From assembly GCF_022662175.1 (NCBI RefSeq), contig NZ_JAKMCR010000004.1, positions 168,299 through 232,298 of the forward strand: DNA of 64,000 nt, written 5' to 3'. A program made the position numbers and the translations under genes. The notes beneath the pieces were generated by a model. That model was not told the origin of the DNA, did no database searches, and saw only the letters and a program-made list of their open reading frames with translations. The stretch comes from Aestuariivivens marinum. GTDB taxonomy: Bacteria > Bacteroidota > Bacteroidia > Flavobacteriales > Flavobacteriaceae. Positions 1-64,000 of this stretch are shown piece after piece. Position 1 is the first letter of the stretch. Each line of letters starts with the position of its first letter.

Positions 1-523
1 CCCATAAATGCCAAGGCGTGAAGACACACACCATAACTTCTACATCATATACGTCACCTAAAACACCTTTTTTTATTAAATCTCTTGCAGCCATTATATA
101 GGGTGCATAGCGTAATTGAAAATTAATTCCGGAAACGAATTTTTTACGCCTGCATATATCCAATATTTGTTTGGCTTCTTCTAAGGTTTCACCCATTGGT
201 TTCTGTATCAATACGGCCGAACCTTCTGGAATTTGTTCTAGAATTTCACAGTTATGATTTGCAGGCAAGGCAATGTCATATACTGCATTACATGATTTGG
301 CATCAACTATTAATTCTGGAATACTGTTATAGACTTTTTCTACAAATGGAAACTCATTTTTTAAAGCTTGTGCCTTCTCTTGGGTTCTGTTGTAAATGCC
401 CTTTACAGGAAACCCTGTCAATTGATATGCAGGTAAATGGGCATCTTTAACAATGCCACCCGCACCAATAATGACTATGGGAAGGGGAGTATTTGGCAGT
501 GTAACGTCTTGGTTTATATTCAT
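1..523 (-). CDS. Gfo/Idh/MocA-family oxidoreductase (partial, C-terminus beyond window)
   Basis: The first 174 codons are visible and read without a stop to the window edge. The N-terminus carries a Rossmann dinucleotide-binding stretch (IVIIGAGGIVKDAHLPAY, about residues 16-33). The family's cofactor-binding EKP-type motif appears as QKPMGETLEEA near residue 112. This family oxidises or reduces sugars and cyclitols with NAD(P). The ATG shares a base with the TAA of the upstream mutarotase gene (TAATG), so the two are probably translationally coupled in one operon with the symporter. From its neighbours it is likely a sugar dehydrogenase in the same catabolic route, but the substrate cannot be read from the sequence. 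Confidence 0.88.
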   Translation of the reverse strand, partial: MNINQDVTLPNTPLPIVIIGAGGIVKDAHLPAYQLTGFPVKGIYNRTQEKAQALKNEFPFVEKVYNSIPELIVDAKSCNAVYDIALPANHNCEILEQIPEGSAVLIQKPMGETLEEAKQILDICRRKKFVSGINFQLRYAPYIMAARDLIKKGVLGDVYDVEVMVCVFTPWHLW

Positions 524-1152
524 TACAATAAAGGTGTCATAATTTGCCATTTTTCCATGGCTTTACTATCGGGATTCACTTTTTGGAACTTGGCTACATA
601 GGATTGCCACTCTCGTTCCTTTGGTAGATTGGACCATTGTTTTCCGTCCTTTTCTAAATCAAAATCCAAATGGGTGTCCATAATTATAAAGGCGCTATAA
701 TTGTAGAGATATAATCCCATGTCCAATATACCAATAGTATCCATATTTGTAATGATTTGAGGCCATATTTTATCTTTTCTATGTATCTGTTTGTATTCAG
801 AAATTAATATGGGGTCATTTTTTAATTCTAGACTCATAACAATTCTTTTATGGTCTGATGTTGTATTATCTAGTGCTTCTTTTTTAAAAATACAATTTAA
901 TTTACTACTGATTTTAATTATTCTATCTAACTCTTGTAAACTTTTTAGAAGTTGTTGAAACTGTCTTATAGTATTCGAATCCTGTTTTAAAGCCTGAATA
1001 ATAATAAAATAAACAGATTGGAGCTTATAGATCTCAAGTTTTATAGAATTATTGTCGAAACTTATGCTATTGCATTTGGATATTAGTTCTGAATCACTGC
1101 AATTCCCTTTGTTTTCCAAAACAAAACATAATTGATTGGTAGACATATTCAT
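523..1152 (-). CDS. L-rhamnose/L-fucose mutarotase-like protein with an extra N-terminal domain
   Basis: The C-terminal half (about residues 103-190 from the ATG at 1152) matches the ferredoxin-like RhaM mutarotase family, which interconverts sugar anomers. It has the SEYKQIH stretch (Y120, H124), a following IWPQI, the FIIMDTHLDFD strand and LPKEREWQSYVAKFQ. RhaM proteins are normally about 105 residues, while this one is about 209. The N-terminal half repeats the fold pattern (a start strand, YKLQSVYFIIIQ aligning with YLYNYSAFIIMD, then a similar helix) but lacks the Y-x-x-x-H pair, so it looks like a degenerate tandem copy. An upstream in-frame TTG at 1164 overlaps the symporter stop. The ATG at 1152 or 1146 is the better start. 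Confidence 0.82.
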   Translation of the reverse strand: MNMSTNQLCFVLENKGNCSDSELISKCNSISFDNNSIKLEIYKLQSVYFIIIQALKQDSNTIRQFQQLLKSLQELDRIIKISSKLNCIFKKEALDNTTSDHKRIVMSLELKNDPILISEYKQIHRKDKIWPQIITNMDTIGILDMGLYLYNYSAFIIMDTHLDFDLEKDGKQWSNLPKEREWQSYVAKFQKVNPDSKAMEKWQIMTPLL

Positions 1153-1160
1153 AGCTTTAA

Positions 1161-2759
1161 TCAATAGAAGGTAGCATAAATGATTAACATGACAATAACC
1201 AATACAATACTCAAGGTATTGACTGTTTTTGATGGTGATTTTATCTTTAAATAAAAGGTTTCAGGTATGCTTTGTTTAGATTTATCAATATAAGAAACGC
1301 TAAAATATATGAAAGAAGAAATTATAAAGTACAAATAGGTTTGTCGTAACCAATTGATGCCTAGTCCCTCTGGGTTTGAAATATAATTTTCAATACCATT
1401 AATAGGTATGTATTTTTCTATAATAAAGATAGTTCCTGCAAATAAACTCCCTAGGCATAAAGTCCAAAAGGATGCATTGCTTGTACCTTTTTTAGATAAG
1501 ATACCCCAAAGAAATACAACCACAATTGAAGGAGCAAAAATACTGAACATTTGATTGATTAAGGCAAAAATACTTCCCAAATCCCCTAAAAAGGGAGACC
1601 AAGCAACAGCAAGGACAAGGACAGTGGCACTGGTTATTTTACCAATTTGTATCTTTGATTTGTCGGAGAGATGAGGTTTGATTTTATCAAACACATCAAA
1701 AACGATAAGTGTAGAACAGCTATTTAGAGCAGCAGCCACAGAGCTCATTACGGCAGCTAAAAGTGCCGCAATCATTAGTCCTTTGAGTCCAATAGGCATT
1801 AAATTCATGATAAGTACAGGTAAAACATTTTTTGTTTCACTACCAATTTCCTCTTGAAATAGTGCAAATGCTAAAATTCCTGGAACGACCATGATAAAAA
1901 CGGGCAGGATTTTTAGAAAACCAGCGAACAATGCTCCTAATTTTGCTTGTTTTTCAGATTTTGCACCCAAAGCTCGTTGGACAATCGTTTGATCTGTGCA
2001 CCAATACCAGATGCCCAATACCAAATGCCCAAAAAGCATATCTAAAAAGGTAAAACCTTTTTTATTGGCATCAAAACTAACCGCTTTTAATCTGTCTGGA
2101 TCTACAGCTTGCTTTAAGCTTTCATAAGAATTAATACCAATATCTGGAAGTTCATAAATAGCTAAAAGGGTAATGGTTATAGAGCCAGCAATCAATATAA
2201 TGGTTTGTACAGATTCTGTTACAACCACTGAAACCAAACCACCTATAATGGTATATATCCCTGTTGCAATAGCAATGATAATAATGGATATTAGAATGTT
2301 TATACCAAATAAATTTTCTATTACTACAGCTCCAGCATAAAAACTAACACCTATGTGCATGAATAATGCAGCTAAAATGCTAAATATTGCAAGTATGATT
2401 CGTGACCGTCCGTCATATCTTTTTTCAAGAAATTCTGGTAGAGTAGATATTTTGGTTCTTATATAAAATGGAATAAAAATAAATGCCAACAGAATTAGCT
2501 CAAACGAAGAAAACCACTCAAAATTACCCCAAACAATACCGTCTAAAAAACCAGACTCGGCTAATCCAACAAGATGTACTGTTGATATATTGGAAGCAAA
2601 TAAAGAAGCCCCTATAACGGACCAAGTTAAAGTTTTGTTTGCGAGAAAATATCCAGAACTTGTGTTTTTTTGTTTACGAGATGCCCATAACCCGATTAAT
2701 ATTATAACTATAAAATATACACAGATTATTATAGCATCTATACCTGAAACTAACCCCAT
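1161..2759 (-). CDS. Sodium/solute symporter (SSS family), sugar type
   Basis: This 532-residue inner-membrane protein has about 14 hydrophobic segments and the SSS-family layout of SGLT-like Na+/sugar cotransporters. Typical elements are the GYFLANKTL stretch after TM1, the WYWCTDQTIVQRALGAKS segment mid-protein and the AALLAAVMSSVAAALNS helix that helps form the Na2 site. The ATG at 2759 is preferred over an in-frame TTG at 2777. It is first in a minus-strand operon with the mutarotase and the Gfo/Idh oxidoreductase, and diverges from the beta-galactosidase unit. It probably imports the monosaccharide released by that enzyme. The exact sugar is inferred from context only. Confidence 0.88.
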   Translation of the reverse strand: MGLVSGIDAIIICVYFIVIILIGLWASRKQKNTSSGYFLANKTLTWSVIGASLFASNISTVHLVGLAESGFLDGIVWGNFEWFSSFELILLAFIFIPFYIRTKISTLPEFLEKRYDGRSRIILAIFSILAALFMHIGVSFYAGAVVIENLFGINILISIIIIAIATGIYTIIGGLVSVVVTESVQTIILIAGSITITLLAIYELPDIGINSYESLKQAVDPDRLKAVSFDANKKGFTFLDMLFGHLVLGIWYWCTDQTIVQRALGAKSEKQAKLGALFAGFLKILPVFIMVVPGILAFALFQEEIGSETKNVLPVLIMNLMPIGLKGLMIAALLAAVMSSVAAALNSCSTLIVFDVFDKIKPHLSDKSKIQIGKITSATVLVLAVAWSPFLGDLGSIFALINQMFSIFAPSIVVVFLWGILSKKGTSNASFWTLCLGSLFAGTIFIIEKYIPINGIENYISNPEGLGINWLRQTYLYFIISSFIYFSVSYIDKSKQSIPETFYLKIKSPSKTVNTLSIVLVIVMLIIYATFY

Positions 2760-2774
2760 AAATTTGAAAAAATT

Positions 2775-2782
2775 CAAATATA
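2775..2782 (-). promoter_or_regulatory. Putative -7 box for symporter operon
   Basis: On the minus strand this reads TATATTTG, an exact fit to the Bacteroidetes -7 consensus TAnnTTTG, and ends 16 bases before the symporter ATG. No TTG is found at the expected -33 spacing, so support is partial. Confidence 0.35.
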
Positions 2783-2923
2783 AAAATATTATTTAAGTGT
2801 AAAAAAATATTTTAATTTAAAGTGCTTATTGTTTATATTGCGCCTTCAATATTTATAGGTTGTTTAGAAGAATATTAGGTTAAAAAACATCTGTAATAAT
2901 TAATGAATTTAATCACCAAATAA

Positions 2924-6046
<3,123 letters not shown>

Positions 6047-6088
6047 GTACTCTTTATGTTAAATTTTATAAAATAATTATTGGCTTAA

Positions 6089-7099
6089 ATGAAGTATATA
6101 GTTTGTGAAAAACCTGGTGAATTTCTTTTAAAAGAAAAGGAAGTTCCAACTAGGAAAGAAAACGAGGCCTTGTTGCAGATTAATAAAGTGGGTATCTGTG
6201 GTACAGATTTACATGCCTATGCCGGTAACCAAGCGTTTTTCACATATCCTAGAATTTTGGGACACGAGTTAGCATCTGAAGTTTTAGAGATAGGAGAAAA
6301 CCCCAAGGGAATTAAAAAAGGGGATAAAGTCGTAGTAATGCCTTATGTGAGTTGTGGCAAATGTATTGCCTGTAGTAATGGAAAGACTAATTGCTGTACT
6401 AATATAACTGTTTTGGGGGTGCATGGTGATGGAGGTATGCAAGAACAAATTACTGTACCATACGATATCTTGTTGCCAGCTAATAATTTGTCAGACAACC
6501 AGATGGCTATAGTAGAACCCTTAGCTATTGGGGCACATGCCATAAGAAGGGCAGGTATAAAAGCAGGGGAGACCGTAGCTGTAGTGGGGTGTGGCCCCAT
6601 AGGAATAGGTATTATGAAGTTAGCACAAATTGCAGGTGCAAAAGTTATTGCTATTGATATGAATAAGCAACGGTTAGAATATGCTAAAGAGAAAATAGGA
6701 GTTGAATATATTGTTGAGGCAGGAGAAAATACAGTTAATGAGGTTTCTGAGATAACTAATGGCGATTTATGTACGACGGTGTTTGATGCTTCAGGGAATA
6801 AGTTTGCATTAGAGGCATGTCCTGATTACATGTCTCATGGAGGCCGATTTGTGTTGGTAGGACTATCCAAAGGAGAATTGACCTATATCCATCCTAAAAT
6901 ACATGCAAAGGAAATGACTTTAATGTGTAGCCGTAATGCCACGGTTGAAGATTTTGAGCATGTTATTGATGTGTTAGATCAATTTCCAACCGATTCATTC
7001 ATTACACACAATGTGGCATTTACAGAAATGATAGACCATTTCGATAGTTGGTTAAAACCAGAAACAGGTGTTATAAAAGCTACTGTAGATTTTAATTAA
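6089..7099 (+). CDS. Zinc-dependent MDR alcohol dehydrogenase, L-galactonate dehydrogenase-like
   Basis: This 336-residue medium-chain dehydrogenase is complete. Catalytic-zinc ligands are C37 (GICGTD) and H59/E60 (GHE). Structural-zinc cysteines are C89, C92, C95 and C103. The NAD-binding loop is VVGCGPIGIG near residue 165. Within this large family the sequence resembles the LgoD/YjjN group, which oxidises L-galactonate to D-tagaturonate. That reading is strengthened by the next gene, a tagaturonate reductase, and by the beta-galactosidase upstream. Other polyol substrates remain possible. It is cytoplasmic and probably co-transcribed with its neighbours. Confidence 0.85.
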   Translation: MKYIVCEKPGEFLLKEKEVPTRKENEALLQINKVGICGTDLHAYAGNQAFFTYPRILGHELASEVLEIGENPKGIKKGDKVVVMPYVSCGKCIACSNGKTNCCTNITVLGVHGDGGMQEQITVPYDILLPANNLSDNQMAIVEPLAIGAHAIRRAGIKAGETVAVVGCGPIGIGIMKLAQIAGAKVIAIDMNKQRLEYAKEKIGVEYIVEAGENTVNEVSEITNGDLCTTVFDASGNKFALEACPDYMSHGGRFVLVGLSKGELTYIHPKIHAKEMTLMCSRNATVEDFEHVIDVLDQFPTDSFITHNVAFTEMIDHFDSWLKPETGVIKATVDFN

Positions 7100-7181
7100 T
7101 AGTAAAGGTTTTCAAATTTCTAATTTATAAACAGCTATAATTTAGCTAATAACTTGCTTAAAAGAAAGAGGTATTCAAAAC

Positions 7182-8636
7182 ATGAAGACATTAAATAGGG
7201 ATAGAGAAAATGTTTTAACTTATACCGAAAGAATCATACAATTTGGAGAAGGTAACTTTTTAAGAGCCTTTGCCAATTGGATGATCCATGTAATGAATAA
7301 AAAGGCAGAGTTTGATGCAGGAGTGGTTGTTGTACAGCCCATAAAGGAAGGATTGGTAAAAATGTTGAACGACCAAGATGGTCTGTACACACTATATCTT
7401 AACGGACTTAAAAACGGAAAGGCTATTAGCGAACATGAAATAATTGATTGTATCCATAGAGGTATTAATCCGTATAAAGATTATAGTGCTTTTTTGTTGC
7501 TTGCCCAAAATCCAGATATTCGCTTTGTATTATCCAATACTACAGAGGCTGGAATAGCTTATAATGCAAACGATAAATTAGACGATGCACCTCAGGAAAG
7601 TTTTCCTGGAAAATTAACCGCTTTGTTGTATAAAAGGTTTAAAGCTTTTGATGGAGCTGCAAACAAAGGATTAATTGTTATCCCGTGTGAACTTATCGAT
7701 AGAAATGGTGATAATTTAAAGAGAATAGTATTGCAATATGCCAATGACTGGAATCTAGGAATCGCTTTTGTAGATTGGATAGAGAACAGTAATATTTTTT
7801 GCAATACATTGGTAGATAGAATTGTTCCAGGATACCCAAAGGGTAAAATAGACAACGTAATAAAAGAATTGGGATACAAAGATAATTTAGTGGTAGAAGG
7901 GGAGCAGTTTCATTTATGGGTCATTGAAGGTCCAGAATCTATAAAGAAGGAAATTCCGGCTGAGATTTGTGGTTTGAATATTGTTTTTACTGATAATATG
8001 GAGCCATATAGGACGCGTAAGGTACGTATTTTGAACGGTGCCCATACCACACTTGTACCTGTGGGTTATTTATATGGTATCGATAAGGTTCGAGAGTCCA
8101 TAGAAGACCATATAGTTGGCAAATTTTTAAAAGATGCTATTTTTGAAGAGATTTGTCCAACACTGGATTTACCAAAAGCTGAACTCAATCAGTTTGCAAA
8201 TGACGTATTGGATCGTTTTCTAAATCCTTACCTAGAGCATGAATTGATGAGTATATCCTTGAATTCTATTTCTAAATTTAAAACAAGGGTACTACCCTCT
8301 ATTCTTGAGTATATTAAGCGAAATGGAGAATTGCCTCGTAGGTTATTATTTTCGTTATCAGCATTAATTGCGTTCTATAAGGGTGAAAGGAACAATGATG
8401 TTATTCCGTTAAAAGATTCCCAATCTGTTTTAGAATTCTTTAAGTTACAATGGGCTAAAGGACATATTCCAACAATTGTTAAGGCAACACTTGAAAATCT
8501 TGAGTTTTGGGGAATGGATTTAACAAAAGTTGATGGACTGCAAAAAGCGGTCACTAATGGTTTAGAGCGTATTGTAAATGATGGGATGCACAAATCTCTT
8601 GAATCATTAACAAGTGAGCATATCCAAAATATTTAA
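7182..8636 (+). CDS. uxaB: Tagaturonate reductase (altronate oxidoreductase), UxaB-like
   Basis: This 484-residue protein belongs to the polyol-specific long-chain dehydrogenase family. The N-terminus has IIQFGEGNFLRAFANWM and the central catalytic region has RTRKVRILNGAHTTLVPVGYL, containing the conserved Lys and the Asn/His group of this family. Length and motifs fit UxaB, which reduces D-tagaturonate to D-altronate with NADH. It completes a logical L-galactonate-to-altronate step after the preceding dehydrogenase, or a galacturonate route if an isomerase lies outside the window. An 82-bp gap separates it from the dehydrogenase. No clear terminator lies between it and the convergent haloperoxidase gene, only weak A/T stems. 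Confidence 0.88.
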   Translation: MKTLNRDRENVLTYTERIIQFGEGNFLRAFANWMIHVMNKKAEFDAGVVVVQPIKEGLVKMLNDQDGLYTLYLNGLKNGKAISEHEIIDCIHRGINPYKDYSAFLLLAQNPDIRFVLSNTTEAGIAYNANDKLDDAPQESFPGKLTALLYKRFKAFDGAANKGLIVIPCELIDRNGDNLKRIVLQYANDWNLGIAFVDWIENSNIFCNTLVDRIVPGYPKGKIDNVIKELGYKDNLVVEGEQFHLWVIEGPESIKKEIPAEICGLNIVFTDNMEPYRTRKVRILNGAHTTLVPVGYLYGIDKVRESIEDHIVGKFLKDAIFEEICPTLDLPKAELNQFANDVLDRFLNPYLEHELMSISLNSISKFKTRVLPSILEYIKRNGELPRRLLFSLSALIAFYKGERNNDVIPLKDSQSVLEFFKLQWAKGHIPTIVKATLENLEFWGMDLTKVDGLQKAVTNGLERIVNDGMHKSLESLTSEHIQNI

Positions 8637-8709
8637 ATGGTTTTAAACACTTTTAGAAGACTAAAAAATTATTATCCTCAGAATATAAGCGTTTAAAAAG
8701 ACAACGGGA

Positions 8710-11700
8710 TTAATTGTTTACTAAAACAATCTTAGAAAATGTATTACTTTTTAAGATGTAAATACCAGAGGTTATTGAATTAGGAAATGTAAGTTTGGTA
8801 CTAGAGTTGGATTCGCTAAAAGTTGAATTTAATATTGGTATTGATTTTCCTAAAACATCAAAAAGTTTAAACTCATCTAAAGCCTTTGTATTTGTTATAT
8901 AGATTTCTTTATCTATTACTGGATTGGGGAATATTTTAAATTCGATATCAGAAGGTTCAGTTGTTTCGTGGCTAAAATATGGTAATGCAAAATAATAAGC
9001 GTTAATACCTACACTTTCTCCTATTATTCTGCCAGGAATATCATCAGCAGGAGGGTGAATACCACCCCAAATTCTTGATAAACTGGTTTGATCTGAAGCA
9101 TCTCTGTATGTTGCCCACTGTAAGGTAATATCTACTGAGGGCCCTTTTTCAAAAGCTAAAAATTCATTCTTTTTAGCTACAAATTCACCCATACCTCCAG
9201 GAAAGAATTCATCACCTGTAATAAGCGTTAATACCTCTGCTGCTGCTCTAGAAAAAGTTGAGTGCCCAGAAACATACCCAGCAAAGGGAGGTGTAACAAA
9301 TGATGGTCTTTGATAGGGCCACCAATTTTCAGCTAAGATCCAATCAACACCAGCTACATCAGTTTTAGAATTAATTATATAATCATGTCCTTTCCATGCC
9401 AATACTTTAATTTTTCCAATATTTTCATTATTGTGAAAAGCCAGTTGATCGTTTTCACCAACTAACTCGATAAACCCTTCTTTTAAAGGAATACCCCCAA
9501 TATGGTAATTTGGTAAGTTTTCGTCTGTACTTTGACCCAAGCTACTCATATAACGAATTGCTGAAATAGGTCTGATGTAATCATACCAACCTTTAATTCC
9601 CCAAGCTGAAATGGCGGAATCGTGCATGGCACCGGAGAGAATAAAATAAGATTTGATATCCCATTCTAAAGGCTCCAAAACATCACCTTTGCCATTAAAC
9701 TTTTTTATAAGCAGAGGATGATCATTCACATAATTTAAGATAGTAAACCAATGTCCTGGAGGTGTCTCGGAATCGGGTCCATCTGCCCAAAACTCTGCCA
9801 ACACTCTGGCATAATCAGCCCTTGGAACTAATTGCGGTGAGTAAGGCTTACCTGTTATAGGATTTATGGAATGTCCTTGTCCAATATCACCCCCTTCTAA
9901 TTCTTTGTAATAAGAGGGTAAATCGGCAAAATCATCTGAAAAAATATTGATATCTATGTTTCCGATATTGCCTGGTGAGATATCCCATATGACACCATCG
10001 GTTGGATCTAAATGGGAGCTCCAAAGCGATACCAATGAAAAGTTCCATTTGTATTGTTCGCTGGATTCGTTATTAGAATAAATGTTTAATTGAGGTGGTG
10101 TTCCCGGGTCATGATATACATGATAGTTATTACCATCCCTTTGAAAAGTCAGTTTATCTTCTTCTTGTAAAGCAAAAGGTGATACATTACCCCATTCGGG
10201 ACCCAAAAACTTGGGTGTAGATCCATTAATTAAATTACCACTTTGGTCAATAAACGTATTAAAAGTAAGCGGTTGCCAACGGTTAGGGTCATTTATCCCA
10301 TCACTCAACCCAGAAACGGCTAAATCTAAAGGGGGATTTACGGGTTCGTAATAGCTATATTCATAATCTAAAGCTTCTTGTGATCCATCACTATATCCAT
10401 AATCAATAACAGTTTTGGCTATATAATTGCCCAATGCAGCGGCATTGCCAGATATATAGTCTATGGAGGTTTCTTCTAAATTGTATCCTAATTGAGACAT
10501 AATTAAGTCAAACCGCGATAAACTTTCTTCAGCTCCTGGAGAATTTAAAAACCTATGTTTCAATAATCTATATGCAGTATAACTTAATGCTTTGTCAACA
10601 GAGTTGTTTCCAAATTCGTTGGGTGTAAATCCTTTAAATTCATTTTTGAATCCATTAACCGTATTACCAATTAAATAAGGCTTTGCTTTGTTGGTGTATA
10701 TTGCCCAAGTGTCAAATAACGCCATGGAAGTATGAAACAAATTTCTGGCATGTACATTGGGTCTTGCATAATCATTTCTTATGGCTTCCAATAGTGCTTC
10801 ATTCCATAAACGTGCAATAGAAATATCATTATGAGCTCTTGTTATATTTAATGATATCTCCAGTTCAGAACTTTGACTATTGCAAAGTTCACTTATTTCA
10901 GTAACTATAACTTTTCCCGTGGCTTCTAGCCCCCATTTTACACTAATTTGACCAGTCCCTTGACCAGAGATAATCTCACCTCCTTCAACACGCCAAGATG
11001 CTGTTGAATTACTTCCTAAAGAATATGTATAATTGGCTATTTGATGAAATCCCGATTGTGTAGGTCCAGATATTAAACTGGAATTTAAATATTCACAACT
11101 ATTATCATGTATTGTAGCTTCTGGATTGTAGTTACAAGAAAGAGGATCTGTACAACCAACTATTTTAATGCTTGGCCTAATATCTGTAATTTCAAATCCC
11201 TGGTTTTCAGTAAATTTTATGGTTGTATTTGATTCAAAATGCTGATATGACTCTAAAATTCCAGAAGGCCATTTGACCAAGATTTCATTTATGTTTGAGA
11301 TGTCTCCTAAGCCAAAATGAATTGGTTTTAAACTTTGTGATAAAAAACTAATACCATTGTAATAACGTTTAAAGTCTCCTTTATCCGTTTTAACAGTTAT
11401 AATAGTTCCTATGGCGTCTTTGTTGGAAATGGTTCCTTCTAATGAAATTTTCAACCAATTAAGGTTAGATTCCTCAAACATATTTATGGTCTTATTTTCG
11501 TAAAAGAAAATTTCCTTGTCGTTATTGGTCACTAAAATATCTAGGTCGCCATCATTATCATAATCAAATGTTGTACTGCTTATACTTTCTCCAGCTTCAT
11601 TTAAATTTGAAGCTTGTGAAGCATCTATAAACCCACCACCCATTTCTTCAAGTTCATTTTTAAAATATTTATTAAACTGTGGCCCTGTATTATTAAAGCC

Positions 11701-12726
11701 GTTTACAACAAAAAGGTCTTCATCACCATCGAGGTCAAAATCTTCAAAAGCAGTATCCCATGCCCATCCAGTATTTTTAATGTTTTCTTCTTCAGCAACA
11801 TTAGTGAATGTTAAATTTCCATTGTTTTTAAATAATGCATTTGAATTAATAGTGGTAACATATATGTCGAATAAACCATCTTTATTATAATCTCCCATGG
11901 CCACTCCCATATCATTGAATGAGTAATCCAACCCATATGATGCTGCAGCTTCGGTTACTGTAGCTCCAGCATTGTTAATGAAAAGGTCATTTGGAGTCTG
12001 AAAATCATTTGTGATATAAATATCTATCCAACCATCTTCATTGAAATCAAAAGGAAATGCTAGATAGGATCTTTCAGGAGAGTTGTTTAGTCCAAATGCT
12101 TCGGTAACATTATTGAAAGTTCCATCACCATTATTAATGTAGAATGTGTTTTGTCCACACAGTTCCCAATCGGAAACAAATAAATCAAGATAAGAATCAT
12201 TATTAAAGTCGAACCAAGAAGCACTCGTATTCCAACATCCGTTCTGCCTATCAATGCCAGCTTCTATAGTAGTTTCAACAAAAGTACCATTTCCTTCATT
12301 GTGAAATAGTTGCACTTTATACAAATAGGTTAGAAATAAATCGGGATAACCATCATTGTCGTAGTCTCCCCAAGAAACACCATATTTAACACCATCTAGC
12401 GATGGGTTTTCTTCACTGTATTCACTTGCTGGAAATAAATTTGTCAGGCCCGATTCTAAGGTAACATCCGTGAATGTTCCATTATCATTATTTCGAAATA
12501 GTTTGCTATGGGTTTTTTCTATACCAGAGAGATCTTTTCCTTTTGCAACAACAAGAATATCCAGATCGTTATCACCATCATAGTCTGCAACTGCAGCGCC
12601 ATTGTTTTCTTCAAGTACTTTTAATCCAGTTAAATGATCAATACGTTCAAAAACTTGTGAAAAAACAAGATTCTGACTACAAATTGACCATAAAAGAAAA
12701 TTAAAAACAATTTGCTTAAATCGCAT
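8710..12726 (-). CDS. Secreted FG-GAP/ASPIC-vanadium haloperoxidase fusion with T9SS tail (copy 1)
   Basis: This protein has 1338 residues from the ATG at 12726; a TTG lies 9 bases upstream. After a signal peptide come FG-GAP/VCBS repeats with calcium-type loops such as DYDGDNDLDI and DYDNDGYPDLF (about 30-420), an ASPIC/UnbV domain (about 420-510), a GCTDPLSCNYNP segment, and an Ig/PKD-like segment (about 550-640). A vanadium haloperoxidase/PAP2 domain follows, and a T9SS type A sorting tail ends the protein. The PAP2 signature is complete: K1045 x6 R1052-P, S-G-H1155, then S-R1218 x5 H1224 xxx D1228. Members either halogenate with peroxide or act as acid phosphatases. Which activity applies cannot be decided here. 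A close paralogue lies at 37324-41370. Confidence 0.9.
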   Translation of the reverse strand: MRFKQIVFNFLLWSICSQNLVFSQVFERIDHLTGLKVLEENNGAAVADYDGDNDLDILVVAKGKDLSGIEKTHSKLFRNNDNGTFTDVTLESGLTNLFPASEYSEENPSLDGVKYGVSWGDYDNDGYPDLFLTYLYKVQLFHNEGNGTFVETTIEAGIDRQNGCWNTSASWFDFNNDSYLDLFVSDWELCGQNTFYINNGDGTFNNVTEAFGLNNSPERSYLAFPFDFNEDGWIDIYITNDFQTPNDLFINNAGATVTEAAASYGLDYSFNDMGVAMGDYNKDGLFDIYVTTINSNALFKNNGNLTFTNVAEEENIKNTGWAWDTAFEDFDLDGDEDLFVVNGFNNTGPQFNKYFKNELEEMGGGFIDASQASNLNEAGESISSTTFDYDNDGDLDILVTNNDKEIFFYENKTINMFEESNLNWLKISLEGTISNKDAIGTIITVKTDKGDFKRYYNGISFLSQSLKPIHFGLGDISNINEILVKWPSGILESYQHFESNTTIKFTENQGFEITDIRPSIKIVGCTDPLSCNYNPEATIHDNSCEYLNSSLISGPTQSGFHQIANYTYSLGSNSTASWRVEGGEIISGQGTGQISVKWGLEATGKVIVTEISELCNSQSSELEISLNITRAHNDISIARLWNEALLEAIRNDYARPNVHARNLFHTSMALFDTWAIYTNKAKPYLIGNTVNGFKNEFKGFTPNEFGNNSVDKALSYTAYRLLKHRFLNSPGAEESLSRFDLIMSQLGYNLEETSIDYISGNAAALGNYIAKTVIDYGYSDGSQEALDYEYSYYEPVNPPLDLAVSGLSDGINDPNRWQPLTFNTFIDQSGNLINGSTPKFLGPEWGNVSPFALQEEDKLTFQRDGNNYHVYHDPGTPPQLNIYSNNESSEQYKWNFSLVSLWSSHLDPTDGVIWDISPGNIGNIDINIFSDDFADLPSYYKELEGGDIGQGHSINPITGKPYSPQLVPRADYARVLAEFWADGPDSETPPGHWFTILNYVNDHPLLIKKFNGKGDVLEPLEWDIKSYFILSGAMHDSAISAWGIKGWYDYIRPISAIRYMSSLGQSTDENLPNYHIGGIPLKEGFIELVGENDQLAFHNNENIGKIKVLAWKGHDYIINSKTDVAGVDWILAENWWPYQRPSFVTPPFAGYVSGHSTFSRAAAEVLTLITGDEFFPGGMGEFVAKKNEFLAFEKGPSVDITLQWATYRDASDQTSLSRIWGGIHPPADDIPGRIIGESVGINAYYFALPYFSHETTEPSDIEFKIFPNPVIDKEIYITNTKALDEFKLFDVLGKSIPILNSTFSESNSSTKLTFPNSITSGIYILKSNTFSKIVLVNN

Positions 12727-12769
12727 TGTAAACAACTAGCAATTATTAATGCTAAATTAATTTTTAGAA

Positions 12770-12793
12770 AAAGGATTCATACTTAAATCCTTT
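12770..12793 (-). terminator. Rho-independent terminator after the PLP-enzyme gene
   Basis: An 8-bp stem (AAAGGATT / AATCCTTT) with an 8-base loop is followed on the minus strand by a T-rich tract. It lies between the aminotransferase-V stop and the haloperoxidase-fusion start. Confidence 0.5.
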
Positions 12794-12947
12794 CCATTGG
12801 TTATTAATTTGATCTTTTACTTTTTAAAGATCAACTTTAAAGGCAAAAGACTGTAAAAAATTTTATAGCCTTCAATATCCTTTTTTAAAAATGACTAACC
12901 AAGACCAATTATAAACGATTCTTTAAAGCAAATTAAATGGAAACCGT

Positions 12948-14462
12948 TTATAAATCAAACCATTTTTTCACCAATTCCTTTTCTACAGGTTGGGCAGAAT
13001 TATGAACAAAATCATTTTTAATGGGATCATATTTATAATCCTTAGCCCAATGCTCAATGTTTTTAGAAAGATCCACCAACGAATTACATACAAATTCTAA
13101 TTCTTCATTGGTCATGGTAGGATGTATTGATAAACGCACCCAACCAGGCTTTTCGGTATTGCATCCCTCAAGAATTTTTTGTTCTATGGCTTTTGAGGTT
13201 TGCTGATCCACATTTAACAAATAATGCCCATAGGTACCCGCACAGGAGCAGCCACCTCTAGTTTGGATGCCAAATCTATCGTTAAGAAGTTTGACTACCA
13301 AATTAAAATGATAATCTTCAAAATAAAATGAAAAAATTCCCAGTCTATTCTTGTGATTTGGAGCCAAAATTTTCACACCATTTAAATTCTCTAAGGTTCT
13401 GAAGATTTGAGTGTTAATTTCTTCCTCTCTAGCTTTAATGGCTTCAGTTCCCATTTGCTCTTTTAATTGTATGGATAAAGCTACTTTTATAGTTTGTAAA
13501 AATGCTGGGGTACCACCATCTTCCCTTGTTTCGAAATCTTCAAAATAGTCACGGTCGCCCCAAGGGTTTGTATAACTAACGGTGCCTCCACCAGGATTGT
13601 CGGGAACCATGTTTTTATATAATTTTTTATTGAAAATCAATACGCCTGAGCTGCCCGGTCCACCTAAAAACTTATGAGGAGAAAAGTAGATCGCATCCAA
13701 ATACTCATCTTCATTATTTGGGTGCATATCAATATCAACATAAGGTGCTGAACACGCAAAATCTACAAAACACAAGCCATCATATTTGTGCATTAATGCC
13801 GCAATTTTGTGATAATTGGTTTTTATACCCGTTACATTAGAGCATGCCGTAACCGATGCAATTTTAATAGGCCTATTTTGGTATTCTTTTACAGTTTTTT
13901 CAAAGTTCTCCATACAAATAAGTCCCTCTTCATTACTGGGAATTACCACAACATCTGCAATAGTCTCCAGCCATGAGGTTTGATTGGAGTGATGCTCCAT
14001 ATGGGAAATAAACACTACCGGTTTTTTCTCCTCGGGTACTTGCGTATAATCCTTTAGGTTTTCAGAAACTTTCAAACCTAAAATACGTTGGAATTTATTT
14101 ACCACACCGGTCATTCCAGAGCCGTATGTAATTAACATATCATTGGCGCTCGCATTGACGTGACGCTTTATAATATTTCTAGCTTCATGATATGCCAATG
14201 TCATTGCCGCACCAGAGGTTGATGTTTCAGTATGGGTATTGGCCACAAAAGGCCCCATTTCATTTAGTAACTTTTCTTCAATAGGTTGATACAATCTTCC
14301 GCTTGCTGTCCAATCTGTATAAATTAGCTTCTGCTCTCCATAAGGGGATTTAAAAGTTTGGTCTATACCTACTATATGTTTTCTGAACTGTTGAAAATAA
14401 TTTTCTAAAGTTGTATCTGTTTTTACAGAATTGGAATTATTGTTTTGGATTATCTGCTTCAT
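12948..14462 (-). CDS. PLP-dependent class V aminotransferase/cysteine desulfurase-like enzyme
   Basis: This 504-residue fold-type I PLP enzyme has the class V motifs. ETSTSGAAMTLAYHEAR and YGSGMTGVVNKF bind the cofactor phosphate, FISHMEHHSNQTSW supplies the ring-stacking His, FVDFACSAPYV holds the cofactor Asp, and the Schiff-base Lys is K264 in SPHKFLGGPGSSG. A cysteine-rich GGCSCAGTYGHY segment sits where desulfurases and selenocysteine lyases carry their active Cys loop. No signal peptide is seen, so it is cytoplasmic. The substrate is unknown; desulfurase or lyase activity is a family-level guess. It lies downstream of dsbD, with a small hairpin in the 127-bp gap. Confidence 0.82.
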   Translation of the reverse strand: MKQIIQNNNSNSVKTDTTLENYFQQFRKHIVGIDQTFKSPYGEQKLIYTDWTASGRLYQPIEEKLLNEMGPFVANTHTETSTSGAAMTLAYHEARNIIKRHVNASANDMLITYGSGMTGVVNKFQRILGLKVSENLKDYTQVPEEKKPVVFISHMEHHSNQTSWLETIADVVVIPSNEEGLICMENFEKTVKEYQNRPIKIASVTACSNVTGIKTNYHKIAALMHKYDGLCFVDFACSAPYVDIDMHPNNEDEYLDAIYFSPHKFLGGPGSSGVLIFNKKLYKNMVPDNPGGGTVSYTNPWGDRDYFEDFETREDGGTPAFLQTIKVALSIQLKEQMGTEAIKAREEEINTQIFRTLENLNGVKILAPNHKNRLGIFSFYFEDYHFNLVVKLLNDRFGIQTRGGCSCAGTYGHYLLNVDQQTSKAIEQKILEGCNTEKPGWVRLSIHPTMTNEELEFVCNSLVDLSKNIEHWAKDYKYDPIKNDFVHNSAQPVEKELVKKWFDL

Positions 14463-14481
14463 AGTTCTAATTATAAATAAC

Positions 14482-14504
14482 CTCTCCGGTTGATTTTCGG
14501 AGAG
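14482..14504 (-). other. Hairpin in the leader of the PLP-enzyme gene
   Basis: Seven-bp perfect arms (CTCTCCG / CGGAGAG) with a 9-base loop lie 20 bases upstream of the ATG. No T-tract follows on the minus strand, so it is not a normal terminator. It could affect translation or mRNA stability, but no known riboswitch class is recognised. Confidence 0.35.
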
Positions 14505-14589
14505 ATCCTAATCAATCAAAAATCACCATCAATTTTAACTAATTACTAAAAAAGAAATACTCATTAATGGTAAAACTTTAATACTTTTT

Positions 14590-16605
14590 TTATTCTTTAA
14601 AATTTTGAATACCTTTATTTAACCAATCCAAATACTCCTGTACGTTAGGGTTATATGCTTCGGGTTCTATAAGATTATTTTCCTGATGATCCATTAAAAT
14701 GTACATAGGTTGTGAATTGGATTTATATTTTATGGTTTGTAGTTCGCTCCATTTCTGACCAATATATTTTAATTTCTTTCCAGGCTTTAATTTGGAATCG
14801 ACGATCTCATCACCTGATAATTTTCTTTTATCATCAACATAAAGGGAAATCATAACAATATCGTTTTTCAATACCGATAGTACTGCTGGATCAGACCATA
14901 CGAATTGCTCCATTTTTCTACAATTAACACAAGCATGACCAGTAAAATCTATCATAACTGGTTTACCTACTTTTTTGGCATAGGCTAAACCTTTGTTGTA
15001 ATCATGAAACATAATGATACCGTGTTCGCCAACTTCCCCACCTGCAGCTAAAGCATCGTCAGGAACATAACTTGTAGAGCTTGTACTTCCCGTCTTGGTA
15101 AAGCCCACTCCATAAGGAGATTCACTGTATTTCATAGGAGGTGGAAACCCACTAATAATCTTTAGGGGAGCTCCCCAAAGACCAGGGATTAAATAAATGG
15201 TAAAGGTTAAAACAAGCAATCCTAAGCTTAATCGTCCTACAGAAATATAGGTCACTGGAGAATCATGGGGTAACTGGATTTTTCCAAACAAATAAAAGGC
15301 CAACGCACCAAAAATAGCTATCCATATGGCTAGAAATACTTCTCTTTCCAAAAGATGCAGTTGAAGCACCAAATCGGCATTGGATAAAAACTTAAAGGCC
15401 AGTGCCAGTTCTAAAAACCCAAGTACTACTTTTACCGTATTAAGCCATCCACCAGATTTTGGCAATGAATTCATCCAACCCGGGAAGGCAGCAAATAATG
15501 TAAACGGCAAAGCAATGGCCAAAGAAAAACCAAGCATTCCAATGATGGGGCCTAGGGTATTGCCTCCAACGGCAGCTTCAACAAGTAAAGTGCCTACTAT
15601 TGGACCTGTACATGAAAAGGAAACAATGGCCAAGGCCAAGGCCATAAAGAAAATACCTATTAGACCGCTACGGTTCGATTGTGCATCTACCTTATTGGCC
15701 CACGATTGAGGCAAGGTAATTTCAAAAGCACCTAAGAAGGAAACAGCAAAAACAACTAATAACAAAAAGAAAATAATGTTGAACCATACATTGGTAGATA
15801 GGGCATTCATGGCAGCTGGACCAAAAATAGCACTTACTAGCCATCCTAGTAATACATAGATAACTACTATTGATATACCATAGAAAATCGCATTTCTAAT
15901 GCCCTGTGCTTTTGTCTTACTTTGTTTTGTAAAAAAGCTAACAGTAAGTGGGATCATTGGAAATACACATGGAGTCAACAATGCAGCAAACCCTGAGAAA
16001 AATGCAATGATGAAGATAGCCCATAAGCTTCTTGATTTGGATTTTTCTGAACCTGTAGCGTTTACTGATTCTGTTGTAGTAATGGTTTCGGTCTTTTGGG
16101 GGCCTTCATTAGATAATTTTGGACTATCGTCTGTATTGGTTTCAGCAGATGCATTTGATGTACCTATTTTAAAAGATAAGTCCACCTCTGTTGGGGGCAA
16201 ACATCTTACGTCGTCACAGACCATAAACTCTACAGTTCCCATAACCTTAGTAATTTCTCCAATAACCTCTATCTTTTGTTTAAAAGTAGCCTTGTTTTCA
16301 AAGAATTTGATTTTCATATTGAATACGGGATCATCAACGGTGTGTCCTTCTTCTTCTGTTGTATTACCAATAACATTAATCTTTCCCTCCTGTTGGTCAT
16401 AGATAAAGGTTGTTGGAATTGGACCATCTTCTGGCACATCTTGCGAATATAAGTGCCACCCCTTATCTATGGTTGCCGTACTTATAAGGTAATATTCTGA
16501 ATCGGAAATTTTCTCTACTGAAGTAGCCCATTTTACCGGCTCAAATATTTGGGCATTGAAAACTGAAACTGAAAGTAAAAAAAGTAAAAGAAGTGATTTT
16601 TTCAT
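14590..16605 (-). CDS. dsbD: Thiol:disulfide interchange protein DsbD
   Basis: This 671-residue inner-membrane protein moves reducing power from cytoplasmic thioredoxin to the periplasm. It has a signal peptide, an N-terminal DsbD domain with CDDVRCLPP (about 130-140), and a Thr/Ser-rich linker. Eight membrane segments carry the paired transmembrane cysteines in [13 protein letters not shown] and [12 protein letters not shown]-terminal thioredoxin-like domain has C559-V-N-C562 in [11 protein letters not shown]. The domain set is complete. It sits downstream of an M16 peptidase, near a DsbD-N-only protein and TlpA lipoproteins, which are natural partners for electron transfer. Confidence 0.95.
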
Positions 16606-16768
16606 GTTCTTTAAGGTTGGTTTAATGTTGTTAAGATACTATAAAAAATACAGTTAAATTAAAACAAATGTTTTCTGTTTTTTTAGGATTGCATTGTTAA
16701 TCTAATTTATTTTTAAAATTTAGTAGGTTTAAATCTAATAAAATTATTACCCAAGAAAGTTGAAAACT

Positions 16769-19564
16769 CTATTCGGTTGGTTTAAAAACAATCTCATACG
16801 ATTTGTGGTCTTCCAATAATTTTATTGTTAAATCTTGAATATCTTTTTTTGTTATTGAATTGACAATATTTTCAAAGTTTTCAGGGGCATTTCTATTATA
16901 GCCATCTATAATCCAAGTAGTAATTGCTGATAATTCATACCTGTTAAAGCTTTTACTTTCTTCCCTTTCTTTTAAAAAGTTAGTAAGTACCTTATCTAAA
17001 TCATTTTGCTGTATTTCACCCTGTTTTATCTTTTCTATTTCTTGGTAAACAATTCCTATTAATTTTTCAGCTAAATCTGGATTACAGTCAAAGCTTATTG
17101 ATAGATAAGCTAATTCTACAGGTTTTTTGTAAAGAGATCCTCTAGCACTGGCGCCATAAGTACCACCTTCCTGTTCCCTTAAAGATTCTGTATATCTAAG
17201 TTGTAGTATACTTCCAAGAGCATCCATAAGCAAGGAATTCTTTATGGAATGTGCCATATTATTTTTAATAGCTATTCTTACGGAAGCTTTAGGATCTTCC
17301 ATTGGTAAATATATATCCTTATCTATTTTAGAACTTAACCATTCTACAGAATTATCTTTCCAGTGTTCTTTTTCTTTAGTTGTAGGTAAGCTTGCTATAT
17401 AGCGTTCCAATAAAGGTTTTAGACTATCCTCTTTAACATCCCCTACAATAACAAATTCGAAATCTGCTGCATTGGAAAACCTTGAACTATAAAGGCTCTT
17501 CATTTTATCGAAATCAATATCGGAAACATAATTTTTATCAAACAATCTTTTATTTGGGTTATTGTTGCCATAGAGGGATACGGTTATGCTGTCGCTTATT
17601 TTAGACCTTAGATCTTTACTTTTAGTAAGTAAATAATTATCTAAATTTTGTAAAAACACATTATAAGCTACTTCATCAAATCTAGGTTTTGTAAAATGAA
17701 GGTTTAATAGTTGTAGCATGGTTTCAACATCCTTAGTGGTTGAAAATCCAGATATTGATTCAGAGATATCTCCTAATGAAAGGTTCACATTAGCCGTTTT
17801 TCCTGCTAAAACTTTTGGCAGTTCTGTTGCTGAAAATTCACCTAGCCCAGATCTTCCAATAACATTAAGCATCATATTGGCAGAGGGTAGGTCTTCTGTA
17901 TTTATTAATGAATTTCCACCATAACTATGGGCTCTTAATGCGACATTGTTTTTTTGTTTGTCAACAAATTGATAGTGTACTTTAACCCCATTACTTAGTG
18001 TGTAAGTAGTAAATCCAAGTTCTTCTTGTGACTCTGTTTTTACAATTTTACCAGGAGTTAATTCCACACCTGCCATCAATGACTTCAATTCCTCTTCTTC
18101 TTGGTATGGTTGTAATGTTGTATCGTTTTCTACTTCGTTAATAATTTCTATTGTCTGAGCTTCTGTTAGGTTATTTTTTCCTTCAACCCCAGTTACTATA
18201 ACATTTCTGTTATTTTTAGAATATAGTTTTTGTATTTGGGATAACAGAATATCCTGGGTTACCTCATTAAAAATACCCTTGGCTATTTCATATTCTTTGG
18301 TTATGTCTGTAATAGGCTCATTATCAAGATAATTTGCTTGTATTTGTCCTAAAATTTCTCCATGGCCTCTATCATCTAATCTGGCAATTTGGTTTTCATA
18401 ATTGTTCTGGTTTTTAATGATGGATCTTTGGATTTCGGCCTTAGTAAAACCAAATTTTACGGCTCTATTAATTTCCAACATCGCTAACTTAAAAGCCTCT
18501 TGCTGTTTGCCTTCTTTAGGTATAATTCCAAATATAAATTGATTATGGGCCCTAGAAAGACCTCTAAAGCCTGTATAAACATCTATAAAAGGAGCGTCAG
18601 GTTGCTGTTTGATTTCGTTAAAACGTTCTGTTAAAACATCTATAACAATACCATTTAGTATATTCTCCCTTAAATAAGCAATAGATTTTTTGTCTTTTGG
18701 TTTGTCGTGACGGATGTTAAATTGAATACCTGCGGAAGATACCTCATTATCCATTGCCATAGCATAAGCCAGCGATTCATTGTCTTCGATTTCAACAACA
18801 TAACGTTCAAGAGGATTGTCAACAGCTGGAATTGCTGAAAACTTTTCTTTTATTTTGGTTTCCATTTGTTCCAAATCAAAGTCTCCAATTATTGCTATGG
18901 CCTGTAAGTCTGTTCTATACCAATCGTGATAAAAGTCTCTCAGTGCTTTATATTCAAAATTTTCAACAATATCCATTTTTCCAATAGGAAGGCGTTCTGC
19001 GTATTTTGAATTACCAAAGGCAGTACCTATAGTTTGTTGAAAAATCCTCATTCTACCATTTTGTCTGGTACGCCATTCTTCTTTTATAACCCCTCTTTCA
19101 GCATCAATTTCATCTTCTGTTAGGAGTAGATAATTAGACCAATCATGAAGGATTTGAAGTCCCGTTTCAATAAGCTCAGGTGTTGTTGGAATATTATTTA
19201 CATTATAAACGGTTTCATCAAAAGAGGTGTAGGCATTTATATCCTTTCCAAAAACAATACCTTCTTTTTCCAAGGTATTTAAAATTCCCTTTCCTTCAAA
19301 ATGCTTTGTGCCGTTAAAAGCCATATGTTCTAGAAAATGAGCCAAACCCTGTTGGTCATTATTTTCTAATATAGATCCTACATTTTGTATAATGTAATAG
19401 CTGGCTACATCTTTGGTCACATCGGTGCTATGCAAGTAATAGGTCATTCCATTTGGCAAGACCCCTTTTTTTATGCTGTTATCAATAGGTAAGTTATTAT
19501 TGGTGTTTTGAGCAGTAAGATTTAAGAAAAAGAAGATGCTTAATAGTGTTATGCAGTTTTTCAT
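16769..19564 (-). CDS. M16-family zinc metallopeptidase (PqqL/pitrilysin-like)
   Basis: This 931-residue secreted peptidase has an N-terminal signal peptide. The inverted zinc motif is H76-F-L-E79-H80 in GLAHFLEHMAFNGTKHF, with the distal ligand E156 in AERGVIKEEW. The two-halved pitrilysin layout is present. The second half lacks its own zinc motif, as is usual, and has the R/Y-containing tail segment (LREQEGGTYGASARG). It probably degrades peptides in the periplasm. It is upstream of dsbD and downstream of the nDsbD-like gene, in the same strand group as the SusCD locus, so it may process an imported peptide or ligand. Confidence 0.93.
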   Translation of the reverse strand: MKNCITLLSIFFFLNLTAQNTNNNLPIDNSIKKGVLPNGMTYYLHSTDVTKDVASYYIIQNVGSILENNDQQGLAHFLEHMAFNGTKHFEGKGILNTLEKEGIVFGKDINAYTSFDETVYNVNNIPTTPELIETGLQILHDWSNYLLLTEDEIDAERGVIKEEWRTRQNGRMRIFQQTIGTAFGNSKYAERLPIGKMDIVENFEYKALRDFYHDWYRTDLQAIAIIGDFDLEQMETKIKEKFSAIPAVDNPLERYVVEIEDNESLAYAMAMDNEVSSAGIQFNIRHDKPKDKKSIAYLRENILNGIVIDVLTERFNEIKQQPDAPFIDVYTGFRGLSRAHNQFIFGIIPKEGKQQEAFKLAMLEINRAVKFGFTKAEIQRSIIKNQNNYENQIARLDDRGHGEILGQIQANYLDNEPITDITKEYEIAKGIFNEVTQDILLSQIQKLYSKNNRNVIVTGVEGKNNLTEAQTIEIINEVENDTTLQPYQEEEELKSLMAGVELTPGKIVKTESQEELGFTTYTLSNGVKVHYQFVDKQKNNVALRAHSYGGNSLINTEDLPSANMMLNVIGRSGLGEFSATELPKVLAGKTANVNLSLGDISESISGFSTTKDVETMLQLLNLHFTKPRFDEVAYNVFLQNLDNYLLTKSKDLRSKISDSITVSLYGNNNPNKRLFDKNYVSDIDFDKMKSLYSSRFSNAADFEFVIVGDVKEDSLKPLLERYIASLPTTKEKEHWKDNSVEWLSSKIDKDIYLPMEDPKASVRIAIKNNMAHSIKNSLLMDALGSILQLRYTESLREQEGGTYGASARGSLYKKPVELAYLSISFDCNPDLAEKLIGIVYQEIEKIKQGEIQQNDLDKVLTNFLKEREESKSFNRYELSAITTWIIDGYNRNAPENFENIVNSITKKDIQDLTIKLLEDHKSYEIVFKPTE

Positions 19565-19671
19565 GATTATGTAATGAATGTTTTTTATATAGACGGTAAT
19601 GTTTCTAGATTCCCCTATTAAGAAAATGTTAAATTAAATAAACTAAGGCTAAACAACTGTCTGTAATGACT

Positions 19672-20199
19672 TTATAAAAATTTTTTAGGATTTAAGTTTA
19701 TTTTTTTCTCTTCGGGTGGGTAACATTTGTTAAGATCACAGGTTTGATAATAAATACCACAGGTTAAAACGCCATCGCTAATGTTGTTCACTTGGCAATA
19801 CTGAACGAATACAAGTTCGCCGTGATAAATATATACCCCATCATCATAAGGTTCGTCCAGAGGTTTAATCCAGTTTTCTATTTTGCTAATGCCCTCGGGT
19901 AGATTTAGTTGTAATTCTGAAGTGATATAAGGCTGTGTTTTGGGAACATAGGAGTAAATATGCCAACCATGTAGCAAATTCACTTTCATAATTACCGCAA
20001 GTTGGGTTTTATCCTCAGACCAAACTATAGTAGCATTTAATGATAAAGGATCCAAATCATAACACTCGAAGGCCTTAAGTTTAGAAGCCGATTCAGCAAC
20101 TTTTTTCTTGAATGACTCTGAAATTTCAGAGGATTGAGATCTTCCAATTTGTGACAGTATTAGTAAAGAAAAGACGAATAATAAATATTTATTCTTCAT
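19672..20199 (-). CDS. Stand-alone DsbD N-terminal-domain-like periplasmic protein
   Basis: This 175-residue secreted protein has a signal peptide (MKNKYLLFVFSLLILSQIGRS). Its single domain has the nDsbD immunoglobulin-like pattern: HGWHIYSYVPKTQPYITSEL early and a terminal CDLNKCYPPEEKKINL pair that matches CDDVRCLPP in the full DsbD next door. In DsbD this domain passes electrons to periplasmic acceptors. Here it lacks the membrane and thioredoxin parts. Its start overlaps the end of the upstream gene by 11 bp, which implies coupling. It is likely a redox partner or substrate-specific adaptor for DsbD. Confidence 0.8.
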   Translation of the reverse strand: MKNKYLLFVFSLLILSQIGRSQSSEISESFKKKVAESASKLKAFECYDLDPLSLNATIVWSEDKTQLAVIMKVNLLHGWHIYSYVPKTQPYITSELQLNLPEGISKIENWIKPLDEPYDDGVYIYHGELVFVQYCQVNNISDGVLTCGIYYQTCDLNKCYPPEEKKINLNPKKFL

Positions 20200-21712
20200 G
20201 GTTTGGTACGGTATTTACAAGCCATTTATAGCCCCCTGCTTCGGTAAAGAATAATTTATTTTTATTGTTTTTGTACCAATTTCTCCATTCATTGGCCGAC
20301 TCGAAACTTTCATCAGTATAACGTTTTAAAATTTTATGAGCCAGTTCCATTTTTTCACCTTTTTCAAGTAGCTCAATACAAGTCGTCAATAATTCAGGTT
20401 GTCTATTGGAAACGCCCAATGATTTTACATTTTCATCAACAACAAGCCCATAATACCCTTTATCGTTTTCAAAGCTAATGTATTCTAAATTTTCATCTAA
20501 ATAAGTTATATACGCTTTTACATCGGTACCAAATTGCTCAAAAAAACCACCCATATACCTTTTTATGTAATCTTCCCATGGCATATCTGGTTGCCTTGGC
20601 CTAGAGGGCCTATTAGCTAATTCTTCTTCTTCTTCAGTAAGCTTTTCACCTTTTTCTTTTTTTAATATAGCATCGTTTCTCTCTTTTTCATTTTTATCAT
20701 GAAATTCCCTAATCAAACCCAAATAATCCTGATACCCTTCTTCTGTAAGGCCATATTTAATCTGATCTATATATTGTCTGGTAAATATTATTCTTTCTGT
20801 TTTTTTGGCAATAATTTTATGCCCTTTAAACTGTTTCATGTAATAAATGGCATTGGCAAAAACTTTTTTGCTTTCCTGGGTCATGTAGTCTGGTGACGCA
20901 CTAAAACCCCAAAGTAAAAAGTTACCATGTCTTCCTATGGCAACCGCATCAATGTCTTTGGTACAAACCCCACTTGATATAAATTCTGTTTCGGGAGAGT
21001 CTAGAAAACCATCAAAAGAAGAGACTTGTCCTATTCTATAGCCTTTACCTTCTAAATATCCTTCTGTTTGCACTTGCCACATGGGCATGGTATCTGGAAG
21101 ATTTCTTCCCGATGCATAGTGAAATGCTCCACTAGGTGTTGGTCTGTCTTCCATAGTTAAAGAAACATTTAAAGGGCCTTTAAAGATGGGGTGACCGGTA
21201 TTTAAGCTATGTGCATGCGCATCTAAGCATAAACAATACCAATCTAACTTAGAACCTAGGGGAGAGGTCATTACTGGTGCAGCATGTCCAATAAAAATGG
21301 CTGCATGGTCAAAATCGTCTTCAATGTATTTTGCAGGAATATAACCCACCCTTTGTCCATTTTCATCAGTTTCAACTACCTGTTCTGATATAAGGTTTGG
21401 AATATGGTCAAAAATAGTTACATCGTAATTTTCGGATAATTTAGAATTATAGTCTCTGGCATCAACACCTTTAACTTCAGCAAAGTAAGTATTTAGGTAA
21501 TCCATAAAAGCAGGATACCTATATTCGTATTCTTTTTTAAACCGTTCGTTAGATAAGGATCCCGTAGTGAAAACACCCAATCGTTCTGGCATAGGTTTTT
21601 CAGGATGGTAACCAACATACAACACTTTTAAATCCAATTTCTGTTGTGCAGTACATGTAAAGGATATAAATAATGCAAAAATAAATGCAATCTTAAAAAA
21701 ATTGGTTTTCAT
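20189..21712 (-). CDS. Secreted protein of unknown function, amidotransferase/ThuA-like N-terminus
   Basis: This 507-residue protein has a signal peptide ending near SFTCTAQQ. The first half has an alternating strand-helix pattern starting LDLKVLYVGYHPEKP, with NYDVTIFDHIPN, and ends with GRHGNFLLWGFSASPDYMTQES. This recalls ThuA/class I amidotransferase-like folds. The second half is highly charged (a stretch around residues 330-380 rich in K and E) and may be helical. No catalytic triad can be assigned with confidence. It overlaps the nDsbD-like gene by 11 bp, so the two probably work together. A terminator at 21729-21761 separates it from the upstream TlpA gene. Confidence 0.7.
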   Translation of the reverse strand: MKTNFFKIAFIFALFISFTCTAQQKLDLKVLYVGYHPEKPMPERLGVFTTGSLSNERFKKEYEYRYPAFMDYLNTYFAEVKGVDARDYNSKLSENYDVTIFDHIPNLISEQVVETDENGQRVGYIPAKYIEDDFDHAAIFIGHAAPVMTSPLGSKLDWYCLCLDAHAHSLNTGHPIFKGPLNVSLTMEDRPTPSGAFHYASGRNLPDTMPMWQVQTEGYLEGKGYRIGQVSSFDGFLDSPETEFISSGVCTKDIDAVAIGRHGNFLLWGFSASPDYMTQESKKVFANAIYYMKQFKGHKIIAKKTERIIFTRQYIDQIKYGLTEEGYQDYLGLIREFHDKNEKERNDAILKKEKGEKLTEEEEELANRPSRPRQPDMPWEDYIKRYMGGFFEQFGTDVKAYITYLDENLEYISFENDKGYYGLVVDENVKSLGVSNRQPELLTTCIELLEKGEKMELAHKILKRYTDESFESANEWRNWYKNNKNKLFFTEAGGYKWLVNTVPNHEE

Positions 21713-21728
21713 GGTATAGGAGTTTATT

Positions 21729-21761
21729 AAAAAAGGGTTGTTACAATAACAACCCTTTTTT
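21729..21761 (-). terminator. Strong rho-independent terminator after TlpA gene
   Basis: Fifteen-bp perfect arms (AAAAAAGGGTTGTTA and its complement) with a 3-base loop. The minus-strand product ends in a run of six T. It closes the gene at 21820-23001. Confidence 0.85.
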
Positions 21762-21819
21762 CTTTTGTTAAAAAAAGTGACTAACTCAAGATAATTATTA
21801 ACAAAATATTAGGTTGATT

Positions 21820-23001
21820 TTATTTTAAAAGCTCTTCCAAAAGGGTAAAAGCCTCTTCGCCAGATCCCACAAACTTCTTTACTATTTTACCTTCTGGGTC
21901 AATAATAAATTTAGTTGGAAAGGCATTAACATTATAACGCAGCACAAAATTATCGACTTCACTGTCCCTTACATCCATAACCTGTTGCCATTGGTAATCG
22001 TTCTTGTTAACGAAGTCTATTATTCTTTGCTTTTTATCACCAGAGTTTACGCCCAAAATTTCTAAACGACCATTGTATTTTTTACTAAACTCCTTTACTT
22101 TAGGCATTTCAGAGACACATGGACCACACCAAATACCCCAAAAATCGACCATGACATACTTGCCTCTGTATGAAGCTAAATCAAATTCGTTACCATCTAA
22201 TGTCGATGTCGTTTTAATAGCTGGAGCAACAGCGCCTTCTTTTGTACTGTTAATGGCATTAACACGATAAGATATGTCTTTGTAATAAGCCATATCTGTC
22301 AATGCACTATCAAGATTGTTAAAGGCCTCAATGGCAATGTCGTTATCAATTTGGCTTCGCATCATCATGTCGCTTAAGTAATATAAAGCTGCTACAGATG
22401 AAGGATTATTTGTAACAAACTCCTTTTTAACATCATTAACAATAGCGGTTACAGAATCAGCTTTTTCTTTAAGCGTGTTTTGGATGTCTTCATTTTCCTC
22501 AAAAGACGATTTAACCAAGTAATTAACGCTTTCGTTCATTAAAGGATAAATCTTTTTATGGAATGTGCCCAGTTCATTGTTAATGCTATCGCTGTTTTCT
22601 GGGTAAGCATCCATAAAATCTGATGCCTTGCCACTCACTTTTATGTTTGCACCAGGGTATAGGATGGCAGCTAAATAACCCGACTTAGCAGGGTAATAGC
22701 CCCTTGGCGTTCCTTTAATGAGTTCTTTCATTCTTGTGAAAAAAGTCACAAAATGATGTCCTTCAATAGAATCGGTTAATGTAAAGCTTCCATTAGTAAC
22801 AACAACTGAATCTGTTCTGTAGCCCAAAGCATCATAATCTTTGTTTGGCATTCTGTAATATAGGGTGTTGTTCTCTAAACCTTCAATAGTACCTTCTAAT
22901 GTAAAGGTCTTTGGAGTTTCTACTTCACTTACCTCATTTTTACATGAAGCCAAGAAAACGACCAATAAAACAAGCATTATATTACTACCTAAATTGTTCA
23001 T
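21820..23001 (-). CDS. TlpA-family thiol-disulfide lipoprotein (DUF4369 + AhpC/TSA)
   Basis: This 393-residue protein has a lipobox (FLASC, Cys20), so it is membrane-anchored. The N-terminal half resembles DUF4369 (FTLEGTIEGLENNTLYYRMP). The C-terminal thioredoxin fold has WCGPC in VDFWGIWCGPCVSEMPK (about residue 290) and the cis-Pro segment NAFPTKFIIDPEGKIV. It probably reduces disulfides in the envelope and is recharged by DsbD. It follows SusD but has its own terminators on both sides. It is one of three such lipoproteins in this region. Confidence 0.92.
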   Translation of the reverse strand: MNNLGSNIMLVLLVVFLASCKNEVSEVETPKTFTLEGTIEGLENNTLYYRMPNKDYDALGYRTDSVVVTNGSFTLTDSIEGHHFVTFFTRMKELIKGTPRGYYPAKSGYLAAILYPGANIKVSGKASDFMDAYPENSDSINNELGTFHKKIYPLMNESVNYLVKSSFEENEDIQNTLKEKADSVTAIVNDVKKEFVTNNPSSVAALYYLSDMMMRSQIDNDIAIEAFNNLDSALTDMAYYKDISYRVNAINSTKEGAVAPAIKTTSTLDGNEFDLASYRGKYVMVDFWGIWCGPCVSEMPKVKEFSKKYNGRLEILGVNSGDKKQRIIDFVNKNDYQWQQVMDVRDSEVDNFVLRYNVNAFPTKFIIDPEGKIVKKFVGSGEEAFTLLEELLK

Positions 23002-23098
23002 TATGTTTTTTGTTTAAATTTATTAACTAGTTAAAGGTTAAAACTCTGCAATTTCATTGCAGTTACTTTAGTTTCAATAAACCTTTTGAATATTACTT

Positions 23099-23164
23099 TG
23101 TCATTTCGCACTTGATGCGGAATCCACTTATATGTTTTGGATTCCTGCCTTCGCAGGAATGACA
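23099..23164. repeat. Imperfect palindromic intergenic repeat (REP-like)
   Basis: The two outer arms (TGTCATT...GGAATCCA at 23099-23126 and TTGGATTCC...GAATGACA at 23138-23164) are inverted copies of each other. Each arm also folds on itself: the second forms ATTCCTGC/GCAGGAAT with a CTTC loop, the first a weaker CGCA/TGCG stem. The gap between SusD and the TlpA gene (23002-23299) otherwise holds only the SusD terminator. A partial relative lies at 56449-56485. Confidence 0.7.
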
Positions 23165-23245
23165 GTAAATACTAAAAAAAGAATTTCATTTCTTTCTTTA
23201 AAACGATGGATTTAAAATCCATAATGGTTTATTTTAGATTTATTA

Positions 23246-23281
23246 AAAAGGGTTTCATGCATCATGGCGTGAAACCCTTTT
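23246..23281 (-). terminator. Terminator of the SusC-SusD operon
   Basis: Twelve-bp perfect arms (AAAAGGGTTTCA / TGAAACCCTTTT) with a 12-base loop. On the minus strand the stem ends in a T-run. It lies 19 bp past the SusD stop. Confidence 0.8.
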
Positions 23282-23299
23282 GAAATTATTTAAAACCGG

Positions 23300-24739
23300 T
23301 TAGTACTCGTTTTGTACTGTAGCACCACCGCTTAGGGTTAAAACTTCATCACCTATTGGTCTAGCCCAAGCTCTAGAGTCTGGTTGTATAGTAATAGTTT
23401 CTCCATTAATCGTTCTAGTAATTACTATAGGGTCTGTTAATGGATCATTATTCAATCGCTTAATATCCATAAAACGCAAGGTAAATGGAGCCTCTCTTCT
23501 ACGTTCGTCTATAACTTCATTTACTGCATCTTTTACAGAAGCCGGTATTGTGAGTGGTGTGTAATCAGCTGCTGCAAATCGATTAACACGTACCATTTCA
23601 ATGTCTGACATGGCTCCTGATAAATCATTATCACGTGCTTTACATTCAGCTCTTGTTAAATACATTTCTGCAACACTAGGTCCGGCATAAGAATCCCCAG
23701 GTCCCATGTGCATATAACTGGTCCATGTATTAGAGGTAACACCGGTACGGGCAAACCAGCCATCAATATAAAAGACATTACGTATATCTGCTGGGTCATA
23801 TAAATCTAACAATTCTTGGCTAGGGCTTGTATTCCATGACCCATTTGTTTCATAGAAATAAAAATATTGGTCAGTATAAAAGTCAGACCCAGACTGTTGC
23901 CAAGAAGCCAATTGTGCAGTATTTGGATAAACAAAATCACCATACCATAAAGTGAATGGAAGAATTGTAATTTCATCCTCAAAATTTACCATGGTATTAA
24001 AACCACTTAAGGCTGCATCAGCATGAGTTTTAGCCTGATCATAATTACCCAAATACAAATGTACTCTGGCAGCTAAGGCATGCACACTAGGTTTTCCTAT
24101 ACGATAACGCCCTTTCTTTTCTGTATTAGGGTATTTTAATGCTTCGTTTAATTCTGCTAAAATAAAATCAAAAGTTTCCTTAACTGTAGCTCTTTCTTGA
24201 CTTTCGGTAACAGAACTGGTTTGTTTTATTACAATACCCAATTCTTCTTGATTAGCACTATTGGGGTATAAAGCATAAGTTAGTGCCAAATTAAAGTGAT
24301 TGTGAGCTCGATAAAAATGTGCTTCAGCTGTTAACAAATCTACTAAAGCTTGGTCTTCCATACCACTTACTGTTCCTTCTTCCAGTTGTTCTAATATTAA
24401 ATTAGAAACAACCAGCATACGTCCATAATAAGTTGCCCAAGTTCTGTCAGATGATCTACTTTCCATAGTTGTAGAAAATGTATACTGTTGTTGTTGTTCC
24501 TCATTAAAAGAAGTAGACTCATCTAAAATCTCTTGAGGCATAAATGCATTATCATGACACCATACACTTGCCTGATGTTCAGTACCAACTGCAGATATGG
24601 TTCCATAAAATAATCTATCCAAATCATCAACTGTCTGTATTACAACATCTGTATTAACATTTGGGTTAACATCTAGATGATCTTCAGAGCAGGCAGTAAA
24701 AAGAACACTACATATAATAAATAAAAATACTTTTTTCAT
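23300..24739 (-). CDS. SusD/RagB-family outer-membrane lipoprotein
   Basis: This protein has 479 residues from the ATG at 24739 (lipobox LFTAC, Cys17). A TTG further upstream at 24760 would overlap SusC and spoil the signal peptide. Typical SusD features are the N-terminal helical stretch, TPR-like repeats (AEAHFYRAHNHFNLALTYALYPN, HALAARVHLYLGNYDQAKTHADAAL) and the C-terminal YLTRAECKARDND and VIDERRREAPFTLRFMDIKRLN segments. It caps the SusC channel at the cell surface and captures the ligand. It starts 10 bp after SusC. The ligand is unknown; peptidase neighbours make a peptide a fair guess. Confidence 0.95.
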   Translation of the reverse strand: MKKVFLFIICSVLFTACSEDHLDVNPNVNTDVVIQTVDDLDRLFYGTISAVGTEHQASVWCHDNAFMPQEILDESTSFNEEQQQQYTFSTTMESRSSDRTWATYYGRMLVVSNLILEQLEEGTVSGMEDQALVDLLTAEAHFYRAHNHFNLALTYALYPNSANQEELGIVIKQTSSVTESQERATVKETFDFILAELNEALKYPNTEKKGRYRIGKPSVHALAARVHLYLGNYDQAKTHADAALSGFNTMVNFEDEITILPFTLWYGDFVYPNTAQLASWQQSGSDFYTDQYFYFYETNGSWNTSPSQELLDLYDPADIRNVFYIDGWFARTGVTSNTWTSYMHMGPGDSYAGPSVAEMYLTRAECKARDNDLSGAMSDIEMVRVNRFAAADYTPLTIPASVKDAVNEVIDERRREAPFTLRFMDIKRLNNDPLTDPIVITRTINGETITIQPDSRAWARPIGDEVLTLSGGATVQNEY

Positions 24740-24749
24740 AATTTTTTTT

Positions 24750-27700
24750 TTAAAATTCAATATTTAAACCTAAAGAAAATGTTTTTTCAGGAGCTCTTGT
24801 TACCCCTTCAATATATTCAGGATCTATTCCATGATCATTAGCTTTCCATATATTACCTAAGTTTTCAGCTTGGGCAAATAAGCGCAGACGTGAAATTCCT
24901 GCTTTTGAAAGGACATCTTGTGGCAAATCATATGCAAAAAATACTTGTCTTAAACGAATATGTGCTGCATCTTCCACTAAGGTATCCAAATTTGGAGTAT
25001 ACCAACCCCATCTATAACCCCAAAACTCATATTCCGTTTCTAGCTTAGGAAGCCCCATGGCGTCATGATTGCCGGCTAATAACCCAGCTAAGTCTTCATG
25101 AAACCCTCCTTTTTGCAGGAATACTTCATAATTAAAAGTTGGTCTAATAAATTTGTGTCCAAATTTACCAGTCATTCTGGTACTTAAGGTAAAGTTTTTA
25201 AATCTTAAGGTATTGTTCCATCCTATTACTGTTGGCGCTACTCTGGTACCCATATACTTAAGAACATCTCTACCATCTTCTCCATTTTGACCAATGTTTA
25301 GATCCATACCATAAGTTTCACCATTTTCACCAATTATAGTTGGGTACGGTTTGGGTTGTGAATCTATGGTTTGCATACCGCCATATACAAATGAATAGAT
25401 TGGTTGGTAAGGCTTTCCTTCAATATATGGAAAACTAGAAATACTACGTGGGAAAATAGCAATATCTTTTAATGAGGTGACTTCACTATCATTAAATGCA
25501 AAAACAACATTAGTTGTAAAACTGGTATTGCTTGAAAGCCTGATATCTGAACTTAAATCAAACTCTAACCCTTTGTTAAGCATACTTGCCACATTGTATC
25601 TAGCAGAAGTAAAACCTGTAGTAGGAGAGGTGTCTACACTAGCTATTAAATCTTTACTTGCTTTATTATAGTAATCTATTGAACCATATAATTTACTATC
25701 GAATAAATCAAGATCCAAACCAATATTGTAAGTAGCTACGCGTTCCCAACGTAAATCTGGATTACCTAAACCATTAAGAAAAGCTCTAAAACCTCCATGA
25801 ATAGGGCTAAAAGAAGGACTCAAACTAATAGTAGGAATTGTAGCTTCAGCATTTACAACATTACCATTTTGACCATTGGTAACCCTAAGTTTTAAACGAT
25901 TAACAAAGTCAACATCTCTTAAAAAGTTTTCTTCACTAATGTTCCAGCTAGCTCCAATAGACCACATCGGGTTATAACGTTGACTTTTATCTTCAACTAT
26001 AAAGTTAGCACCATCAGAGCGTGCACTACCAGAAATGGTATACTTACCATCATAAGTATATGCAAAATTTCCAAAATATGATATAAAACGATCATCGCTT
26101 CGTGTGAAAGCTCTACCATCACCAACTCCACCAGCACCCCATATTGACTGCCAAGGTTGATTATTTGGAACAGCATAAGTGAAGTTATCTTTATTAAAGC
26201 CATAGGTTCTTACTCCACCTGTAAACTTACTTGTACTGGATGTTTTTTCAACACCCCCTAAAACATTGATATAATGTTTACCAAACATTTTATCATAAGT
26301 TATTAAGTTTCTTAAAGTAAGATAATCTGTTTCTCCAAAGGCATTGTCTAAGATGGCTCCAGTAGGAATACGGGATTCCCCCAAATTACCATTTACTGGA
26401 TCATAATTAGGGATTTCATACCCATTAATTACTGCAAACTTAACAGAAGACGTTTCAGGGCCATAATAGTTATTAGAATTAGTATCATATTTCTGATAAG
26501 TAAAACTTGGTTTAACCATTAACCCATCTATAATTTTAATGTCTAATCCAGCACTAACTCTTAAATTGGTTTCCTTAGTAACAAATTCTGTATCCCTGGC
26601 ATCCCTAAGTGGGTTAAATGTAATGTCGTCGTAAGGCAGGCCATTAACACTATTTGCAAAAATCTCTAAATATTTAGCATCGTATGTAGGATGATATACA
26701 GAAGCATAAGAGCCATCGTCATTTATCAATCGATCATAGGGTTGTAAGTTCTGTATTGTATTAAACCCAACACCGGCACTTTCTCTTCTAGATTTATCCA
26801 ACATTCCACTAATGTTTAATGTTAACCAATCTGAAATTTTATACTGGTTGTTGAGGTTAATTAATAATTGATTGTCTTCAGTCCCTATAAATGCACCTGT
26901 ATTATCGTTATATAACACAGATAACCTAGTATTACTATTATCAGTAGAAGTACCAAAAGACAAATTATATTGTTTTTGAATAGGAGCAACTAATAAATAA
27001 TCTTTAGCATCTATAAGGCTATTATTGTTAGACAACCTAGAAATAATGGCATTTAATTCTGCCTGGGTTATATCACCATTATAAGCATCAAAATAAGCTC
27101 TTGCGCCTTGTGAATAGGCTGTATTTCCACCACGGTTAACATTTTGCCTGTCAAATAATGTATTTGGAGCAGGATATGGTAACATAAAACCACTTAAAAC
27201 ACCATGTCCACCAGGTATCCATATGGTAGCTTCATATGCTAATTGTGTTTTGGAATCAGCAGTTGTAATATTACGATCTAAATCCATTTTAGGACGCATT
27301 TTAACTGAAGAGGTAAACCCAATTTGCATTTTACCTTTCTTGGCTTTTTTTGTTGTAATTACAATGACACCGTTTGCAGCTCTTGCTCCCCAAATAGATG
27401 CAGCAGCAGCATCCTTAAGAATATTTATACTTTCAACATCGTTAGGGTTAATCGTATTAAAGTTGCTTACTTGAATTGGAAATCCATCAACCACTAAAAG
27501 AGGTGCTCTGGATGAAGTCATAGTTCCAACACCCCTTATCGCTATATCGTCCAAATTAATTCTACCATCAGCATCTTCAACCACTTGAATACCAGGAGCA
27601 ATACCCTGAAGTACAGAACCTATATTTTGAGTTACTGTATTCTGAATTTGCTCTTTTTTAATTGGTGTAAAAGAACCGGTTGAACGTTCTTTAGCAACTT

Positions 27701-28385
27701 TTTGGTATCCAGTTACAATAACTTCTTCAAGTTCACTTACATCCTCTTGCATTGTGAAATCGTATATTGTTTTTCCTTCCTGCACAAGTTGTTGTGCTGT
27801 TTTAAAACCTACACCTGTTACAACTATTATTTCACCTAGATTAGCATTAAGCTTAAATTTACCGTCGAAATCTGTATAGGTTCCCCTAATAATGTTTTGA
27901 CCAATTTCAGAAGTATTAGTAGTAGTATAAACACTTAAACCCGCAATAGGAACGCCTTGACCATCTATAATAGTCCCTGTAACTGGTATACCCTGCTGTA
28001 AGCCACCAATTGTTATTGGTTTTATTAAAACATTATTCGTGTTGGGAGATAACTCAACTTGAAATTCACCGTGCGATAAACTTTTTTGAAGTAATTCATT
28101 AATTAAAATACTTCCTTTTTTAAGATTCACTTTTGGAAAATCTTTAAAAGTATCTACTTGATAAATAAAAGTATAATCTGTTTGGTCAGAAATAAGTTCA
28201 AAAACCTCATCTACAGTTAATACTCTATCATTTTCTATCTTTATTTTTGTGTTTTGAGAAAACACCTCATTTGCAGGGGTGAAACCAAAAACCATTGAGC
28301 AAAACAAAAAAATAAAACTCTTCATAGCCATAATTAGTAACTTATCCTTATAAAAGAAAAAAGGATTCTTTAATTTAATTTCCAT
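24750..28385 (-). CDS. SusC/RagA TonB-dependent transporter with STN signalling domain
   Basis: This 1211-residue outer-membrane protein has a signal segment followed by an STN domain (about 48-125), which signals to FecR in trans-envelope regulation. A carboxypeptidase-D-like beta-sandwich follows (about 130-215), then a TonB-box-like acidic stretch (VSELEEVIVTGYQ). The plug has the SusC signature IRGVGTMTSSRAPLLVVDGFP and NILKDAAAASIWGARAANGVIVITTKK. A large barrel ends in LGLNIEF with a terminal Phe. With SusD and the sigma/FecR pair it forms a self-inducing uptake system. Start choice is uncertain: internal ATGs near residues 19-21 give a cleaner signal peptide. Confidence 0.95.
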   Translation of the reverse strand: MEIKLKNPFFFYKDKLLIMAMKSFIFLFCSMVFGFTPANEVFSQNTKIKIENDRVLTVDEVFELISDQTDYTFIYQVDTFKDFPKVNLKKGSILINELLQKSLSHGEFQVELSPNTNNVLIKPITIGGLQQGIPVTGTIIDGQGVPIAGLSVYTTTNTSEIGQNIIRGTYTDFDGKFKLNANLGEIIVVTGVGFKTAQQLVQEGKTIYDFTMQEDVSELEEVIVTGYQKVAKERSTGSFTPIKKEQIQNTVTQNIGSVLQGIAPGIQVVEDADGRINLDDIAIRGVGTMTSSRAPLLVVDGFPIQVSNFNTINPNDVESINILKDAAAASIWGARAANGVIVITTKKAKKGKMQIGFTSSVKMRPKMDLDRNITTADSKTQLAYEATIWIPGGHGVLSGFMLPYPAPNTLFDRQNVNRGGNTAYSQGARAYFDAYNGDITQAELNAIISRLSNNNSLIDAKDYLLVAPIQKQYNLSFGTSTDNSNTRLSVLYNDNTGAFIGTEDNQLLINLNNQYKISDWLTLNISGMLDKSRRESAGVGFNTIQNLQPYDRLINDDGSYASVYHPTYDAKYLEIFANSVNGLPYDDITFNPLRDARDTEFVTKETNLRVSAGLDIKIIDGLMVKPSFTYQKYDTNSNNYYGPETSSVKFAVINGYEIPNYDPVNGNLGESRIPTGAILDNAFGETDYLTLRNLITYDKMFGKHYINVLGGVEKTSSTSKFTGGVRTYGFNKDNFTYAVPNNQPWQSIWGAGGVGDGRAFTRSDDRFISYFGNFAYTYDGKYTISGSARSDGANFIVEDKSQRYNPMWSIGASWNISEENFLRDVDFVNRLKLRVTNGQNGNVVNAEATIPTISLSPSFSPIHGGFRAFLNGLGNPDLRWERVATYNIGLDLDLFDSKLYGSIDYYNKASKDLIASVDTSPTTGFTSARYNVASMLNKGLEFDLSSDIRLSSNTSFTTNVVFAFNDSEVTSLKDIAIFPRSISSFPYIEGKPYQPIYSFVYGGMQTIDSQPKPYPTIIGENGETYGMDLNIGQNGEDGRDVLKYMGTRVAPTVIGWNNTLRFKNFTLSTRMTGKFGHKFIRPTFNYEVFLQKGGFHEDLAGLLAGNHDAMGLPKLETEYEFWGYRWGWYTPNLDTLVEDAAHIRLRQVFFAYDLPQDVLSKAGISRLRLFAQAENLGNIWKANDHGIDPEYIEGVTRAPEKTFSLGLNIEF

Positions 28386-28499
28386 AAATTTACATTGTTT
28401 ATTAGTTAGTTAACGATTTAATTGATTAATAATGTTTATGAAAGGGAGTTGAGGTGTTGTTTTGTGGTAAAGTATAAACCCTCACTTCCTTTTTCTTTT

Positions 28500-29678
28500 T
28501 TATCTTATTAAAATTGTTTTTCCATTTATACTATAGTTATTAATATAATTAGTATTCTTTATATTGATTAATATTTCTTCTATATTCTGGTTTTTACTTG
28601 ACACTCCGGTAAAACGAATATTTTCTAATTCTTTATCCATAAAAATAATATCCACATCATACCATCTAGATAGTACTTTTGCAATTTCTTTTAAAGGTAA
28701 ATTTGTAAAGGTGAAAATTCCTTTCCTCCAAGAAACAACTTTTCTCACATTAACATTAGTAATATTAATTGTGTTGTTTTGTCCTTTAGTATTTATTTCG
28801 GACTGCTCACCTGGTTTTAAAGTAGCCTTTTCAAAACCATTGTTTATTGCGATACTGCCCTCAGATAATGTAGTTAAAATACGTGGTTCATCTTTATAAG
28901 CCTTGATATTAAACTCAGTACCCAACACCTCTATTTCTTGCATTTGTGTATTAACAATAAATTGAGCGCCGTTATGGTTAGCACTAGGAGAAACTTCAAA
29001 ATAGGCTTCTCCATATACCAACTCAACTTTACGTGATTCTCCTTTGGCAAAAGCCACTGGGTATTTAAGTTTAGATTCAGAATTTAACCAAACTTTTGTA
29101 CCATCGGGTAATTGTACATAAAACTCACCACCTCTTGGGATGGTTAAATAATTGTATTTAATCTCGCCTTTTAAAACTTTAGCATCCCTATAAACCACAC
29201 CTGCATCATTAGCTTTCACGTTGTTACTCACAAAGTCTTTACCTGTTTCAAGAAAGATATCGGTTCCATCTTCTAAAGTCAATGTTGCTTTGTTAGATCC
29301 AATTTCAATATCATTATTAATTAAAGTTGGCTGTGCAATAGTTATAATATTTATGGGATTGTTTTTTTCTCTCTTGTTTATAAAGACAATAGAAAGACTA
29401 ACAAACAAAATTACAGACGCCGCAACAGCATATTTCCAAAAGGATGTATTTCTTTTAATGGGTTTAATTTTACTTTCTAAGTCATCCCAAGAAACTAAAT
29501 TGGCAGATTGTAAAGACCTGAATTGTTCAATGCTGTAATTTGTTACAACATAATGTTTAAACACAAGACGGTTTTTTTCTTTTTCCTTCAACCAGTTATT
29601 TAGTACTTGTATTTCTTCACTATTTATCTGATTAGTAAAGTACTTAATAACTAACGCTTCTATTTGATAGTTAATCAT
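28500..29678 (-). CDS. FecR-family anti-sigma factor
   Basis: This 392-residue protein has a cytoplasmic N-terminal anti-sigma region (IEALVIKYFTNQINSEEIQVLNNWL) and one membrane helix (WKYAVAASVILFVSLSIVFI). The periplasmic FecR domain includes IPRGGEFYVQLPDGTKVWLN and VLGTEFNIKAY. A C-terminal DUF4974 domain (LKEIAKVLSRWYDVDI) is present. It binds the divergently encoded ECF sigma factor and releases it when the SusC STN domain signals ligand. It is 114 bp upstream of SusC on the same strand. Confidence 0.95.
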   Translation of the reverse strand: MINYQIEALVIKYFTNQINSEEIQVLNNWLKEKEKNRLVFKHYVVTNYSIEQFRSLQSANLVSWDDLESKIKPIKRNTSFWKYAVAASVILFVSLSIVFINKREKNNPINIITIAQPTLINNDIEIGSNKATLTLEDGTDIFLETGKDFVSNNVKANDAGVVYRDAKVLKGEIKYNYLTIPRGGEFYVQLPDGTKVWLNSESKLKYPVAFAKGESRKVELVYGEAYFEVSPSANHNGAQFIVNTQMQEIEVLGTEFNIKAYKDEPRILTTLSEGSIAINNGFEKATLKPGEQSEINTKGQNNTINITNVNVRKVVSWRKGIFTFTNLPLKEIAKVLSRWYDVDIIFMDKELENIRFTGVSSKNQNIEEILINIKNTNYINNYSINGKTILIR

Positions 29679-29769
29679 AAAATAACAAAATATACTTCTA
29701 AGACGCTTATATCTAAAATTACCCTAGTATAAATTTCATTTTTTTTATAGATTTACCCCATCTTCAATA

Positions 29770-30399
29770 ATGGAAATGAAAAATAGCGAAGAAAATATTG
29801 AGTTGTTAGTGCAAAATTTTAAAAACGGTAGCACCTTAGCATTTAAAATACTGTTTGAGAAATATCATGTTGAGCTTACAGCTTTTATAAATAGTTATAC
29901 GAATGATGAAGCATTGTCGAAAGATATTGTTCAAGAATCGTTTGTTAAATTATGGGATGCAAGAGCAAATATTAAAAGCGAAAACTCAATATCAGCATAT
30001 TTATACAAGATAGGCTATTATATTTTTATTGATAATTATAGAAAAAACAAGAAAGAGTCTCAAATGATAGATTCTTTAACTTACAAAGCACTTTCAAGTT
30101 TCGAAGAAACAGATAATGGTTATTTAAAGGAACAAAGATTAAAAAAAATTTATTCAGCCATTGAGAATTTACCACCCCGATGTAAGGAGATTTTCAAAAT
30201 GAGTAAGCTTCAGGGCTATAAATATTATGAAATTGCGAAAATGTTAAAGATAACTGAAAAAGCAGTTGAATCGCAAATGTCAATAGCCTTTAAAAAAATA
30301 AGAAATGAAATAAGAAATAATAGTTCATTATTATTATTTTTTAATTTAATGTCAAATAAATTTGATTTAAAAACCGGTATCAAACGGTCTATAGATTGA
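29770..30399 (+). CDS. ECF-family RNA polymerase sigma factor
   Basis: This 209-residue protein has region 2 (FEKYHVELTAFINSY, then SKDIVQESFVKLWDA) and region 4 (AIENLPPRCKEIFKMSKLQ, YYEIAKMLKITEKAVESQM helix-turn-helix). It fits the Bacteroidetes FecI-like sigma group that drives a linked SusCD operon. It is the only plus-strand gene between 8.7 and 44 kb and diverges from FecR over a 91-bp gap. In most such loci it is co-directional with FecR. Confidence 0.95.
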   Translation: MEMKNSEENIELLVQNFKNGSTLAFKILFEKYHVELTAFINSYTNDEALSKDIVQESFVKLWDARANIKSENSISAYLYKIGYYIFIDNYRKNKKESQMIDSLTYKALSSFEETDNGYLKEQRLKKIYSAIENLPPRCKEIFKMSKLQGYKYYEIAKMLKITEKAVESQMSIAFKKIRNEIRNNSSLLLFFNLMSNKFDLKTGIKRSID

Positions 30400-30433
30400 A
30401 AAACCTCTTGTAGAATTTTCTAAAGAGGTTTTT
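30399..30433. terminator. Bidirectional terminator between sigma factor and S9 peptidase
   Basis: A long stem (AAAAACCTCTT / AAGAGGTTTTT, extended by TAGAA / TTCTA) is flanked by an A-run and a T-run. It begins at the sigma-gene stop codon and serves both convergent genes. Confidence 0.85.
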
Positions 30434-30459
30434 TTATTATTTAAAAATTATTAGTTTTA

Positions 30460-33201
30460 TTAGTTCTTCAGCCTTCTTTGTTGTTCTGCATAAGGAATAC
30501 CCTTTGTAATCCAATCTTCTGCTACTTCTCCTTTAAGATAATGGCCAAACCATTTTAAAATGCGTTGTTGGTAATCTATCCTGTTTTTGTCGGCCCTCAA
30601 CCCATGTCCCTCTTTGGCATATACTAATAAAATAAATGGTTTGTTCGCTCTTCTGGCAGCATTGTAATATTCAATGCCTTGAGCCCAATTTACATTTAGG
30701 TCATTGTCGCCTACTTCAAATAGAATAGGGGTGTTTAATTTTTCTATTTGCATAACAGACGAATTTTTAATATAGTTTTCTGGAGAAACCCAAGGCGCCG
30801 TGTCCATGCGTTCTTGACCTACTTCAAAGTGGTCATTTTCAGGTCTACCGCCAAAAGCAGGGGTTATTGCTAAATTCATACTAATTAAATCGGTTAAACC
30901 AGCTCCCGCTACACTGGCTGCAAAAATATTGGTTTGCGTTGGCACATAACCCGCTTGATAGCCTCCCCATGAATGGCCTATTAGGCCTACCTTTGAGGGG
31001 TCAACATCACCTAAATCAACAACAGCACTAACAGCGTTTTCTAATGTTTTGGTTGAAGAAACACCAGGATTACCAGCTATAAAATCGATATCTGGATTGA
31101 GGACAAAGTATCCATTTTGGGTCCAAACGGTTGTGTTGTAATAATCGGTTTTAGATGGCATGATATATCTGTTTAATCCTCTTGTTAGTTTTTCATAGAT
31201 ATAGGTTATCATGGGATATTTTTCCCCTTCCTTATAATCCGCTGGATAATACAAAATACCTTGAGCTTCTTTTCCTAAGGCGTTAGTGAAGGAAACCAAT
31301 TTTGCTTTTCCCCAATTATAATTTTTTTGGAACGGGTTTGTATTACTTATTTGCAGGGGATTTGAAAATGTGCTATTGGTTAGATAGACATTTGGTGATT
31401 GTACATACGATTGTTTTACAAAGATCATATCATTGGCATTTTTGGCTTTCATTAACCTTGTAATTGAAGCATCTTCAAAAATATGCCTTTTTATTCCTTT
31501 ACCTGGAATTCCGGAAGCATACCCTGTTTGCTTCGAATATTTTCCAAACAATGAAAAATAAATTAATTCATCGGTATCTATTAATGGTTCATCACGGTCT
31601 AAAGAAACAATGCGATATACAATGTTTTCGTCCTTTCCATTTGTTATTTTTCTAATATTGCCCGTTTTAGTGAATACCTGCCAAACATCAAACTCTGAAT
31701 AAATAAAAAAGGATTTACTGTCCTTACTCCATCCACCAAAACCAAAAGCTCTTTTTTGTGGTAAAGGGTGGTCGTCTTCAAAATTTATAAAAGTAGCATC
31801 AATATTTTTAGTGATATTACTGGTTGTTTTAGAATTGATATCGAATAAATGTAAATGGTTGTTTTTTAGGTAAACAAAAAAGGTATTGTTAGGACTCACA
31901 TCCCATGTATCAAAAATGTTTTCCAATACTTTAGTTTTTGCTCCAGTTAACGAATTGATGACATAGGCATCATAGGATGGTCTTCCAAACATGGCTTCAA
32001 AGTCATATGGTGTGCCATCCAAACCTATCATAACTTCATTGTTTTGTTGAATTTTAACGTCATCAACAAGTGAATCGTTAAGCTGAACAATCTTATTTTC
32101 CTTTAAATGCCAAACAGCATTCTTTGGGGTTTCAATATCTTTCATCCTGCTCCTTTTTTGGGCAGGGATAATAACAACATCTCTGCTGTTCCATATTTCA
32201 AGATCGGGCGATTCAATTTTGTCGGTATCTGTTGCTGTTGAATCCTTTTCTTTATTTTCTTCTGATACTTTTTTGTTCCAACTAAAAGTCTTAAAAAAGA
32301 TATGATTACCATCATCTGATATTGAAATTCTATCAGGAAGAATTCTGGTTTCTATAGGGAAGTTCTCGAAATCATTTTGATTAAAAACAAAAGAAGAGGT
32401 GTTTTTCTTACCTATATTGTTCCAGGCCAATAGATCAAACGTATTGTTTTCATAATCCTTATTTTCAACCTTTCTTCTAACAAACAGCGTGTTGCTTTTT
32501 TCAAACCAATTCAAACCTGAATACTCTACATCTTTTTGATCTAATACTTTTAGGGTTCCAGTGTTAGGGTTATATAGTTGAATGGTATTGCCAATATTGT
32601 CTTCTGTTTTAATTAACATTGCTAACAAATCACCTTCAGGTTGCCATCTAAATTCTGTAATATTTCCAAAAGTTAGATTGGAGCTAGTTTCTAAGTTTTT
32701 AACAATTAGTGTTTTTGTATTATTGTTTTCTTTTACTAAGGCTATAAAATTTTCAGTACCGCTTATATTAAAATATGAATAATCTTCTAAATTAATAGTA
32801 TCCATTGATTTAAGATTCAGTAAGACGGTTTTTCTAGGTTTTTTGTCTTTATTTTTATTAATGCGTTTTGCTTCTTTTCCAGAAGGAACAATATCGTAAG
32901 AAAACCAAATGCTCTTTTCTGAAAAACTGCTTTTAGCAGCATTTATTATTGTATCTAACTTACCTGACTTAATATTATACAAATAAGTGGTTTGATCACC
33001 TCCTTGTGTGTTGATTTGGTATTTTAACCAGTTTCCATCATTGGATAGTGCATAATTGTTAATGCTCTCCCATTTTTCATAGTCATCAGGTGTTACTAAT
33101 TTTAGGGAATCTTGAGCTTTAATATCAAAACTATTTAAACCTAAAATTAAGTTAAGAATTAAAAGGATTAAAGTGTGTTTTTTTGAGTTTGTTTTTTGCA
33201 T
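30460..33201 (-). CDS. S9-family prolyl oligopeptidase-type serine peptidase
   Basis: This 913-residue secreted peptidase has an N-terminal signal peptide. A long beta-propeller-like region carries repeated strand pairs (for example NWLKYQINTQGGDQTTYLY, GDLLAMLIKTED). The C-terminal alpha/beta hydrolase has the nucleophile S744 in GLIGHSWGGYQAG, an Asp in EVGDNDLNVNWAQG and a His in YAKEGHGLR. The family cleaves short peptides. It is a single-gene unit bounded by terminators, next to the SusCD regulator. With the M16 enzyme it supports a peptide-related role for the locus. Confidence 0.93.
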   Translation of the reverse strand: MQKTNSKKHTLILLILNLILGLNSFDIKAQDSLKLVTPDDYEKWESINNYALSNDGNWLKYQINTQGGDQTTYLYNIKSGKLDTIINAAKSSFSEKSIWFSYDIVPSGKEAKRINKNKDKKPRKTVLLNLKSMDTINLEDYSYFNISGTENFIALVKENNNTKTLIVKNLETSSNLTFGNITEFRWQPEGDLLAMLIKTEDNIGNTIQLYNPNTGTLKVLDQKDVEYSGLNWFEKSNTLFVRRKVENKDYENNTFDLLAWNNIGKKNTSSFVFNQNDFENFPIETRILPDRISISDDGNHIFFKTFSWNKKVSEENKEKDSTATDTDKIESPDLEIWNSRDVVIIPAQKRSRMKDIETPKNAVWHLKENKIVQLNDSLVDDVKIQQNNEVMIGLDGTPYDFEAMFGRPSYDAYVINSLTGAKTKVLENIFDTWDVSPNNTFFVYLKNNHLHLFDINSKTTSNITKNIDATFINFEDDHPLPQKRAFGFGGWSKDSKSFFIYSEFDVWQVFTKTGNIRKITNGKDENIVYRIVSLDRDEPLIDTDELIYFSLFGKYSKQTGYASGIPGKGIKRHIFEDASITRLMKAKNANDMIFVKQSYVQSPNVYLTNSTFSNPLQISNTNPFQKNYNWGKAKLVSFTNALGKEAQGILYYPADYKEGEKYPMITYIYEKLTRGLNRYIMPSKTDYYNTTVWTQNGYFVLNPDIDFIAGNPGVSSTKTLENAVSAVVDLGDVDPSKVGLIGHSWGGYQAGYVPTQTNIFAASVAGAGLTDLISMNLAITPAFGGRPENDHFEVGQERMDTAPWVSPENYIKNSSVMQIEKLNTPILFEVGDNDLNVNWAQGIEYYNAARRANKPFILLVYAKEGHGLRADKNRIDYQQRILKWFGHYLKGEVAEDWITKGIPYAEQQRRLKN

Positions 33202-33574
33202 TACCAGTGGTTTTTTTAAATTAATTTTAAGAAATTACGAAAACAACTACATATACCCTTATAAATTATTAGGGTTAGAGGGTTTTTTACCATTTTTTTA
33301 ACTTTTACATGCTATGAAGCAAGTAAATAACAATAACAGCTTTAAACAAGTGATGTGATAAACAATCTTTATTTTGTAAAGATTAAACAACATTACCAAA
33401 AGTTTCTGAGCTGTTTTTTTATTTAGATTTTATTTCCATTGAAATAATAACTTAGACTAAAAGTATAATAGAGAGAATTCAGAGAACTTGTTTTAATTAT
33501 GAATTGTTTAAAAAAAGGCTTCCAAAATTATTTTGGGAGCCTTTTTTGCTAGCTTATTATTTATCCTAAATTTA
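33202..33574. other. Intergenic region upstream of S9 peptidase
   Basis: This is A/T-rich DNA with no ORF of note. It contains an 8-bp palindromic hairpin (AATCTTTA / TAAAGATT) at 33364-33384 and the terminator at 33511-33547. The S9 promoter should lie here, but no TAnnTTTG box was found. Confidence 0.5.
33511..33547 (-). terminator. Terminator of the lipoprotein/TlpA operon
   Basis: Arms AAAAAAGGCTTCCAAAAT and its near complement pair with one G-T wobble around a tiny loop. The minus-strand product ends in T6. It lies 28 bp past the stop of the lipoprotein gene. Confidence 0.85.
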
Positions 33575-34537
33575 TTATCTAGGTCTAGAATAGATATTGG
33601 AAGGCCAATCGGCACCATCTGTTCTTGTAAATCTCACTGTTCCCGTTTCGTCATAAGCATCGGAGTAAGTGTACCAAAACTCGATGTCCATAGAAGGACC
33701 ATTGATATTGGAAATGGTCCAGTGTTCAGAATAGTTACCTTCTACATAGGTTTCACCTGATAAAAAGTTGAAATATAATTTACCTGGACCACCATAATAA
33801 TAGTCCCATAATAGGTTTGACATACTATAAACTTGGTTACCTAAGTGGGTAATGTTAACAGAACCTGTTTTACCTACATACACGCCTCCCCATTGTTCAG
33901 CACCACCGCTTACTACAATCCATTCAAAATCAAAAGTACCTTCCCAAACAGGTGGCGCATAATCCTCAACTTTAACTTTCATACCAAAGCGGTTACCTAC
34001 CTTTATTGATTGTCTGGAATCAAAAGTAGTGCCATCCTTGGCTGTAATTACATAGTACAATAGAAAAATATCACCTTCTCTTGCTAAAACACTAGATCTA
34101 CTATTTTTAAAGTCATTTAAATATAATCCGTAAGCATCATCGGCATTAATATTAAAGGTAAATTCTCCAGACTCTGGAACATTTACTGAGCCTATCATTT
34201 TACCAGTTGTATTAAACGGAGCGGTATAATTATAGCCATCTTTTTCTTCAACGGTAAGATAAAAATCTACTTTGGAAAAGTTATCTGTAGAGACGTTAGA
34301 CTTTATACTCATATTTATTTCCACTTCATCATTTCCCCAATATTCTTCTTTAGTAAGTAGGTCGTAATACCAAATGAAAGTTTCTTTATCTTCAACTGGA
34401 GTGAATGCAATTCTCGTTTTTTCTTGCCATTTAACTACAACCTCTTCAGAAATTGAATCGTCACTTTCATCACAAGAGTTTAGTAAAAAAATAGCACTAA
34501 AAAATAAAAAACATTTAAAAATTATTTCTCTTTTCAT
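33575..34537 (-). CDS. Lipoprotein of unknown function
   Basis: This 320-residue protein has a signal peptide and lipobox (FLLNSC, Cys22) followed by an acidic stretch (DESDDSISEE) typical of surface-exported Bacteroidetes lipoproteins. The body is predicted beta-rich. The C-terminal 110 residues are rich in Trp, Tyr and Gly (WDYYYGGPGKLYFNF, EHWTISN). No family was recognised. It is last in an apparent operon after two TlpA lipoproteins. A surface ligand-binding role is possible but unproven. Confidence 0.75.
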   Translation of the reverse strand: MKREIIFKCFLFFSAIFLLNSCDESDDSISEEVVVKWQEKTRIAFTPVEDKETFIWYYDLLTKEEYWGNDEVEINMSIKSNVSTDNFSKVDFYLTVEEKDGYNYTAPFNTTGKMIGSVNVPESGEFTFNINADDAYGLYLNDFKNSRSSVLAREGDIFLLYYVITAKDGTTFDSRQSIKVGNRFGMKVKVEDYAPPVWEGTFDFEWIVVSGGAEQWGGVYVGKTGSVNITHLGNQVYSMSNLLWDYYYGGPGKLYFNFLSGETYVEGNYSEHWTISNINGPSMDIEFWYTYSDAYDETGTVRFTRTDGADWPSNIYSRPR

Positions 34538-34639
34538 AATTAGAATAGTTAGTTGTTAATTTATGTTATTCTGTGGTTTAATTATTATTAATACGAGGAA
34601 TTTAAAAATACCCTATAAAGTTTTTTGTTTTTTTCTTGA

Positions 34640-35836
34640 TTAATGTCCGAATAGCCCTTTTAGCTTAGTATCCAATTCATCTTTGGTTGGGTTTCTTAAA
34701 AGAATGGTGTTGTTATTATCAATCAAAAATGTAGTTGGTAAATGAGGCACTCCGTAACTTTTGGCTACAGGGCCGTAAGCCCTGCCTTCTGCAGCATCAA
34801 ATACATGAATCCATGGGGTTTCATCTTCCTCTATAGCTTTACGCCATTGTTCTTCAACATCGGCAGTACCAATACCAACAATTTCAAAACCGTCTTTTTT
34901 GTATTGCTTACGTAATTCTTTTAAATGTGGAAATGATGTTCTACAAGGGATACACCAACTAGCCCAAAAATCGACTAACTTATATTTTGCATTTACTTTT
35001 GATAAAGCCAGTTCATTCCCTTCAACAGTATTAAGGGTAAAGTCCGGAGCAGTATTACCTATCCCTAAGTTTTCAAAATTGTCTTTATAAACTTTGGTGA
35101 TATGATGTTTGAAAAATACAGTCTCTCTGGCGTTACCAGTAAAAAGGTTGTAATACTCCTTTAATTCATCTTTAGTCATTCTGCCTTCAGTATACTGATA
35201 CCCTAAAACATGCACTGCTATGGGAGAGCCTGGGTTGTTTTTAACAAAGTCTATTTTTGCTTTTATGTACCTATCCTTTTGCTCCTTGCTAAGTGGCATT
35301 AGCTCTTTTTGAAGGCTTTCAGCTTTTTCAAGATCTTCAGCGCTTTTAGTCTTTTTCGCTTGTGCATAAAGTTTCCCGATTTCATCAAGGGGTTTATATT
35401 TTGGGTCTTCTAGTATAGCCTGGGCTTGCGCTTCTATGGCTGCATATTGGTTATGACTTTTGGAACCGGAAACCTTAGAATTAAATTGCCAATTACTTGC
35501 TTGTACCTCAGACCAATCGATGTCTAAAGTAATGTGACTGTTTTCAAGAAAAAATCTACTGATCTTGCCATCAATGGATAAATTAACCATATCTGGAAAA
35601 TCAACTTTTCCGGTAAATTCAAAAGCACCATTTACAATTTGGGTACTGTCTATCACAGTAACTTTTTCACGATTACCGTAATCAGTCATTTTAACAAAGC
35701 CTTGATCAAGTCCTTTTATGGTACCTGAAATTATATATCCAGCCTTCTCTCTACTTTGAGTTGTATAGTCTTTGCATGAAGTAATTAAGGTAAAAACAAT
35801 TAAAACAACTGTAATTCTCAGTACAAAATTCTTCAT
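34640..35836 (-). CDS. TlpA-family thiol-disulfide lipoprotein
   Basis: This 398-residue protein has lipobox Cys21 (LITSC). A DUF4369-like N-terminus (YIISGTIKGLDQGFVKMTDYG) and a helical middle (AAIEAQAQAILEDPKY to LMPLSKEQKDRY) precede a thioredoxin domain. That domain has a WCIPC active site in DFWASWCIPCRTSFPHL and cis-Pro in GVPHLPTTFLI. The CIPC dipeptide differs from the CGPC of its two relatives, which may shift its redox potential. It lies 12 bp downstream of another TlpA gene, so the two are co-transcribed. Confidence 0.92.
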   Translation of the reverse strand: MKNFVLRITVVLIVFTLITSCKDYTTQSREKAGYIISGTIKGLDQGFVKMTDYGNREKVTVIDSTQIVNGAFEFTGKVDFPDMVNLSIDGKISRFFLENSHITLDIDWSEVQASNWQFNSKVSGSKSHNQYAAIEAQAQAILEDPKYKPLDEIGKLYAQAKKTKSAEDLEKAESLQKELMPLSKEQKDRYIKAKIDFVKNNPGSPIAVHVLGYQYTEGRMTKDELKEYYNLFTGNARETVFFKHHITKVYKDNFENLGIGNTAPDFTLNTVEGNELALSKVNAKYKLVDFWASWCIPCRTSFPHLKELRKQYKKDGFEIVGIGTADVEEQWRKAIEEDETPWIHVFDAAEGRAYGPVAKSYGVPHLPTTFLIDNNNTILLRNPTKDELDTKLKGLFGH

Positions 35837-35848
35837 GGTATATAAGGG

Positions 35849-37222
35849 TTAAATACCTAACTCATTAAACAATTCAGTTAATTTACTATTTGAAGGCCTT
35901 GGAGCGTTTTTCTCAACAATATTACCATTAGGGTCCAATAAAATGAATTGAGGAATGGCATTAATCATATAGTCTCTAACAAAATCAGAACTGAAGTCAT
36001 TATTGGCTATTAATTGGATACCTGTAAGCTCTTTATCCTTAACCATGTTTTCCCATTTCTCTTTGTCTTTCATTTTATCAACCGAAATACTAACGAAATG
36101 AATATTTTTTCCATGATATTCTTCTTCTACCTCTTTTAAAAAGGGAATTTCATATTTACATGGCCCACACCAAGTAGCCCATACATCAATATAAACATAT
36201 TTTCCCTTTAAATCGTCTAACGATGTTGAGCCTCCATCAACATTTTCATAATTAAAAAACTTTGGAGAAGGTTGTCCTTTTGCTAATTTTATCAGGCCTT
36301 CATAAATTTCTGATATCTTATCATTATTTTCATCATTTGTAGAGGCTTTGATAAATAATTCATAATACAAATTAATATCGTTAACATATTTAATGCCAAA
36401 AATGGCTGCATCAAATAGTAGGTCGTTCTTTATATCAGGGTCTGTTGCTAAGGAGACCGCTTTTAAATAAGCAATATTCCTGTCTAAAGAATCTTTTTTT
36501 ACTATCTCAGAAGTTTTTTTTCTGTAAAATGATTTTACTAAGCCTTTATAATTCGTAGAGAAACCATAATCCTCTTTATTATTATAATCTACACTTACTA
36601 GTTCACTTAAAAAATTATCCGAAACCTTAAAGTCTTCGCTGCCTACATAGTAGGCATGAGATCTTTCATAAGAAGTTAAGGTATTTAGGTACTCATAATT
36701 AATATCCTTTACTTCCTGTCCTTTAAATAATTCCGGTATCCCAACATAGTTAGAAACAAGATTTATTTTGGCTTGTTTTATATCATTACATTTAGATTTG
36801 AACGCATCCTCTTCCAACTTAAAAAACTCCTTTCTATCTCCAGTTAACTCAGAAGATAACGTATTTTTTTCTCTAAGATAATTACTACCTTCATGACCTT
36901 TTCCAGTAAAAGTTAAGGTGTTTGCAAAATCTTTGGCATCGTAATTTATTTGAATATCGTTACCTGCTTCAATATAGATAAAATCATAATTATTTGAATC
37001 GTAAAAACTATAAACTCCCGGGTTTACTCTTAGGGTATCCCTAAAGTTACCATCTTTATCAATTTTTAGTTGTTTTCTTGTTTTTCTATCTGTACTTGAT
37101 AAATTAAGTTCGGTAACATCACTATTTAAAATTTTCCCTGAAATAACAGCATAATCAATTGTTGTTTCGTCCTTACAGGATATTACTGCCAATGCAAAAA
37201 GGGCTAATATGATTTTTCTCAT
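35849..37222 (-). CDS. TlpA-family thiol-disulfide lipoprotein
   Basis: This 457-residue protein has a short signal with lipobox (AVISC, Cys16). The N-terminal beta-rich part (YAVISGKILNSDVTELNL) and a helical middle region lead to a thioredoxin fold with WCGPC in DVWATWCGPCKYEIPFLKE and cis-Pro in NAIPQFILLDPNGNIV. It is probably an envelope reductase fed by DsbD. It is first of a three-gene operon with the next TlpA protein and a surface lipoprotein. The haloperoxidase-fusion paralogue lies 101 bp upstream. Confidence 0.92.
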   Translation of the reverse strand: MRKIILALFALAVISCKDETTIDYAVISGKILNSDVTELNLSSTDRKTRKQLKIDKDGNFRDTLRVNPGVYSFYDSNNYDFIYIEAGNDIQINYDAKDFANTLTFTGKGHEGSNYLREKNTLSSELTGDRKEFFKLEEDAFKSKCNDIKQAKINLVSNYVGIPELFKGQEVKDINYEYLNTLTSYERSHAYYVGSEDFKVSDNFLSELVSVDYNNKEDYGFSTNYKGLVKSFYRKKTSEIVKKDSLDRNIAYLKAVSLATDPDIKNDLLFDAAIFGIKYVNDINLYYELFIKASTNDENNDKISEIYEGLIKLAKGQPSPKFFNYENVDGGSTSLDDLKGKYVYIDVWATWCGPCKYEIPFLKEVEEEYHGKNIHFVSISVDKMKDKEKWENMVKDKELTGIQLIANNDFSSDFVRDYMINAIPQFILLDPNGNIVEKNAPRPSNSKLTELFNELGI

Positions 37223-37323
37223 TTTTAAGTATATTTTGGATTGTTATTTACTAAAGTTATACGTTAAGGGAATTAATTATTCCATATCTCATTTTATATT
37301 TTAACCAGTTGCAAAATTATTTA

Positions 37324-40300
37324 TTAAGGTGATATAATTTTATAGATCTGATTATTCACCTTTAAGAAATAAATTCCGGAAGACAGCTTATTCGAAAACG
37401 AAATTTCTGTAGTACGGTTTGCTGAAATATATTTTTTATCTTCAATGGAAATACTAACACCATTAATGCTTAATAGAGCAAATTCATCAGTTTCTGTTGT
37501 ATTTGTAATTTTGATTAAGTTATTTACTAAAGGGTTTGGGTAAACAATCCTATTAATAATGTGTTCATCATTAGTTGAAAGTGTAGTGTCAAAATAGGTC
37601 TTTGCATAATTAAAGGCATCAATACCTACTTGTTCTCCGATAATTCTACCAGGAATATCATCTGCTGGAGGGTGAATACCTCCCCATATTCTAGATAAAC
37701 TACATTGGTCTGAAGCATCTCTATAGGTTGCCCACTGTAAAATAACATCTTGTGAAGGACCGTTTTCGAAAACTAAAAACTCATCTTTTTTAGCAACAAA
37801 CTCACCCATACCACCTGGAAAATAAGCGTCGCCTGTAATTCTAGTTAAAACTTCGGCAGCAGCTCTTGAGTATGTAGAATGACCTGATACAAAACCAGCA
37901 AAAGGAGGTGTAACAAAGCTTTGACGCTGATATGGCATCCAGTTCTCAGCAAGTATCCAATCTACTCCAGCAATATCTGTAGTTGGATTTGGAATATAAT
38001 CGTGCCCTTTCCAAGTAAATAATTTAATTTTACCTACATTTTCGTTATTACTCCCTGCTAAGGGGTCTCCTGCTTGAACAACTTCTATAAAACCATTTTC
38101 TAAAGGAATACCAGCAATATTATAATTACTAAGGCTACTATTAGTAGACTGTCCCATTTCTGCCATATATCTAATAGCTGAAACGGGTCTTATGTAGTCA
38201 TACCAGCCTTTAATACCCCAAGCCGTAATAGCTGCATCGTGCATCGCACCTCCTAAAGCAAAATAACTTTTTACATCCCATTCTATATTGGAAAGCGTTT
38301 CACCCTGACCTTGAAATTTTTTGACCAATTGATCATGGTCGCTCACATAATTTAGTAATGTAAACCAATGTCCAGGAGGGGTTTCTGAATCTGGTCCATC
38401 CGCCCAAAATTCTGCTAAAACCCTACCATAATCCCCTCGTGGAACTATCTGTTCTTCATATGGTGAACCTGTATGTGGATTAATGCCATAACCTGTTCCA
38501 ATATCACCACCGTCAATGGTATTATAAAAATTGAGGTATTCATTTATGTTGGTCGGTAATTGGTCTATAGAAATGTTTCCTATAGAATTAGGTGAGATGT
38601 CTATCATAACACCATCTGTAGGATCTAAATGAGACCCCCAAATTGATACCAATGAGAATCCCCATTTGTAATTATCCCCATTTGTAGTAACCGTATTGGG
38701 ATCCAATAATGGAGGTGTTCCAGGGTCATGGTATACGTGATAAGATGATCCATCTCGAGAAAAAGTGGTTTTATTATTGTTCTGTAGTGAAAACGGAATT
38801 ACATTTCCCCATTCGGGACTCAAAAAGTCTGGAGTTGAACCAGGTATTAAATTCCCACTTTGATCGATAAAAGTTTCTAAACTTAGTGGTTGCCATCTGT
38901 TCGGATCTGTGATCGTAGTGTTCCCTGGTAAATCTATTGGTAATGGTTGGTTTGCCGGTTGGTAATAAGCATTATCATACCCCGTAGCTTCTCTGGCTCC
39001 ATCAACATAACCAAAATTGATAAGGTTTTGAGCTATATAATTTCCTAAAGCTGCAGGATTGTTATCAGAATAATCAGTAGATGTAAAGTTTTTATCGTAA
39101 CCCATATCATCCATAAGTAAGTCGAATAAAACATAAGATTCTTCTTTACCCGGAGAATTAGAAAACCTATGCTTTAATAATCCATAAACAGCATAACTTA
39201 ATGTTTTTGCTCTATTATCTTCTAGGTCTCCAGAATTGGTGAACCCGCCAAAAGGAGTGAAATAGTTTCCTAATTGGTTGCCCAACATATAGGTTTTACT
39301 ACTTCCTGTTGTATCATATACAGACCAAGAATCATACATGGCAATGCTGGTATGGAATAAGTTTCTTGCATGTACAGTAGGTCTAGCAAAATCATTCCTT
39401 ATAGCCTCAAGTAAAACTTCATTCCAAAGCCTCGCAATAGATGCGTTTCCACTAAGAGAAACATCAGCAGCAGACAAAGAGATATTTAATTCAACAGGTA
39501 AAGTTGAACAGCCATCTGTTTCTGTAGCTATTACTTTACCTGTACTGGCAATGTCCCATTTAATTTTTACAGTATTAGTTCCTTGTCCTTCTAGTATGTG
39601 TCCTCCTTCTGCTTGCCATACTATAGTAGAATTTGAACCTAGTGGATAGGTGTAATTTTCTTCAGCTAAAAAAGTACTTGTATTATTTCCAGTGATTGGT
39701 TTAGGCTCTAAATAATTACAGGAGCCATCATCTACGGTTGCAGATGGATTATAATTACAACTGTTTGGGTCGGTACAGCCCATTACTTTTACACTAGGGC
39801 TTATTCCTAAGTATTGATAATTAACACCTTCTGTAGCCAATATATGGGAATTAGCACTTATGTTTGAATAATTGTCAATAATTCCTGAAGGCCATTCTAC
39901 ACTTAAAGAAGTTATCTCTTCTGCTTCTCCTAAACCAAAATGTACAGATTGTAAACTTTGAGAATACAATCCCATTCCTGAATAGTATTTCGTAAAGGTG
40001 CCTTTTGTCGTTGTTATTTTTAACTTGGTACCTATGCCGTCTCTGTTAGAAGAAACCCCCTTTAGTTTTATTTTAACCCAATTTGAACTGACTTCTGGAA
40101 CACCATTAATCAAATCATTATCATAAAACGTAGAAGGAGTGTCGAAGTAACTATTTGAAAAAAAAATATCAAGATCACCATCATTATCATAGTCAAAAAC
40201 CTCTGAGGAATAGGATACTGTTTCTTCAATACCTATACCTGATGCTGTTGCAATGTTTTCAAAATTATTTCCACCGTTGGCATGTAAATTTTTGTAAATT

Positions 40301-41370
40301 ACATTTACCTTTTCTCCAAGTATTGTATCGCCAGTACATACTAAAAGGTCATCATCACCATCATTATCAAGATCTGAAAATCGAGTATCCCAAGCCCAAT
40401 CTGTAGGCAAATAAATATTTGAAGTTCCAAAATATTGAAAGGTGTTATCTAAATTTCCTTTAACAATGGTGTTTATTACAGTATCTGTGATGTAAAAATC
40501 TAAAATATTATCAAGGTTATAATCTCCAACAGTAATACCCATGGCATCAATATTTATGTCTAAACCATAACTGCTAGAACTTTCAACAAACCAAACACCA
40601 TTATTGTTTATGTATAAGTCATTTCCTTGAGAAAAATCATTTGTAACGTATAAATCCATATAACCATCTTTATTAACATCGATGGGGATAGCCATAAAAG
40701 AGTTTTTGTCTTCATTATGTAGATTAACATTTTCAGTAATTTCAGTAAATGTTTCATTACCTAAGTTTTTATACAATCTATTGCCACAACCAGACTTAAA
40801 GTCTGCTATATAAATATCTAAAAAACCATCATTGTTATAGTCAAACCAAGTGGCAGTGGTATTGGCACAGTTGTCAATTGAGGGGAAACCTGCACTAGTG
40901 GTAATATTAGCAAATGTTCCATCCCCATTATTCTTATACAATTGTACTTTGTAAGCATTTGTTAAAAATAAATCTGGATATCCATCATTGTTAAAATCGC
41001 CCCATGAAGCGCCAAACTTATATCCTATATATGCAGGTATCTGATTTATTTCACCTATTGGTTCACTATATAAATTATTTAATCTAGCTTCTTGTGTAAC
41101 GTTTGTAAATGTACCATTGTTATTGTTTTTAAATAATCTACTATATGTAAATGGTTTGCCTTCCTCATCTAAAGAACTAGAAACTATAAACAAATCTAAA
41201 TCATTGTCATTATCGTAGTCAGCAACAGAAACACCTTTATTATCCTTAAATTCGGCATCACCAAATCTGTCACTTGTTTTTGTGAAAGTTTGTGCGTTAA
41301 CAGCTGTTTGAACAAGGAACAATAGTGAAATTGTAAATTTTATAAATAAACTTGAATTGTAAATTTGCAT
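37324..41370 (-). CDS. Secreted FG-GAP/ASPIC-vanadium haloperoxidase fusion with T9SS tail (copy 2)
   Basis: This 1348-residue paralogue of the 8710-12726 product has the same domain order: signal peptide, FG-GAP/VCBS repeats (DYDNDNDLDLFI, DFNNDGYPDLFLT), ASPIC/UnbV (GMGLYSQSLQSVHFGLG), GCTDPNSCNYNPSATVDDGSC, an Ig/PKD-like segment, a vanadium haloperoxidase/PAP2 domain and a T9SS tail. The active-site set is K1054 x6 R1061-P, S-G-H1164, S-R1227 x5 H1233 and a following Asp. The copies are nearly identical around the active site but diverge in the repeats and tail, so they are not a recent duplication. It is exported by type IX secretion. Halogenating or phosphatase activity is unresolved. 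Confidence 0.9.
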   Translation of the reverse strand: MQIYNSSLFIKFTISLLFLVQTAVNAQTFTKTSDRFGDAEFKDNKGVSVADYDNDNDLDLFIVSSSLDEEGKPFTYSRLFKNNNNGTFTNVTQEARLNNLYSEPIGEINQIPAYIGYKFGASWGDFNNDGYPDLFLTNAYKVQLYKNNGDGTFANITTSAGFPSIDNCANTTATWFDYNNDGFLDIYIADFKSGCGNRLYKNLGNETFTEITENVNLHNEDKNSFMAIPIDVNKDGYMDLYVTNDFSQGNDLYINNNGVWFVESSSSYGLDINIDAMGITVGDYNLDNILDFYITDTVINTIVKGNLDNTFQYFGTSNIYLPTDWAWDTRFSDLDNDGDDDLLVCTGDTILGEKVNVIYKNLHANGGNNFENIATASGIGIEETVSYSSEVFDYDNDGDLDIFFSNSYFDTPSTFYDNDLINGVPEVSSNWVKIKLKGVSSNRDGIGTKLKITTTKGTFTKYYSGMGLYSQSLQSVHFGLGEAEEITSLSVEWPSGIIDNYSNISANSHILATEGVNYQYLGISPSVKVMGCTDPNSCNYNPSATVDDGSCNYLEPKPITGNNTSTFLAEENYTYPLGSNSTIVWQAEGGHILEGQGTNTVKIKWDIASTGKVIATETDGCSTLPVELNISLSAADVSLSGNASIARLWNEVLLEAIRNDFARPTVHARNLFHTSIAMYDSWSVYDTTGSSKTYMLGNQLGNYFTPFGGFTNSGDLEDNRAKTLSYAVYGLLKHRFSNSPGKEESYVLFDLLMDDMGYDKNFTSTDYSDNNPAALGNYIAQNLINFGYVDGAREATGYDNAYYQPANQPLPIDLPGNTTITDPNRWQPLSLETFIDQSGNLIPGSTPDFLSPEWGNVIPFSLQNNNKTTFSRDGSSYHVYHDPGTPPLLDPNTVTTNGDNYKWGFSLVSIWGSHLDPTDGVMIDISPNSIGNISIDQLPTNINEYLNFYNTIDGGDIGTGYGINPHTGSPYEEQIVPRGDYGRVLAEFWADGPDSETPPGHWFTLLNYVSDHDQLVKKFQGQGETLSNIEWDVKSYFALGGAMHDAAITAWGIKGWYDYIRPVSAIRYMAEMGQSTNSSLSNYNIAGIPLENGFIEVVQAGDPLAGSNNENVGKIKLFTWKGHDYIPNPTTDIAGVDWILAENWMPYQRQSFVTPPFAGFVSGHSTYSRAAAEVLTRITGDAYFPGGMGEFVAKKDEFLVFENGPSQDVILQWATYRDASDQCSLSRIWGGIHPPADDIPGRIIGEQVGIDAFNYAKTYFDTTLSTNDEHIINRIVYPNPLVNNLIKITNTTETDEFALLSINGVSISIEDKKYISANRTTEISFSNKLSSGIYFLKVNNQIYKIISP

Positions 41371-41777
41371 AAAGAATAATGAAATAATTTTATTTTCCTG
41401 AATTTATATAGTTTAGTTAATAAACTTTCTTACAATGCTATTGATGAAATAATTAAACAATTTTTTTAATTCACTTATAAGGTGTATTTAAATTTTCTAT
41501 CTCACTTTTTAAGTAATTACATTTGTTCCATTTTGCAAATAATTAAGAGATATGTTTTTTTTAATTTTTTGAAATTGGCTATAGCCCCTTAACCTAAAAT
41601 CAATTTATAAAATTTAAAACCTAAAATTTATTAATCATTTTCAATAATACAAATGGTTTTAAATGAGAAGGGATACAGACTACACTATCATATTTAATAG
41701 GATTAATTTTTTAATTGCAATAGTTTACAAATTAAACTTAAGTAGTTGTTTTTCATAAAAAATAAATGAAAACAGAT
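41371..41777. other. Gene-free A/T-rich region
   Basis: These 407 bases lie between the haloperoxidase-fusion start and the MORN gene. No ORF, promoter box or strong hairpin is evident. A 9-base string (ACCTAAAAT) occurs twice near 41590-41630. Confidence 0.4.
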
Positions 41778-42461
41778 TTAGTTGTTATGATTTACCTCAA
41801 CTTTCCATTCACCTGGTTCCAAAATAATAAAATTAAAATTTACAAGAGTTGTTCCTGGATTACTTACGTTGTTAAAGGAATAATTCATATTACATTCAAA
41901 AGGCACATTGGTTCCTTTAAAAATACCTAAATCTTGATCGATCCAATAATTTCCACTATCTCCAATAGTATTTGTTGGTATTCTAATTCTTTGACCATTA
42001 ACTCTAACTTCAATAGTAACTTGATTAATAGCATCACCAACTTTTCTTATTTTGTAATTACGAACACCCATATCTGTAATTACTCTATACATTTGAGATT
42101 TAGGTTTTCCTATGTATTCATCATCTTTCCAAATGCCTTTTTTAATTACTTTTTTACCTTCTATATTTGCTGTAAAAACGCCTTCTCCATTTCTTTTTCC
42201 TTTTTTCCAGCTACCTTCGTAAACAGAGCCATTAGTATAAGTCATTATTCCATTGCCATGAGGGAATCCTTTTTTAAATTCTCCTTCATAAGAATCAATG
42301 CCCTTCGCAATACCAATACCATTTGCAATTCCATTTTTACACTCGCCAGAATAAGTTCCAGAAATATTTTCCAATAAAACCTTACAATCTTCTTGTGCAG
42401 CAACTAAAGAAATGTTTAATAAGAAAAAGAATAACATGCACAGATTAAGTTGATTTTTCAT
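41778..42461 (-). CDS. Secreted MORN-repeat protein
   Basis: This 227-residue protein has a signal peptide (MKNQLNLCMLFFFLLNISLVAAQ). Three or four MORN-type repeats follow at about residues 33-100, including YSGECKNGIANGIGIAKG, YEGEFKKGFPHGNGIMTYTN and YEGSWKKGKRNGEGVFTAN. The C-terminal 110 residues have no recognised domain and look beta-rich. MORN repeats often mediate membrane or protein contacts, but the role here is unknown. It appears to be transcribed alone. Confidence 0.85.
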   Translation of the reverse strand: MKNQLNLCMLFFFLLNISLVAAQEDCKVLLENISGTYSGECKNGIANGIGIAKGIDSYEGEFKKGFPHGNGIMTYTNGSVYEGSWKKGKRNGEGVFTANIEGKKVIKKGIWKDDEYIGKPKSQMYRVITDMGVRNYKIRKVGDAINQVTIEVRVNGQRIRIPTNTIGDSGNYWIDQDLGIFKGTNVPFECNMNYSFNNVSNPGTTLVNFNFIILEPGEWKVEVNHNN

Positions 42462-42770
42462 AATATTTTTATTTCATTTTAATTAATACGAAAAAAAACT
42501 AATTTACCCTATACCCAATAATAAGCTTTCGACAAATAATACACTAATAATTTAAAAGAAATACCTTCAAAGTGTTATGCTATTTATTTTATTTTAGCTT
42601 CAACTCTTGCTCTACTAAAAAAGGTTGTTAAATAACTTAATGAAGAATGTAGTTTTTAATTATACCATGTTTTTTACCAAATGCAAAACAATAAACATAT
42701 GCCTTTAAAATTTAATTTTTTTTAATGAGGTAAATAAAAAATTAGTTTGTTAGAGCTAAATTCTTAAGCT
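42462..42770. other. Gene-free A/T-rich region
   Basis: These 309 bases lie between the MORN gene and the TfoX-domain gene. Nothing convincing was seen beyond A/T-rich sequence. Confidence 0.4.
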
Positions 42771-43139
42771 TTATTTTTTCTTTTTTGGTTTACTGGCTTT
42801 GGCAGTAGGGTTAAAGGCAACGCATAAGTCTAGCCAGTAGCTTAGGTCGTTATCAGAATCAAAACCTTCGGGAGTTACAAAAATATAGCCACGCATAGGA
42901 CGACCTGTAAAATCCATGGGCAGGCATTCTGGTTTGTTTAATTCAGTTTCATATACAGCTTCACCTATACGGACCATTAATAAGCTATCACCGTATTTTT
43001 TATCGATATGGATTCCGCATAGCATTTTGTCATCCATTTTAAAACACAAGCCCCCCATCATTTTAAGTTCAGAAAAAACGATATGCTTGATTTTTAAATG
43101 ACGTCTAATGCGGTCTGCTAAATATTCATCGTAAGCCAT
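42771..43139 (-). CDS. TfoX N-terminal-domain protein
   Basis: This 122-residue protein fits the stand-alone TfoX/Sxy N-terminal domain: FSELKMMGGLCFKMDDKMLCGI, then LMVRIGEAVYETEL and RPMRGYIFVTPEGFDSDNDLSYWLDLC. In gamma-proteobacteria TfoX promotes competence gene expression, but isolated N-domains in Bacteroidetes have no proven role. A basic tail (KASKPKKKK) ends the protein. It starts 2 bp after the acyltransferase gene stops, so the two form an operon. Confidence 0.85.
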   Translation of the reverse strand: MAYDEYLADRIRRHLKIKHIVFSELKMMGGLCFKMDDKMLCGIHIDKKYGDSLLMVRIGEAVYETELNKPECLPMDFTGRPMRGYIFVTPEGFDSDNDLSYWLDLCVAFNPTAKASKPKKKK

Positions 43140-43141
43140 GG

Positions 43142-44230
43142 TTAACGGTTTGTTTTATTTACGATTCTCCTAAAAATACTGTACAAAAAGGCATTGGTTT
43201 TTGCATAATGAAATGCAATAAAACAGACTATTAGCATAAAACCAATAGCGCCAATAATGGCTTCGGTAGGGTTTAAGGATTTATAAAAATAGCGTTTTAA
43301 GCCATAACCTGTATAGCTACCATAAATGATGATGAAGTGTACCACATAAATAGATAAGGTTTTTTGACCAATTTTAGTAACTAAGGATTGTTTTAAAAAA
43401 CGTTCGAATGTATAAAAAACTGAAAAAAGTATTAAAACGTTACCAAATCTGGTAAAAAGATAATTGTAGTTGGCTGATGCGTTTAACAATTCAAAACCGG
43501 TCATGTGGTATAATTTTATTAAAAACCAGGACGAACAATTAATGAGTAACCCTCCAATAACAAAAAAAGCAATAATGGTAAACAATTTAAATTTTGGTTT
43601 TTGCAAATGCCTAAAAAATACCGTGGCAAGCCATGCACCATAGGCCATATAGCCAAACCAGGGTAATATAGTAAATACCGAACCGTGTGATTTGCTCATA
43701 TAGTTTCCTATGAACAATGGAACCGAGGGTAACGATAGGGTTCTATATAGTGGTTCGGTCAAGAAGCAGGCAGTCCCCAATAGGGCTAGTACCAAAGACA
43801 AAACATAAGATTGTCTTTTTAGTATAACATAGAGTCCTACCAAAATAATTAATGATAAACCAATACATTGCAGTACATCTACAGCTAAAAAATTAAAGTT
43901 AAAATGTCCGGTTAACCAACCAATTAGATTGATACGTAGGCTGTAACCAATGCCTAAAAGTAGTAGCCCCCTTAACAGCCCTTTTTTAATTCTAGGTTTA
44001 TCATCCCCTTTTACATAAGCCCTCAATAATAAATACATAAATACCATTCCTGAAATGGTAAAGAATGTAGGGGCCGTTATGCCGCGAAAATAAACCCAAA
44101 TGGCATAAATAGTATTCGATGGGTCTCTGTAAATAGGATCTATTAAGGTGTCAATAAAATGCCCTTGGAGCATCATTAAAATGGCAAATGCCCTAACAGT
44201 ATCAATAAAATACAGTCTAATGGTTTGCAA
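43142..44230 (-). CDS. Multi-pass membrane protein, DUF1624/heparan-acetyltransferase-like
   Basis: This 362-residue protein has about ten membrane helices. The N-terminus RLYFIDTVRAFAILMMLQGHFIDTL matches the DUF1624/HGSNAT-like acyltransferase group, with a conserved His in the first helix. Such proteins move acyl groups across membranes, but the substrate is unknown. No ATG lies between the upstream in-frame stop and this N-terminus, so a TTG start at 44230 is required. It forms an operon with the TfoX-domain gene and diverges from the AGCS symporter. Confidence 0.82.
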   Translation of the reverse strand: MQTIRLYFIDTVRAFAILMMLQGHFIDTLIDPIYRDPSNTIYAIWVYFRGITAPTFFTISGMVFMYLLLRAYVKGDDKPRIKKGLLRGLLLLGIGYSLRINLIGWLTGHFNFNFLAVDVLQCIGLSLIILVGLYVILKRQSYVLSLVLALLGTACFLTEPLYRTLSLPSVPLFIGNYMSKSHGSVFTILPWFGYMAYGAWLATVFFRHLQKPKFKLFTIIAFFVIGGLLINCSSWFLIKLYHMTGFELLNASANYNYLFTRFGNVLILFSVFYTFERFLKQSLVTKIGQKTLSIYVVHFIIIYGSYTGYGLKRYFYKSLNPTEAIIGAIGFMLIVCFIAFHYAKTNAFLYSIFRRIVNKTNR

Positions 44231-44285
44231 AATAATTGGTTTGGTTAGGGTAAATATACTCAGCTAAAATGATATATTTATAAAA

Positions 44286-44293
44286 TATTTTTG
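44286..44293 (+). promoter_or_regulatory. Putative -7 box for AGCS symporter
   Basis: TATTTTTG fits TAnnTTTG and ends 16 bases before the ATG at 44310. There is no TTG at the expected -33 distance. Confidence 0.3.
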
Positions 44294-44309
44294 AATCAAT
44301 AGGACTTTT

Positions 44310-45668
44310 ATGGAGCAATTCCTAAATGATTTTTCATCGTTTGTGTGGGGTTTTCCTTTGTTGGTGCTATTAATAGGAGGTGGACTATATCTATTGATTT
44401 TATCTCGTTTTTTGCCATTTCGATATTTAGGGCATGCCATTCAGGTACTGCGTGGTAAATATGACAATCCCAACAATTCAGGGCAAATTAGCCATTTTCA
44501 GGCTTTAACTACGGCATTATCAGCTACGGTAGGAATGGGTAATATAGCTGGGGTAGCTGTAGCTATTTCTATAGGAGGCCCAGGTGCTATATTTTGGATG
44601 TGGATAAGTGCTATTATAGGAATGTCCACCAAATTTTTTACTGCATCATTGGCTATTATGTATCGTGGTAAAGATAGTGCAGGTGAGTTGCAAGGTGGCC
44701 CCATGTATTTTATAGTTGAAGGTTTGGGAACAATTTGGAAACCGTTGGCGGTTATGTTCAGCTTTAGTGGTTTGGTTGGTGCTTTGCCCGTTTTTAACGT
44801 GAACCAATTGACCCAGGCTGTTAACGATATACTATTGATTCCCAATGGTGTCAAAGTAGGGCTATTTTCTAATACAGTAATTGGACTAGTTTTAGTTGTG
44901 ATTACTTCAATAGTTATTCTTGGAGGTTTAAAACGAATTAGTCAAACGGCTGCTAAATTGGTTCCTGCTATGGTGCTGCTCTACTTTATTTCGGTACTGA
45001 TTATTTTGGTTATCAATTCTGAAGTTGTACCAAAATATTTCCTAATGATTTTTACTGATGCGTTTTCTGCAAAGCACTTTACAGGTGATTCCTTCTTAGG
45101 AGGAGCTTTTGGCGGTTTGATTTTATTGGGCATTCGTCGAGGTGCCTTTTCGAATGAAGCAGGTATAGGTACAGCGCCTATGGCCCATGGTGCGACCAAG
45201 ACCAATGAACCTATAAGGGAAGGACTAGTTGCTATGCTTGGTCCTGCAATAGATACGCTTGTGGTTTGTACACTTACGGCCTTGGCTATTTTAGTTACTG
45301 GAGTATGGCAAACTACCGACACCAATGGGGTAAGTTTAACCGCATCGGCTTTTGCTAAAGCCATGCCAACTATAGGACACTATGTGCTGATGTTGTGTAT
45401 ATCGGTTTTTAGCATTTCATCCTTGTTTTCCTATTCTTACTATGGTACCAAGTGTATGGCGTTTCTTTTTGGTAACCATAATAAGCACTTTTACAAATAT
45501 TTATATATTGTAAGCATTATTTTAGGAGCTACCACAACATTAAGTATGATGATAAACTTAATTGATGGTTTTTTTGCCCTCATGGCCATACCAACCATGA
45601 CAGCAACTTTAATCATGGCACCAAGGGTGGTGAAAGAAATTAGAGTGTATTTTCAAAAAGTTAAATAA
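44310..45668 (+). CDS. AGCS-family sodium:alanine/glycine symporter
   Basis: This 452-residue inner-membrane protein has the AGCS motifs TALSATVGMGNIAGVAVAI, GGPGAIFWMWISAIIGMSTKF and GIRRGAFSNEAGIGTAPMAHG. The family imports alanine or glycine with Na+. About 11 membrane segments are visible and the length is normal. It is followed 63 bp later by the DUF4212/SSS symporter pair, so Na+-coupled uptake genes are grouped here. Confidence 0.95.
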   Translation: MEQFLNDFSSFVWGFPLLVLLIGGGLYLLILSRFLPFRYLGHAIQVLRGKYDNPNNSGQISHFQALTTALSATVGMGNIAGVAVAISIGGPGAIFWMWISAIIGMSTKFFTASLAIMYRGKDSAGELQGGPMYFIVEGLGTIWKPLAVMFSFSGLVGALPVFNVNQLTQAVNDILLIPNGVKVGLFSNTVIGLVLVVITSIVILGGLKRISQTAAKLVPAMVLLYFISVLIILVINSEVVPKYFLMIFTDAFSAKHFTGDSFLGGAFGGLILLGIRRGAFSNEAGIGTAPMAHGATKTNEPIREGLVAMLGPAIDTLVVCTLTALAILVTGVWQTTDTNGVSLTASAFAKAMPTIGHYVLMLCISVFSISSLFSYSYYGTKCMAFLFGNHNKHFYKYLYIVSIILGATTTLSMMINLIDGFFALMAIPTMTATLIMAPRVVKEIRVYFQKVK

Positions 45669-45731
45669 TTTTCAATTAATCAAATGTGTTGTAAATACTA
45701 ACCAAAAATAATTAACCAAACCAATTAAAGT

Positions 45732-45986
45732 ATGACTAAAAATAATGCAAAAGCCTATTGGAAAGAAAACATCAGGTATGTTTTAATTCTTTTGACCATT
45801 TGGTTTTTGGTATCCTATGGAGCAGGGATACTGTTTAAGGACGAATTAAATAAAATTAAAATAGCAGGATTCAAACTAGGCTTTTGGTTTGCCCAACAAG
45901 GGTCCATGTATGTATTCGTCGTCCTCATATTTGTATATGTGCGTTTAATGAATAAACTCGATAAAAAATATGGCTATGATAAGTAG
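45732..45986 (+). CDS. DUF4212 small subunit of a sodium/solute symporter
   Basis: This 84-residue protein has two membrane helices (YVLILLTIWFLVSYGAGILF and SMYVFVVLIFVYVRLMNKLD) and matches DUF4212, which is always encoded next to a VC_2705-type symporter. It overlaps the start of the next gene by 17 bp, pointing to coupled translation and a two-part transporter. Confidence 0.93.
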   Translation: MTKNNAKAYWKENIRYVLILLTIWFLVSYGAGILFKDELNKIKIAGFKLGFWFAQQGSMYVFVVLIFVYVRLMNKLDKKYGYDK

Positions 45987-47706
45987 TATGATGGTGCTGG
46001 AAGGCATTGGTGTCCAAAAATGGACCTATATTTTGGTGGGATTAACCTTTGCATTGTACATTGGCATTGCTATTTGGTCTAGAGCCAATTCCACCAAGGA
46101 TTTCTACGTAGCAGGTGGAGGTGTTTCCCCGTGGGCCAATGGAATGGCCACAGCAGCCGATTGGATGAGTGCAGCTTCTTTTATTTCTATGGCAGGGATT
46201 ATATCCTTTGCTGGGTACGATGGTGCCGTTTACCTCATGGGTTGGACAGGAGGTTATGTTTTGTTGGCATTATTGCTGGCGCCTTATTTAAGAAAGTTTG
46301 GAAAATTTACTGTACCCGATTTTATAGGTGATCGTTATTATTCCAAAACAGCACGGTTAGTCGCTGTATTTTGTGCTTTGTTGGTATCGTTTACCTATGT
46401 TGCTGGGCAAATGCGTGGTGTGGGTATTGTATTTTCAAGATTTTTGGAAGTCAATATTGACACAGGAGTAATTATTGGAATGTTTATCGTGTTGTTTTAT
46501 GCCGTTTTGGGGGGCATGAAAGGCATTACCTATACCCAAGTAGCACAATACTGTGTGCTGATTTTTGCCTTTATGGTACCTGCTATTTTTATTTCCATAC
46601 AAATGACTGGTAATCCCATTCCGCAATTAGGATTTGGCAGTGAATTGGCCGATGGTTCCGGTACTTATCTTTTGGATAAGCTGGATGGATTGAGTACACA
46701 ATTAGGTTTTGAAGAATATACCGAAGGCTCCAAATCCATGATCGATGTATTTGCTATCACCTTAGCGTTAATGGTAGGTACAGCTGGCTTGCCCCATGTG
46801 ATTGTTCGTTTTTTTACGGTGAAAAGAGTAAGGGATGCCCGTAAATCGGCAGGAATAGCTCTATTGCTAATTGTAATTTTATATACTACGGCACCTGCAG
46901 TAGCTGTTTTTGCCCGAACCAATATGATTGAAACAGTATCCAATAAACCTTATGAAGGTGTTCCTGATTGGTTTAAAAAATGGGAAACAACAGGATTAAT
47001 TGGCTTTACCGATAAAAATAACGATGGTCGTATTCAATATGTAGCTGATGTTAGCAAAAATGAACTAATTGTAGATCGTGATATTATGGTGTTAGCGAAT
47101 CCCGAAATTGCTAAACTACCCAATTGGGTGATTGCCTTGGTTGCAGCTGGAGGATTGGCAGCAGCATTATCAACAGCAGCAGGATTGCTATTGGTGATAT
47201 CAGCATCAGTATCACATGATTTAATTAAAAAAATCATTAACCCAAAAATTTCAGAAAAAGGGGAATTGGTAACTGCTCGCATATCGGCAGTAGGTGCTGT
47301 TTGTGTGGCTGGATATTTTGGAATCAATCCACCAGGTTTTGTGGCAGCTGTTGTGGCTTTAGCCTTTGGACTGGCTGCGGCATCGTTTTTTCCAGCTATT
47401 ATATTAGGTATTTTTTACAAACGTATGAACAAGGAAGGTGCAATAGCAGGTATGATTGTTGGTATTGTGTCGATGCTATTATATATGATAAAATATAAAT
47501 TAGGATGGTTTGATGAAACCTTGCCCGATAAAAGTGAATGGTGGTTTGGTATTTCTCCCGAAGGATTTGGATCGGTCGCTATGATGTTGAATTTTATTGT
47601 ATCTATTTCTATTATGAAGTTTACACCAAAACCACCCAAGCGCGTACAAAACATTGTAGAAAAAATTAGAATTCCTAGCGGAGTTGGGAAAGCCAAAAGA
47701 CATTAA
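45970..47706 (+). CDS. Sodium:solute symporter, VC_2705/ActP-like subfamily
   Basis: This 578-residue inner-membrane protein has SSS-family motifs: STKDFYVAGGGVSPWANGMATAADWMSAASFI at the N-terminus, a GTAGLPHVIVRFFTVKRVRDAR loop and GLAAALSTAAGLLLVISASVSHDL. This subgroup pairs with DUF4212 and includes acetate/monocarboxylate carriers; the substrate here is not proven. A periplasmic-looking insert with an acidic DKNNDGRIQY loop lies around residues 345-355. ATGs at 45970, 45976, 45988 and 45991 are all possible. The first overlaps the DUF4212 gene. Confidence 0.92.
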   Translation: MAMISSMMVLEGIGVQKWTYILVGLTFALYIGIAIWSRANSTKDFYVAGGGVSPWANGMATAADWMSAASFISMAGIISFAGYDGAVYLMGWTGGYVLLALLLAPYLRKFGKFTVPDFIGDRYYSKTARLVAVFCALLVSFTYVAGQMRGVGIVFSRFLEVNIDTGVIIGMFIVLFYAVLGGMKGITYTQVAQYCVLIFAFMVPAIFISIQMTGNPIPQLGFGSELADGSGTYLLDKLDGLSTQLGFEEYTEGSKSMIDVFAITLALMVGTAGLPHVIVRFFTVKRVRDARKSAGIALLLIVILYTTAPAVAVFARTNMIETVSNKPYEGVPDWFKKWETTGLIGFTDKNNDGRIQYVADVSKNELIVDRDIMVLANPEIAKLPNWVIALVAAGGLAAALSTAAGLLLVISASVSHDLIKKIINPKISEKGELVTARISAVGAVCVAGYFGINPPGFVAAVVALAFGLAAASFFPAIILGIFYKRMNKEGAIAGMIVGIVSMLLYMIKYKLGWFDETLPDKSEWWFGISPEGFGSVAMMLNFIVSISIMKFTPKPPKRVQNIVEKIRIPSGVGKAKRH

Positions 47707-47712
47707 AAAAAG

Positions 47713-47740
47713 ACCCGACAGGTTTGTAAACCTGTCGGGT
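47713..47740. terminator. Perfect 13-bp palindrome, likely bidirectional terminator/REP-like
   Basis: Arms ACCCGACAGGTTT and its exact complement enclose a GT loop. On the minus strand the stem is followed by a T7 run, which suits termination of the outer-membrane protein gene. On the plus strand the downstream tract is A-rich. It lies between two convergent genes. Confidence 0.75.
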
Positions 47741-47761
47741 ATAAAATAAAATCTTAAAGGG

Positions 47762-48349
47762 TTATAAGATAAAAGACAAACTTAAAATAAGTTGGTCTGG
47801 ACGTGTGTCTAACCTATCTGGATTTGATGATATATTATTTAAGAAAAATTTAGCTTCATTGTCGCTAAACCCTCTTTCATAGCGTAAATCTAGCCCCATG
47901 CGTTTAAAATTAAGACCAATCCCAAAGTTTAAGCCTAAGGTAAAATCGTTTTCAATATCGTTAATAGAAATGCCGTCGTATTCGGTATCCAAAATATATT
48001 GAAAAGCAGGCCCACCAAAAACACTAACAGCTCCTAAAACTTTAACGCCTACTAAAAGAGGTGCGTCTATTTTTTCCATTTTAAAGGTGTCGTTGTCGTA
48101 ATCACTTTTGGTGCTAGTATAAACCAATTCAGGCTTAAAGTAAACTTTGCTTCCAATTTTTCCAAAGATACCTAAGTGATAACCTATGTTTCTATCTGGG
48201 TTTTTAGCATTTTCACTTATAGACTCAAAATACTTGCCATTGGCATTATAATTCAAACCACCTTTAAAGCCAAAGCCTGATGACGTTTGAGCGTTAATAC
48301 CTGTTACGAAAAGCATTGTTAGTAGTGGTGTTAAAATTAATCTGTTCAT
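47762..48349 (-). CDS. Outer-membrane beta-barrel protein (PorT-like)
   Basis: This 195-residue secreted protein has a signal peptide (MNRLILTPLLTMLFVTGINAQ). Alternating amphipathic strands (SGFGFKGGLNYNANG, IGSKVYFKPELVYTSTKS, DAPLLVGVKVLGAVSVFGGPAF, TLGLNFGIGLNFKRMGLDLRYERGF) match the outer-membrane beta-barrel family common in Bacteroidetes. It ends in a hydrophobic LILSLSFIL strand. The specific role is unknown. It lies downstream of the transketolase genes but is separated from them by a terminator. Confidence 0.85.
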   Translation of the reverse strand: MNRLILTPLLTMLFVTGINAQTSSGFGFKGGLNYNANGKYFESISENAKNPDRNIGYHLGIFGKIGSKVYFKPELVYTSTKSDYDNDTFKMEKIDAPLLVGVKVLGAVSVFGGPAFQYILDTEYDGISINDIENDFTLGLNFGIGLNFKRMGLDLRYERGFSDNEAKFFLNNISSNPDRLDTRPDQLILSLSFIL

Positions 48350-48386
48350 AATATAAGTTTTTAGATTTAGGTTTGTATATAATCAA

Positions 48387-48426
48387 AAACGCTGCCAAAG
48401 ACATTTTATTTTCTTTGGCAGCGTTT
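48387..48426 (-). terminator. Terminator of the transketolase operon
   Basis: Fourteen-bp perfect arms (AAACGCTGCCAAAG / CTTTGGCAGCGTTT) with a 12-base loop are followed on the minus strand by a short T-run. It lies 31 bp past the stop of the C-subunit gene. Confidence 0.75.
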
Positions 48427-48456
48427 AAAAGTGTTGTTAAACTAAATGTATTACTA

Positions 48457-49410
48457 TTATTTTCTTTTTAGAACAGCCTCTACTTTAGTGATAATGGCTT
48501 CACTATCCAAGCCATACTTTTTCATGAGTTGTGCTGGTGTACCAGATTCACCAAAAGTATCATTAGTTGCAACAAACTCTTGCGGTGTAGGATTATTTAA
48601 TGCTAAGGTCCTGGCAACACTTTCTCCTAAACCACCTAAATAGTTGTGTTCTTCACAAGTCACTATACATCCTGTTTTGGCAACAGAAGTTAAAATGGCT
48701 TTTTCGTCTAAAGGTTTTATAGTGTGGATGTTAATCACTTCAGCAGAAATACCTTTTTCATGTAATGCTTTTGAAGCTTCCAATGCTTCCCAAACCAAGT
48801 GTCCGGTCGCTACAATGGTAACGTCGGTTCCTTCTGTTAGTTGAATAGCTTTACCAATTTCAAATTTTTGATCGGCAGGCGTGAAAATAGGAACAGAAGG
48901 TCTTCCAAAACGTAAATAGACAGGGCCATTGTAATCAGCAATAGCAATAGTGGCAGCTTTAGTTTGGTTATAGTCACAGGGGTTGATAACTACCATACCT
49001 GGGAGCATTTTCATCAAGCCTATGTCTTCAAGAATTTGGTGAGTAGCACCATCCTCACCAAGCGTAATGCCTGCATGTGAAGCACATATTTTTACATTTT
49101 TTCCAGAATAAGCTATTGATTGGCGAATTTGATCGTAAACACGACCTGTTGAAAAGTTTGCAAAGGTTCCAGTAAAAGGAATTTTTCCACCAACGGTCAA
49201 TCCAGCAGCAATACCCATCATATTAGCTTCAGCGATACCTACTTGAAAAAAGCGCTCTGGATTTTCTTTTATAAATTGGTCCATTTTTAACGAACCAATT
49301 AAATCGGCACAAAGTGCAACTACATTTGGGTTGGTCCTTCCTAATTCAGCCAAACCAGCACCAAACCCGCTTCTTGTGTCTTTTTTTTCTGTATATGTAT
49401 AAGTTTTCAT
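48457..49410 (-). CDS. Transketolase C-terminal subunit
   Basis: This 317-residue protein contains the pyrimidine-binding and C-terminal domains of transketolase. Visible signatures are [31 protein letters not shown], the catalytic-Glu stretch [25 protein letters not shown]-type [18 protein letters not shown] and [15 protein letters not shown]. It works only with the N-terminal subunit encoded 21 bp upstream. Together they catalyse two-carbon transfers in the pentose phosphate pathway. It has its own start, and the split is at the normal domain border. Confidence 0.93.
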
Positions 49411-49431
49411 GTATTTGTTGTTTTTGGTGGA

Positions 49432-50277
49432 TTAGTAGTCGCCTAAAGTTTCAGGATTTTGTGCCAATGCGCTTTCTAATTGCTCATCATTAGGGGCTTT
49501 ACCATGCCATGCATGAGTATGCATCATAAAATCAACACCGTTACCCATTTCGGTATGCAATAACACACAAACAGGCTTTCCTTTTCCAGTTTCAGCTTTG
49601 GCATTTGCCATGCCTTTTAAAATGGCTTCAATGTTATTACCTTCTTTAATTTCTAAAACGGTCCATCCAAAAGCTTCAAATTTGGCTTTAACATTTCCCA
49701 TATTAAGTACCTCATCGGTATCACCATCAATTTGTTTTCCGTTTAGGTCCACAGTAGCGATCAGGTTGTCCACTTTTTTGGCAGAAGCATACATAATGGC
49801 TTCCCAATTTTGTCCTTCCTGTAACTCACCGTCCCCATGAAGCGAATATATTAAGTGGTTGTCATTGTTTAGCTTTTTAGCTTGTGCTGCTCCAATAGCT
49901 ACACTCATGCCTTGTCCCAAAGATCCTGATGCAATACGCACGCCAGGTAAACCTTCATGGGTTGTTGGATGTCCTTGTAAACGCGAATCTATTAATCGGA
50001 ACGTATTCAATTCTTCAACAGGAAAATATCCTGCTCTTGCCAAAACACTATAATAAACAGGTGAAATATGACCATTTGATAAAAAGAAAAGATCTTCTTC
50101 AATACCATCCATATCAAAGCTTTCTTTTCTATCCATAATGTTGTTGTACAAGCAAACAAAAAATTCAGCACAACCCAATGACCCTCCTGGGTGTCCTGAA
50201 TTTACTTTGTGAACCATACGTAAAATATCTCTACGTACTTGTGTCGTTAAATCGTTTAAATACTGCGTGTTTGGCAT
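49432..50277 (-). CDS. Transketolase N-terminal (ThDP-binding) subunit
   Basis: This 281-residue protein is the pyrophosphate-binding domain: RRDILRMVHKVNSGHPGGSLGCAEF at the start, LFFLSNGHISPVYYSVLARAG, GSLGQGMSVAIGAA and the ThDP/Mg motif GDGELQEGQNWEAIMYA through LNGKQID. It pairs with the C-subunit encoded 21 bp downstream. A TACTTTTG box (-7 type) lies 28 bp before its ATG. Confidence 0.93.
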   Translation of the reverse strand: MPNTQYLNDLTTQVRRDILRMVHKVNSGHPGGSLGCAEFFVCLYNNIMDRKESFDMDGIEEDLFFLSNGHISPVYYSVLARAGYFPVEELNTFRLIDSRLQGHPTTHEGLPGVRIASGSLGQGMSVAIGAAQAKKLNNDNHLIYSLHGDGELQEGQNWEAIMYASAKKVDNLIATVDLNGKQIDGDTDEVLNMGNVKAKFEAFGWTVLEIKEGNNIEAILKGMANAKAETGKGKPVCVLLHTEMGNGVDFMMHTHAWHGKAPNDEQLESALAQNPETLGDY

Positions 50278-50304
50278 TTTTTAATTCTTAAAAATTTTAA
50301 GCCA

Positions 50305-50312
50305 CAAAAGTA
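50305..50312 (-). promoter_or_regulatory. Putative -7 box for transketolase operon
   Basis: The minus-strand reading TACTTTTG fits TAnnTTTG and would give a leader of about 20 bases before the ATG at 50277. There is no TTG at the -33 spacing. Confidence 0.4.
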
Positions 50313-50563
50313 AGGGTTTATTAAGATTTAAAAAAAGGGATTTCATCCATTTATTAACGATTTATTGTGATTTGCTAACAATTTTGATTTTATTAAGAAA
50401 TAGGTCACATATAGTTGCCTATATTTGTTCCCTGTTGATTTTCTTAGAAAGGAACATCCAAAGCAAATCTTTATCCCTTTTTTGATAATGTTTATATGGA
50501 TGTTACATGATTGAACTGAGCATATTAGAAGTGTTCCGTATGAATGAGCAATAAATGCAACAC

Positions 50564-51694
50564 ATGAAATTTGAATTAAAAGGAAAAGACTCCCAAAGTA
50601 AAGCAAGGGCAGGAAGTATAACCACAGACCATGGTGTAATTGAAACACCAATTTTTATGCCCGTGGGTACAGTTGCTTCAGTAAAAGGAGTTCACCAAAG
50701 AGAGCTTAAAAATGACATTAATCCAGATATTATATTAGGAAATACTTATCATTTATACCTAAGGCCCCAAACCGATATTTTAGAAAAAGCAGGTGGATTG
50801 CATAAGTTTATGAATTGGGATAGGAACATTTTAACCGATTCTGGCGGCTACCAAGTGTATTCCTTGTCTGCAAACCGAAAGATTAAAGAGGAAGGCGTTA
50901 AGTTCAAGTCACATATCGATGGAAGTTATCATGTGTTTACACCTGAAAATGTAATGGAGATTCAACGTAGTATAGGAGCAGATATTATTATGGCCTTTGA
51001 TGAGTGTACACCATACCCATGTGATTACAGCTATGCAAAACGTTCTATGCACATGACACATCGTTGGCTGGACAGGTGTATTGCCCATTTAGATAAAACA
51101 CCGTTAAAATATGATTATGATCAAGCTTTTTTTCCAATAGTGCAGGGCAGTACCTATAAGGATTTACGTCAGCAATCGGCAGAGTATATTGCCAATTCAG
51201 GAGCTGTTGGAAATGCCATAGGAGGGTTGTCGGTAGGAGAACCGGCGGAAGAGATGTATGCAATGACCGATGTGGTTTGTCATATTTTACCAGAAGACAA
51301 ACCACGTTATTTAATGGGCGTAGGAACACCTATTAATATTTTAGAGAATATTGCATTAGGTATTGATATGTTCGATTGTGTGATGCCAACCCGCAATGCC
51401 AGAAACGGCATGTTATTTACAGCTAATGGTACAATCAACATCAAAAATAAAAAATGGGAAACCGATTTTTCACCTATTGATGAAATGGGCATAACATTTG
51501 TAGATACTGAGTACTGTAAAGCCTATTTAAAACATTTGTTTTCGGTTAATGAACTTTTGGGCAAACAAATTGCAACCATACATAATTTAGGTTTTTATTT
51601 ATGGTTGGTTAGGGAAGCTAGAAAACATATATTAGCTGGAGATTTTAGAACTTGGAAAGACAAAATGGTAAAACAAATGGATAAGCGTTTGTAA
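50564..51694 (+). CDS. tgt: tRNA-guanine transglycosylase
   Basis: This 376-residue enzyme (start MKFELKG; an ATG lies 9 bases upstream) exchanges guanine-34 in GUN-anticodon tRNAs for a queuine precursor. It has ETPIFMPVGTVASVKG, DSGGYQVYSLS, GGLSVGEP and the nucleophile D271 in FDCVMPTRNARNG. The zinc site is altered. Aligned without gaps to the E. coli enzyme, the three zinc cysteines become G309, T311 and D314, while the fourth ligand, His, is kept as H340. Its TAA overlaps the next ATG (TAATG), so it is coupled to the permease gene. A TATATTTG box lies at 50420-50427, far upstream. Confidence 0.95.
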   Translation: MKFELKGKDSQSKARAGSITTDHGVIETPIFMPVGTVASVKGVHQRELKNDINPDIILGNTYHLYLRPQTDILEKAGGLHKFMNWDRNILTDSGGYQVYSLSANRKIKEEGVKFKSHIDGSYHVFTPENVMEIQRSIGADIIMAFDECTPYPCDYSYAKRSMHMTHRWLDRCIAHLDKTPLKYDYDQAFFPIVQGSTYKDLRQQSAEYIANSGAVGNAIGGLSVGEPAEEMYAMTDVVCHILPEDKPRYLMGVGTPINILENIALGIDMFDCVMPTRNARNGMLFTANGTINIKNKKWETDFSPIDEMGITFVDTEYCKAYLKHLFSVNELLGKQIATIHNLGFYLWLVREARKHILAGDFRTWKDKMVKQMDKRL

Positions 51695-52770
51695 TGAAAA
51701 TACTGGATTGGTACATATTAAAGCGCTATATCTTTACATTTTTAATGATGTTATTACTGTTTATTCCCATTGGAATAACGGTACACCTTGCTGAAAAGAT
51801 TGGTAAAATTTTAGAAAATGAGGTGCCTTTTGCTGAGGTGATGCTCTATTTTTTAGACTTTACCATTTATTTTGCCCATTTGTTGTTTCCACTTTTTTTG
51901 TTTTTATCGGTTATTTGGTTTACTTCTAAACTAGCCAATAATACTGAAGTTATTGCCTTTTTAAGCTCTGGAGTGTCTTTCACACGATTTTTAAGGCCTT
52001 ATTTAATAGGCGCTTTTGTTGTTGCCATTTTATCTATTGTTTTAGGATTGTATTTGGCGCCAAGTGCAAGTGAAGGATTTAACGATTTTAGTTATAAATA
52101 TTTAAAAAAGGGGAGAACAGCAGTTGAAAACACAAATGTTTACAGACAATTAAACGATAACGATATTATTTACGTAAGTAGTTTTGATGTTAAAAATAAA
52201 ATAGGAAGAAATTTTGTATTCGAGCATTTTGAAGACAATAAGTTAGTGTATAAAATAGATGCCAATAATATTAAATACATTGAAGAGGATTCCATTTATA
52301 GACTTACAAATTATGTAAAACGAAAAGTTGGTGAAGTAAATGATATAATTGAAGAAAGTAAAAGTAAAGATACCATTTTTTCATTTGATGTAGACGATTT
52401 AACACCTGTTATATATATAGCTGAGACATTGGGGTATAAAGAACTTAATGAATTTATTGAGAAAGAAGAATTAAGAGGCTCTTCGAATATTGGTAGATAT
52501 AAGTTAGTGAAGTATAGGAAGTGGAGTTTACCGGTTTCAGTATTTATATTGACTATTATTGCTGTAGCCGTATCATCTATAAAACGACGTGGGGGCATGG
52601 GCGTAAATTTAGCCGTAGGGATTTGTATAGCCATGGTATTTGTGTTCTTCGATAAAATATTTGGGGTTATGGCAGAACAATCTGATTTTCCACCGGTAAT
52701 TGCAGTTTGGTTTCCTAATTTTATTTTTGGTATTTTAGCTTTATACCTACTAAGGAATGCCAAACGATAG
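51694..52770 (+). CDS. LptF/LptG-family permease
   Basis: This 358-residue inner-membrane protein has an N-terminal pair of helices (LDWYILKRYIFTFLMMLLLFIPIGITVHLAEKI), a periplasmic beta-jellyroll-like middle (about 135-260) and three C-terminal helices with KWSLPVSVFILTIIAVAVSSIKRRGG. The family forms the LPS-export ABC transporter with LptB. Whether it is LptF or LptG is not decided. It overlaps tgt by one base at its start and the EamA gene by 14 bp at its end, a typical Bacteroidetes arrangement. Confidence 0.92.
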   Translation: MKILDWYILKRYIFTFLMMLLLFIPIGITVHLAEKIGKILENEVPFAEVMLYFLDFTIYFAHLLFPLFLFLSVIWFTSKLANNTEVIAFLSSGVSFTRFLRPYLIGAFVVAILSIVLGLYLAPSASEGFNDFSYKYLKKGRTAVENTNVYRQLNDNDIIYVSSFDVKNKIGRNFVFEHFEDNKLVYKIDANNIKYIEEDSIYRLTNYVKRKVGEVNDIIEESKSKDTIFSFDVDDLTPVIYIAETLGYKELNEFIEKEELRGSSNIGRYKLVKYRKWSLPVSVFILTIIAVAVSSIKRRGGMGVNLAVGICIAMVFVFFDKIFGVMAEQSDFPPVIAVWFPNFIFGILALYLLRNAKR

Positions 52771-53653
52771 AATAAAAAACTACTTACATCTACATTTTTT
52801 AGTATTTATTGCTGGTTTTACAGCCATTTTAGGCGAATTAATATCCATTAAGGCCATACCATTGGTATGGTTTAGAATGTTAATGGCTAGTATTTTAGTA
52901 TTTGCTTACATAAAAATGGCTAAGGTAAAATCAAAGATTTCTCTTAAAGCTATTTTACGGTTTTCAATTGCTGGAATTATAATTGCTTTGCATTGGATAA
53001 CCTTTTTTGGTGCAATCGATGTTGCCAATGTGTCTATTGCATTGGCTATGTTTTCAACAGGAGCCTTTTTTGCCTCCTTAATTGAACCATTAATATATAA
53101 GCGAAAGATTATTTGGTATGAAATTCTTTTCGGAATATTTGTCATCGCTGGGGTATATATCATAACACAAAGTGAGATAAAATATTTATCCGGTATGATA
53201 CTCGGTATCACATCAGCTTTTTTATCATCATTGTTTGCAGTGTTAAATGGTAAATTTTTAAGGCAACACACCGCTACGGTTATTTCGTTTTATGAGTTTA
53301 TTAGTGGTGTAGCGTTCATTTCAATTTTTATTATGCTTTTTGATGGTGGATTTTCAACAGATTTTTTTTTATTGAGTGCAGCAGATTTTTGGTATCTTTT
53401 TATTCTGGCTTCAGTATGTACCGCTTATGCATTTATTGCTTCGGTTTATGTTATGAAGCTAATTAGTCCTTTCACGGTTGTATTAACCTATAATTTAGAG
53501 CCTGTTTATGGCATTATAATGGCAGTTATTTTATTTCCAGAAAAGGAGAAAATGAGTAACTCATTTTATTATGGGGCAGTAATAATAATTAGTACGGTAC
53601 TGTTAAATGGGATTATAAAAAATTTGAGATATTTAAAAAGAAAGGATACTTAA
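52757..53653 (+). CDS. EamA/DMT-family transporter
   Basis: This 298-residue protein has ten membrane helices and two EamA repeats: KAIPLVWFRMLMASILVFAYIK in the first, SGMILGITSAFLSSLFAVLNG and TVVLTYNLEPVYGIIMAVILFPE in the second. Family members export or import small metabolites; no substrate can be named. The ATG lies inside the end of the permease gene (14-bp overlap), so the tgt-permease-EamA genes form one operon. Confidence 0.92.
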   Translation: MPNDRIKNYLHLHFLVFIAGFTAILGELISIKAIPLVWFRMLMASILVFAYIKMAKVKSKISLKAILRFSIAGIIIALHWITFFGAIDVANVSIALAMFSTGAFFASLIEPLIYKRKIIWYEILFGIFVIAGVYIITQSEIKYLSGMILGITSAFLSSLFAVLNGKFLRQHTATVISFYEFISGVAFISIFIMLFDGGFSTDFFLLSAADFWYLFILASVCTAYAFIASVYVMKLISPFTVVLTYNLEPVYGIIMAVILFPEKEKMSNSFYYGAVIIISTVLLNGIIKNLRYLKRKDT

Positions 53654-53676
53654 CTATTTAAGACGATTAAAGTTTT

Positions 53677-53684
53677 TATATTTG
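53677..53684 (+). promoter_or_regulatory. Putative -7 box for accA
   Basis: TATATTTG fits TAnnTTTG and would give a leader of roughly 20 bases before the ATG at 53711. There is no TTG at the -33 spacing. Confidence 0.4.
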
Positions 53685-53710
53685 TAGGCTAACTAAAACT
53701 AGGAATTTTT

Positions 53711-54664
53711 ATGGAATATTTAGAGTTTGAACTTCCAATAAAAGAACTTGAAGAACAATTGCAGAAGTGTAAGGTCATAGGTGAAGAGAGTGATGTGGAC
53801 GTTACCCAAACTTGCAAGCAAATAGAAAAAAAGTTAAAAGAAACCCGTAAAGAAATATACAAAAACCTAACAGCTTGGCAACGTGTCCAGCTTTCCCGAC
53901 ATCCTGATAGGCCTTATACCTTAGATTATATTCGTGCCATTTGTGGTAGTTCGTTTTTAGAGCTGCATGGCGATAGAAACTTTAAGGACGATAAGGCGAT
54001 GATAGGTGGATTGGGAAAAATTGGCGATCAAAGCTTTATGTTTATTGGTCAACAAAAAGGGTATAATACCAAGACTAGGCAGTATAGAAATTTTGGGATG
54101 GCAAATCCTGAAGGCTATCGCAAAGCTCTAAGATTGATGAAATCAGCCGAGAAATTTGGTATTCCTGTTGTAACTATTTTAGATACACCTGGAGCCTATC
54201 CAGGACTGGAAGCTGAAGAACGAGGACAAGGAGAAGCCATTGCACGTAATATTTTGGAAATGACCAGACTAAAAGTACCTATCATAACAGTTATTATTGG
54301 TGAAGGTGCTTCAGGTGGTGCTTTAGGAATTGGTGTTGGCGATAAGGTTTTAATGTTGGAAAATACATGGTATTCTGTAATCTCTCCAGAATCTTGCTCA
54401 TCCATTTTATGGCGTAGTTGGGAGTATAAAGAACAAGCTGCTGAAGCATTAAAATTGACTGCTAATGATATGAAGAAGCTAAAATTAGTGGACGATATAA
54501 TAAAAGAACCTTTGGGAGGTGCACATAGAAATCGTGAAAAGGCATTTGAATTGGTTAGTGATGCCATTGTTAATTCTTATGGGGAGTTTAAAAACTTATC
54601 ACCAAAAGAATTAGTTGATCAACGTATGGAAAAATATTCAAACATGGGTGTATTCAAAGGGTAA
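53711..54664 (+). CDS. accA: Acetyl-CoA carboxylase carboxyltransferase subunit alpha
   Basis: This 317-residue protein of normal length has the N-terminal coiled segment ([18 protein letters not shown]), then [35 protein letters not shown] and the oxyanion-hole/CoA region [20 protein letters not shown] and [16 protein letters not shown]. It transfers carboxyl from biotin to acetyl-CoA with AccD in the first committed step of fatty-acid synthesis. It appears to be a single-gene unit ended by the terminator at 54691-54719. Confidence 0.97.
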
Positions 54665-54690
54665 CCCTTTTAAAATCATACCTTAATAGA

Positions 54691-54719
54691 AATCTGAAGT
54701 ATTAACTTCAGATTTTTTT
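54691..54719 (+). terminator. Rho-independent terminator after accA
   Basis: Ten-bp perfect arms (AATCTGAAGT / ACTTCAGATT) with a 4-base loop, followed directly by a T7 run. Confidence 0.85.
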
Positions 54720-54819
54720 ATGGTTATCGACAATATTTTTTAGTTATTAACAGTTCAATTGTTAATGACTAGTGAACAACAGCAATTCTCATTGACTTTA
54801 AAAGAAAATTCTTTTTAGT

Positions 54820-54827
54820 TACTTTCG
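54820..54827 (+). promoter_or_regulatory. Putative -7 box immediately before dnaB
   Basis: TACTTTCG differs at one position from TAnnTTTG and ends 5 bases before the dnaB ATG. If used, the transcript would be leaderless or nearly so. A TTG at 54792 is 25 bases upstream of the box, slightly beyond the usual spacing. Confidence 0.3.
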
Positions 54828-54832
54828 CAACT

Positions 54833-56371
54833 ATGAAACAACCCAACCAAATACAAGGATACAAAGTAGATAAAAGCACGCTTATCAATTTAGAAAAAGG
54901 AAAATTACCTCCGCAAGCAATTGATTTAGAGGAAGTTGTGTTGGGAGCGATGATGATTGATAAAAAAGGAGTAGATGAGGTTATAGATATTCTTAGTCCA
55001 GAAGCATTCTATAAGGAAGCCCATCAACACATTTTTGAAGCTATTTTTCAATTGTTTGAAAGTAGCGAACCTATAGACTTATTAACCGTTTCCAGCCAAT
55101 TAAAGAAAACTGCAAAACTGGAATTGTGTGGTGGAGATTTTTACCTCATTTCATTAACCCAAAAAGTATCCTCGTCTGCACATATTGAGTTTCATGCCCG
55201 TATCATTTTGCAAAAATTTATCCAGCGGAGTTTAATTAAAATCTCAAACGAAATTATTGAGGATTCCTATGATGAAACCAAGGATGTTTTTGATTTATTG
55301 GATAAAGCTGAAGCCAAGCTATATGAGGTTACACAGGGTAACATTAAAAAGTCTAGTGAAACAGCACAGGATTTGGTAATCCAAGCGAAGAAAAAAATTG
55401 AGGAAATTTCAAATAAGGAAGGCTTAAGTGGTATCCCAACAGGCTTTACAAAATTAGATAAATTGACTTCGGGTTGGCAACCTTCTGATTTGATTATTGT
55501 AGCAGCTCGACCTGGTATGGGTAAAACTGCGTTAACGCTGTCTATGGCAAGAAATATTGCTGTTGACCAAAATATACCTGTGGCATTTTTCTCTTTGGAG
55601 ATGGCCTCGGTACAATTGATTACCCGTTTGATTTCTAGTGAAACAGGGCTGTCTTCAGAAAAGCTAAGAACCGGAAAATTGGAAAAGCATGAGTGGGAAC
55701 AATTAAACGTAAAAGTAAAGGGTTTAGAGAAAGCACCGCTTTATATTGACGATACCCCCTCACTCTCCATTTTTGATTTACGGGCCAAAGCAAGACGTTT
55801 ATCTTCCCAATATGGTATTAAGTTGATTATGATCGATTACTTGCAGTTAATGACTGCAGGGGGGAATAATTCAGGGAATAGGGAACAGGAAATCTCTATG
55901 ATTTCAAGAAACCTAAAGGCCTTAGCAAAAGAACTGGATGTGCCTGTAATTGCATTATCACAGTTATCCCGAGCTGTAGAAACACGTGGCGGTAGTAAGC
56001 GTCCATTGCTGTCCGATTTAAGGGAATCTGGTGCTATTGAGCAGGATGCAGATATCGTGAGTTTCATCTATAGACCCGAATATTATAAAATAGATGAGTG
56101 GGATGATGAAGAACGTTCTCCTACTGAAGGCCAAGCCGAATTTATTGTTGCTAAACATCGTAATGGAGGATTGGATAATATTCGATTGAAGTTTATAGGA
56201 CACTTGGGTAAATTTGATAATCTGGACGATTTCGATTCACCTTTCGAATTTCATAGTAAGATGAATGCAGCTGCAAACGATGATACTTTTAAGTCAGATG
56301 CTTTTAAAGCAAGCCCAGATCAAGCTTTTGGAAGTTCGTTTAATGATGAAGAAGACGAAGTGCCATTCTAG
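54833..56371 (+). CDS. dnaB: Replicative DNA helicase DnaB
   Basis: This 512-residue hexameric helicase has the N-terminal primase-interacting domain (PPQAIDLEEVVLGAMMIDKKGVDEV), a linker helix, and a RecA-like C-terminal domain. Walker A is ARPGMGKT (K231), with FFSLEMASVQLITRL, the Walker B strand LIMIDYLQLM, and the H4-type loop LSQLSRAVETRGGSKRPLLSDLRESGAIEQDAD. It unwinds DNA at the replication fork. No intein is present. The C-terminal tail is acidic (NDEEDEVPF). Confidence 0.97.
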   Translation: MKQPNQIQGYKVDKSTLINLEKGKLPPQAIDLEEVVLGAMMIDKKGVDEVIDILSPEAFYKEAHQHIFEAIFQLFESSEPIDLLTVSSQLKKTAKLELCGGDFYLISLTQKVSSSAHIEFHARIILQKFIQRSLIKISNEIIEDSYDETKDVFDLLDKAEAKLYEVTQGNIKKSSETAQDLVIQAKKKIEEISNKEGLSGIPTGFTKLDKLTSGWQPSDLIIVAARPGMGKTALTLSMARNIAVDQNIPVAFFSLEMASVQLITRLISSETGLSSEKLRTGKLEKHEWEQLNVKVKGLEKAPLYIDDTPSLSIFDLRAKARRLSSQYGIKLIMIDYLQLMTAGGNNSGNREQEISMISRNLKALAKELDVPVIALSQLSRAVETRGGSKRPLLSDLRESGAIEQDADIVSFIYRPEYYKIDEWDDEERSPTEGQAEFIVAKHRNGGLDNIRLKFIGHLGKFDNLDDFDSPFEFHSKMNAAANDDTFKSDAFKASPDQAFGSSFNDEEDEVPF

Positions 56372-56448
56372 ATCTTTTCGATTTAATATTTTCATAAATA
56401 GTTTACCTCGGAAATATTTTTAAGTATCTTTCGATATAAATAATAGAT

Positions 56449-56485
56449 TTTGTCATTTCGAAGGAGGAACGACTTAGAAATCCCA
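56449..56485. repeat. Partial member of a dispersed intergenic repeat family
   Basis: This stretch begins TTTGTCATTTCG and ends AGAAATCCCA, sharing its first 12 bases (TTTGTCATTTCG) and the AATCC end with the left arm of the palindromic repeat at 23099-23164. It has no second arm. It lies between dnaB and the secreted protein gene. Confidence 0.5.
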
Positions 56486-56501
56486 TAACATTTACTTTAA
56501 A

Positions 56502-57761
56502 TTGAAAAGGATACTAATTACATTACTATTTATAGGTTTAGGGTTAAAAACCTATGCCTCCTATGTGCTTATTCCCATGGACGCCGACAGCCAAAAAAAT
56601 CATTTAAAGGCTTATGGTATGACGTATTGGACGATTAGTAAGCAGTTAAAAGTAAAATGGCTACTCAATTATAGGGGAGGCTCTTTTTTGTTGCCTAATA
56701 GTGAAGCGATTCAAAAAGAATGTCAAATTCGAGGCGTATCTTTTGAAATTATTTCTAATGCTAAAGCAGAAAGTATTTTAGAGGAAGTTAGTAGTCCAAG
56801 TCAAAATATGGAGGCTGTAGTTTTGGAAAAAGCACCAAAAATAGCCGTTTATACCCCCTATGGCGATCAACCTTGGGACGATGCTGTTACCATGGTACTT
56901 ACTTATGCCGAAATTCCATATGAAACTGTTTATGACGAAGAGGTTCTAAATGATGGTTTGCTATTGTTTGATTGGTTGCATTTGCACCATGAAGATTTTA
57001 CAGGCCAGTATGGAAAATTTTATGGTGCTTATCGAGCACAATCCTGGTATATAGAAGATAAGAAATCTGCTGAAGCTTTGGCAGAAAAATTAGGTTATGC
57101 TAAAGTGTCTATGGAAAAACTAGATGTTGCAAAGAAAATTAGGGATTATGTCATTGGAGGGGGATTTATGTTTGCTATGTGTAGTGCCACTGATAGTTTC
57201 GATATTGCTTTGGCAGCTGAAGGTATTGATATTTGTGAACCTATGTTTGACGGGGATGGTAGTGACCCTGCTTATCAAAATAAAATTGACTATAGTAAAG
57301 CTTTTGCCTTTACAAATTTTATATTAGAGCAAAATCCATTAGTCTATGAATTTTCTTCTATTGATATGACACGCAAGCGCCGAATACCTAAAACAGCTGA
57401 TTATTTCTCTTTAATGGAGTTTTCTGCTAAATGGGACCCTGTGCCTACCATGTTATGCCAAAACCATACAGCCTTGGTCAAAGGTTTTATGGGACAAACC
57501 ACTTCGTTTACACGTAGTGAAATTAAACCCAATGTATTGGTCATGGGAGAAAACAAAGCCAACGGTGAAGCTAAGTATATTCATGGAATTAGGGGCAAAG
57601 GCTTTTTTACGTTTTATGGTGGCCACGATCCTGAAGATTACCAACATAGGGTTGGCGATTCTAAAACAGAATTGGATTTGCATCCAACATCTCCTGGATA
57701 TCGTTTAATTTTAAACAATGTGCTTTTCCCAGCTGCTAGAAAGAAAAAACAAAAAACTTAA
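56502..57761 (+). CDS. Secreted amidotransferase-fold protein (often labelled asparagine synthetase B)
   Basis: This 419-residue protein begins with TTG. The residues after it form a good signal peptide (KRILITLLFIGLGLKTYAS), and the next in-frame ATG is too late, so TTG is likely the true start. The mature part has strand-helix alternation (KIAVYTPYGDQPWDDAVTMVL) and a GGGFMFAMCSATDSFD stretch resembling the nucleophile elbow of class I amidotransferase-like folds, with Cys in the right place. Homologues next to dnaB in Flavobacteriia are often annotated as asparagine synthetase B, but neither an N-terminal Cys2 glutaminase nor an ATP-binding synthetase domain is visible. The true role is unknown. 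Confidence 0.75.
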   Translation: MKRILITLLFIGLGLKTYASYVLIPMDADSQKNHLKAYGMTYWTISKQLKVKWLLNYRGGSFLLPNSEAIQKECQIRGVSFEIISNAKAESILEEVSSPSQNMEAVVLEKAPKIAVYTPYGDQPWDDAVTMVLTYAEIPYETVYDEEVLNDGLLLFDWLHLHHEDFTGQYGKFYGAYRAQSWYIEDKKSAEALAEKLGYAKVSMEKLDVAKKIRDYVIGGGFMFAMCSATDSFDIALAAEGIDICEPMFDGDGSDPAYQNKIDYSKAFAFTNFILEQNPLVYEFSSIDMTRKRRIPKTADYFSLMEFSAKWDPVPTMLCQNHTALVKGFMGQTTSFTRSEIKPNVLVMGENKANGEAKYIHGIRGKGFFTFYGGHDPEDYQHRVGDSKTELDLHPTSPGYRLILNNVLFPAARKKKQKT

Positions 57762-57769
57762 TTTTAATA

Positions 57770-58207
57770 CTATTCAGCTACAAGAGTACGCTGCAAGGTA
57801 TATATTAAACCGTCGGCAGCAGTACCGGTAGATTTTTCATTTTCATTAATAATCATGTTATTTTCGGACGTGAATATCAATTCACCAACCTCTGTTCCAC
57901 TTATGGTTAAAAAATCACGTGAGTCTGTTTGATCAAGTAAATAATCATATGTTCCCGAATCCCAACCGTCTTGTTTGGTATCATCTGTATTGTCGTTTTC
58001 AATGGTTAACTTTAAAGTAGTTTCGTTAAATGACCAAACTATAGTCCCTAAACTAAAACTATCATTTACCCCAGAAACTCCTCCTGAAACATTGATCAAA
58101 TGCCAAAGACTTTTATAGGTTTGTTGGTCTTGATCTGTATCGTTTTTTAAAGAACAACTAGTAACACTTAAAACTATGGCCAATAAGAAGATTATATTTT
58201 TTTTCAT
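57770..58207 (-). CDS. Small lipocalin-like lipoprotein
   Basis: This 145-residue protein, from the ATG at 58207, has a signal peptide and lipobox (LSVTSC, Cys18). An in-frame TTG at 58237 would add ten residues and spoil the signal. The body has a WHLINVSGGVSGVNDSF start and successive short strands (IVWSFNETTLKLTIEND, SGTYDYLLDQTDSRDFLTISG, ELIFTSENNMIIN), the pattern of lipocalin-like proteins. No function is known. It converges with the preceding secreted-protein gene (8 bp apart) and diverges from the sulfatase. Confidence 0.75.
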   Translation of the reverse strand: MKKNIIFLLAIVLSVTSCSLKNDTDQDQQTYKSLWHLINVSGGVSGVNDSFSLGTIVWSFNETTLKLTIENDNTDDTKQDGWDSGTYDYLLDQTDSRDFLTISGTEVGELIFTSENNMIINENEKSTGTAADGLIYTLQRTLVAE

Positions 58208-58326
58208 TTTTAAATAATATTTGTTTATTAGATGCAAAATTAAAAAAAGGTTGCGTCAAAAAAATACAATACAATTAAATAAAACATAATGAAAATTGTA
58301 AATTTAGCAGATAACCTTTTTTATTG

Positions 58327-59874
58327 ATGAAAACATATATAACCTTAACGATTTATTTGTTGTATATCGTATTGCTTTTCAATTGTAAAAATGAAAAGCA
58401 AGAAACGGTTGTATATAATAAACCTAATATCCTTTTTATTCTTTCTGACGATCATACCTCCCAAGCTTGGGGAATTTATGGGGGCATTTTAAAAGACCAC
58501 GTAAAGAATAAAAATATAAAACGTTTAGCCAATGAAGGAGTGGTGCTCAATAATGCATTTTGTACTAATTCCATTTGTTCACCCAGTAGGGCTAGCATCT
58601 TAACAGGTCAGTACAGCCATATTAATCAGGTCTATACTTTACGAGAACCATTACCAGATAGCCATCCTAATATAGCCAAAACTTTAGGAGATAATGGCTA
58701 TCAAACAGCTGTGATTGGTAAGTGGCACTTGGTAAAACAACCTGAAGGCTTTCAGTATTTTAATGTGCTTCCTGGTCAAGGGCGTTATTGGGATCCTATT
58801 CTTAAAAGCAAGGACAATTGGAAAGATGGTCATGACGGTTCTGTAGGAAAGGTGCATAAAGGGTTCTCTACGGATGTAATTACCGACTTAACTATTCAAC
58901 ATTTAAAACAAAGGGATGTGTCTAAGCCCTTTTTTATGATGTGTAATTTTAAAGCAACTCATGAACCATTTGAATACCCCGATCGCTTTAAAGATTTGTA
59001 TAACGATATTGATATCCCAGAACCACAATCGCTACTGGACTTTGGTAAAGGTACGGGCGGACGCACTTTTGTAGGGCAAAAATTAGAAAATTTGGAGGCA
59101 AGATGGGAAGAAGCTTATCGTCGTCCTAATGAATTTTGGACCAGTTATCCTGGTTTGCCTTTTGAAAAAGAAGGTTTGGATAGTATTGGGTTGCGACAAA
59201 AAATCTATCAAAAATTCGTAAAGGATTTTATGCGTTGTGGTGCCACTATTGATGATAATATTGGTAAACTTTTAGATTATTTGGATGAAGCAGGTATTAC
59301 CGATAATACAATTGTAGTTTATACGGCAGACCAAGGCTATTTTTTAGGGGAGCATGGGTTTTTTGATAAACGATTAATTTATGAGGAATCACTTAGAATG
59401 CCTTTTGTTATTCGATATCCAAAAGAATTGAAGGGTGGACAACGGATAGATGATATTATTTTGAATATAGATTTTGCAGCACTATTGGCAGATTATGCGG
59501 GTATAGAGAAACCCAATTATATGCAAGGTGAAAGCTTTAGGGAAAACTTAAAAGGAAAGCCACCCAAAGGGTGGAGGAAAAACATGTATTATCAATATTG
59601 GTTACACGAACCGAAAAGACCGGCACATTTTGGCGTAAGAAATGACAAGTATAAATTAGCCTATTTTTATGGAAAGGGATTGAATAAATACGGAGCGTCA
59701 AAGGAAGATACACCTCCTACTTGGGAGTTTTATGATTTACAAAAAGATCCCAAAGAACTTAAAAATGTAATTAATGACACGGTACACCAATCCATCATAG
59801 ATACCATGAAAGAGGAAATTAAGAAGTTGCAATCACAATATAACGTACCTAGTGATGTACCGCATTTTGAATAA
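58327..59874 (+). CDS. S1-family sulfatase, lipoprotein
   Basis: This 515-residue lipoprotein (LLFNC, Cys20; ATG at 58327, with a TTG one codon earlier) belongs to the type I formylglycine sulfatases. The modification site is C84 in CSPSR followed by ASILTG. Metal-binding DD is in ILSDDHTSQAWGIYGG, and a second metal/active-site set is YTADQGYFLGEHGFFDKR. KWHLVK also fits the family. It needs an anaerobic or FGE-type maturase encoded elsewhere. It probably removes sulfate from an algal glycan, consistent with the galactose module at the start of the window. It is 5 bp upstream of the YjbQ gene. Confidence 0.93.
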   Translation: MKTYITLTIYLLYIVLLFNCKNEKQETVVYNKPNILFILSDDHTSQAWGIYGGILKDHVKNKNIKRLANEGVVLNNAFCTNSICSPSRASILTGQYSHINQVYTLREPLPDSHPNIAKTLGDNGYQTAVIGKWHLVKQPEGFQYFNVLPGQGRYWDPILKSKDNWKDGHDGSVGKVHKGFSTDVITDLTIQHLKQRDVSKPFFMMCNFKATHEPFEYPDRFKDLYNDIDIPEPQSLLDFGKGTGGRTFVGQKLENLEARWEEAYRRPNEFWTSYPGLPFEKEGLDSIGLRQKIYQKFVKDFMRCGATIDDNIGKLLDYLDEAGITDNTIVVYTADQGYFLGEHGFFDKRLIYEESLRMPFVIRYPKELKGGQRIDDIILNIDFAALLADYAGIEKPNYMQGESFRENLKGKPPKGWRKNMYYQYWLHEPKRPAHFGVRNDKYKLAYFYGKGLNKYGASKEDTPPTWEFYDLQKDPKELKNVINDTVHQSIIDTMKEEIKKLQSQYNVPSDVPHFE

Positions 59875-59879
59875 ATAAG

Positions 59880-60302
59880 GTGAAAGTTTTTCAAAAGGAA
59901 ATACAGTTAAAACCATATTCAAGAGGGTTTCATTTAATTACCGAAACCGTATTGCATGCGATTCCCGAAATAGAACAGATAGAGGTGGGGCAGTTACATT
60001 TGTTTATAAAACATACTTCTGCAAGTTTAACCATTAATGAAAATGCAGATGATACAGTGAGAACCGATTTTGAAAACCATTTTAATGTACTGGTTCCAGA
60101 ACATGCTCCATATTACGAACACACCTATGAAGGAGCTGATGATATGCCAGCACACATTAAAGCGTCGCTGCTTGGGGGGTCTATACAGGTTCCAATTACT
60201 AGCGGTAGGCTTAATTTAGGGATTTGGCAAGGTATTTATTTATGTGAACATAGAAACCATGCATCATCTCGAAATTTAGTGGTAACTGCGTTTGGTGTTT
60301 AA
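59880..60302 (+). CDS. YjbQ/UPF0047-family protein
   Basis: This 140-residue cytoplasmic protein starts with GTG, 5 bp after the sulfatase stop. It has the family motifs LHLFIKHTSASLTINENADDTVRTDF, HIKASLLGGSIQVPITSGRL and LGIWQGIYLCEHRNHA, covering the conserved histidines and Glu. Members have reported secondary thiamine-phosphate synthase activity; the physiological role is unclear. Co-transcription with the sulfatase is likely from the spacing, but no functional link is known. Confidence 0.9.
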   Translation: MKVFQKEIQLKPYSRGFHLITETVLHAIPEIEQIEVGQLHLFIKHTSASLTINENADDTVRTDFENHFNVLVPEHAPYYEHTYEGADDMPAHIKASLLGGSIQVPITSGRLNLGIWQGIYLCEHRNHASSRNLVVTAFGV

Positions 60303-60313
60303 AACGTGATATA

Positions 60314-60345
60314 AAAAGCCCGATTCAATTTTGAATCGGGCTTTT
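60314..60345. terminator. Bidirectional terminator between yjbQ and rplT
   Basis: Fifteen-bp perfect arms (AAAAGCCCGATTCAA and complement) with a TT loop, A-run on one side and T-run on the other. It serves both converging genes. Confidence 0.88.
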
Positions 60346-60385
60346 ACATTAAGCGAATAATATGTTTTACATTAGGCGATACGCC

Positions 60386-60730
60386 TTATTTAACTCTATC
60401 TACAACTGCTTTAAAAGCTTCTGGGTTATTCATTGCTAAATCGGCTAAGACCTTACGGTTTAATTCGATATTGTTAGCTTTTAATTTCCCCATAAATTGA
60501 GAATAAGATAATCCATGTTCTCTAGCTCCAGCATTAATACGTTGGATCCATAAGGCACGGAATGTTCTTTTTTTGTTTCTACGGTCTCTATACGAATATT
60601 GCATCGCTTTTTCAACCGCATTTTTAGCTACTGTCCAAACGTTTTTACGTCTTCCAAAGTAACCTTTTGCTTGCTTTAGAACCTTTTTTCTTCTGGCTCT
60701 TTTTGCTACAGAATTTACTGATCTTGGCAT
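60386..60730 (-). CDS. rplT: 50S ribosomal protein L20
   Basis: This 114-residue protein is full length, with the basic N-terminal helix ([25 protein letters not shown]), [35 protein letters not shown] and [17 protein letters not shown]. It binds 23S rRNA early in 50S assembly. It is last in the thrS-infC-rpmI-rplT operon, 144 bp after rpmI, and is closed by the bidirectional terminator. Confidence 0.98.
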
Positions 60731-60874
60731 AATTTTAATTGTTTTTGTAGTAGGCGACAGATAATCTGCACTTCTTTATTTATTTTAAATTGTAAATCTA
60801 AAATTTAAGATATTCAATTGTCAATTAATTGGCCCACTCCAGGGTTTATAAATAATTTAACCGGTTAAATAGTG

Positions 60875-61072
60875 TTACTTTAAACGTAACATTAATTTAA
60901 CATTGTTCTCGTCAGCCTCATTTACCGTAGTGGCATGGGTTAACGCTAGCTTACGCTTTTTAGACTTCTTTGTTAAGATATGACTTTTAAAAGCGTGCTT
61001 TCTTTTAATCTTACCAGTACCAGTTAACTTAAAACGTTTTTTGGCACTAGATTTTGTTTTCATTTTAGGCAT
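60875..61072 (-). CDS. rpmI: 50S ribosomal protein L35
   Basis: This 65-residue basic protein has the typical [20 protein letters not shown] start, [22 protein letters not shown] and a C-terminal LMLRLK. It is of normal length, between infC and rplT as in most bacteria. Confidence 0.98.
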
Positions 61073-61157
61073 TGTCTTCTCCTAGTTTTTAATTACTTCG
61101 CTTAATTATCTTCAATTTACTGTCCCAAATATTATCAGGATTATTTCAGTAACAACT

Positions 61158-61703
61158 TTATTTTTTAGGAGCAATAAACATGGTCATTCGCTTACCTTCA
61201 AGTTTTGGCATTTGCTCAACTTTCCCAAATTCTTCTAAATCCTGGGCCAAGCGTAATAATAATATTTGTCCTTGCTCTTTAAATATAATGGAGCGTCCTT
61301 TAAAAAATACAAAGGCTTTTAACTTAGCCCCTTCCTTTAAGAACTTCTCGGCATGTTTCTTTTTAAATTCGTAATCATGGTCATCTGTTTGAGGGCCAAA
61401 ACGAATTTCCTTTATTACAACCTTACTGGCTTTCGCCTTTAAAGCCTTATCACGTTTCTTTTGTTCGTAAAGAAACTTTTTATAATCCATAACTTTACAT
61501 ACAGGGGGGTCGGCATTTGGTGAAATTTCAACAAGGTCTAAACCTTGATCATCGGCTATACTTAGAGCTTCTCTAATACTGTATATACCTACTTCAACAT
61601 TATCGCCTACGACTCTTACCTTTGGCGATGTAATTTTAGAGTTAATTCTATGCTTATCCTCTTGTGAAACCCTTTGGGGTTGTCTTCTTCTTCTAATTGC
61701 TAT
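61158..61703 (-). CDS. infC: Translation initiation factor IF-3 (non-AUG start)
   Basis: The first in-frame ATG (61490) would remove the whole N-terminal domain. Reading upstream, the frame stays open for 71 more codons with clear IF-3 sequence: [23 protein letters not shown], then [18 protein letters not shown] and [30 protein letters not shown] lies two codons before the ATA at 61703. The N-terminus of relatives is M-A-I-R-R-R-R, which makes ATA the best start, giving 181 residues. infC in E. coli starts with AUU and is autoregulated because IF-3 rejects non-AUG starts, so the same logic may apply here. It is 31 bp after thrS. Confidence 0.93.
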
Positions 61704-61734
61704 GGCTTAAAAATTTTAATTAAACTTATTTTCC

Positions 61735-63669
61735 TTAAAACGACTTTAGCGTTTTATTAATGTCTTCTTTTATTATTTTGGCAAAGTCTTCAGTAGAAAT
61801 CATTCCCAAATCTTGGCCACCATGTTTTCGTACTGTTACTTTATTTTCATTTTCTTCTTGTTCACCAATAATGAGCATATAAGGGTGTTTTTCCATTTCG
61901 GCTTCCCGAATTTTTTTCCCAATTGTCTCGTTTCTATGGTCTACAAGGGCGCGAATTTCGTGATTTTCTAGCAAATTTAAAACTTTTTCAGAGTATTTTT
62001 CATATTTCTCACTTAGCGACAGGATTTTAACCTGAATAGGCATAAGCCAAATAGGGAAATTGCCTCCTGTGTGTTCTAATAATAACGCTACAAAACGTTC
62101 CATACTACCAAAGGGTGCACGGTGAATCATTACCGGACGGTGCATTTCATTGTCACTACCTTTATAAGTCAGGTCAAAACGTTCAGGTAAATTATAATCT
62201 ACTTGTATGGTTCCAAGTTGCCAACGTCTTCCCAAAGCATCTTTAACCATAAAGTCTAGCTTAGGCCCATAAAATGCAGCTTCTCCAGTTTCAATAACAT
62301 AGTCTAAGCCTTTATCTTTTGCTGCGTTAATAATGGCTTGTTCTGCTTTTTCCCAATTTGAAACATCACCAATATATTTGTCGGGATTTTCGGGATCCCT
62401 TATGGAAACCTGAGCTGTAAAGTTTTCAAAACCTAGGGAACCAAAAACATAAAGCACTAAATCAATAACATCTTTAAACTCTTTGTCCAATTGTTCGGGT
62501 GTACAGAACAAGTGTGCATCGTCTTGGGTAAAGCCTCTAACCCGGGTTAAACCATGCAATTCACCACTTTGCTCATATCTGTAAACGGTACCAAATTCAG
62601 CAAAACGTTTTGGCAGATCTTTATAGCTCCATTGTGAACTTTTATAGATTTCACAATGGTGCGGACAATTCATAGGTTTTAATAAAAACTCCTCATCCTC
62701 TTTTGGCGTATGAATAGGTTGAAAACTGTCCTCGCCATATTTTGCATAATGTCCAGAAGTAACATATAGTTCTTTTTGACCAATATGGGGCGTAACCACC
62801 ATTTCATAACCCGCTTTTTTTTGGGCAGTCTTTAAGAAGTTTTCCAAACGTTCACGCAAAGCAGCTCCTTTGGGCAGCCATAAGGGCAGTCCTTGACCTA
62901 CTTTTTGTGAAAAAGTAAATAGTTCCAGTTCCTTGCCAAGTTTTCTGTGGTCACGTTTTTTGGCTTCTTCAAGTAATTGTAAATATTCAGTAAGCTCTTT
63001 TTGTTTCGGAAATGAAATTCCATAAACCCTTGTTAGTTGCGGTTTGTTTTCGTCCCCTCTCCAATATGCACCAGCAACACTTAAGACCTTAACTGCCTTT
63101 ATGATGCCAGTATTAGGGATATGGCCTCCGCGACATAGGTCCGTAAATGTGGAATGATCACAAAAAGTAATAGTGCCATCCTCTAGGTTTTTTATAAGTT
63201 CGGTTTTAAACTCATTGTCCTTATATAAGGACAATGCTTCATCTTTGCTCGCTGAGCGCATCTTAAAATCATGCTTACCTCTAGCAATTTCCAGCATCTT
63301 ATTTTCAATAGTTTTAAAATCTTTTTCTGATACAGTATGTTCTCCAAAATCCACATCGTAATAAAACCCATTTTCAATAGCAGGACCTATGGTAAGTTTG
63401 GCACCAGGGAAAAGCTCTTCAATAGCTTGAGCTAAAACATGTGCAGAAGAATGCCAAAATGCAGCCTTACCTTCGTCATCCTTCCAGGTATAAAGTACCA
63501 AAGATCCATCCTTAGTTAATGGGGTGACAGTTTCCACTTTTATGCCATTATAACTTGCTGAAATGATATTTCTGGCAAGGCCTTCACTAATGCTTTTAGC
63601 AACATCCATTGGTGTAATACCTTTTTCAAATGATTTTTTGCTCCCGTCGGGTAGTGTAATATGTATCAT
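61735..63669 (-). CDS. thrS: Threonyl-tRNA synthetase
   Basis: This protein has 644 residues from the ATG at 63669 ([14 protein letters not shown]). A longer frame back to a TTG at 63723 would run through the promoter. Domains are TGS (1-60), the editing/SAD domain with [20 protein letters not shown] and a later [10 protein letters not shown], the class II core ([15 protein letters not shown] [41 protein letters not shown], the [20 protein letters not shown] motif 3) and an anticodon-binding domain ending near RKHGGQDLG. It is first gene of the thrS-infC-rpmI-rplT operon. Confidence 0.97.
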
Positions 63670-63692
63670 TAATATAAATTGAAATCCGGCTG

Positions 63693-63723
63693 CAAAGATA
63701 AGAGTATAACTAAATCCACACAA
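63693..63723 (-). promoter_or_regulatory. Canonical Bacteroidetes promoter of the thrS operon
   Basis: On the minus strand a TTG (63723-63721) is followed after 20 bases by TATCTTTG (63700-63693), fitting the TTG / TAnnTTTG consensus with correct spacing. The expected transcript start near 63687 gives a leader of about 18 bases. Confidence 0.68.
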
Positions 63724-63883
63724 TATATATATATGTATAATTTCTCTAGCCTTTAATTAAGTGTAACTTGCTTGATATTTATTATGCTTTGTCGTTAGCA
63801 CCGAAAGGTTTGGTGAGTTGCTAGTATGCCTTTTTGGTTACTGTGTTAGTATGACACTTTGTTTGTGGTTAATTGGTGTTGGT

Positions 63884-64000
63884 TTAAAGTTTTCCTGATC
63901 CTTCACGGTTTTCTACAATGTTTTTGTCTACCCCTATTGGTTGCGACAAGTGTATAGTCGGTCCTGTTTTTTTTTGCGGGGATTGCTTAGGGGCAAAAAA
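63884..64000 (-). CDS. C-terminal end of an unidentified gene (partial)
   Basis: An open frame of 38 codons enters from the right edge and ends with TAA. It reads APKQSPQKKTGPTIHLSQ, PIGVDKNIVENREGSGKL near its end and has codon use like its neighbours. It is too short to name. It could be a chance open frame. The 160-bp gap to the thrS promoter holds nothing else obvious. Confidence 0.4.
   Translation of the reverse strand, partial: FFAPKQSPQKKTGPTIHLSQPIGVDKNIVENREGSGKL

Follow-up and report, generated by a model that had tools for sequence, protein, structure and literature searches.

Vanadium haloperoxidases (VHPOs) with solved structures are the closest described counterparts of the enzyme considered here. 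In V-CPO of Curvularia inaequalis (1vnc, 1idu, 1vni) the reference residues are W350, K353, R360, F397, S402, G403, H404, R490 and H496 (numbering from an excerpt of PMC9144378, that of H496 from a structure entry title). ZgVIPO1 of Zobellia galactanivorans (4cit, 4usz) is a single-domain protein of 410-415 residues in its structures, and NapH1/NapH3 (3w35, 3w36, 8cxl) and XhnO11 (9l8x) have solved chains of 458-472 residues without a propeller or a T9SS tail. For the propeller part the closest counterparts are bacterial CRTAC1-family proteins and CRTAC1 (9etn), which in animals continues after its propeller and ASPIC part into an EGF-like domain (PMC10477339, excerpt).

The locus described here joins both themes. 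In the window, a stretch of 64,000 nucleotides of Aestuariivivens marinum, a single open frame (protein A, Table 1) combines a CRTAC1-type propeller with a VHPO domain and a T9SS tail, and a second copy, paralogue B, lies further along. No paper on this propeller-VHPO fusion was found among those listed by literature searches covering titles and the openings of abstracts, and the fusion is easily overlooked because the visible names say FG-GAP, CRTAC1 or T9SS, not haloperoxidase.

Architecture and predicted export of the fusion protein

The initial annotation had proposed a secreted polypeptide in which FG-GAP repeats, an ASPIC/UnbV domain, a VHPO/PAP2 domain and a T9SS tail follow one another, and this order is borne out by the open frame and by domain profiles. 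Pfam recognizes FG-GAP_3 (1.4e-38, 6 stretches), UnbV_ASPIC (4e-12, residues 438-503), DUF6851 (1.6e-08, residues 667-819, 35.5 bits, cut-off 27) and VCPO_2nd (4.3e-06, 27.3 bits, cut-off 27), and PKD_6 slightly below its cut-off (24 bits against 25), with beta strands at 563-626 in the structure model. Of the double assignment to PAP2 and VHPO, the haloperoxidase part is supported by a predicted VHPO fold, and the PAP2 profile falls far below its cut-off (17.7 against 27.2 bits). Characterized VHPOs had also been said to be usually much smaller and free of such repeats; this does not hold for the enzyme domain, whose 627 aa equal or exceed nearly all matched VHPO chains (410-639 aa), and the size oddity lies solely in the added modules, which are indeed unusual. 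An alternative TTG start at 12735 would lengthen the protein by 3 aa. The initial annotation overlooked paralogue B, how broad the family is, a further fusion type in proteobacteria and the similarity of the N-terminal half to a CRTAC1 fold.

Table 1. Features of the window (positions in nucleotides; residues are those of protein A).
Feature	Position	Strand	Basis or remark
Fusion protein A, 1338 aa	8710..12726	minus	open frame; ATG 12726, stop 8710-8712
Signal peptide, residues 1-23	12658..12726	minus	by inspection
FG-GAP propeller, residues 25-425, seven Ca-type loops	11452..12654	minus	Pfam, structure model
ASPIC/UnbV domain, residues 438-503	11218..11415	minus	Pfam; within CRTAC1 match
CTDP segment, residues 524-546	11089..11157	minus	sequence, alignment
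PKD/Ig-like beta domain, residues 552-622	10861..11073	minus	PKD_6 below cut-off; model strands
Vanadium haloperoxidase domain, residues 630-1256	8959..10839	minus	Pfam, profile matches, predicted fold
Motif 1, K1045 to R1052 (W1042-x2-K-x6-RP)	9571..9594	minus	kept in 83/83 VHPO rows
Motif 2, F1148 to SGH1155	9262..9285	minus	F-x2-[YF]-x-SGH in 83/83 rows
Motif 3, R1218 to H1224	9055..9075	minus	R-x5-H in 83/83 rows
T9SS type A sorting domain, residues 1265-1329	8740..8934	minus	TIGR04183
DsbD_N-like protein	19672-20199	minus	part of 19672..23001
Protein of no assigned family	20189-21712	minus	part of 19672..23001
DUF4369 thioredoxin	21820-23001	minus	part of 19672..23001
SusD	23300-24760	minus	profile matches; transport/signalling unit 23300..30399
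SusC/RagA	24750-28385	minus	profile matches; same unit
FecR	28500-29678	minus	profile matches; same unit
ECF sigma	29770-30399	plus	profile matches; same unit
Two thioredoxin-fold (TlpA/AhpC-TSA-type) proteins, downstream of B	34640-35836, 35849-37222	minus	lipoprotein-like by inspection; DUF4369 Pfam match in 34640-35836 only, not in 35849-37222
Paralogue B, same architecture, 1348 aa	37324..41370	minus	Pfam, TIGR04183, comparison; 54% identical to A
MORN-repeat secreted protein, upstream of B	41778..42461	minus	relatives in G006 (71%), L047 (37%)

Loops of the form D-x-[DN]-x-[DNS] occur seven times in the propeller (residues 48, 121, 173, 227, 279, 329 and 388). Residues 22..509 match CRTAC1, and a match to 9etn has E 4e-15, with the propeller and the ASPIC/UnbV domain arranged as in CRTAC1 and bacterial CRTAC1-family proteins. 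The relation covers this part only: where animal CRTAC1 has its EGF-like domain, for which protein A gives no Pfam match at E 0.01, a CTDP-PKD-VHPO-T9SS chain follows, its CTDP segment marked by three cysteines (C525, C531, C544) that are invariant in a 25-row alignment. The propeller is separate from the VHPO domain and could address the enzyme; the adhesion proposed earlier is putative.

The predicted T9SS tail is confirmed by TIGR04183 (29.4 bits, cut-off 23) and accompanied by PorU in the same genome (1388.5 bits, cut-off 420), so that sorting domain, PorU and a signal peptide seen by inspection together mark a T9SS type A cargo. Q24, the same residue in 25/25 alignment rows, is probably the mature N-terminus that Sec export would leave. 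Because of the tail and PorU we infer passage through the T9SS, during which the tail would be removed and the protein attached, which would probably leave protein A exposed on the outside of the cell.

The predicted haloperoxidase domain

The active-site signature previously noted as intact (K1045, R1052, H1155, R1218, H1224) is found at exactly these numbers and, together with S1153 and G1154, is invariant in 25/25 alignment rows. By motif spacing rather than superposition, W1042, K1045, R1052, F1148, S1153, G1154, H1155, R1218 and H1224 match the nine residues of Curvularia V-CPO in the order given above. All vanadate-binding positions (K, R, S, G, R and the axial H) and the catalytic histidine of SGH are thus present, as in a VHPO, and by this analogy H1224 would be the axial ligand. 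The VHPO domain of the window shares 54-71% identity with members of alignment A2, and identity amounts to 21-22% for ZgVIPO1 and 14-23% for NapH1/NapH3 and XhnO11; no characterized member of this VHPO clade was found. A structure prediction had been recommended, and the AlphaFold model gives a VHPO fold, not a generic PAP2 one, predicted to span the whole enzyme domain.

Two features speak against a haloperoxidase. Motifs 1 and 2 are widely spaced: R1052 and H1155 lie 103 residues apart, the Curvularia pair R360 and H404 only 44, and a long stretch of 98 residues separates P1053 from V1152. The Pro of PSGH is moreover replaced by Val/Ile/Leu. Reading halide specificity from the Trp/Phe site was abandoned because Phe occurs in V-CPO and in an iodoperoxidase alike (PMC9144378, excerpt). 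ZgVIPO1 is named an iodoperoxidase, whereas halide use by the enzyme domain of protein A is putative.

Distribution and origin of the fusion

Among the best 120 relatives listed, one of which is the window's own protein, 112 combine FG-GAP_3 with DUF6851 and/or VCPO_2nd, and those 112 measure 1261-1382 aa. As this architecture recurs in many genomes, a gene fusion or assembly artefact, or chance, is ruled out. A frame of fused length is held by 42 of 299 sampled family genomes. Many enzyme copies seem to do without a propeller, because 48 of the 99 match rows from these genomes lie in frames below 1250 aa (two of the 48 being one broken copy in G150, and that of G202 partial); frames of about 730 aa match the enzyme through the tail and contain no propeller. 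The clade is absent from G219, a genome of the same genus. Proteobacteria possess a second fusion type, whose propellers are close to local free propellers, and comparison of relatives reveals that the propeller drifts or is exchanged whereas the enzyme stays constant.

A first propeller tree, from which L081 and a free row of L069 had been left out beforehand, rejected a single fusion origin (p 1.45e-5), and its long rows L079 and L082 grouped with the free row of L080; once these three rows were removed and the free rows cut from 49 to 24, the data no longer rejected a single origin (p 0.329). For the enzyme tree the value for a single origin was p 8.4e-5 with L057 (contig-truncated) and L061 (apparent secondary loss) scored as unfused, and p 0.479 after L057, L061, L079, L081 and L082 had been removed and fusA reduced to 29 rows; this tree is alone not decisive on the number of origins. 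A further propeller tree left out the five dropped rows, retained the divergent, long-branched L047 and added 24 free relatives of the fusB propeller (every fourth passing among 95 of 500-620 aa, from 120 listed); here one clade was rejected (p 0.0004, lnL 637 lower). From this tree, the closeness of proteobacterial fusion propellers to local free ones and the propeller exchange against a constant enzyme, taken together, propeller and VHPO seem to have been joined on more than one occasion. In the flanking sequence retrieved for unfused VHPOs, a free CRTAC1-type gene is present at 2 of 15 loci (L069, L080), too small a number to support a link; the flanks of some of the 15 are short.

Proposed function and alternatives

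We consider it probable that protein A consists of a calcium-stabilized CRTAC1-type propeller in its N-terminal half and a vanadate-dependent haloperoxidase in its C-terminal half, exported by the T9SS, with the propeller holding the enzyme at the surface or at an external target. By analogy with Curvularia V-CPO, H1224 would bind vanadate, K1045, R1052, S1153, G1154 and R1218 would hold its oxygens and H1155 would take part in catalysis, such that peroxide and bromide or iodide (possibly chloride) could yield hypohalous acid, which would be set free beside whatever the propeller binds.

The same pocket could instead serve other chemistry. In selective VHPOs of the NapH type, other residues replace the Phe/His near vanadate and the SGH histidine. 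The nearest folds and profile matches of the enzyme domain include NapH1, NapH3 and XhnO11, of which NapH3 (8cxl) is, by its entry title, a VHPO homologue catalysing a substrate rearrangement, and the propeller could present the substrate; a selective role confined to a single substrate, perhaps without halogenation, is nonetheless unlikely, as the SGH histidine, missing in NapH3 (SGF) and 9l8x (SGS), and F1148, at the position of V-CPO Phe397, are kept in 83/83 rows, and inspection by eye of 11 loci and 2 window stretches recognized no biosynthetic cluster (a weak test, based on first residues only). A pocket of the SGH/Phe type suggests a releasing, not a substrate-selective, enzyme. Class A acid phosphatases and PAP2 proteins carry the signature KX6RP-(X12-54)-PSGH-(X31-54)-SRX5HX3D, from which protein A departs with VSGH and spacings of 98 and 61, the Pro position being Val/Ile/Leu in the alignment rows. 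A secreted PAP2-superfamily phosphatase, holding phosphate in this pocket and addressed to phosphorylated surface polymers, is quite improbable, even with the sub-threshold PAP2 match, a phosphate intermediate in apo-V-CPO (3bb0, title) and the pocket that V-CPO has in common with acid phosphatases, which vanadate inhibits (PMC9144378, excerpt).

A different doubt concerns the propeller, which might be a scaffold for folding, stability or secretion that binds nothing outside. Calcium loops can serve stability, and the enzyme appears to need no address because it also occurs in the propeller-less frames of about 730 aa. Drift and swapping of the propeller against a constant enzyme, and the likeness of proteobacterial fusion propellers to local free ones, are more in keeping with an exchangeable address than with a needed chaperone, and we regard the scaffold as a possible but doubtful explanation. 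In the parts of the literature searched, no bacterial CRTAC1 propeller has a tested ligand; the apparent swaps on a constant enzyme offer ready variants for finding such ligands.

Wider implications

Should the activity proposed for protein A exist, the fusions would make bacterial surfaces a widespread, hitherto barely noticed origin of reactive halogens. This would matter for the chemistry between bacteria and algae, for iodine and bromine cycling and for the question of how a diffusible, self-damaging oxidant is aimed; enzyme engineers would gain a clade without a characterized member found. More tentatively, and against our own expectation, several phyla may repeatedly have joined an exchangeable CRTAC1 propeller, as the counterpart of an integrin-like head, to one conserved VHPO, creating a new class of guided surface hypohalous-acid generators. 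Near copy B, the ECF-sigma/FecR/SusCD unit and the TlpA/DsbD-type reductants would then sense, import and reduce what the oxidant releases or marks. Iodine uptake by flavobacterium C-21, which reportedly requires calcium and is driven by peroxide, would be one physiological face of this class.

Gene neighbourhoods

The cluster around copy B is almost entire in G006 (copy B 83% identical) and partly present in L047. Relatives of the unassigned protein and of the MORN protein each occur in 3 of the 41 other genomes with a fused-length frame, and both only in G006, there near the fusion. The loci have no single context, which excludes a conserved neighbourhood as a functional clue. A porV-containing stretch is common to 17 of 80 loci, with porU in 15 (family names taken from L022 alone), and this synteny, at loci in related genera, may be mere inheritance. 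L018 is surrounded by SusCD, a sulfatase gene and three genes for alpha-L-fucosidases.

Architecture and class of the fusion

Copy A, which joins a propeller to a predicted vanadium haloperoxidase (VHPO), is encoded by an uninterrupted minus-strand frame of 1338 aa (8710-12726), and its parts are listed in the table. The active-site residues named in the initial annotation (K1045, R1052, H1155, R1218 and H1224) proved correct and do not vary across an alignment of 25 full-length relatives, which includes both window copies. Tests of sequence and predicted fold place copy A among the VHPOs, and it fails the acid phosphatase signature. Its N-terminal half is a CRTAC1-family propeller from which the EGF part is absent.

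Features of copy A
Feature	Position in copy A	Remark
Signal peptide	N-terminus	by inspection
FG-GAP propeller	25-425	seven D-x-[DN]-x-[DNS] loops, the first beginning at residue 48 and the last at 388
ASPIC/UnbV	438-503	
CTDP segment	524-546	three cysteines
PKD-like beta domain	552-622	Pfam 24 bits, slightly under cut-off
DUF6851	667-819	plus VCPO_2nd
T9SS tail	1265-1329	

The paralogous copy B (37324-41370, minus strand) has the same build and is 54% identical over 1322 columns. A search of the genome itself recovered copies A and B and one distant, stand-alone VHPO frame. This third VHPO (L004:343-1887; G000:C5:237763-239136) comprises 514 aa (516-aa open frame), and its N-terminus appears lipoprotein-like by inspection.

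Distribution and fusion types

In a protein search, at least 5953 of the 7997 candidates scored were relatives of the enzyme part. FG-GAP_3 is also present in 112 of the 120 best-listed relatives, whose source names, where given, refer to FG-GAP, T9SS, ASPIC/UnbV, DUF6851, secreted or hypothetical proteins and never to a haloperoxidase. The VHPO clade occurs in 84 of 299 genomes of the family (E <= 1e-100; 99 match rows) and in 22 of 395 genomes of the phylum, and is absent from the only same-genus genome sampled (G219). With frame length as a proxy for fusion, open frames of at least 1250 aa account for 51 of the 99 family rows (42 genomes), the remaining 48 rows falling outside; in 40 of these genomes the matches cover the full span or nearly so, and in G050 and G126 paired matches fall within one frame, which backs the proxy.

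Among 84 rows, drawn from the best 80 of 582 confirmed loci and the window copies, 49 are fusions with CTDP/PKD segments (fusA), comprising the two window copies, 41 Flavobacteriaceae, five further rows from other Bacteroidota, and one MAG that carries the label Algicola (Gammaproteobacteria), has a flavobacterial gene order and may be misnamed. Another 20 are fusions without these segments (fusB), from 16 gammaproteobacterial rows, one alphaproteobacterium, the cyanobacterium Aphanocapsa feldmannii, one member of the Rhodothermota and one Flavobacteriaceae MAG. The proteobacterial and cyanobacterial fusB frames continue for at most 17 residues after the enzyme (L085 ends with its contig) and therefore have no room for a T9SS tail, which is present in the Rhodothermota (L079) and Flavobacteriaceae (L082) rows. 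The other 15 rows are unfused, L057 among them being merely cut by its contig.

Several further arrangements were observed. In L076, L088 and L090, enzymes of this VHPO clade are joined, in place of the propeller, to Ig (with a sub-threshold LRR match) or to MopE-type metal-binding repeats. Tandem fusB genes occur in gammaproteobacterial MAGs (L075:2451-10307 and L073), the L075 pair having identical enzyme domains and different propellers. Two genomes of one genus (G065:C1:120463-125356, G281:C6:13250-18133) encode an unfused VHPO that is preceded on its strand, at a distance of about 1.8 kb, by a separate CRTAC1-type gene.

Probable propeller exchange and number of fusion events

The 25-row alignment gives mean pairwise identities of 67% (enzyme), 45% (propeller), 42% (PKD segment) and 33% (tail). 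Five fusA rows have enzymes 66-70% and propellers 32-55% identical to those of copy A; the extreme among them, L047:10001-14002 of Flavivirga rizhaonensis (enzyme 70%, propeller 32%), is by sequence likely a natural propeller swap. The Wenyingzhuangia gene L061:9833-12133, which has no propeller, groups among the fusA rows in the enzyme tree and offers a natural enzyme-only comparison.

For the fusB row L074, identity to copy A is 59% in the enzyme and 29% in the propeller. Its propeller is 54-67% identical to at least 120 proteins, the best match reaching 66% over 99%. Most of those listed are about 545 aa long, the small number bearing an organism name come from Gammaproteobacteria, and none of the 95 that measure 500-620 aa has a VHPO profile match. 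A propeller tree that includes 24 of these free relatives rejects a single clade of fused propellers (p 0.0004); in it the fusB label has to change seven times, and well-supported branches force six of these changes. Trees from poorer samplings disagreed on the single clade. Propeller and enzyme were likely joined at least twice, the alternative being repeated fission.

Genomic neighbourhoods

The copy B cluster comprises a MORN protein, fusion B, two thioredoxin-fold proteins, a PA14-like lipoprotein (a call below cut-off) and an S9 peptidase; an ECF sigma factor, FecR, SusC, SusD and a third thioredoxin-fold protein; and a protein without assigned family, a DsbD_N protein and an M16 peptidase. 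Nearly the same set recurs, rearranged, within about 25 kb in G006, from another genus of the family (identities of 83% for B, 88% for SusC and 84% for SusD), where only 35849-37222 of the thioredoxin-fold pair adjoining B has a counterpart. L047 carries a run of sigma factor, FecR, SusC, SusD, MORN, fusion, two thioredoxin-fold genes, unassigned-family protein and DsbD_N protein, at identities mostly lower than those of G006. The unassigned-family protein (20189-21712, minus strand), a secreted chain of 507 aa with no match in Pfam (E 1e-3) or NCBIfam (E 0.01), has a counterpart beside the VHPO cluster in both G006 (38%) and L047 (47%).

Elsewhere, the L018 copy sits in a fucosidase/sulfatase/SusCD locus, L033 has two tandem fusions beside lectin-domain and DUF2264 genes, and 17 of 80 loci have the fusion near porV, 15 of them with porU. 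The association of the fusion gene with surface uptake loci thus holds for some genomes and not for all. In Winogradskyella and related genera (L022:154-14011 and similar loci), several genes separate the fusion from the upstream pair porU-porV, which encodes the T9SS sortase and its partner.

Relation to published work

As far as our searches go, the propeller-VHPO combination is undescribed: in the open-access literature covered, haloperoxidase was not found together with FG-GAP and vanadium, or with UnbV, and a term search of a halogenase survey preprint (PMC12871659) returned none of 'fusion', 'domain architecture', 'multidomain' or 'Bacteroid'. Haloperoxidase and VCBS co-occur in one rhizobial genome paper, and haloperoxidase, type IX secretion and vanadium co-occur in two papers. 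In PMC12188728 the single occurrence is in the reference list, and PMC9296495 describes a Zobellia iodoperoxidase upregulated on an alga and induced T9SS genes. The genome of Arenibacter sp. strain C-21 encodes no fewer than five PAP2 homologues of the Zobellia iodoperoxidase (PMC5064120), and a calcium-looped surface VHPO would suit the calcium-requiring, peroxide-driven iodine uptake reported for this strain.
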